From the IMG/VR virus record IMGVR_UViG_3300009184_000157, positions 1 to 28,226 of that record: 28,226 nt of DNA. One strand, given 5' to 3'. This document shows positions 1 to 28,226 of this stretch, piece by piece. A program made the translations under genes and the position numbers. Below the pieces are notes generated by a model. It made no database searches, was not told the origin of the DNA, and saw only the letters and a program-made list of their open reading frames with translations. Every line of letters begins with the position of its first letter. Position 1 is the first letter of the stretch. Source of the DNA: a virus.

Positions 1-85
1 GTCCCATGCTGTACGGCTGCATGAGGGTGACGAAGCGGTGGCAGCGGTGCTTGGCTACGGTGTTGCGGAATTCGTGAGTTTTCAT
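1..85 (-). CDS. Hypothetical protein, N-terminal 28 residues (runs off the window)
   Basis: An open frame begins at an ATG (complement of 83-85) and reads 28 codons without a stop to the window edge, starting MKTHEFRNTVAKHRC. It begins 10 bases after the 3' end of the tRNA-Leu gene on the same strand, and the gap (TTTAAAAACC) has no Shine-Dalgarno, so it may be translated from a transcript released by tRNA processing. The start MKTHEF also resembles the MKxF starts of the rightward proteins in this window, but it is too short to assign a function. Whether it is a real gene rests only on the open frame and the compact arrangement. Confidence 0.45.
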   Translation of the reverse strand, partial: MKTHEFRNTVAKHRCHRFVTLMQPYSMG

Positions 86-95
86 GGTTTTTAAA

Positions 96-168
96 TAGCA
101 CTGGTGGGAGTCGAACCCACACTGTACCGATTTTGAGTCGGTTGCCTCTGCCATTGGGCTACAGTGCC
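96..168 (-). tRNA. tRNA-Leu (anticodon CAA), short variable loop
   Basis: The complementary strand folds into a complete cloverleaf. The acceptor is GGCACTG/CAGTGCT with a G-U first pair and A73. The D arm contains the GG of the D loop. The anticodon stem is ACCGA/TCGGT with loop CTCAAAA, and the T arm is GTGGG-TTCGACT-CCCAC. CCA is not encoded. The loop places CAA at 34-36, which reads UUG Leu. The variable region is only five bases (ACAGT), unlike the long arm of bacterial tRNA-Leu, so charging identity is less certain than the fold. It lies between two small genes on the same strand. Confidence 0.88.
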
Positions 169-181
169 GAGAGTTTAGGGT

Positions 182-346
182 TTAGCGGCGGCGGTCGTCA
201 GAATCGTCTTCGTCTTCCCATTCGTCGTCCTCTGCGGGGCGGCGGATTTCACGCGGATCAGCGTCCGAGCGGATGGAATTAGCAAATTCGTCCCAGTTAA
301 TGGTGTCGTCACGGAGGTCGGATTGGAGAAGGGCGAGTCGGGGCAT
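182..346 (-). CDS. Hypothetical acidic 54-aa protein
   Basis: I start this at the ATG giving MPRLALLQSDLRDD because an AAGG Shine-Dalgarno lies about nine bases upstream, directly after the stop codon of the preceding gene. A longer frame exists but would overlap that gene by 86 bases. The 54-residue product is very acidic, with a C-terminal tail running EDDEWEDEDDSDDRRR and no membrane segment. I recognise no family. Its neighbours are the tRNA-Leu gene 13 bases downstream and a 67-aa gene upstream, so it is probably part of one leftward operon. Confidence 0.6.
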   Translation of the reverse strand: MPRLALLQSDLRDDTINWDEFANSIRSDADPREIRRPAEDDEWEDEDDSDDRRR

Positions 347-359
347 GAATTTTTGCCTT

Positions 360-563
360 TTAGCGGGTGGTGCGGACGGGGTAGGCGGAAGTGCCAGCGC
401 GAGTGATTTCAAAAATACCTGTTGAGCCGTTTGTGAACTGCACAATGATTTGATTTCCGCTCACCCAAGCGTTTTGGGCATTGCGGGCAACGGTTGCGGA
501 CGGTGAATTGCTGCCTTTTTGCCAGAGCAGCACACGATTTTGGGAAACTGTGGTGTAGTGCAT
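360..563 (-). CDS. Hypothetical 67-aa protein
   Basis: A 67-residue frame starts MHYTTVSQNRVLLWQKG and ends in a basic tail (PVRTTR). The middle (NAWVSGNQIIVQFTNGSTGIFEIT) looks like short alternating beta strands, suggesting a small beta-sheet protein; I recognise no family. The ATG is 11 bases after the 3' end of the tRNA-Arg gene and has no Shine-Dalgarno. Its TAA stop is immediately followed by the AAGG that serves the next gene, a junction style also seen at 881-895 and 1271-1288. Confidence 0.55.
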   Translation of the reverse strand: MHYTTVSQNRVLLWQKGSNSPSATVARNAQNAWVSGNQIIVQFTNGSTGIFEITRAGTSAYPVRTTR

Positions 564-573
564 GGTGTGGGAG

Positions 574-647
574 CGTCCCTGAGTGGACTTGAACCACTGA
601 CTTGCGACTTAGAAGGTCGCTACTCTATCCAACTGAGTTACAGGGAC
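574..647 (-). tRNA. tRNA-Arg (anticodon TCT)
   Basis: The complementary strand gives a standard cloverleaf: acceptor GTCCCTG/CAGGGAC (all Watson-Crick), D arm ACTC-AGTTGGATA-GAGT, anticodon stem GCGAC/GTCGC with loop CTTCTAA, five-base variable loop, T arm AGTGG-TTCAAGT-CCACT, G73, and no encoded CCA. Anticodon TCT reads AGA (and possibly AGG) arginine codons. These are rare in many bacterial hosts, which is the usual explanation for a phage carrying this tRNA. It sits between two protein genes with gaps of about 11 bases on each side. Confidence 0.95.
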
Positions 648-658
648 GAGTTTTTGTG

Positions 659-880
659 TTAGTCTGCGCCCTGTCGTCCGCCCCAAGTGTCGATCCCACT
701 GATAGGATCAACGAATTCGTGTCCGCCAAGCCCGTAGTCGGGGGTGGATGACGGCAGATCAGTGCCCGTGATCTCAAAAATGCGGCGCAGACGGGCGTTC
801 TCGCGGCGCAGGGCATCTACTTCGTGCGCGAGTTGAGCGATTCGCGCGCGTTGGATCTTGATCGTGGTGTTGCCGAGCAT
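659..880 (-). CDS. Hypothetical 73-aa coiled-coil protein
   Basis: The product starts MLGNTTIKIQRARIAQLAHEVD. Residues 8-36 form a heptad-like amphipathic helix (IAQLAHEVDALRRENARLRRIFEI) typical of a short parallel coiled coil. The tail is Gly/Asp-rich and ends GGRQGAD. An AAGGAA Shine-Dalgarno stands about eight bases before the ATG, embedded just after the TAA of the upstream gene, which supports both the start and operon membership. No enzymatic motif is visible. A self-associating adaptor or small structural protein is possible, but the function is unknown. Confidence 0.7.
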   Translation of the reverse strand: MLGNTTIKIQRARIAQLAHEVDALRRENARLRRIFEITGTDLPSSTPDYGLGGHEFVDPISGIDTWGGRQGAD

Positions 881-892
881 GATTTTTTCCTT

Positions 893-1270
893 TTAGGCGT
901 TGGTGGTGACGAACTGGGGCTGTGCGGGGGTCTGCGTAGGGGCAGTGACGGCGGCGCGACCCTTCTTGTTGGGCGAGCCGGGCTTGCGACCACGCTTGTT
1001 GCCGTTCACGGTGAGCGTAGCCACATCAGCCGCGAGTTCAGGAATGAGGTAATTGCCGCGTCCTGCACGGCGATCACGCTTGGCAGCAATCCACGCAGGG
1101 ACGGCAATGTACGGCGAGGTCTTCAGGAGTTCCACCAAGTCCTTGCGGGACACGGTGCAGGTGTCGTACACAGTGAGAGCGGAGCGATGCGCCTGAAGAA
1201 ACTTGATGAATTCAATCTGACCAGGCGTGTACGAGGCGAGGAGGGGAAGCGTGTTGTTCGTAGTAGTCAT
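893..1270 (-). CDS. Free-standing paralogue of the AAA+ ATPase N-terminal domain, with AT-hook-like motif
   Basis: This 125-residue protein aligns by eye with the first about 100 residues of the ATPase encoded at 1613-2941. Residues 56-79 (AVPAW...GRG.Y.IPEL) match AVPAW...GRGVYALPEL of the ATPase at almost the same position, and both then have a basic RGR motif (KRGRKPGS here, KRGRPAG there), which is AT-hook-like. After that this protein has only a Lys/Ala/Pro/Thr tail and no ATPase module. An AAGGA Shine-Dalgarno precedes the ATG. It could bind DNA, or compete with or supplement the ATPase domain at a shared partner; this is inference. I cannot name the family. Confidence 0.78.
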   Translation of the reverse strand: MTTTNNTLPLLASYTPGQIEFIKFLQAHRSALTVYDTCTVSRKDLVELLKTSPYIAVPAWIAAKRDRRAGRGNYLIPELAADVATLTVNGNKRGRKPGSPNKKGRAAVTAPTQTPAQPQFVTTNA

Positions 1271-1285
1271 TGAAAGCGTGTCCTT

Positions 1286-1600
1286 TTACTTTTGGGTGGA
1301 AACCCAGTTGAGAATCTGAAACAAATCGGTGACGGTAACAAATCCCTTGACTTCTTGACCGTCCTTGAACGGCACTATTTCGCCGTTTGGTTGGAAGATT
1401 GCGACCTCTACAGAGGATGCAAACTGTTCGTGTTGTAGCGGAGCAGTGATGCGGCTCCCGTTGTGATCGGTGGAGTACGCAAGCGCACCGTACACCGCGC
1501 TGACCTGATACCCGTTGGGAAACTTCACGCAAATCTGATTGTGTTCGTGAAGCGTTTTCCCCTGTTGGGGTGTGTGAACAATGCGAATGCCGCCTAGCAT
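1286..1600 (-). CDS. Hypothetical 104-aa protein
   Basis: The product starts MLGGIRIVHTPQQGKTLHEHNQ and appears mostly beta-rich with a short C-terminal helix (VTDLFQILNWV). A strong AGGAGG Shine-Dalgarno is fused to the TAA stop of the upstream ATPase gene (TAATAGGAGG), so translation is probably coupled. It lies between the ATPase and the ATPase N-domain paralogue, suggesting a role in the same process, but no motif tells me what it does. Confidence 0.7.
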   Translation of the reverse strand: MLGGIRIVHTPQQGKTLHEHNQICVKFPNGYQVSAVYGALAYSTDHNGSRITAPLQHEQFASSVEVAIFQPNGEIVPFKDGQEVKGFVTVTDLFQILNWVSTQK

Positions 1601-1612
1601 ATGCGCCTCCTA

Positions 1613-2941
1613 TTAGAACGGGCAAGCGTTGGGGTTGTCGGACTTCGGCGCAGCAGCAGCGTCCACGGTGGGCTTCGGCTGTGCGTCAGCGTCCACCTTC
1701 GTGTACATCTGCGTGAATGCGTCCTTCGTGGTCGGGTCGAACCGCGACACGCACCGCTCAATCGCGGTCATCTTGTCACCGAACACCGAGAACGCGAACA
1801 CGATGTCGCGCAGACGGCGCGTGGTGATGATCTCGCTCACCACCTGCTGCTTGAACGACTTGCGGATGATGTCCGCCCAAGTCACGAGATTGTCAAGGAA
1901 CGCATCATCGTCCACGCCAACGGAGTCCGCGACCTTCTTGAGAATCCGCTTCTCAATCTTGGTGTCCGCGTAGTCCTGTTCGTAGGTGAACGCGAAACGG
2001 TCAAGGAACGCTTCGTTCAGGATGTTCGTACCCGCGAACCGACCGTCATCGCTGCCCTTGCCCTTCGTGTTAGCCGTAGCCACCACGGTGAAGCCAGGCG
2101 CAGGGCGCACATACTTGCCGATCTTCGGGATGAACTTGCCCTTGCCTTCAAGCACGGACTGCAAGCACATGATGAGGTGACCACCGAGGTCGATCTCGTC
2201 AAGCAGCAGCACGGAGCCGCGCTCCATCGCCACAAGCACGGGACCAGGCACGAAACGGGTTTCGCCGTTGATGAGGCGGAAGCCACCGAGGAGTTCGTCT
2301 TCGTCCGTAGCCGCAGTGAAGTTCACGCGCACACACTCGCGCTTCAACTGGGCGCACACCTGCTCCACCATCGTGGTCTTGCCGTTGCCGCTCAGACCCG
2401 TGATGAACACGGGGCAGAACCGCTTGGACTTGATGATGGACTTGATCTCGTTGTGGTAGCCCCACGGAATGTAGTTGTCGTCCGTGGCGGGAGTGAAGGT
2501 TTCGCTCTCGCCCTGCGTGATGGTACGCGCAAGTTCAGCCGCGTCCGTACCCGCAGTGAGCGCAACCGCGCTGCACTCCTGAACAGCAGGAGCGTTCGCA
2601 GTCACGACAGGAGCAGGAGCCGCCTTCGGCTCCGTGCGCTTCGCGGTCTTTGCACCCGCAGGGCGACCACGCTTCACTTCGGTGATCGTGAAGGACTTGT
2701 CGTCCGCGAAGAGTTCAGGCAGCGCGTACACGCCGCGCCCACACTTGCGGGTCTTGTCCATGCACCACGCGGGAACAGCAGCGTAGCCCGCCTTGTGCGC
2801 GGCGCGGAACAGGGGCGAGAACTGCACCGACTGCCCATTGCAGGAAGTCTTGGCAGTGATGCCGAACGCCGCGAGGTGCGGACGAACAGCAGCGATAAAG
2901 GCGAACTGGGAAGAGGTCATGTTGAAAGAAGCGGTCTTCAT
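1613..2941 (-). CDS. AAA+ ATPase, MoxR/CobS-like, with AT-hook-like N-terminal domain
   Basis: This 442-aa protein has two parts. Residues 1-100 form a domain shared with the 125-aa gene at 893-1270 and end in KRGRPAG (90-96). Residues about 155-400 are an AAA+ module: Walker A GLSGNGKT (182-189), Walker B VLLLDEID (244-251), sensor 1 ATAN (288-291), and an LDRF arginine-finger region (313-316). The order fits MoxR/CobS/NorQ-type ATPases, which usually work with a VWA-domain partner; the gene upstream encodes one. I use the ATG at 2941. A TTG at 2977 would add 12 residues but overlaps the -35 box of a good promoter. There is no Shine-Dalgarno, so a leaderless mRNA is likely. Metal chelation, as in CobS, is only one possible job. 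Confidence 0.88.
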   Translation of the reverse strand: MKTASFNMTSSQFAFIAAVRPHLAAFGITAKTSCNGQSVQFSPLFRAAHKAGYAAVPAWCMDKTRKCGRGVYALPELFADDKSFTITEVKRGRPAGAKTAKRTEPKAAPAPVVTANAPAVQECSAVALTAGTDAAELARTITQGESETFTPATDDNYIPWGYHNEIKSIIKSKRFCPVFITGLSGNGKTTMVEQVCAQLKRECVRVNFTAATDEDELLGGFRLINGETRFVPGPVLVAMERGSVLLLDEIDLGGHLIMCLQSVLEGKGKFIPKIGKYVRPAPGFTVVATANTKGKGSDDGRFAGTNILNEAFLDRFAFTYEQDYADTKIEKRILKKVADSVGVDDDAFLDNLVTWADIIRKSFKQQVVSEIITTRRLRDIVFAFSVFGDKMTAIERCVSRFDPTTKDAFTQMYTKVDADAQPKPTVDAAAAPKSDNPNACPF

Positions 2942-2948
2942 GTGGTTT

Positions 2949-2977
2949 ATTCTACTGCATTTCTGCCTGTATTTCAA
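2949..2977 (-). promoter_or_regulatory. Sigma70-type promoter of the AAA+ ATPase gene (leaderless)
   Basis: On the minus strand TTGAAA (2972-2977) and TAGAAT (2949-2954) are separated by exactly 17 bases, each matching the sigma70 consensus at five of six positions. Only seven bases separate the -10 from the ATG, so transcription should start at or next to the start codon. The absence of a Shine-Dalgarno agrees with this. Confidence 0.72.
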
Positions 2978-2979
2978 GG

Positions 2980-3023
2980 CTTGCGGGGACAGCGCGTCCG
3001 ATAATACTTGCTGTAACCCCTTG
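2980..3023. repeat. Intergenic repeat blocks, copy 1
   Basis: Two blocks here recur at 5474-5521. Block B (2980-3004) contains CGGGGACAGCG followed by GTCCGATAA and can form a small GGAC/GTCC hairpin. Block A (3013-3023) is GTAACCCCTTG. The order of A and B is reversed in the other copy. Block B abuts the -35 box of the ATPase promoter, so an operator or shared regulatory site is plausible. Confidence 0.6.
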
Positions 3024-3063
3024 TGTGATGGGTGTTTACACTATCTTTGAAAAACTGCCGATT

Positions 3064-5409
3064 TTACACAGCGAGGTATTCCCCGATGTGATTCGCAACA
3101 GAGCGGAGCGCACCGTGCGCGATCTGCGTTTCCATGAACGCCTTTGCAAGCGACCCGTTCGTCTTGGCGTTGTCCATCTTGGACTCTGCCTTGTCGATGG
3201 CGATCTGCGCGTTGCTGCTGATCGTACCGTTCGCATCGCGGCTGAAACGATCAGCGTCCACGATGATTGCGGAATCCCAACCCCAAACATCGCCACGCAC
3301 GAAACCGTCACGCTTCCACTCGTTGGTCTTGCAGACCATGCCGTAGTGCGCGGGTTCAACCGCGCGGCGGCTGTAGCCCACCAGACCAATCCAATGCACC
3401 TTGGAGCCAGTGCGGCGGCGCAGGATGTCCACAGCAATCATGCACTGCGGGTGACGCACGGTGTCGGGAACGCCGTTCGTGCCGAACTGGAAGAAGCCCT
3501 TGTGGACGCGGTAGCCGTGCGTGTCCGTGCCGTACTTCGTGACGCGGTTCAGATCGTAAGCCGCGCCAGTGCGCTCGTCCGTGATCACAACAGCAGTCCT
3601 AGACTCGCGGCGGTAGCCAGCGGACGGGTTGAACTTGTGCCAATTAAACTCAATGGCATCGGTCGGCTCACCGTCCGTCAGCACCACGGTGTGGGCAATC
3701 TGAATGCGGCTACGCTTGATGAAAGCCTCAACAAGATCAGCAGCAGCAACAAGAGCCGCAGTGGTGGGCGTACCGTTGAGTCCGTAGCGGTAGTCGCACG
3801 AACCCATCTGGCGCCAGTTCCACAGGCAGGTCTTTGCAGCCTCGTAGTCCGCGCTGTTCATGCGCGAGGACAGCAGGTTCATCATGGTAAGCCCCTTCGT
3901 GGTGAGCAGCGCGTTCTGACGGCGTTCCGAGTCCTGAGTGTACGCAGCCTCGCGTTCAGCCTTGCCCTGCGCGGAGTAGCCGTCCTTGATGTTGAAGTAG
4001 CCCATGTCCGAGAAAGCGTACACTTCAAACGGAATGCCACACTTGCGGCAGAAGTCCGCAAGGATAAACAACTGCCCCATCGTGGACTGCATGATCTGGC
4101 TCATGGACGCAGACCAGTCAAGCAGAATCACGATGCCGTGGTTCTTGCCGTCAGCCACGCGGGTGGTGCGGCGGAAGATGTCGTCCGTCCACTTGTACTG
4201 GTTCATGCGGAGGGTATCAAGCGAACCGCTCTTGGACACCGAGGTGCGGCGCCAGTTGTCAGCAGCCTTGCGGCGGTTGAACGCGGTCGCCATCGTGACC
4301 GATGCGGTGGTGTAGTCGGTGATGCGGATGGGCTGTGCCATGTAGCGGCTCATGCCCGAACCACGCATATCCGCGAGGAACTGCGTGTAGTCAAGCACCT
4401 TGCAGGACTGCGACAACTCCTTCGTGGTGACGCGCACAATCTCCTCTACTTCACCCATATCGCTCTTCGCAAACTCCTCAAGAGCCTTTTCAAGACTCGC
4501 GTTGGTCTGCGGAGCAATACCGCTGTTCATGTCGTTGGACTTCTTCGGCTTGCCCTGTCCGCCACTGGCGGACTCGCCCTGCGGCTCTTCGGTCGGCTCG
4601 TCACCGCCAGCACTCGCGCCGCCCTGTTCGGACTGCGTTTCGCGCTCTTCGCCTTCGCCAGTACCTGCGTTGGAGCCGTCTTCGCTCCCCTCCTGCGCTT
4701 CGTCCGTACCGCTAGCGTCCACTTCGGCTTCGCCGTCAGCACCGTCTTCGCCGTCTTCGGGCATTTCCTGCGACTGCGGATCCTGCTGCTGCTGCTTTGC
4801 CTGTTCCTGTGCCCACACGATCATGTCCTGCGCGAGAGCGGCAACTTCCGCCCAAGTGGACACGGTTTCGCCACGGGTCACGAAAGCGGCTTCGTCCACC
4901 GTGAAACGAATCAGGGTGCCAGCGTGAACACCGCACTTGAAGTGCAGGTTGAAGCGGTCAGCGAGAATCATGGCATTGGTGTTGGAAATGTCACCAAAGA
5001 ACTCGCGCTCCATCAGCGTCTTGTACGCAGAGATGAAGTCCGCCTTCAGACCACGGAACTTCGTCTGAATCAGCCGCTCAATACGCGCGTCTTCCACGAT
5101 GTTCAGGTACTGCTTCGCGGTGTTGTTGTCACAGCCCGTAGCCGTGCTGATCGCGTCAATAGCCGTGCGCCAACCGTCCACAGGCGTGAACAGTGCGTGA
5201 GCCACTTCGTGACCAACCAACATATCGTACAGCGAACCGCTGGCGTTGCTCCACATGGGCAGGTGCAGACTGCGCGTCTTGAGATCAAAAAACGCGGTCG
5301 GGATGTTCTGGTGAACCACCGAAATATTCTCAGTAGCCAGCAGACGCGCCAGCATGGACTTGGCGGCATTGGGTGCGGTCGGGGCAGTGGAAACAAGAGG
5401 CGTAGTCAT
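3064..5409 (-). CDS. CobT-like VWA-domain protein with HExxH motif
   Basis: This 781-aa protein has three parts. The N-terminal part carries GHEVAH (HExxH at 67-71) and NIVEDARIE (103-111), a metallopeptidase-like arrangement in which the later Glu could be the third zinc ligand. Residues about 200-300 are a Glu/Asp/Gly/Gln linker. The C-terminal part is a von Willebrand A domain with a complete MIDAS: DWSAS (431-435), a GTPT threonine near 547, and TDGEPTD (578-584). CobT of cobaltochelatase has a similar acidic linker plus VWA plan, and partners an AAA+ CobS; the next gene is a CobS/MoxR-like ATPase. Whether it chelates metal, remodels a complex or cleaves protein is unknown. The start at 5409 has a promoter six bases upstream and no Shine-Dalgarno. 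Confidence 0.88.
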   Translation of the reverse strand: MTTPLVSTAPTAPNAAKSMLARLLATENISVVHQNIPTAFFDLKTRSLHLPMWSNASGSLYDMLVGHEVAHALFTPVDGWRTAIDAISTATGCDNNTAKQYLNIVEDARIERLIQTKFRGLKADFISAYKTLMEREFFGDISNTNAMILADRFNLHFKCGVHAGTLIRFTVDEAAFVTRGETVSTWAEVAALAQDMIVWAQEQAKQQQQDPQSQEMPEDGEDGADGEAEVDASGTDEAQEGSEDGSNAGTGEGEERETQSEQGGASAGGDEPTEEPQGESASGGQGKPKKSNDMNSGIAPQTNASLEKALEEFAKSDMGEVEEIVRVTTKELSQSCKVLDYTQFLADMRGSGMSRYMAQPIRITDYTTASVTMATAFNRRKAADNWRRTSVSKSGSLDTLRMNQYKWTDDIFRRTTRVADGKNHGIVILLDWSASMSQIMQSTMGQLFILADFCRKCGIPFEVYAFSDMGYFNIKDGYSAQGKAEREAAYTQDSERRQNALLTTKGLTMMNLLSSRMNSADYEAAKTCLWNWRQMGSCDYRYGLNGTPTTAALVAAADLVEAFIKRSRIQIAHTVVLTDGEPTDAIEFNWHKFNPSAGYRRESRTAVVITDERTGAAYDLNRVTKYGTDTHGYRVHKGFFQFGTNGVPDTVRHPQCMIAVDILRRRTGSKVHWIGLVGYSRRAVEPAHYGMVCKTNEWKRDGFVRGDVWGWDSAIIVDADRFSRDANGTISSNAQIAIDKAESKMDNAKTNGSLAKAFMETQIAHGALRSVANHIGEYLAV

Positions 5410-5415
5410 ATCAAT

Positions 5416-5444
5416 ATTGTACTGGAAAATAGGGCATTCTGCAA
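5416..5444 (-). promoter_or_regulatory. Putative sigma70-type promoter of the VWA gene (leaderless)
   Basis: On the minus strand TTGCAG (5439-5444) and TACAAT (5416-5421) lie 17 bases apart. The -10 matches consensus at five of six positions, the -35 at only three. The -10 ends six bases before the ATG at 5409, giving a predicted start site at the codon itself. It mirrors the layout at 2949-2977 (both have CAGTA-C/G-AATA around the -10). Confidence 0.58.
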
Positions 5445-5473
5445 CCCGCAGAGGCGAAAAACGCTATATTTTC

Positions 5474-5527
5474 GTAACCCCTTGGGATATAAGGACTTAC
5501 GGGGACAGCGAGGTCCGATAACCTCGC
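5474..5527. repeat. Intergenic repeat blocks, copy 2, with inverted repeat
   Basis: Block A GTAACCCCTTG (5474-5484) and block B (5496-5521, CGGGGACAGCG then GTCCGATAA) repeat the sequences at 2980-3023 in swapped order. The copy extends into an inverted repeat: GCGAGGT (5508-5514), loop CCGATA, ACCTCGC (5521-5527). It sits in the 265-base divergent region between the leftward VWA gene and the rightward SprT-like gene and could serve either. I see no further gene in 5410-5674. The rest is AT-rich near 5579-5660, with no convincing rightward promoter. Confidence 0.6.
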
Positions 5528-5674
5528 GCCACGCACTGGTAGCACGCCGTGCCTGCGGTCCGCACGCCGCCCCAATATTTGAATGCTAATGAAATGATTA
5601 CCCCGCCCTATTCTGAAGTTTTTGCTGTGGTAGACTACACTACCTAATAGTAGCACCTAACCCGAGGAGTTTCA

Positions 5675-6094
5675 ATGGCTTACATGAACAACCCCCGAGT
5701 ACAGCACTTTCTACAAACCGTCCGCGTACAGTGCAAGAAGTGTAATGTGCGGTTCACCCTGTCCAGTGGGTATCAGGTGAACGCAGGCGGTGAACGCTGC
5801 CAAGGATATTTCATTGAACCGTGGCACCGCAAGGGACACAGTGGGCAGTTGCGTGTGGCTACAGGTGGTCGCCGCACCTCTGACTGGCTGTACACCCTTG
5901 CCCATGAGTACGCCCACTTTCAGCAGTGGATGCGTGACGACCCTATTTACCGTGAACGCGACTACCTGACACTAGAGAAACACACTGAACGAGAAGCACT
6001 AGAACTGTGCAAGCAATTTAAATTGCCTATTCCACGCCGTGTACTGCTGCGGGAACACCGTAAGTACATGAAGAAACTCGCACGGGAGTGCTGA
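5675..6094 (+). CDS. SprT-like zinc metallopeptidase-type protein
   Basis: This 139-aa protein carries LAHEYAHFQQW, an HExxH zinc motif at residues 77-81, followed by conserved-looking glutamates at 106-110 (EREALE) that could supply a third ligand. A CKKC pair (20, 23) near the N-terminus suggests an extra metal site. The overall size and the single short HExxH helix fit SprT-like or small Zn-peptidase folds, but no substrate can be inferred. A GAGGAG Shine-Dalgarno precedes the ATG. It is the first gene of the rightward operon, facing away from the AAA/VWA genes. Confidence 0.75.
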   Translation: MAYMNNPRVQHFLQTVRVQCKKCNVRFTLSSGYQVNAGGERCQGYFIEPWHRKGHSGQLRVATGGRRTSDWLYTLAHEYAHFQQWMRDDPIYRERDYLTLEKHTEREALELCKQFKLPIPRRVLLREHRKYMKKLAREC

Positions 6095-6118
6095 TACATA
6101 GGTGTAGGAGACTACACT

Positions 6119-6406
6119 ATGCCAATTTACGAATACAAGTGCGCTGCGTGTGACCACCCCTTTGAGTGCATGAAGAGCATAGGGGAGCGTGACACACCGT
6201 GTGGGGAGCCGTGTCCGCAGTGCAAGAAAAAGAAAGTGGTACGCGATTTCCGCTCTGCGCCTGTGGGTGGGGTGGACGCCACTGTGGGACCAGGCTCTGA
6301 CTTTGCGGCACTGGCTCGGAAGATGTCGCCGTACCTAACAAAGAACGCACGGCAGAACATGGACCGCGCTGCAAGTCTGCGTGGTAGGAAGTACGGACCC
6401 CAATGA
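6119..6406 (+). CDS. FmdB-type zinc-ribbon protein
   Basis: The N-terminus MPIYEYKCAACDHPFE is the hallmark of FmdB/CxxC_CxxC regulatory-type proteins. Cysteines at 8, 11, 32 and 35 would form one zinc ribbon, with CGEPCPQC as the second half. The 95-residue length and basic, helix-prone C-terminus (residues 60-95) fit the family, whose members are usually assumed to bind nucleic acid or regulate transcription. A TAGGAG Shine-Dalgarno precedes the ATG. It follows the SprT-like gene by 24 bases and is probably co-transcribed. Confidence 0.85.
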   Translation: MPIYEYKCAACDHPFECMKSIGERDTPCGEPCPQCKKKKVVRDFRSAPVGGVDATVGPGSDFAALARKMSPYLTKNARQNMDRAASLRGRKYGPQ

Positions 6407-6460
6407 ACGCCACACCACACGCTCCCCTGTTTCTACGGGGCTTCTGAAAGGTGGGAGAAA

Positions 6461-6694
6461 ATGGGTGAAAGTGGGGGTGTAAATTCAAATAATACGGCAA
6501 ACACGCCACCAGACCGCCAGAACGCGGTTGGTGGTCTAGGTGACGCTGTACACGCTCTCACACACTCTCTAGGGATACAGGAGTGTGGTGGGTGTGCCAA
6601 ACGCCGTGAATGGCTCAATCGTATGTGGCGGTGGTCACAAGCATCAGACCCCGTACAAGCCTACATAATTGGACAAGAGGAGAACCGCACATGA
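6461..6694 (+). CDS. Small CxxC-motif phage protein, 77 aa
   Basis: The C-terminal half has ECGGCAKRREWLNRM (41-55), a motif of the GCxxCxxRxxxLN type that I recognise from many small tailed-phage proteins of unknown function. The first 25 residues are Asn/Gly/Pro-rich. A single CxxC would need a partner or dimerisation to bind metal. Start support is a GGAG Shine-Dalgarno 4-8 bases before the ATG. The stop overlaps the next start in ATGA (6691-6694), so translation is coupled. Confidence 0.72.
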   Translation: MGESGGVNSNNTANTPPDRQNAVGGLGDAVHALTHSLGIQECGGCAKRREWLNRMWRWSQASDPVQAYIIGQEENRT

Positions 6695-7347
6695 AACTAT
6701 TTCTAGACCCATTTCCCTTTCGTAATCCTGAAAACCGCAGTGATCTAGCAGCAGTAATTTCTGAAATCACAAGCCGTGGTGAGCAGCCCAAGGACAAGGG
6801 CTACGCCAAAGTGGAAAAGACTCCTGCTCCCATTCCGCCAAGCAAGTCTGGCAAGCGGTACGACAAGGTGCAGAAGGTCACGGAATCCCACACTCGCACT
6901 CAATTGGAAAAGATGACCACCACCCGTCTGCGTGAATTAAAAAAGAAGTACGAAGGGTTGGTGGTAAAGGGTGATCGGGACGCTGCGCGTGAACTAGCCG
7001 ACATTCGTGGTCTGCTACGGGCTAAGGGCGCAGGTAGTGTACTGGACGAAGCCACGGAAGGCGACACGCACGCCGGCGGGGCTACATCAGTAAAGCGCAA
7101 GACTCCCCCCGCTACTGCAAAGAAGTTTCGGGGGGTTCCGGCTCCTGTGGTGTACACCCCAACCACCCCACGGGTCATGGAACCCCTGAAGGTAAGCGAA
7201 GCCTGTGGCGAATGCACAAGCGATGCCATAAAGTCCCTCAAAGCAGCGAACACCGCAGACCTACAGGACGCGCCCGGTGCTGCGGGGAAAGCCGCACACA
7301 AGCGGCTCCACAAGACAATTGGTAAAGTGCTGAAGGGCACCAAATAA
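6691..7347 (+). CDS. Hypothetical basic 218-aa protein
   Basis: Starting at the ATG overlapped by the previous stop (GAGGAG Shine-Dalgarno upstream), the product begins MKLFLDPFPFRNPENRSDL. It is Lys/Arg-rich, with a helical segment around residues 70-115 (TTTRLRELKKKYEGLVVKGD) followed by a Thr/Pro-rich stretch and a basic C-terminal helix ending KVLKGTK. One CGEC pair lies near residue 170. It is the last gene before a strong terminator. I do not recognise a family; nucleic-acid binding is suggested only by charge. A longer frame from 6610 overlaps the upstream gene and lacks its own Shine-Dalgarno. Confidence 0.68.
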   Translation: MKLFLDPFPFRNPENRSDLAAVISEITSRGEQPKDKGYAKVEKTPAPIPPSKSGKRYDKVQKVTESHTRTQLEKMTTTRLRELKKKYEGLVVKGDRDAARELADIRGLLRAKGAGSVLDEATEGDTHAGGATSVKRKTPPATAKKFRGVPAPVVYTPTTPRVMEPLKVSEACGECTSDAIKSLKAANTADLQDAPGAAGKAAHKRLHKTIGKVLKGTK

Positions 7348-7373
7348 ACCGTCCACCTTGGCAAATGAATCAG

Positions 7374-7394
7374 CCCCCCGCAAGGGGGTTTTTT
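7374..7394 (+). terminator. Rho-independent terminator
   Basis: CCCCC (7375-7379), GCAA tetraloop, GGGGG (7384-7388), then six T residues: a compact GC stem, a stable tetraloop and a U-tract. It closes the operon 5675-7347 and stands immediately before a late-type promoter box, so it insulates the two transcription units. Confidence 0.92.
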
Positions 7395-7400
7395 CTTGCG

Positions 7401-7407
7401 CTAAATA
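7401..7407 (+). promoter_or_regulatory. CTAAATA late-promoter-like box
   Basis: GCGCTAAATAC follows the terminator and precedes the 7428 gene. It is one of six CTAAATA boxes in this window, all just upstream of rightward starts. It resembles the T4 late -10 element TATAAATA, read by the phage sigma factor gp55. A start about six bases downstream leaves a short leader containing CGGAGGA. Confidence 0.65.
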
Positions 7408-7427
7408 CCGTTACGGAGGACTACTTT

Positions 7428-8222
7428 ATGGCAAACAAGGGATTACAGTTTGAGTGGTGCATCTACCACCTTATCGCAGTGAAGTCACGCATGGCACAGA
7501 CAGCGGAAACCAAGCACGCAGCAAGCGAGTACTCGGCTTCCCCCGCAGATGTCAAGAAGGACGCAGCCAGTGCAGTTGCAGCAGTGGAGAAAGCCTACGG
7601 AGCCGTAAGCGGCGTGGAAAAAACATCAGGTGGTGGCAAGGAACCCAAGACCGATCTGTATATCTCTGCGGGTCGGAGTAAACTCAAGTGTTCCCTGAAG
7701 TACGGCGGCAGCATTCAGTTGTCTTCGGCGGGTGTAAACACCACCGTGGAGTTTATTTCAGGAATTCTGAAAGCGTACACGAAAAGCACGGGGCGTGATG
7801 TTGCCAAGTGCAAGCGAATTCTGAAAAGTCTGGCTGAGTTTGAACACGAATACGGCGACTTGGGCAAGATTGCACAGAACAAGGCTACGCAGAAACTCAT
7901 TGAAGCCAAGAAGTTTAATCTGGAATTGCAGTCCATCTTGGGATCGCGCACTGAACCTGATGTGGCTTCGGAAAACGAGCGCATCAAGTTAGCCATTGTT
8001 GAAGAAGCCATCACAGGCAAGTACACCTTTGGCGCAACCTCCAAACTGTCGGCAGACCATATCCTCACGGAAACCGAAATCAAAAAAGTTGACGCCAAAC
8101 TCATCCGCGAGGTAGCACACAAGACATCGGTGCGCCTAGCACTCAAGGGACGGGGCAAAAAGGTTGTGGGCGGACGGGAAGTGCGCTTGAATGAAATAGT
8201 TGTGCGTTTTGACACTGCTTGA
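7428..8222 (+). CDS. PD-(D/E)XK-like nuclease-fold protein (tentative)
   Basis: I start this 264-aa protein at ATG 7428 (MANKGLQFEW) because CGGAGGA lies at the right distance and the CTAAATA box lies upstream; an in-frame start at 7365 would lie before the terminator. The pattern GLQFE (5-9), TDLYI (D76) and CSLKYGGSIQLSS (K91) resembles the E...D...(D/E)XK layout of restriction-endonuclease-like folds, with Ser in place of the acidic residue before LK. The rest is mainly alpha-helical with a basic C-terminal beta region. Nuclease activity is uncertain because of that Ser. It has no capsid-targeting-like N-terminus, unlike the genes after it. Confidence 0.65.
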   Translation: MANKGLQFEWCIYHLIAVKSRMAQTAETKHAASEYSASPADVKKDAASAVAAVEKAYGAVSGVEKTSGGGKEPKTDLYISAGRSKLKCSLKYGGSIQLSSAGVNTTVEFISGILKAYTKSTGRDVAKCKRILKSLAEFEHEYGDLGKIAQNKATQKLIEAKKFNLELQSILGSRTEPDVASENERIKLAIVEEAITGKYTFGATSKLSADHILTETEIKKVDAKLIREVAHKTSVRLALKGRGKKVVGGREVRLNEIVVRFDTA

Positions 8223-8227
8223 TTACG

Positions 8228-8234
8228 CTAAATA
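8228..8234 (+). promoter_or_regulatory. CTAAATA late-promoter-like box
   Basis: ACGCTAAATATT begins just after the stop of the 7428 gene and ends five bases before the ATG at 8240. If it acts as a T4-type late promoter, the transcript would start at or near the start codon, matching the lack of a Shine-Dalgarno there. Confidence 0.5.
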
Positions 8235-8239
8235 TTCCT

Positions 8240-8968
8240 ATGCCCAAACCATTCCGCCAGTACATCACCGAACGCCTAGCCATTGAGGACAACCCCAATG
8301 CGTACACGCCACCCGCTACCAGTGGAGCGCGTAGTCGTGCGGACATTGCGTACGAGCGGCGGCAAGCACGGCTTTACGGTGGAGTCATGGCACGGGTAGC
8401 CGCAAAGGCTCTTGCAAAGTCGCAAGCACAGCACCGCACACAGTCGGCGCGTGAGCCGTTTCCGTGGAGCGATGGAGGCTACAACATGAAGCCAGGCTGG
8501 TGGCATCCCACCAAGCAGTGGTTCCTGTTCACCCGCGACTACCATGTCACGCAGATTGTAAAGACTCCACGGGCATTCGGCATCTCCACCGCAGAACTGA
8601 ATGGGGGACTGCTGAAGGAAGCAGAGAATTTGGTGTCGCGCCGCGTGAATTGGTATGACAGCGAAGGCACTCCACAGGCACACACAGCCGAAAGTGTGCG
8701 CGACAGCATTCTGAAGACGGACATTGATCTGGCTTATGAAGTGCAGCGGCTTGCGTACATGAAGGGTTGGCTGAAGGTGTACTCAGGAAGCGCACGAAAT
8801 TCACCGTCACTGGAAGGCATCAACGGCGACTCTATTCGTGCAGCACTGCGCGAGATCAGCGAGAGCGGTGGCAACTTCAACACAGTCGTGGTGGAGCGCG
8901 TTGGACTGAATCGCGGACTATCGGATTTCAAGCGGTACAATCCAAACGAGTGGAGAACCGTGTCGTGA
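8240..8968 (+). CDS. Hypothetical 242-aa protein with capsid-targeting-like N-terminus
   Basis: The start MPKPFRQYITE-RLAIED contains the F-x-x-Y-I-x-E element seen on most downstream genes, and a T4 gp21-type protease would cut after Glu11. The body has a Trp/His-rich segment (PGWWHPTKQWFLFTRDYH, about residues 85-103) and several helices; I recognise no enzyme family. A TTG start at 8219 would overlap the upstream gene and lacks a Shine-Dalgarno. The last four bases overlap the next gene's GTG start (GTGA), so it begins a chain of coupled genes reaching 11517. Packaging into the capsid is inferred from the N-terminus only. Confidence 0.75.
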   Translation: MPKPFRQYITERLAIEDNPNAYTPPATSGARSRADIAYERRQARLYGGVMARVAAKALAKSQAQHRTQSAREPFPWSDGGYNMKPGWWHPTKQWFLFTRDYHVTQIVKTPRAFGISTAELNGGLLKEAENLVSRRVNWYDSEGTPQAHTAESVRDSILKTDIDLAYEVQRLAYMKGWLKVYSGSARNSPSLEGINGDSIRAALREISESGGNFNTVVVERVGLNRGLSDFKRYNPNEWRTVS

Positions 8969-9534
8969 AGTCATTCCGCGACCATCTCCACGAAGCCGTG
9001 ATTGCATCAACAAAAGCGGTCAAGGGCGCACGCAAGCCACGCGGCTACAAGAAAACCGCTGCAAAGACGCTTGAGCGTTTGCGTGCTGAAACCACATATG
9101 ACGGCAAGACCTACGCGGCTTACGATTCCACAGGGCATGACAATCCCAACGCTCGTTGGCTTGAGAAGTGGGGACTGCCGCCCACGAACGATGTCAAGAC
9201 TCTGCGCCAGTACTTGCCGCTGCTGTGGTGGTGGGATCACGGCAAGATCATGGTGTGGGAAATTCCGCCACACCAAACCGCGGATGTGATACACAACGAT
9301 ATTCCTGAATACAATGTTGCGGCTCAACAATCAACCAACAAAAACGGTATGCCTGACTATCAGGGTCGCGTTGACCGTTTCCGCAAGACCGTTTCGCTTA
9401 TCTCTGCGGCAACAGGACAAAATCTGCTGCGTGATCGTGCGCTTCAACGCGGCAAGAATCGCGTGGCAAACAACCTTGCGCGTATGTTCCCCGGTTACAC
9501 AGTGGTAGACATGGATGTGGAAGGCGCGATATGA
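8965..9534 (+). CDS. Hypothetical 189-aa protein with capsid-targeting-like N-terminus
   Basis: I choose the GTG at 8965, whose TGA overlap with the previous stop is typical of this chain. It gives (V/M)KSFRDHLHE-AVIAS, matching the F-x-x-H-L-x-E cut-site pattern with Ala after it, the best T4-like case in the window. Longer upstream frames run inside the previous gene. The body is basic (KGARKPRGYKKTAAKTLERL), then has a Trp-rich core (LLWWWDHGKIMVWEIPP) and a helical C-terminus. Function is unknown. It ends in an ATGA overlap with 9531. Confidence 0.75.
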   Translation: MKSFRDHLHEAVIASTKAVKGARKPRGYKKTAAKTLERLRAETTYDGKTYAAYDSTGHDNPNARWLEKWGLPPTNDVKTLRQYLPLLWWWDHGKIMVWEIPPHQTADVIHNDIPEYNVAAQQSTNKNGMPDYQGRVDRFRKTVSLISAATGQNLLRDRALQRGKNRVANNLARMFPGYTVVDMDVEGAI

Positions 9535-10055
9535 AGAACTTCAGTTCTTATTTCAACGAAGGCGTGGAACACGGCAACACACCCAAGCCCAAGCCCGAGT
9601 ACTTTCAGAAGCCGTTCAACATCAGCGGCAAGATTGTGCAGTTGAATCCGGTGTTTGATATTCCCGTAAAGACCAAGAAGTACAGGAACACGCGCTTCCG
9701 CATTGGAGAACGGGAGGGGAAGAGTCCGTATGTGGATACTCCCGGTCAGAAAGCGTATGATGCCAAGATGAGCGTGTGGCGATGGCGCGTTCGCATTCAG
9801 ACCGATGAAGGGTGGATGCTCATGGGCTACATTGGCACATCGGATCGCAAGGAAGGGTTGCCGCCCATTCGCTTGGGTGATACGGTTGAAGTCACGGCAT
9901 TGAAGTTGTCGCAGATGACAGGCGGAAATCAAATGACCTACGCTGATTCGTGGGTAAAGGGCGGTTACACCACATACTCGGACAAGGCTGTGGACTACCG
10001 CTCCGAAAATTTCTCCCGTCAACTGCACGGAAAGGTGAAGCGTAAAGCCGTATGA
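9531..10055 (+). CDS. Hypothetical 174-aa protein with capsid-targeting-like N-terminus
   Basis: The N-terminus MKNFSSYFNE-GVEHGN again has Phe, Tyr and Glu in the shared spacing, with Gly after the putative cut (T4 gp21 accepts Ala or Gly). After the peptide the protein is rich in beta-type sequence with many aromatic and basic residues (KTKKYRNTRFRIGE, MSVWRWRVRIQTDEG). RLGDTVEVTALKL hints at a small OB- or SH3-like barrel, and the C-terminus is basic. Both ends overlap the neighbours by ATGA. Nucleic-acid binding is possible but unproven. Confidence 0.74.
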   Translation: MKNFSSYFNEGVEHGNTPKPKPEYFQKPFNISGKIVQLNPVFDIPVKTKKYRNTRFRIGEREGKSPYVDTPGQKAYDAKMSVWRWRVRIQTDEGWMLMGYIGTSDRKEGLPPIRLGDTVEVTALKLSQMTGGNQMTYADSWVKGGYTTYSDKAVDYRSENFSRQLHGKVKRKAV

Positions 10056-10798
10056 TAGACTTCCGCTCCTACCTCACCGAACTGTTTGACACAAAGTTTT
10101 CCCTGCACAGCATGGGATACAACCAATTCATTTTTCATGTGCAGGAAAAAGACGGTCGCTTGACCCCTGTTCCTGATCGTGGAAGCAAACTCACGCAGTG
10201 GGTGGAAACGGAATTGGGAGTCACGCCGGAGAATCACTTTGACAGTCTGCATAAGTTCTACACAAAAAAAGCAAGAGTGTATGTGTACTCGGTGGAGTTT
10301 ACTCCACTTGTGCAGATCCGAAACGAATACCCTGAATTTTTGCTGTTCTACGGCTTGGAGCCTGACGGCATCTACGAGTTGTCGTTTTCTCGCCACGCAA
10401 CATCGCTTGAGCGTATGCCGCCCCGTCCGTATCCAGTTGGCTCAAAACCCAAGGACATCAGCAAGTTCTATTGGAAATTTGATAGCGGCGGCACAGATGA
10501 AGACCTGAATTGGTTGAGTACAGGCGGCGCGGCTTCCGTGCTTGGCGCGGTGGTGGACGCTTCCCGTGAATTCGTCAAGAACAACGATCCCGTTCGCGGA
10601 ATCATCATTGGAACCAAGACCAGTGCCAATCCTGCGCGTGGTCGCATCTACAAAGCACTTGCGCGTAAAGCAGCCGCCGCAGTGGGCGGCACGGTGCATG
10701 AGTTGGACATTGCGCGTGGGGGCATGGCAGCACCCACCATTGTTTGGTTGGACAAACAGCACAAGTTTGGTGAATTGTATCAGGGAGGTAAAGCGTGA
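10052..10798 (+). CDS. 248-aa protein with capsid-targeting-like N-terminus, domain shared with next gene
   Basis: The start MIDFRSYLTE-LFDTKF is nearly identical to that of the next gene (MNTFRSYLTE-VFDRPF). The C-terminal region from about residue 155 (ASVLGAVVDASREFV, then GRIYKALARKAAAAVGG) resembles the corresponding part of the next protein (ILATVIEAVRMFL, then DAVYSAMMRRFGKQYG), so the two are paralogous over much of their length. Unlike its neighbour it has no HNH domain. The start overlaps the previous stop in ATGA and the end overlaps the next GTG. The shared domain is of unknown function. Confidence 0.77.
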   Translation: MIDFRSYLTELFDTKFSLHSMGYNQFIFHVQEKDGRLTPVPDRGSKLTQWVETELGVTPENHFDSLHKFYTKKARVYVYSVEFTPLVQIRNEYPEFLLFYGLEPDGIYELSFSRHATSLERMPPRPYPVGSKPKDISKFYWKFDSGGTDEDLNWLSTGGAASVLGAVVDASREFVKNNDPVRGIIIGTKTSANPARGRIYKALARKAAAAVGGTVHELDIARGGMAAPTIVWLDKQHKFGELYQGGKA

Positions 10799-11517
10799 AC
10801 ACATTCCGTTCCTACCTTACCGAAGTATTTGACCGTCCGTTTCCTGTGCGTGAACTGAAACGCCTCGGTTACGGCGCGACTACAATGGAAGTCACTTACC
10901 ATGCACTGGTTGATGATGGGCAGGACTTGATGATTGACATCACGAACATCGGCAGATGGTGGGAAATCAATTTCACTCTTGACGGTTCACACGAACTCAC
11001 CCATGCAGGCAAGCCGTATCGCATACTTGCAACGGTGATTGAAGCGGTGAGGATGTTCTTGAAGTGGCACACCGAAACATTTGAAGAACTGCCGCAGCAG
11101 TTTGACATGGTGTCCAAGTCAAGCGAAGGCAAGCGCGATGCGGTCTACAGTGCCATGATGCGGCGATTCGGCAAGCAATACGGTTACAAGATCGTGGATC
11201 GTTTCGTGAGCGGTCAAGGACCGCTTGAGAACAGGCGCACCGTGACCAGCGCACGATTGGCAGAAGCCCGTGACTACAAGGCTGAGTACGCCAATATGTA
11301 CGGCGGCGACAATCCCACGCCCAAGCAGCGCAAAGCCATGAAGAAGAAAACCGCTCGGAAGCGTGTGCTGCGGCGCATGGGTCGGGAAGGCACCAGCACA
11401 GACGGCAAAGAGATTGACCACAAGAACGGCAACGCACTAGACAGCCGCCCGTCCAATCTGCGCTTGGTGTCTCGCCACACCAACCGCTCCAAGGACAACA
11501 ACAAGTGGCGGAAATGA
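10795..11517 (+). CDS. HNH endonuclease with capsid-targeting-like N-terminus
   Basis: The 240-aa product has three parts. The leader MNTFRSYLTE-VFDRPF (GTG start, GGGAGGTAA Shine-Dalgarno) is near-identical to the previous gene's. A middle domain is paralogous to that gene. A C-terminal HNH module of the HNH_3 type (about 205-240) reads KEIDHKNGNALDSR, then SNLRLVSRHTN, the usual His and Asn ligands of a beta-beta-alpha-metal nuclease. It is preceded by a basic segment rich in Lys/Arg (about 175-195) that probably binds DNA. HNH enzymes nick or cut DNA. Carriage inside the virion is inferred from the leader. It is the last gene of the coupled chain. Confidence 0.85.
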   Translation: MNTFRSYLTEVFDRPFPVRELKRLGYGATTMEVTYHALVDDGQDLMIDITNIGRWWEINFTLDGSHELTHAGKPYRILATVIEAVRMFLKWHTETFEELPQQFDMVSKSSEGKRDAVYSAMMRRFGKQYGYKIVDRFVSGQGPLENRRTVTSARLAEARDYKAEYANMYGGDNPTPKQRKAMKKKTARKRVLRRMGREGTSTDGKEIDHKNGNALDSRPSNLRLVSRHTNRSKDNNKWRK

Positions 11518-11543
11518 AAAATAGAAGTCTCGCGGGAACACGC

Positions 11544-11564
11544 CAGCATTACTAAATAATGCTG
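11544..11564 (+). promoter_or_regulatory. CTAAATA late-promoter-like box inside a perfect inverted repeat
   Basis: CAGCATTA (11544-11551), loop CTAAA (11552-11556), TAATGCTG (11557-11564). The late-type box CTAAATA (11552-11558) overlaps the loop and the second arm. It stands 37 bases before the ATG at 11596, with AAAGGAGAA before that start. The hairpin has no T-run, so it is a weak terminator candidate at best; extrusion or a protein-binding palindrome is possible. Confidence 0.6.
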
Positions 11565-11595
11565 ACAAGCCAAAATCACTCAAAGGAGAACTCTT

Positions 11596-12321
11596 ATGGC
11601 ATTCACAGCAGGATCAGTAGAACTCGCAAAAGCGAACAAACTCGGCAACGCCCTTGCCCACCTTTTCACCGCACACGGTCTTACAGGTGCAGCCGGACGC
11701 ACTGGTGCGCTCCTGATTGAAAAGGCTGCTCGTAAACTGGGCTTCGGCATCACTGGTATCACCACTGGTGCGGGCTTCCCGCCTTTCGGTAGCATTCTCC
11801 CGTCTTTGCTTTCGGGAACCGAGGCTGCATTACAGAATCCTCGCGGCGAGACAATGATAAACAACATTGTTCTTGGAGCCATTGAAGGACAGACCGTTGG
11901 CATCTTCCTTAAGAAGTTTGTCCGTAGTGGTGCAGACTATCAGGCAACCATGTTCCAAGGTCTTACCCTTTCAGCGGCAACCACAGTTGCAGGAACCACT
12001 TTCCAAATCAACGGTGGATTCAGCGCAAACACCAACGATCTTATTGTAATTGGTTCTGCTTCATACAAAGCCATTAGTGGAAACACGGGATCGGTTGCTG
12101 GTGGAAAATGTGAAGTCACAGTAAGTCCTGCAATCGGTATTGTGTATCCTGTTGGAACTACCTTAAATATACAGACCGTGGGAATGACTCGCGGAACTGT
12201 TGGAATTGCTGGCGCAACATTTGAGAACTTCCAAGGCAGAGGAGTCGTCAACGGCGGATTCACTGCCGCTGTTTACTACAACACTCCATCGGGCGGAAGC
12301 GGAACTTGGGTAGTTTCGTAA
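11596..12321 (+). CDS. Gly/Ala/Thr-rich 241-aa protein, probably virion-associated
   Basis: The product starts MAFTAGSVELAKANKLGNAL (AAGGAG Shine-Dalgarno). The first 90 residues are Gly/Ala-rich helix-like, and the rest is beta-type, with repeating Gly/Thr/Val strands (TTVAGTTFQINGGFSANTND, VTVSPAIGIVYPVGTTLNIQ). Low charge and beta-richness are typical of structural or decoration proteins, and a late-type promoter box lies upstream. There is no signal peptide and no catalytic motif. The family is unrecognised, so the structural role is inferred from composition and context only. Confidence 0.7.
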   Translation: MAFTAGSVELAKANKLGNALAHLFTAHGLTGAAGRTGALLIEKAARKLGFGITGITTGAGFPPFGSILPSLLSGTEAALQNPRGETMINNIVLGAIEGQTVGIFLKKFVRSGADYQATMFQGLTLSAATTVAGTTFQINGGFSANTNDLIVIGSASYKAISGNTGSVAGGKCEVTVSPAIGIVYPVGTTLNIQTVGMTRGTVGIAGATFENFQGRGVVNGGFTAAVYYNTPSGGSGTWVVS

Positions 12322-12327
12322 TACCAA

Positions 12328-12810
12328 ATGGCTGAAGAATTTGATTTTGGCTTCACGGCGGTAACAGGGGAGGAGTTGGGTCTGGTGGTGACACCACCAA
12401 CTCCTCCCCTTCCGTCTGTTTCACCGGATGCGATCACAGCCATTGCTGCACAGATCGCAGAACTGAAAAACGCAGTGGCGGCTATCAAACCTGTGTCTGC
12501 AACACAGATCACTCGCGTGGAAGAAAAGATTGATCGTGTACTCAACATGGAACTGCACGAACTAAATGCAGCGGTGCAGTCGCAAGGCGAAAGCCTGTCA
12601 AGCGTATTGGACGAAGTGGAAGAACGGGCTAATGCCACACGGGAAGAGTGCAAGGAAAAACTGCAAGCCCTTGAGCGTATGATCCTACCGCTACTAACTA
12701 GTCTTATGAAGAATCCCGAAAAGCCCTACATCAAATGGGAAGGTCGTGCAGAAAAGATTGCTGCACAGATAGACAAAATCACCACTATCACGCGCAGTTA
12801 CGGAGTCTAA
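12328..12810 (+). CDS. Conserved phage coiled-coil protein, 160 aa
   Basis: The first 35 residues are acidic then Pro/Thr-rich (VVTPPTPPLPS). Residues 35-120 form long amphipathic helices (IAAQIAELKNAVAAIKP, VEEKIDRVLNMELHELN). The C-terminus LLTSLMKNPEKPYIKWEGRAEKI resembles the PLLxNLxKNPExxYIxWPxR ending I associate with a small protein widespread in T4-like marine phages, of unknown function. The start is an ATG six bases after the previous stop with no clear Shine-Dalgarno. A large hairpin lies in its Pro-rich coding segment. Confidence 0.72.
   Translation: MAEEFDFGFTAVTGEELGLVVTPPTPPLPSVSPDAITAIAAQIAELKNAVAAIKPVSATQITRVEEKIDRVLNMELHELNAAVQSQGESLSSVLDEVEERANATREECKEKLQALERMILPLLTSLMKNPEKPYIKWEGRAEKIAAQIDKITTITRSYGV
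12367..12409 (+). repeat. Large nested inverted repeat inside the coding sequence
   Basis: Outer arms GGGGAGGAGT (12367-12376) and ACTCCTCCCC (12400-12409) are perfectly complementary, as are inner arms TGGTGGTG (12383-12390) and CACCACCA (12392-12399). Six bases (12377-12382) form a one-sided bulge. The RNA would be a very stable hairpin about 40 bases into the gene, encoding EELGLVVTPPTPPL. Confidence 0.85.
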
Positions 12811-12811
12811 A

Positions 12812-14821
12812 ATGGACATTGAACCCTACAAGAGCCTACGCACAATCATTCTTGAAGTGCAAGCAGTCGCAGCAAAACCCGCTGCCAAGACTCCTCACAA
12901 GGTAGGAGAACCGTGGCAGACTGCTAGTGGCAATTGGGGCGCAAAGAATGTCAAAGGGCAAACCGAATACTTTGACTCGGAAGACAACGCGAAGGCGTGG
13001 CTTGCTGGCAAGCCTGCTCCCGCAGGACGAGTAGAAAAGCCAGGCGACACCTCGCGCAAGGTTGAATTGGACGCGGACGGTTACGAAACGAAACCAGACA
13101 CGAAGGGAGCAGCACAGCCGAATGCAAAAACCACAGCAGTCGCAGGAGCAAAACCCACAGCCCAACCCACAACAGGAGGAGCAGGAACTCCCCAAGCGCA
13201 AGCGGTTCCCGCTAATACGCAGCGTACAGCACAACCGCAAGGTAGCCAAAAAGGTGCAGAACAAGCGCAGGTAGCCGCTGACACCGAACAGCACCCCGAA
13301 GTGGCGCGTGAGAATCCTGCAACGGAATTTGATTCGGAATTCAAACCTGATCCCAAGGCAACAGAAGCAGCCAAGACCAAGCGCGATGTTCGCAAGGCTA
13401 ACATTGTGGCAGCAGCCATCAAAGCCAAAAAGTTTGCAGGACCGAAAAGCAACGAAGACTCGGTGTTTGGTGATCCGAAGAAAGAACGTATGTTCATTGA
13501 TGAACTGAACCACGCTGCTCTGTCGGCTATGCGTGGAGAAGCAGCATACGACTTTGAGTTGTGTTCGCAGGCATTCGCTGATGTGGGCTTCTGCTTTGAT
13601 CCCAAGACCAAGAGCGGCGTGTCCAAGGGCATTCCTCGTGACCGTATGCCGCAGTTCTCGTCACAGGTTGATCCCAACCAAACCGACTCTCCTGCATTCA
13701 AGGCTCTCATGGCAGGCAAGGGATACACTTCTCCAGATCAGGTTACTCCCGAAGACCTGAAGGCTGAAGTCAACATGGAAAAGGAATTCCGCAAGGCTCT
13801 TGAGGATGACGGCTACGAAATCACGGAGCAGGATGCGCCTGTTACTTCACTGAAGCCCATTCAGGGACAGTTGAAGGGCGAGAAGATTGCAGGAATGTAC
13901 GGAACACTGCTTGCAGCACAGGAAGACGAAACATACGCCAAACAAGCCGCGCGTCTGCTTGAACCCATCTATGTTTCTGATGGCTATGTGATTGACGGTC
14001 ACCACCGTTGGGCAGCGCAGTGCGCGGTTGACATTGCCAACGGCGGCGGTGCAAACACCACCATGAAGACCCGCACGATTACCAAGGGCGGCAAGCCTGT
14101 GCCACCCGAAGACATCATCGCGTTCTCCAACAATTTCCAAAAGAGCGTGGGTCTACTGAGTCAGACTCGCGGCGGTGAAACAATTCCAGAGAAGAAACCA
14201 AAGACACAGAAGGAATGGAACATGAGCAAATTCGGCACAAAGCGTATACAGAATCTTGTTGAGTCGCTGAACGAAGCCGCCAAAGCCAAGTTCAAGAAGC
14301 CCCGAATTGCCAGTGACGAGCCAGACACATTCGGATACGGTGCGGTGCTTCAGCGCGGCAACAACGACCGCAAAGTGGACAAGAAGGGCAATCCTGTTGC
14401 ATCGCTTGCACAGCAGGTAAACCGCGATGCCCGTGCTAGTAACGAAGTTCAGAAGAACGAGAAGACCGCGCAGGATCTACTCGCTACCATGAACAAGAAG
14501 CCTGAAGGCACCACTTTTGAAATCTACGGCTCCAAGAACGGAAAAGAAACATCCGTGAAGGTAAAGAAGGTTCGCTACATGGGCAATGTGGTGTACATGG
14601 TGGGAACCAACGAAGTAGAGTTGCGCGTTGCAGGCACAGGGCTGCAAGTGATCGGCAAGAAGAGCCACCGTATGCTGCTTGATCGTGGCGCGGATCTGAT
14701 TTGGGAAAGCGCAGACTTTCTTGATGTGGGACGCGAAACCATCACCGAGATTCGCAAACTCACCAAGGATGAACTGAAAACCATCCGTCCCGGAATGACC
14801 AAGCCTGCTCCAAAGAAGTAA
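12812..14821 (+). CDS. Multidomain protein with ParB-like DGHHRW domain, 669 aa
   Basis: The leader MDIEPYKSLRTIILE-VQAVAA is a looser version of the capsid-targeting pattern. Residues 20-75 are a small domain, about 75-200 an Ala/Pro/Gln/Lys low-complexity linker. Around 345-405 lies a ParB/sulfiredoxin-like domain with YVIDGHHRWAA (DGHHRW at 395-400), a nucleotide- or DNA-binding motif in ParB-like nucleases. From residue 471 a further Met with AAGGAA upstream begins MSKFGTKRIQNLVESLNE-AAKAK, itself like a targeting and cleavage peptide, so the C-terminal 199 residues may be released or made separately. ParB-like nuclease or CTPase activity is not established. GGAG precedes the start. Confidence 0.77.
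   Translation: MDIEPYKSLRTIILEVQAVAAKPAAKTPHKVGEPWQTASGNWGAKNVKGQTEYFDSEDNAKAWLAGKPAPAGRVEKPGDTSRKVELDADGYETKPDTKGAAQPNAKTTAVAGAKPTAQPTTGGAGTPQAQAVPANTQRTAQPQGSQKGAEQAQVAADTEQHPEVARENPATEFDSEFKPDPKATEAAKTKRDVRKANIVAAAIKAKKFAGPKSNEDSVFGDPKKERMFIDELNHAALSAMRGEAAYDFELCSQAFADVGFCFDPKTKSGVSKGIPRDRMPQFSSQVDPNQTDSPAFKALMAGKGYTSPDQVTPEDLKAEVNMEKEFRKALEDDGYEITEQDAPVTSLKPIQGQLKGEKIAGMYGTLLAAQEDETYAKQAARLLEPIYVSDGYVIDGHHRWAAQCAVDIANGGGANTTMKTRTITKGGKPVPPEDIIAFSNNFQKSVGLLSQTRGGETIPEKKPKTQKEWNMSKFGTKRIQNLVESLNEAAKAKFKKPRIASDEPDTFGYGAVLQRGNNDRKVDKKGNPVASLAQQVNRDARASNEVQKNEKTAQDLLATMNKKPEGTTFEIYGSKNGKETSVKVKKVRYMGNVVYMVGTNEVELRVAGTGLQVIGKKSHRMLLDRGADLIWESADFLDVGRETITEIRKLTKDELKTIRPGMTKPAPKK
14222..14821 (+). 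other. Possible internal start / processed C-terminal product
   Basis: In frame with the 669-aa protein, ATG 14222 has AAGGAA about nine bases upstream. It would give a 199-aa product starting MSKFGTKRIQNLVESLNE-AAKAKF, with an SLNE-AA site matching the gp21 rule. This would give the C-terminal domain its own leader. It could equally be an internal protease site of the long protein. Confidence 0.4.
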
Positions 14822-14823
14822 AC

Positions 14824-15363
14824 ATGAAATCATTCAAGGATATCCGCGACCACGCATTCTGCTCCCTTCAAAGAATTGTCTTTGAGGAGTTTGACGCTGA
14901 ACTCACGGAAGAGCAGATTGTTTTAGATATGCCCTCGCTTTCCTACGAAGATGTGGTAGACTACCTTGACGAAAACGAGGTGGAGTGGGAAGAAAAGGAT
15001 GGTGTCATCTACATTCTTGACGCGGTGGAAGAAGCCGAGATCAGCATTGAAGACGATGACTCCGAAGAGATTGAAGAATCAGTTGACATTGAAGGCGAGA
15101 TGCTGAACGAGGTCGCTGCCAAACGCAAGATCGTGGTTCGCAAGGGACGCAAGAAGATACTGTTCAAGTGCGCTCCTGGCTTCAAGAAAAAAGGACCGCG
15201 TACTTGTGTGAAGCGGGCTACGGGTCAGTTGCGTAAAATGAAACTCACTGCCAAACGAGCAGCACGAAAGGCTCGCAGCAAGAGATCACAAGCCAAGAGA
15301 AAGCGTAAACTTTCCATGCGTAAGCGTTTGACATTCGGATTGCGTCCCCGAAAGAAGAGATAA
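14824..15363 (+). CDS. Acidic/basic proprotein; basic C-terminal half likely a DNA-binding head protein
   Basis: The 179-aa product (start MKSFKDIRDHAF) is split sharply by charge. Residues 1-96 contain about 35 Asp/Glu. Residues 97-179 contain about 38 Lys/Arg and no acidic residue (KIVVRKGRKKILFKCAPG, then an Arg/Lys-rich helix). The boundary reads GEMLNE-VAAK, a fit to the T4 prohead protease rule (L-x-E). Cutting there would remove an acidic pro-part and release a strongly basic peptide able to bind packaged DNA. The C-terminal KCAPGFKKKGPRTCV pattern recurs in T4-like phage proteins of unknown role. No good Shine-Dalgarno; it follows the previous stop by two bases. Confidence 0.8.
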   Translation: MKSFKDIRDHAFCSLQRIVFEEFDAELTEEQIVLDMPSLSYEDVVDYLDENEVEWEEKDGVIYILDAVEEAEISIEDDDSEEIEESVDIEGEMLNEVAAKRKIVVRKGRKKILFKCAPGFKKKGPRTCVKRATGQLRKMKLTAKRAARKARSKRSQAKRKRKLSMRKRLTFGLRPRKKR

Positions 15364-15366
15364 ACC

Positions 15367-16206
15367 ATGATACAGCATGAGCAGACCGACAATGGTGGGT
15401 CGGTTACAGTGAAGTCCTCTCAAGGACTGGCTTCGGTTTCGTATTCGTACTCCAACTCCGAGTCCACCCTTTCCCTGTGGTGCAGTGCATCGGATGCGTC
15501 CACTCCAAAACTAGTGAATGCAGTTGTGGAAAGCCTCACGGAGCGATTCTCTCCCACGGTGCTGTGTGTGTCTGCCAAGCACACTGAAACCCGCTACACA
15601 CCCAAAGTGCATTCCCTGTTCAAGTGTTGGAGCAATCCGCACCAATCGGTGTACGCCGAAGCATTCAATTCGCGGGATATGTTCAATCGCATATGCAGTC
15701 TGTCATATGCCATGCACAACACCGACATCGTGAAAGTCACTGGCGAAGACATGAAGTTCTACGAGTACCGTGCTGTAATGAACGATCTCCGCAAGAAGAC
15801 CACGCCGTTTGAGTTCTTGTCCATCAAGGAAGAGTGCGACTACAGCATCAAGAGTACATCTGCTGCGTGTGTGGACGCACTGCTTCGCTCTGCTACCGCT
15901 GCACTGGACTGCTTGACTCAACGACAACAGCAGCCGTTCCGTGAAGCACTCGCATCACTTGCTTTGCGTCAGTCCCGTGAGCGTGGATTTGACACAAAGT
16001 ACTCGTATATTCAAGAAGCCACCACCGCGATTCTGTTGCCAGCAGTGGTGCGCCTTGGCAGCGCACACCCGTTCACGCAAAACATATTTTCGGAATTCTC
16101 TGCTGCGGCATCGGAATATACAGGTGCGTGTACAGAGTTCATTTCTGAATACGCCGAAATATTGGACAGCAATTCCTCAAATCCCGATTACCCCCCTACA
16201 TACTAA
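15367..16206 (+). CDS. Hypothetical 279-aa protein
   Basis: The product begins MIQHEQTDNGGSVTVKSSQG. Its first third is Ser/Thr/Val-rich and beta-like, and the rest is mainly alpha-helical (LVNAVVESLTERF, ALLRSATAALDCLTQ) with six or more scattered Cys. I see no catalytic motif, signal peptide or transmembrane segment. It starts four bases after the previous stop with at most a weak AAGAGA Shine-Dalgarno and is followed by a short gene with AGGAG. It lacks the F-x-x-Y-L-x-E leader of many neighbours. Family unknown. Confidence 0.65.
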   Translation: MIQHEQTDNGGSVTVKSSQGLASVSYSYSNSESTLSLWCSASDASTPKLVNAVVESLTERFSPTVLCVSAKHTETRYTPKVHSLFKCWSNPHQSVYAEAFNSRDMFNRICSLSYAMHNTDIVKVTGEDMKFYEYRAVMNDLRKKTTPFEFLSIKEECDYSIKSTSAACVDALLRSATAALDCLTQRQQQPFREALASLALRQSRERGFDTKYSYIQEATTAILLPAVVRLGSAHPFTQNIFSEFSAAASEYTGACTEFISEYAEILDSNSSNPDYPPTY

Positions 16207-16218
16207 CAGGAGACTACC

Positions 16219-16398
16219 ATGACAGACATGAGACAATACCTTGCGTGGGTCAAGCAAAACCAACAGAACAATCCTGAATGGCGTGATGCCAACAAGTGGC
16301 AGAACCGCAATCAGACTCCCGTGAACACTCCAAAGCCAGCACAGCCGAACGGCTTGCCTGAAGGCACGGAAATTGTGGACGAAACACCCAAAGAGTAA
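16219..16398 (+). CDS. Small hypothetical protein, 59 aa
   Basis: This short gene reads MTDMRQYLAWVKQNQQNNPE and ends VDETPKE. The AGGAG Shine-Dalgarno, 12-base gap from the previous stop and two-base gap to the next start make it a credible gene in the series. The body is Asn/Gln/Pro-rich and hydrophilic. MRQYLAW loosely echoes the leader motif of the neighbours but lacks a Glu at the cut position. Function unknown. Confidence 0.65.
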   Translation: MTDMRQYLAWVKQNQQNNPEWRDANKWQNRNQTPVNTPKPAQPNGLPEGTEIVDETPKE

Positions 16399-16400
16399 AC

Positions 16401-17069
16401 ATGAAGACTTTTCAGCATGAATTTGTGACGCTAAACGAAAACATAGAAAGCGTAGAAAGCGGCAGCGGCAGGAGATACAGCACTCCTGACGGTATTTTTC
16501 CGTCTGTTACCACCGTGACAGGATGGAAGAAGCGTGCTTTTTTTGCCAAGTGGCGGCGTGAGAACCCTGAAGAATCCAAGCGAGTACTATCCCGTGGAAC
16601 CAAACTACATTCGCTCATTGAAACCTATCTCCTCAACGCTCTTACGCCAACTGCGATCACGGAATCGGAGGGAACTACAGAGAGGGACTTATTTGTGTCG
16701 ATGCAGCAAGAGATTGATCGTATCGGGACGATCTACGCCATTGAAGTGCCACTGTGGTCGAAGAAGGTGGGTCTTGCGGGGCGGACGGATTGTATCGGTG
16801 AGTTTGACGGCGTTCCATCGGTCATTGATTTCAAATCTTCCAATTATCCAAAATCCGAGGACGCGATTCAAGACTACTTCATGCAAGCCACCGCGTATGC
16901 GCTCATGTGGCAGGATCGTACTGGGCAGGAATTGCGAAATATTGCCATTCTGATTGGTGTGGAGGACGGTGGCTGTCAGGTGTTCACCGCCGATCCACGG
17001 GACTATGTGCCTGATCTAGTGGAAGCCATACAGACCTATCGTGCCGAGCAGCCTGTCCGCGTTTCCTAA
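16401..17069 (+). CDS. PD-(D/E)XK exonuclease, MGME1/Cas4-like
   Basis: The 222-aa product has the usual ordering of a RecB-type nuclease. There is a Tyr-x-x-Pro-Asp-Gly entry segment with FPSVTTVTGW (33-42), the GTKLHSLIE helix (66-74), AGRTD (D130), IDFKSS (D143 and K145 of the (D/E)XK core), and QATAY (162-166). This fits ssDNA exonucleases of the MGME1/Cas4/RecB group found in many tailed phages. The N-terminus MKTFQHEFVTLNE-NIES resembles a capsid-targeting peptide (T4 internal proteins start with similar MKTYQEF), though with looser spacing. No strong Shine-Dalgarno. The TAA stop forms part of the next promoter box. Confidence 0.87.
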   Translation: MKTFQHEFVTLNENIESVESGSGRRYSTPDGIFPSVTTVTGWKKRAFFAKWRRENPEESKRVLSRGTKLHSLIETYLLNALTPTAITESEGTTERDLFVSMQQEIDRIGTIYAIEVPLWSKKVGLAGRTDCIGEFDGVPSVIDFKSSNYPKSEDAIQDYFMQATAYALMWQDRTGQELRNIAILIGVEDGGCQVFTADPRDYVPDLVEAIQTYRAEQPVRVS

Positions 17070-17072
17070 ATA
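17066..17072 (+). promoter_or_regulatory. CTAAATA late-promoter-like box
   Basis: TTTCCTAAATACGG spans the TAA stop of the exonuclease gene (17067-17069) and stands 19 bases before the TTG start at 17091. The promoter core and stop codon share bases, as also seen at 28094. Confidence 0.62.
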
Positions 17073-17090
17073 CGGAAGCGGAGGACACTT

Positions 17091-18299
17091 TTGATACGAT
17101 TCACGCAACACCTAACAGAAGCCGTAAAAGCCTCCAGTGGCAAGAATGTCCACTTGGAGCATCTAGAGGACGAAATCCTCAACAACGGCTACGCAGGCTT
17201 TAAAGCCGCTGTGTCGGCTATTCGTGGTGTAGCCGATTCGCTGTCTGCCACCGCGCCGAGCAGTCACGAAATCACCGTGAAGTGGGACGGCGCACCCGCC
17301 ATCGTTTGTGGCATTGACCCGTCTAGCGGCAAGTTCTTTGTGGGCACGAAGAGCGTGTTCAATGTGACTCCCAAACTGAACTTCACCAACGCAGACATTG
17401 ACGCGAACCATCCATCGGTGGGTCTAAACGAAAAACTGAAACTCGCACTACAGTACTTGCCCAAACTAGGCATCAAGGGCATCTTGCAGGGCGATCTCAT
17501 GTTTGACAGCGGCTCTCTTGTCCGCACAAAGATTGACGGCAAGCCCATGCTGACCTTTACGCCCAACACCATTACCTACGCGGTGGAGCCTGGCAGTCAC
17601 TTGGGCAAGCGCATCTTGGGTGCAAAGATGGGCATCGTGTTCCACACAGCATACGAAGGCACTAGCATTGCCACCGCAACCGCCAAGTTCAATCCTGATT
17701 TGAGTGGACTGCGGAACACGAAGGATGTGTGGTTTGACAACGCCACTCTGCGAATCGCGGACGGCAGCGGCTTGTTCTCACCCGATGACCGCAAAGACCT
17801 TGAGTCGGCTATTGCAAAGGTTGAAGAAGCGGCTGCTGCACTCAAGACTACCATGAACGCCATCGCAAAGAATCAGGGCGTGAAAGACGCAATCAAAATG
17901 TATGTGAACTCGCTTGTGTCGCAGGGCAGTCTTAGTTCACACGCTGATGTAAACGATATGCTTGCGTTTCTTGGAGCCAAAGCCCAAGCCAAGCGCAAGA
18001 CCAAGATGACCAAGCCCACGCCAAGCATGGAGTGGATCAAGCGCAATCGCAATCAGATTGCTCGGGTATTCGCACTACATAATCAGTTGGCACAACTCAA
18101 ACTGGTTGTGGTGAAGAAACTCGCGTCCATGTCAGGCAAGATCGGAACATTCATCCGTGACGGCAAGGGCTACCGAGTCACAGCACCCGAAGGATTTGTA
18201 GCCATTGACCGCATGAGCAATGCGGCAGTGAAACTGGTAGATCGCCTTGATTTTTCGCGCAGCAACTTCACAGTGCCGAAAAATTGGGGCAAAGACTAA
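17091..18299 (+). CDS. Ligase-superfamily nucleotidyltransferase-like protein with capsid-targeting-like N-terminus
   Basis: I use the TTG at 17091, six bases after GGAGG, giving (L/M)IRFTQHLTE-AVKASS, a leader with Ala after the predicted cut. Residues 62-70 read TVKWDGAPA, the K-x-D-G motif I of DNA/RNA ligases and capping enzymes (Lys64 would carry the nucleotide). Downstream candidates for other motifs are ILQGDLMF (131-138), TFTPNTITYAV (155-165) and KMGIVFHTAYEG (179-190). The C-terminal 150 residues are helical and basic. It lies next to a nucleotidyltransferase gene. Whether it ligates nucleic acid or only uses the fold is not known; related phage proteins are usually left unnamed. 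Confidence 0.75.
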   Translation: MIRFTQHLTEAVKASSGKNVHLEHLEDEILNNGYAGFKAAVSAIRGVADSLSATAPSSHEITVKWDGAPAIVCGIDPSSGKFFVGTKSVFNVTPKLNFTNADIDANHPSVGLNEKLKLALQYLPKLGIKGILQGDLMFDSGSLVRTKIDGKPMLTFTPNTITYAVEPGSHLGKRILGAKMGIVFHTAYEGTSIATATAKFNPDLSGLRNTKDVWFDNATLRIADGSGLFSPDDRKDLESAIAKVEEAAAALKTTMNAIAKNQGVKDAIKMYVNSLVSQGSLSSHADVNDMLAFLGAKAQAKRKTKMTKPTPSMEWIKRNRNQIARVFALHNQLAQLKLVVVKKLASMSGKIGTFIRDGKGYRVTAPEGFVAIDRMSNAAVKLVDRLDFSRSNFTVPKNWGKD

Positions 18300-18341
18300 C
18301 GAGCAGTTGGTTCAGGAAGTGCAATATCGGAGGTGATCCCC

Positions 18342-19385
18342 GTGGCTAAACAGCAAGAGAAATCTAAGTCTGCGCGACCAGGCAAAACCATCGTGGTAGC
18401 CTTCGGTCGCTTTCAGCCACCAACTTCAGGACACCAACTGCTCGTTGACACTTTGGTAGAGGCTGCGAAGAAACACGGCGCAGAACACGCCATGTTCAGC
18501 AGTCGTACCAACGACCCTAAAAAGAATCCTCTAACCCCCAAGCAGAAGTTTCACTATCTGAAAAAGTTCTTTCCTGAAGCCAACTTTATTGATAATGCAA
18601 ACATCAAGAATCCCGTGGATATGTTGTATTGGCTGGCTAAAAAGGGATACGACCATGTGCTGATTGTGGGTGGACAAGACCGTGCAGGCGAGTACGATGC
18701 CTTCAAAAAGTTTATGAGTCCCAAAAGCAAGGAACCGCTGAAACTGAAATCCATCAATGTGATCAGCGCAGGGCAGCGCGATCCCGATGCGGGTGGTGTG
18801 CAAGGCATGAGCGCGTCCAAACTCCGTGCAGCGGTGGCTGCGGATGACTTTGCCACATTCAAGACGGGTATGCCCCGCCGTGCCAACGCAAGCGACATCA
18901 AGTCGCTGTTCTCCGATCTGAAGAAGGGCATGAGAACCGTTCGCAAAGAAGACATCAACTACACCGACATCTACTCGTCAGCGGCTTTGCGCCTCATGGA
19001 GAGCGACAAGTACAAGCGGCGACCCGATACGCCGGGGCAGACAGGCGGCTTCTCCAAGCACAATAAAATATACCCTATCCCACCGTGCAAGATTGACGAA
19101 GACTTGGCGCGGTGGTTCAAAGAGAAATGGGTGAACATTGGCGGCAAAAAGGACAAGTCGGGGCACTATCCGCCCTGTGGTCGCCACGACACTTCCACGG
19201 GCAAGTACCCCAAGTGCCGTCCTGCTCGTAAAGTAAGCAGCGAAACGCCTAAAACGGTGGGTGAAATGACCCCAAAGGAGCGGAAACGGGCGGTAATTCA
19301 AAAAAGACGAGCCGAGCCTGAAACGCAAAGAAGCGGAAAAGGCAACGCTCCGCACATGACGAGCCACCTGAAAAAATCTAAATAA
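18342..19385 (+). CDS. GRFQPPTSGH nucleotidyltransferase fused to a Cys-rich WxxEKW domain
   Basis: The GTG at 18342 is chosen because a near-perfect GGAGGTGATC Shine-Dalgarno stands five bases upstream; an in-frame GTG at 18333 lies inside that site. Residues 16-160 form a HIGH-type adenylyl/cytidylyltransferase: GRFQPPTSGH (22-31), SSRTNDPKKNPL, VGGQDR, and GMSASKLRAAV as the ISSTxxR-like motif. The C-terminal part (about 235-300) has ARWFKEKWVNIGG, then PPCGRHDTSTGKYPKCRPA, a small Cys-containing domain I recognise from phages and giant viruses (DUF5872-type; name given from memory). A role in NAD or RNA-end chemistry beside the ligase-like gene is inference. Confidence 0.82.
   Translation: MAKQQEKSKSARPGKTIVVAFGRFQPPTSGHQLLVDTLVEAAKKHGAEHAMFSSRTNDPKKNPLTPKQKFHYLKKFFPEANFIDNANIKNPVDMLYWLAKKGYDHVLIVGGQDRAGEYDAFKKFMSPKSKEPLKLKSINVISAGQRDPDAGGVQGMSASKLRAAVAADDFATFKTGMPRRANASDIKSLFSDLKKGMRTVRKEDINYTDIYSSAALRLMESDKYKRRPDTPGQTGGFSKHNKIYPIPPCKIDEDLARWFKEKWVNIGGKKDKSGHYPPCGRHDTSTGKYPKCRPARKVSSETPKTVGEMTPKERKRAVIQKRRAEPETQRSGKGNAPHMTSHLKKSK
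19378..19384 (+). promoter_or_regulatory. CTAAATA late-promoter-like box
   Basis: AAATCTAAATAAAGG overlaps the final codons of the nucleotidyltransferase gene and precedes the ATG at 19406 by 21 bases, with CAGGAGA between as Shine-Dalgarno. Confidence 0.6.
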
Positions 19386-19405
19386 AGGGACAACAGGAGA
19401 CACAC

Positions 19406-20596
19406 ATGGACCCAATGGGCAAAAATTCCGCTATCTCGTCTAAACTAAACACCCTTCTACGGATGGGCTTGGTGTCCAAGAACAATGTGCGCCGTGCCAT
19501 GACCCTGTTTGCTGATCCCGACAAGGCACTCAAGAATCCTGCGTACCGCACTCTCATGCAGGAAATCATGGTGGATGTTGTGGATCGGGTTGTGAACAAC
19601 AAAAGCCTGTACACCACCATGCGTGCTACCCTTGCAAAAGAGCCTGCCACTGTGATTGAGGATGTGGAGAAAGAGCGCACCAAGACGCTGCTCCGCACCG
19701 GACTTGTCAAGAAGAAGGATATTGTTGCTGCCCGCCGAGCCTTGGAGGCTCCCACTACGGCTACCGCAAAGACTATGGGTGCGTCCAAAGTGTACCGCGA
19801 CATGATGATTGACATGATGGACTCAATGGTCAAGAAGATCACTGGCTCACCCGTGCTGTTCAACGCTTTCAAGAAAACAATGGGCAATCCATTGGAAGAC
19901 ATTGAAGAGTCGTTTGAAGTTCCCAATGCAGAAACTCTGCAAGAGTTTTTCTTGGTTGAAGACGCACAGACTCTGCTTGAAAAGAACAAGCCAACAAATC
20001 CCGAACTGTGGTCGCAAGCCAAGAGCAAGGCGCGTTCCAAATTTGATGTGTACCCTTCAGCCTACGCCAATGGTTGGGCTGTGAAGTGGTACAACGAACA
20101 GGGCGGGGGTTGGAAGAGCGTGAGCGAAGGCAAGTCATTCTTCAACTTCGTGGACGAGTTGGACGAGGAGATCACTCCTGCTCGTCAGGCTGTGATTGAC
20201 CGCGAAAAGGAAAAGGCTTCAAAGGCTCTGAACAAGGGCAAGACAGCGGCTGAACGCGACAGAGGATACGCCCGTGGTTCGCGCATTAACTACCTTGAAC
20301 TCGTACACAAGTACGGACGCAAGTCGGACAAAGAAGGCAGTCCGTATCAGGTAAACAAGCGTGAACTGAACAAGTGGCGCAAGTCTGAACATGGCATGAG
20401 AAAGAAAGCCGTTACAGTAGATGAGGGCATAGTAGGAATCGCTGCTGCTGCTGCTGCGGCTGCTTCGGTAAAGAAGAGAGAAGAAGAAGCCCGCCGCTCC
20501 GCAGAAAACAAGAAAAAGCAAGACGCAAATCGTAAAAGCAAAGACGATTACTATTCGCAAGGATCGAAACATTCAATAAATGCAGACGATTATTGA
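19406..20596 (+). CDS. 396-aa protein with tandem N-terminal repeat and NGWAVKWY domain
   Basis: Residues 15-79 (LNTLLRMGLVSKNNVRRAMT..YRTLMQEIM..) and about 90-160 (TKTLLRTGLVKKKDIVAARR..YRDMMIDMM..) are two copies of one helical unit. Residues about 195-237 hold PELWSQAKSKARSKFDVYPS, then ANGWAVKWY and GGGW, a small domain seen elsewhere in phage and giant-virus proteins. Between them LQEFFLVE-DAQ (about 172-182) is a possible protease site. An alanine run (encoded by GCT/GCG repeats near 20440) and a Lys/Arg/Glu-rich tail end the protein. Shine-Dalgarno CAGGAGA. Likely virion-packaged or scaffold-like; function unknown. Confidence 0.73.
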   Translation: MDPMGKNSAISSKLNTLLRMGLVSKNNVRRAMTLFADPDKALKNPAYRTLMQEIMVDVVDRVVNNKSLYTTMRATLAKEPATVIEDVEKERTKTLLRTGLVKKKDIVAARRALEAPTTATAKTMGASKVYRDMMIDMMDSMVKKITGSPVLFNAFKKTMGNPLEDIEESFEVPNAETLQEFFLVEDAQTLLEKNKPTNPELWSQAKSKARSKFDVYPSAYANGWAVKWYNEQGGGWKSVSEGKSFFNFVDELDEEITPARQAVIDREKEKASKALNKGKTAAERDRGYARGSRINYLELVHKYGRKSDKEGSPYQVNKRELNKWRKSEHGMRKKAVTVDEGIVGIAAAAAAAASVKKREEEARRSAENKKKQDANRKSKDDYYSQGSKHSINADDY

Positions 20597-20605
20597 GATC
20601 CATCC

Positions 20606-22597
20606 ATGATCAAAAAGCGCGGCGATAAATTCGTAGTCACCAACAAGAGCGGAACAAAGGTATTGGGAACCCATCCTTCCAAGGAAGCGGCAGCAAAGCA
20701 ACTCGCTGCGATTGAAATTTCAAAGGCAAAACATATGCAACACGAAAACAAGCGTTTCAAAGATTTCCGTAACACTCTCACCGAGAGCGAGTACAAGGAA
20801 ACCCTCACGGGCTATCCCAATCGTGGCATCAACACCGAAGACGGACCAGTGAACTTTGGTCCCGAGCGCATGGCACAAATCAACGCCATGCTGAACGCCA
20901 TCAGCCGCAGCACCTTTCAGTCGCCCAATGAAGCGTTCATTCGCATCAAGACACGCCTGAACCTGCTCATGCTAGACTTTCCGTGGACTCCGTACCTGTG
21001 GAGCAACATCAGCCTTACTCCTCCACAGGCTCCGTCCGCCAATGCAACCGATCCTCGTGGAACGGTTACTGTTCCCGTGACCTTGTTTGGTCGCGTGGAC
21101 GGTGTTGACAGCGTGACCGGCAATGTCGTGATGAACGGCAAGGCAAACCCCACCGCAGGGCTAAAAGAATTCGCCCTCACAGTTAGCATTGAAATTGCTG
21201 AAGACGGTCTGTATCGCGTCACGGCTAAACTCGGTCCCAAGACCGAGCCTGTTGTTGCAGAAGAAGGCGTGGAGCATGATGGCGACAGCATTGACGAAAT
21301 GGCACAGACTCCTGCTCGTCAGCGGGACATGGAACACGCGATTCAGCGTGCCGATGTCAAGGCTCAACGCGGCTACGAAGCCAAGATGAACAAAACCGGC
21401 AAGGCTGCGGAGCGTGGACGCAAACTGGAAGACAAGCACGATACTGCTGTGCGCCGTCTGATTGCGCGTGATACCAAGGAATACGAGTCCGAAAAACTGT
21501 ACGGTCGCGGCGGCAAGATCGTGAAGGGCAAGCGCAAGCCAGTGAAAGAAGAAGTTGAACTTGATGAAGTTAACATGATGCGAAAGTTGGGTCGGATTGT
21601 TGGTACTGTTACTGCTGCTGCGGGTAACAAAGCGAAAGATGTGAAAGCCGATTACGAGAGTTGGCGTAAAGTGAGGGAGGAAATTAAGCAAGCAAAGAAA
21701 GACCTTGAATCAGTAAAAAAAGAAATTGCAACAGCAGATGCCGCTAGAGATGTTTGGGCATGGGGGAAGATAAAAGAATTGAATGCACAACTAGAGCGGC
21801 TGAAAAATGAAGAAAAAGAGCGTTTAAAAACAACCAATAAGGAAAAAGCCGAGCAGATTGAAGAAATGCACAAGGCAGGAGATTCCGTCAAAGTTCCCCA
21901 CAAGGGCAAGATGGTGAAGGGTAAGATTGTTCGCCACGACAACGGCGGAAGCGGAAAAGCACAGCAGCACGGCGGTGGCTATGTGGTTGATGTTGGCGAG
22001 TACGGCAGCATCACCGTTCCCCACCACAAGATTGTGAAGGAAGCCGCCGAACAGATTGACGAGTTGAGCAAGAAGACGAAGGACGCATATGTTGCCAAGC
22101 GTGGTTCGCAACTGTCGTCCATGTTGAGCGGACACACCCGTGGCAAGCAACTCACGGGCAAGCAGCAAGCCAATGCCGTCAAGGGCATCAAGACGGCTAT
22201 GGGCGGGAACAAAGATAAATCCAAACTCCCCAAACTACTGCCAAGAATGGCTACATTTGGAGAAGAACTCGTTGGCGGTCAGAAGCGACTGGATGTCAAC
22301 AAGAACAAGCGACTTGACGCACACGACTTTGCTCTGCTCCGCAACAAGAAGAAGGCGGTCAAGGAGTACACCGAGATGATGCCTGGCATTCCTCTCATGG
22401 AGCCTGATCCAACAATCTCGCAAGCGGATCAAACCGGCAAGGGCAAGCGGTTCCACAAAAAGGCTCTCAAGTCTTCAATGGAAGAAGCCGCCAAGAAGCC
22501 GGTCAAGAAGGCTGATCCACACTCGGGAGCCAGAAGCGTGATCAACAAGCAAAAAGCCATCAAGCGCACATTGGATCAGCACGGTATGCGTTGGTGA
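20606..22597 (+). CDS. 663-aa multidomain protein with EF-hand-like loop and several LxE/IxE sites
   Basis: Residues 1-42 (MIKKRGDKFVVTNKSGTKVL) form a small domain common in phage proteins. Next come RFKDFRNTLTE-S (50-60), a beta-rich part (about 80-215), helical and Lys-rich parts, and a KOW/SH3-like beta segment (about 425-475, GDSVKVPHKGKMVKGKIV). An EF-hand-like loop follows, D563-x-N-x-N-x-R-L-D-x-x-D574. Sites fitting L/I-x-E occur at NTLTE-S, SIDE-M, VELDE-V and QIDE-L, suggesting a polyprotein cut by the prohead protease. An internal ATG at 20735 with AAAGG could start directly before the leader. No clear Shine-Dalgarno at 20606. Function unknown; a head-internal protein precursor is my best guess. 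Confidence 0.72.
   Translation: MIKKRGDKFVVTNKSGTKVLGTHPSKEAAAKQLAAIEISKAKHMQHENKRFKDFRNTLTESEYKETLTGYPNRGINTEDGPVNFGPERMAQINAMLNAISRSTFQSPNEAFIRIKTRLNLLMLDFPWTPYLWSNISLTPPQAPSANATDPRGTVTVPVTLFGRVDGVDSVTGNVVMNGKANPTAGLKEFALTVSIEIAEDGLYRVTAKLGPKTEPVVAEEGVEHDGDSIDEMAQTPARQRDMEHAIQRADVKAQRGYEAKMNKTGKAAERGRKLEDKHDTAVRRLIARDTKEYESEKLYGRGGKIVKGKRKPVKEEVELDEVNMMRKLGRIVGTVTAAAGNKAKDVKADYESWRKVREEIKQAKKDLESVKKEIATADAARDVWAWGKIKELNAQLERLKNEEKERLKTTNKEKAEQIEEMHKAGDSVKVPHKGKMVKGKIVRHDNGGSGKAQQHGGGYVVDVGEYGSITVPHHKIVKEAAEQIDELSKKTKDAYVAKRGSQLSSMLSGHTRGKQLTGKQQANAVKGIKTAMGGNKDKSKLPKLLPRMATFGEELVGGQKRLDVNKNKRLDAHDFALLRNKKKAVKEYTEMMPGIPLMEPDPTISQADQTGKGKRFHKKALKSSMEEAAKKPVKKADPHSGARSVINKQKAIKRTLDQHGMRW
20735..22597 (+). 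other. Possible internal start placing a capsid-targeting leader at the N-terminus
   Basis: ATG 20735 is in frame with the 663-aa protein and has AAAGG about nine bases upstream. The product would begin MQHENKRFKDFRNTLTE-SEYK, with the leader motif at its N-terminus as in the other genes, leaving residues 1-43 as a separate or extended module. Confidence 0.38.
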
Positions 22598-22606
22598 TCC
22601 CAACGC
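22588..22606 (+). repeat. Inverted repeat across the stop codon (possible weak terminator)
   Basis: GCGTTGG (22588-22594), loop TGATC, CCAACGC (22600-22606) is a perfect seven-pair stem spanning the TGA of the 663-aa gene. It is followed only by AACTTTATC, so a weak or factor-assisted terminator, or an RNA 3'-end stabiliser, is more likely than a strong terminator. Confidence 0.5.
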
Positions 22607-22615
22607 AACTTTATC

Positions 22616-22999
22616 ATGGATTTCAAAATCTTGAACCGCGACAATTTCATGCTGTACGCAATGGGGAACTACACCAATCCTGATTGCTTGGGCATGGCTG
22701 AATTCACCGAAGACCTTTCAAAAATCAAGTACATAAAGCGGTTGCTCAAGAAGTACCACCGTAGCAGCAGGATACGCCCCATCCTGCTGCTTAATCATTT
22801 GCTGATAATGGGGAATGTTTTCGGGCAAATTTCCTCTGCTCGTATGCTGTTTTACAAGTTGGAACCGGAGATTCATCCCGCGCTCAAGACGGTCCTGCTG
22901 TATTTGGAATACATAGATGACGGGATGATTTTTGACGGACTGGTGATGAGCGAAATTCCAATGGACACCACACTGGCTCAAATATTGAGGAAACTGTAA
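22616..22999 (+). CDS. Small conserved T4-like-phage protein, 127 aa
   Basis: The product MDFKILNRDNFMLYAMGNYT is helical throughout. The stretch IKYIKRLLKKYHRS, then RPILLLNHLLIMGNVFG and LFYKLEPEIHPALKTVLLYL, resembles a small protein that I associate with many T4-like marine phages (pattern YIKRLFxKY...RLILNHIIxLxNVFG...LFxKI). Its role is unknown to me. The ATG follows the hairpin by ten bases without a clear Shine-Dalgarno, and its stop shares a base with the next ATG (TAATG). Confidence 0.74.
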   Translation: MDFKILNRDNFMLYAMGNYTNPDCLGMAEFTEDLSKIKYIKRLLKKYHRSSRIRPILLLNHLLIMGNVFGQISSARMLFYKLEPEIHPALKTVLLYLEYIDDGMIFDGLVMSEIPMDTTLAQILRKL

Positions 23000-23502
23000 T
23001 GCCCAACTCACCACAAATACCGTTCTTGGCACACAACAGCACCGTGAAGGCGTGGTGTTGGACTGGAGTCACGATAACACAGTCTACCTCCTCGCCCACA
23101 CAGGCTACTGTGGATGATGTTTCGTTTATTGACGGGTACAATCTGCGTTTGGATGCTGTTACTCATACCAACGCACTACCAAGCATCTACGCGATTGAAA
23201 ACGGAAATGTTTATAATGCAAACCTGAATACTAGTGGTGTTGCGGTTGGACCGTATGGTGCCCTTCGGTTCTCATTTATTACCCCCATGCGAGACACCAA
23301 ATACAAAGTGTTTGTGCAGTTTTGTACGCCCGATCCGTACATTCCGTATGCCCATGCACTGAATTCCTCAATATATCCTAAAACCACCACAGGATTTTGG
23401 GTTAGAGCAGGACTTCCAGTAACCAGTCCGGGGTCATCAACAAATCAAATGACTAATGTAACACTTTTCAATGGATCCAACATGAGAGTCATCGTGCTAT
23501 GA
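22999..23502 (+). CDS. Tail or fibre-associated beta-domain protein, 167 aa
   Basis: The product starts MPNSPQIPFLAHNSTVKAWCW and is beta-rich with almost no charge clusters. The pattern FIDGYNLRLDAV, then ALRFSFITPMRDTKYKVFV and TTTGFWVRAG recurs twice in the next protein (LDGYGISGVTRAGTGIFGIS; IENGFNIKGVS then YDLSFVQPM), so all three are copies of one structural domain. That, its coupling (stop TGA inside ATGA) to the giant spike-like gene, and its composition suggest a virion surface or tail protein. No catalytic motif is seen. Confidence 0.7.
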   Translation: MPNSPQIPFLAHNSTVKAWCWTGVTITQSTSSPTQATVDDVSFIDGYNLRLDAVTHTNALPSIYAIENGNVYNANLNTSGVAVGPYGALRFSFITPMRDTKYKVFVQFCTPDPYIPYAHALNSSIYPKTTTGFWVRAGLPVTSPGSSTNQMTNVTLFNGSNMRVIVL

Positions 23503-26500
23503 TCGCATTATCTTCCACATCATCGTATACTTCCGTTCCCGCAAATGTGCCAGGCTGTGATGCGTGGGGAAGTTTCACCGTTGGTTCTCCGGGAAAGGTT
23601 ACCCTACTGGACGGCTACGGCATCAGTGGTGTGACACGGGCAGGCACAGGAATATTCGGAATTTCTTTCTCAAATCCCGAACGCTTTAGTAACGGCGCGT
23701 ATGTGGTGCTGGCTACACCTGAATTCTCAATTGATGCTGGTTACGGACCACTCACCGTGCGTTCTTCTGGTGGTGCCACTGCGACAGGACTATCGGGTGG
23801 TGTACAAATTCGTACATTCACATATTCAAGAGGATTCCACCCCGGTGGCGGCACTGCTGAACTGAATGATCCCCCACCAGGAGCATATCGTGTGAATCTG
23901 GCAGCGTTTTCGTTTGCCACAGAAAGTGATCTGCGTAGTGTTGCTGTAGCCAACTACCAATCGTGGAGCGAAAACTTCAATAATTGGGTAGCGCCAGAAT
24001 TATCGGGTTCGCTACAGCAAGCCCCGGCGACTACAAATAATATTAATCCATTTGGCAGCAATGCCGGTGTTTTTTCTTTTGCTGGCAGTAGCAGCGTTTC
24101 CAACTATGTTTCCAAGGGAAGTGGTTCGGCAGGAGTAACATATACTTTCTCGCTGCACGCAAAATCAATAGATGGAGCAACACTGCAAGTGCTTTGTGGT
24201 GGCGGTGGAAACAACTTTGGATACAATTTCAATCTATTGACCGGTGCCGTTGTTTCTGTGGCTGGCGGTGGAGGACAAGTGGCTTCAGACGGAAAGATCA
24301 CTAGTCTTGGAAATGGGTGGAAACGACTGTCTATGGTGTTTAATGCTACAAACGCACCCACTCCCCTATTTAAGAACGCTTTTGACAACAATAATTTCTT
24401 GGTGTTTGGAGCGCAACAAGAAGAAGGTTCTGTTGTCACTCCATACATCAAAACGGAAGCAACTGCTCCAGTCTACGGTAATCAAGACGCACGCAAGCGG
24501 TTGGTGCCTGGTGCGGGTGGATACGGTGCAGACGGCAACACCTACGCATCCACACCGTACAAGAATTTTGACAAGCGGCGGGCTGTTGCCTACGGAACCA
24601 TTGTGATTCCAGTAAACAAGAGCAACAGCAGTCCAGTGAGCGCGTACATTGAGAACGGCTTCAATATCAAAGGCGTGTCCGCAGGAGGCAACTCGCTGTA
24701 TGACTTGTCGTTTGTGCAGCCAATGGCAAACGACTCTTATTGCGTGATACTGTCTGGAGAGTACGAAAGCACAGACTACACTGCTTTGGGTGAAGAGTTC
24801 TCTCTGCTGTCGGTTCGTGCGGGCACAGGCAACAAGTACAAAACCGCAAACGGTTTCCGTGTGGAAGAACTGCGGCAGAACCCTGCGGACAATTCGTGGA
24901 CACAGCAGAGTACACGCTATCAAAAAGGATTCACTCAGCGCATTCACTTCATGGTGTTTGGTGAATTTATTCAGGGGCAGTCGTGGTTCTTGACCAATCC
25001 CAACATCTCGCGGCTGTCGGCTCCTGCTGGTCCTGAAGACTACAATGTCTGGCTTTCCAGTTGGATGGATCCTGATTACGGATACGAAGTGGTTGGTGGA
25101 TCAGCAAGGACATCCGCTGAGTATGATGCGTATCGTCTTTTGGAAAGCCAAACAGCCATTCAAGCCGGAAACTTCGGTGTTGCTCCTCTGCTACTGACAT
25201 ACGACAGTTTTGGTTCTCCAGGAAACAATAGATGGAAAGACCTCGGACACACAGGATCCACACCGTATCTCATCAACCGAGCAATAGATCGGTTGAAAAG
25301 CATTCCAAAATCAAGACGAGCGTGGTATCCGCGACACCTCCCGCCGGTGATGATTAGTCCACATGATGAAAACATATCAACCCATCACCCGTTCCATTCA
25401 AACCAGCAGTATTGGGCACAGGGTCCAGACGGTGTTTCATACGGAAGTGGATGGAACGGTTACGGAAGCACTGCTGCACTCACTACCGCAGTTCACGGAC
25501 CGTCACTTTCGGAAAGAATGTTTCTTCCAGCAGATAATGTCACTCTTCGGAAATATTGGGACAATGGCGTAAACGCCACACCGTTTGATTTCCCTGCTGC
25601 GCGAACTGCACTGGGTGGATACACGGGCATGGCATTGGGAGCCACGGTGTCGGTTGGTGATGTTGGTATAACACTTACATTTTCACAGGGATGGACGCTA
25701 CAGTTCTGTGACATGATATTCGGTCGCACAGGTGGCGTGGGCTGCACCTTCTATGTTGGTGATTCTAGCACAAACACCACCTACGGCGTAACAGCAAATG
25801 CAGGTGAAAGCAAGTTTGTGCGTGTACGCGGCATGGACTCTAGCGCAACTGCACCGACAGCATTCAATTTGGGAGGCTCCACTTTTGATGTGGTCAAGCG
25901 AGTGGTTATTCCTGGTGCCACCCTTGTGGGGGGCAGAAAACTGATGGGAATTTTCCCGGACAAACAGTCTGAGTTCATACAGACCATGTTCAGTGATTTC
26001 TTGGACAGAATAGGAACCGGTGTTGTCACAGACAGACCAGGCTCTACACCGACCCCTATTGAAATCTCGTATGTGTTTGATGATCACGAAGACATTGACT
26101 ACATGGGTATGTACTATCTTGGGGCAAGCAGAGGACTTCCTAGAAAAGTAGTGTCTCGTTCCACGGGATACACCGGATGGAGTGGAACACCACAGGGGGT
26201 ATCGGCTTGTTTCCTGTATGACGATCTTGGATTCAGTGCTGGCTACACCGGATATGTGAACTCCGCTGATCCTGACTACTTGCGTGCAATCGTAACTGAT
26301 CCGCGAGTAACCACATACAAGTTTGATCCCAACGGTATAACCACTGATTCTTCTCACACACTCAACAGTAGGTTCTTAGACATATACAATCGTTTGGTTA
26401 CCGTATACGGAAAGGGAAAGGCTCCGTCTGGTGCCACTCCTGGTTCGCTTGCAGAGGCGATGGAGTGGACATATCTCACCGGAAGAGCGTACAGTTCGGG

Positions 26501-27902
26501 AGCCTCATTCGGTAGACTTCCAAGTGGTTCAAGCGAATATCTTAGTACTGCGTATGTGGGTGGCGGTGGCAGAGGCAGAGAAAATCTAGCATCGTATTAT
26601 ATTCAGACAGCGTTTGATGCTGCACTATGGGAACTGCTAGACAGCCACTACCGAGTTTTGGGGTATAAGCCAGCACTAGATCGCGGCATAAAGGTTGGAA
26701 ACTATCAGCAATGGTACTCTACTGTTGAAGACGCGATGTACTCTCCTAGCGGAAATTTCACACCGGCTTTGAGAATGCCGACCGGAAGCCGACTGTTGGT
26801 TCAACCCAACTTCTACGGTTCTATAGGAAATTATGATGGTATCGGTGCGGAGTACAACATAGGAAACCGTGGTTGCTATGTTGCAAATCCGCAAAATGAT
26901 GTTGAGCGTTACTATTTTGGTGGTGCCACGGCTTTTGATCTAGAGCCAAGTTACGACTACAACCCACCAGCAGGAACCAAACGATTCTTCCATAAAACCG
27001 CACTCAAGGGAGTGGCTGCGTATAACGCTGTTGGTGTTACCCTGTCTCCTGTTTCTGGACTGTCTGCTGCGGCAGCGTATTCTGCCACCGATACAGGAAT
27101 AACTGCTTGGAAGGGGTTCACATATCGTGCAGGAGATATACTGACGATAAATGGAAAAGAAATTGCCATCTCGTCTTACATCACCGGCGGAAATCTTGGT
27201 GTCGGCGGCAAGGTGTATGTGCGTCTTCACGATACCGTTGGTAGCAGTGGAGTGGAAGGCAACAGTTTCCATGTGTATCAAGCGTACAACAATCCAGGTT
27301 TCTTGTCATTCTTGAAAGATTTGCGACAATTGCGTGTCATACAACGCGCTACTCCCGATCTACACACCCGATTCTCTCCGTGGATTACTTCTCCGCACTG
27401 GACAGTATTTGGGTATAAAGGTGACCGAAGATACTGGTGGGAAATATGCTACCATCTGTACCTAGCGGGAGCAGGTCCGTTCGTGCAGTGGTGCGATAGT
27501 AGTTCCGAGGCTACGCCTTACAGATTGGAATCACCCACAACCCGAGCGCAAAAAGACGGTGATATGGCAACAATGCAGCGAATGTTGGACAACATCAGAA
27601 ACATTAGCGGAAACAGCAAGTGCGGAAAGGGGTTGGTGCAAACCATACAGCCACTTGGAGACACCGTGTATGTTTCAGGATCCAAACTCTTGTCTGGAGC
27701 AAACGAAGGACTGTACCTGTGGAGAATTACCGTTCGTCCAGGATCGCCAGGCGAAAGACTAGTGCTTCAGCAAAACACAAGAAAAGACATTCCAGACACC
27801 CTAATCATAAACGATGTTGTCACAACAGAATCTCCACACGGTCAGCGTGGTGTGTGGCTGCTCACCAAGTCAGCAGTACCACCAGCGTACACCTTAGTGT
27901 AA
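23499..27902 (+). CDS. Giant tail-spike/fibre-like protein, 1467 aa
   Basis: Residues 1-145 are a first copy of the beta domain shared with the previous gene. About 150-320 (SWSENFNNWVAPELSGSL ... GNGWKRLSMVF ... FGAQQEEGSVVTPYIKT) is a carbohydrate-binding-module-like jelly roll common in phage adhesins. About 345-485 is a second beta-domain copy. From about 490 to the end is a large region with long aromatic-rich stretches (YNVWLSSWMDPDYGYEV, PPVMISPHDENISTHH, YWWEICYHLYLAGAG) that looks like an enzyme fold, perhaps a glycosidase-type barrel, ending in a beta tail. I cannot place active residues. A receptor-binding or glycan-degrading spike is likely. The ATG overlaps the previous stop in ATGA. 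Confidence 0.8.
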   Translation: MIALSSTSSYTSVPANVPGCDAWGSFTVGSPGKVTLLDGYGISGVTRAGTGIFGISFSNPERFSNGAYVVLATPEFSIDAGYGPLTVRSSGGATATGLSGGVQIRTFTYSRGFHPGGGTAELNDPPPGAYRVNLAAFSFATESDLRSVAVANYQSWSENFNNWVAPELSGSLQQAPATTNNINPFGSNAGVFSFAGSSSVSNYVSKGSGSAGVTYTFSLHAKSIDGATLQVLCGGGGNNFGYNFNLLTGAVVSVAGGGGQVASDGKITSLGNGWKRLSMVFNATNAPTPLFKNAFDNNNFLVFGAQQEEGSVVTPYIKTEATAPVYGNQDARKRLVPGAGGYGADGNTYASTPYKNFDKRRAVAYGTIVIPVNKSNSSPVSAYIENGFNIKGVSAGGNSLYDLSFVQPMANDSYCVILSGEYESTDYTALGEEFSLLSVRAGTGNKYKTANGFRVEELRQNPADNSWTQQSTRYQKGFTQRIHFMVFGEFIQGQSWFLTNPNISRLSAPAGPEDYNVWLSSWMDPDYGYEVVGGSARTSAEYDAYRLLESQTAIQAGNFGVAPLLLTYDSFGSPGNNRWKDLGHTGSTPYLINRAIDRLKSIPKSRRAWYPRHLPPVMISPHDENISTHHPFHSNQQYWAQGPDGVSYGSGWNGYGSTAALTTAVHGPSLSERMFLPADNVTLRKYWDNGVNATPFDFPAARTALGGYTGMALGATVSVGDVGITLTFSQGWTLQFCDMIFGRTGGVGCTFYVGDSSTNTTYGVTANAGESKFVRVRGMDSSATAPTAFNLGGSTFDVVKRVVIPGATLVGGRKLMGIFPDKQSEFIQTMFSDFLDRIGTGVVTDRPGSTPTPIEISYVFDDHEDIDYMGMYYLGASRGLPRKVVSRSTGYTGWSGTPQGVSACFLYDDLGFSAGYTGYVNSADPDYLRAIVTDPRVTTYKFDPNGITTDSSHTLNSRFLDIYNRLVTVYGKGKAPSGATPGSLAEAMEWTYLTGRAYSSGASFGRLPSGSSEYLSTAYVGGGGRGRENLASYYIQTAFDAALWELLDSHYRVLGYKPALDRGIKVGNYQQWYSTVEDAMYSPSGNFTPALRMPTGSRLLVQPNFYGSIGNYDGIGAEYNIGNRGCYVANPQNDVERYYFGGATAFDLEPSYDYNPPAGTKRFFHKTALKGVAAYNAVGVTLSPVSGLSAAAAYSATDTGITAWKGFTYRAGDILTINGKEIAISSYITGGNLGVGGKVYVRLHDTVGSSGVEGNSFHVYQAYNNPGFLSFLKDLRQLRVIQRATPDLHTRFSPWITSPHWTVFGYKGDRRYWWEICYHLYLAGAGPFVQWCDSSSEATPYRLESPTTRAQKDGDMATMQRMLDNIRNISGNSKCGKGLVQTIQPLGDTVYVSGSKLLSGANEGLYLWRITVRPGSPGERLVLQQNTRKDIPDTLIINDVVTTESPHGQRGVWLLTKSAVPPAYTLV

Positions 27903-27911
27903 AGGAACCCC

Positions 27912-28097
27912 ATGCCCAAAATCAAAAAATTCTCAAAGTTCGTTTCCGAAGATTTTCCGCCGCCCATCGCTACTCCCACCAACAACACAGGCAACGGGAA
28001 TATTGCAGGACTTTCGCCTGATCTTCCGCCCGTGAAGACTCCTTCGCAGCGCAAAAGAAAATCAAATATTGGTCGCCGTAAACCTCCTGTAGCCTAA
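27912..28097 (+). CDS. Small basic protein with targeting-like N-terminus, 61 aa
   Basis: The product is MPKIKKFSKFVSE-DFPPPI followed by a Pro/Asn/Gly segment (NNTGNGNIAGLSPDLPP) and a basic tail (QRKRKSNIGRRKPP). F-S-K-F-V-S-E keeps the spacing of the leader in the 8240-17091 genes, so it could be cut after Glu13, leaving a small basic peptide. AAAGGAA lies upstream of the ATG. Similar Asn/Gly/Pro small proteins occur in T4-like phages; function unknown. Confidence 0.7.
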   Translation: MPKIKKFSKFVSEDFPPPIATPTNNTGNGNIAGLSPDLPPVKTPSQRKRKSNIGRRKPPVA

Positions 28098-28100
28098 ATA
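28094..28100 (+). promoter_or_regulatory. CTAAATA late-promoter-like box
   Basis: AGCCTAAATACTT overlaps the TAA stop of the 61-aa gene and precedes the ATG at 28138 by 37 bases, with AAAGGAAGTG between as Shine-Dalgarno. Confidence 0.62.
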
Positions 28101-28137
28101 CTTTTGTCGGTGGGCTTTACAGAAAGGAAGTGACCAC

Positions 28138-28226
28138 ATGATTAGTCCTGAACTGATTTCGCTTGTTGGTGGCGCGGCTACAGGCTTCCTGTTCCGATAC
28201 ATGGCTCAGAAGAGCCAGGATCAAAA
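28138..28226 (+). CDS. Membrane-type protein, N-terminal fragment (runs off the window)
   Basis: The open frame reads MISPELISLVGGAATGFLFR and continues YMAQKSQDQ to the window end. Residues 5-22 are a hydrophobic, Gly-rich helix suited to a membrane anchor or small holin-like protein, but only 29 residues are present. Start support: AAAGGAAGTG about ten bases upstream and a late-type promoter box at 28094. Confidence 0.72.
   Translation, partial: MISPELISLVGGAATGFLFRYMAQKSQDQ

Follow-up and report, generated by a model that had tools for sequence, protein, structure and literature searches.

A conserved N-terminal peptide on a gene cluster of a T4-superfamily virus fragment resembles the T4 capsid-targeting sequence

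The window analyzed here, a 28,226-base IMG/VR virus fragment whose genes resemble those of the T4 superfamily, contains six genes (A to F) that open with the motif F-x-x-[YH]-[LIF]-x-E, starting at 8240, 8965, 9531, 10052, 10795 and 17091 as a sequence-only reading of the fragment had described. The features considered below, all on the plus strand, are as follows (a slash marks a presumptive cut).

6691 to 7347, plus strand: 218-aa protein with a variant tag, LAAVISE, at residues 19-25, overlooked by the sequence-only reading
8240 to 8968, plus strand: gene A, 242 aa, tag MPKPFRQYITE (8240-8272), no cargo fold assigned
8965 to 9534, plus strand: gene B, 189 aa, tag MKSFRDHLHE (8965-8994), GTG start over the previous stop
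9531 to 10055, plus strand: gene C, 174 aa, tag MKNFSSYFNE (9531-9560)
10052 to 10798, plus strand: gene D, 248 aa, tag MIDFRSYLTE (10052-10081), distant paralogue of gene E
10795 to 11517, plus strand: gene E, 240 aa, tag MNTFRSYLTE (10795-10824), with an HNH_3 nuclease domain at the C-terminus
11257 to 11265, plus strand: possible internal prohead-protease site L-A-E/A, inferred, between the first domain of gene E and its HNH domain
12812 to 14821, plus strand: 669-aa protein with a variant tag, MDIEPYKSLRTIILE, followed by a variable Ala/Pro/Lys-rich linker
16401 to 17069, plus strand: PD-(D/E)XK exonuclease (PF12705), tag not supported
17091 to 18299, plus strand: gene F, 402-aa DUF6267 protein, tag MIRFTQHLTE (17091-17120)
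20735 to 20785, plus strand: probable tag MQHENKRFKDFRNTLTE, from residue 44 on inside the window open reading frame 20606-22597
27912 to 28097, plus strand: 61-aa protein with a probable tag, FSKFVSE, at residues 7-13

By megablast the window has no close relative among named phages, and comparisons were made with IMG/VR relatives, of which G012 (149,886 bp) and G013 (147,410 bp) are near-complete, together with G001, G014 and G015. The set of CobT-like and DUF6267 proteins found in the window is also known in cyanophages, Pelagibacter phage HTVC008M, Methylophilales phage Melnitz and Stenotrophomonas phage DLP6. In the six main genes the tag spans F4 to E10, except in gene A, where it is shifted by one residue (F5-E11); a close relative reads MKPFRQYITE, with the phenylalanine at residue 4. 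The starts of genes B to E share four nucleotides (GTGA/ATGA) with the stop of the preceding gene, and the TTG start of gene F is preceded by a strong ribosome-binding site, GGAGG, which makes the reading starts credible.

Beyond the shared N-terminus, the cargoes are characterized to very different degrees. In gene A, I9 and E11 are invariant among 11 homologues and residues 1-18 are predicted to be disordered or of low confidence, while a fold search returned no solved-structure match and only an uncharacterized protein of Agrobacterium phage Atu_ph07; in gene B, F..HL[RH]E is kept by nearly all of 14 homologues. The HNH_3 domain of gene E, at residues 203-230, is well supported (PF13392, E = 2.5e-8). 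Gene F belongs to DUF6267 (PF19782, E = 9e-105) and carries an invariant K-x-D-G motif; its top Foldseek hit is a DNA ligase, with ligases among the top hits, and a profile search against the sequences of solved structures returned nothing meaningful. Because the Foldseek E value is only 0.06, the identification of gene F as a ligase-like nucleotidyltransferase, resting on the motif and on weak fold hits, remains suggestive. The exonuclease at 16401 (MKTFQHEFVTLNE) had been proposed as a more loosely tagged protein; in several homologues Asp replaces the Glu, which is thus not conserved, and we dropped this gene from the tagged list. Accordingly, the proposal that at least three tagged proteins are nucleic-acid enzymes is solid for the HNH protein and suggestive for the ligase-like one, and fails for the exonuclease, which is probably untagged.

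To quantify the enrichment, which the sequence-only reading had named as a check, we counted the pattern F..[FYHLWTIVM][ILVFM].E at residues 2-12 and found it in 6/27 called genes, where the internal rate of the motif predicts 0.12 (P = 4e-9). Since this pattern was picked post hoc from the window data, the test was rerun with one fixed from T4 mutagenesis (aromatic at 4, hydrophobic at 7, ILVMF at 8, E at 10), and the excess over chance persisted, with 4/27 genes against 0.014 expected (P = 2e-9) in a run in which the gene caller overlooked the TTG start of gene F. The same fixed pattern occurs in 5/149, 5/165, 3/123, 2/80 and 4/96 genes of five relatives, each against fewer than 0.13 expected (P = 5e-8, 2e-7, 8e-5, 7e-4 and 5e-7); these genomes are homologous to the window, and the counts thus test conservation rather than serve as fully independent replicates. 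Shuffling residues within the N-termini gave a mean of 0.13 tags and a maximum of 2 in 2000 shuffles, compared with 5 seen, which rules out a composition effect.

The register of the peptide is that of a known head-packaging signal. In T4 the first ten residues of internal protein IPIII suffice for packaging, mutagenesis assigns positions 4 and 7 to targeting and 8 and 10 to processing, and the prohead protease gp21 cleaves after L/I-x-E (PMC9026906). The T4 proteins IPI-IPIII likewise carry an N-terminal tag of about ten residues (MKTYQEFIAE in IPII and IPIII) on otherwise unrelated proteins, with an aromatic residue at 4, an aromatic or hydrophobic one at 7, I/L at 8 and E at 10. In an alignment of 17 DUF6267 proteins from the window relatives, Melnitz, DLP6 and HTVC008M, F/Y4, L/I8 and E10 are each present in 17/17 and position 7 is H, Y, F or L; within residues 2-16 only positions 4, 7, 8 and 10 are conserved, positions 2, 3, 5, 6 and 9 are unconstrained, and the stretch 11-17 differs in length. 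Across all loci, F lies exactly at residue 4 in 42 of 56 distinct tag strings. Furthermore, in the predicted DUF6267 structure residues 1-20 are of low confidence and, together with the first 18 of gene A, fit the expectation for a detachable tail. The peptide thus shows two of the features that define a capsid-targeting sequence: it falls in the class of N-terminal peptides of 10-19 residues common to otherwise unrelated proteins, and in DUF6267 it is conserved at the functional positions 4/7/8/10.

Looser forms of the tag were found elsewhere in the window. The related form noted earlier at 20735 (FRNTLTE) lies within the reading frame beginning at 20606 rather than at its start; it is nonetheless largely kept in relatives, many of which have it as the protein start and open with MSEHKRFKAFRSEL[TN]E. 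The form at 27912 is probably a tag too, being largely conserved as FSAFVSE, FSAFIGE and FSSFIGE, with the Glu lost in one homologue. The loose form at 12812, where the N-terminus reads YKSLRTIILE and the conserved form is L..xI.E, is kept as Y-K-S-L...I[LF]E in the 12 distinct homologues shown. In homologues of the protein encoded at 6691, a hydrophobic-rich stretch ending in [IV].E is kept even when slid by three residues. From these alignments, the N-termini at 6691 and 12812 are probably variant tags.

Comparison among relatives reveals that the tag is retained while the cargo changes. In G012 and G013, 6/6 strict tags fall inside a single homologous cluster, at about 107-120 kb in the former and about 99-112 kb in the latter. 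Among the tagged cargoes, G013 has a 394-aa protein and an LWGLPRG-domain protein, L064 and its counterpart in G012 have a NUDIX hydrolase, and L035 has a zeta-toxin/AAA_33 kinase; in G012 and G001 the HNH protein has a HAD/PNK-like domain inserted. Tags are also, as their distribution indicates, gained and lost on the same enzyme: DUF6267 and a cytidylyltransferase often share a gene neighborhood in cyanophages as well, but in S-SZBM1 and S-SM1 it is the cytidylyltransferase that is tagged and DUF6267 that is not, whereas the window clade shows the reverse, with DUF6267 tagged (as in Melnitz and DLP6) and the cytidylyltransferase untagged. We read the cluster as a cassette in which individually tagged cargoes can be exchanged; several of these are nucleic-acid or nucleotide enzymes.

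Some cargoes appear fused. In the window, L073 and L076, the body of gene C forms a separate protein that carries a tag; in relatives it is also fused downstream of four different domains, where the junctions always read hydrophobic-x-Glu/Gly (ELRE/G, ELSE/G, AVRE/G, TVKE/G and GMSE/G). The Glu-Gly pair coincides with the expected cut point of a tag, the targeting half has lost its F and Y, and the [ILVMF]-x-E triplet is rare in these bodies (1.3% of positions). In the gene E family, the linker preceding the HNH or HAD domain retains LAE or LIE, and L-x-E is present there in most of nine aligned homologues, with or without the HAD/PNK-like insert. The junctions match the T4 division between targeting and processing and suggest polyproteins opened by the prohead protease, in which effector domains would travel behind one tag with a protease site at each junction and be separated in the head. 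The junction sites could, alternatively, be traces of gene fusions that chanced to end inside a tag, and for this reason we put forward the head-polyprotein reading only tentatively, at somewhat below an even chance.

The sequence-only reading had also called for a search for a gp21-like protease gene. None matching PF03420 was found in the 28-kb window fragment, nor in two long contigs with distant gene C homologues, but five close relatives (G001, G012, G013, G014 and G015) encode a gp21 homologue (PF03420, E = 1e-40 to 1e-42). The relatives' gp21 adjoins the portal gene and, in the four as read, the scaffold and major capsid genes as well; the gp20, gp21, gp22, gp23 order and candidate precursor cleavage sites are found in G013, G014, G015 and G001, a region that the window does not cover. 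The gp23 precursors contain candidate L-x-E sites (e.g., KEQMLVE/A and QQMLTE/GP), and LITE plus a second such stretch, [IVW]LTE, lie close to the start of gp21. As the window fragment lacks protease and capsid genes, its head machinery is inferred from these relatives.

Support for packaging comes from published virion mass spectrometry in cyanophages. Of the 52 proteins detected in S-CREM2 virions (PMC10665884), four are the proteins with the strict pattern in the F4 register (ORF6, 14, 136 and 154), i.e. 4/4 detected versus 52/219 overall (P = 0.003); their tags are MKDFDSFLEE (a SAM hydrolase), MKRFDAFLTE (an APH-like kinase), MQTFSMFFSE (ORF136) and MKNFSSFLTE (a cytidylyltransferase). 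This register was chosen after the window tags had been viewed, on the ground that T4 has an F4-type register. If the strict pattern may sit at any permitted position, 4/6 proteins are detected (P = 0.03), whereas a pattern loosened to admit other first residues and all offsets up to 14 gives no prediction of virion presence (P = 0.2), so that in this phage prediction depends on the strict register. ORF13 (MKDLHSFLTE) and a nuclease annotated as Cas9, with RFASFMAEA from residue 18, are tag-like and virion-detected as well. A cytidylyltransferase/NMNAT is likewise virion-detected, and bears the same tag, in S-SM1 (MKKFSAFLNE; PMC3037559), S-SZBM1 (MRFRQFIIE; PMC9146016) and S-SCSM1 (MKSFLQFLKE; PMC9602691), while the untagged DUF6267 of S-SZBM1 is absent from the printed list of detected proteins. 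Published data thus show tagged proteins to be virion components in four cyanophages; we found no such data for the window clade. Untagged proteins are also present in virions, and T4's own IPI matches the tag pattern poorly, which indicates that the tag is neither the sole route into the head nor a strict pattern. In the open-access literature, with paywalled work and preprints left outside, we found no report tying the cyanophage virion enzymes to the tag, and just a T4 review that mentions capsid targeting and cyanophages together; in T-even phages the leader, and its use for finding ip genes, were already known (PMC12373910).

Taken together, a T4-type capsid-targeting sequence is by far the best explanation for the shared N-terminus, and we hold it with high confidence. 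This interpretation, first offered in the sequence-only reading, is upheld by the register, the conservation at four positions, gp21 and its L-x-E substrates in relatives, cargo swapping, and the cyanophage virion data. We propose that a tagged protein, synthesized before head closure, would attach to the scaffold core as the prohead grows, using roughly its first ten residues (with an aromatic side chain at 4 and a hydrophobic or aromatic one at 7), and become trapped within; a gp21-like protease would then cleave [LIVF]-x-E behind its Glu, at position 10, and the freed cargo would exit the head together with the DNA when the virus next infects. The tag, its register and conservation, and the swapping of cargoes can be read from the sequences, as can, in relatives, the protease and the proteins that it probably cleaves; core binding, cleavage after the Glu, injection and cargo function are inferred for the window phage. 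The cut itself is not demonstrated in the absence of N-terminal peptide data, though its site is present and conserved. Expression timing of the cluster is equally inferred. The T4 late-promoter consensus TATAAATA is not enriched (7 near-matches versus 5.1 expected) and is uninformative.

The alternatives fare poorly. It is very unlikely that the tag serves core binding alone and the proteins are packaged with intact N-termini: the separation of targeting from processing in T4, where Asp10 blocks processing and permits packaging (PMC9026906), makes this conceivable, but the processing positions L/I8 and E10 are invariant in DUF6267 and the relatives possess both protease and L-x-E substrates. 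Even less probable, and already largely refuted, is that the N-terminus is the remnant of a duplicated ancestral gene whose bodies diverged past recognition. Genes D and E do have FRSYLTE[LV]FD in common and resemble each other weakly in the body (E = 9e-6), so that their near-identical tags are not independent; no similarity was found, even by profile, among the bodies of genes A, B, C and D/E. The cargoes, moreover, have different folds (NUDIX, HNH, DUF6267, zeta-toxin-like kinases), and four separated conserved positions are unlike leftover homology. We give still less weight to an N-terminal role unrelated to the head, for instance an amphipathic helix that binds a membrane or a partner, or a bias linked to translation; DUF6267 residues 3-10 are predicted, with low confidence, to form a short helix, and phage N-termini are biased in composition, but composition-matched shuffles fail to give the tag frequency and tagged proteins are present in relatives' virions. 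Chance or pattern-picking, which the choice of the first pattern from the window might have invited, is negligible, being already refuted by the T4-fixed tests (P = 2e-9 in the window, 5e-8 to 7e-4 in five relatives).

The capsid-targeting interpretation places the cluster beside known head-packaged proteins. The window belongs to another branch of the T4 superfamily, nearest Melnitz/Kyanoviridae; it shares with IPI-IPIII the tag and, through its relatives, a gp21-like protease and an L-x-E capsid site, but differs in having recognizable enzymes among its cargoes, more tagged genes per cluster and apparently fused cargoes. The T4 ADP-ribosyltransferase Alt is similarly an enzyme packaged in the head through an N-terminal propeptide and then injected, although no ADP-ribosyltransferase domain was found among the cargoes scanned. 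According to the literature, the ejection proteins of the giant phages SPN3US and phiKZ are also many, co-packaged with DNA and trimmed after Glu by a gp21-related protease; these phages, their protease and its recognition motif are far more divergent, and no computational comparison was made. The authors of the S-CREM2 study could not fully distinguish such virion enzymes from co-purified material (PMC10665884); the tag would account for the NMNAT-like cytidylyltransferase, SAM hydrolase and kinases in purified cyanophage virions. In T4, proteins of this kind inactivate the host's restriction enzymes (PMC12373910), which makes the tagged genes candidate counter-defense or takeover factors, and a short sequence rule would predict which unknown proteins of environmental T4-like phages are carried in the head.

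At the fusion junctions of gene C homologues in related phages (loci L074, L066, L078, L067, L077, L011 and L084), a hydrophobic-x-Glu sequence followed by Gly is retained and the aromatic targeting residues are missing.

Tag-like N-termini also occur on enzymes of other phages. A zeta-toxin/AAA_33-like kinase of one relative (L035:3355-4074) is tagged MRSFRRSLAEAF. In Methylophilales phage Melnitz, an HhaI-type DNA methylase lying outside the cluster (L050:4010-5227) starts with MKYFRYTLDE, and could represent either a packaged methylase or a chance resemblance to the tag. ORF12 of cyanophage S-CREM2 (L126:7704-10313), a virion-detected nuclease whose annotation as Cas9 is probably unreliable, has the tag-like sequence RFASFMAEAA beginning at residue 18.

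Within the window, an Arg/Lys-rich protein is encoded at 14824-15363; it weakly matches phage head scaffolding (phrog_3503, E 2e-5), shows a conserved segment resembling LQR[ILM][VIMF]FEE close to its N-terminus, and may be a prohead core protein. The window also contains tRNA genes:

96-168, minus strand, tRNA-Leu(CAA)
573-647, minus strand, tRNA-Arg(TCT)

The cytidylyltransferase homologue at 18333-19385 lacks the tag, and its cyanophage homologues are tagged and virion-detected. The phrog_22045 gene at 7428-8222 is likewise untagged, whereas its longer homologue in the near-complete relative G013 (L067:3111-4295) is tagged FVSYLSE, and this pair is a further case of tag gain or loss.
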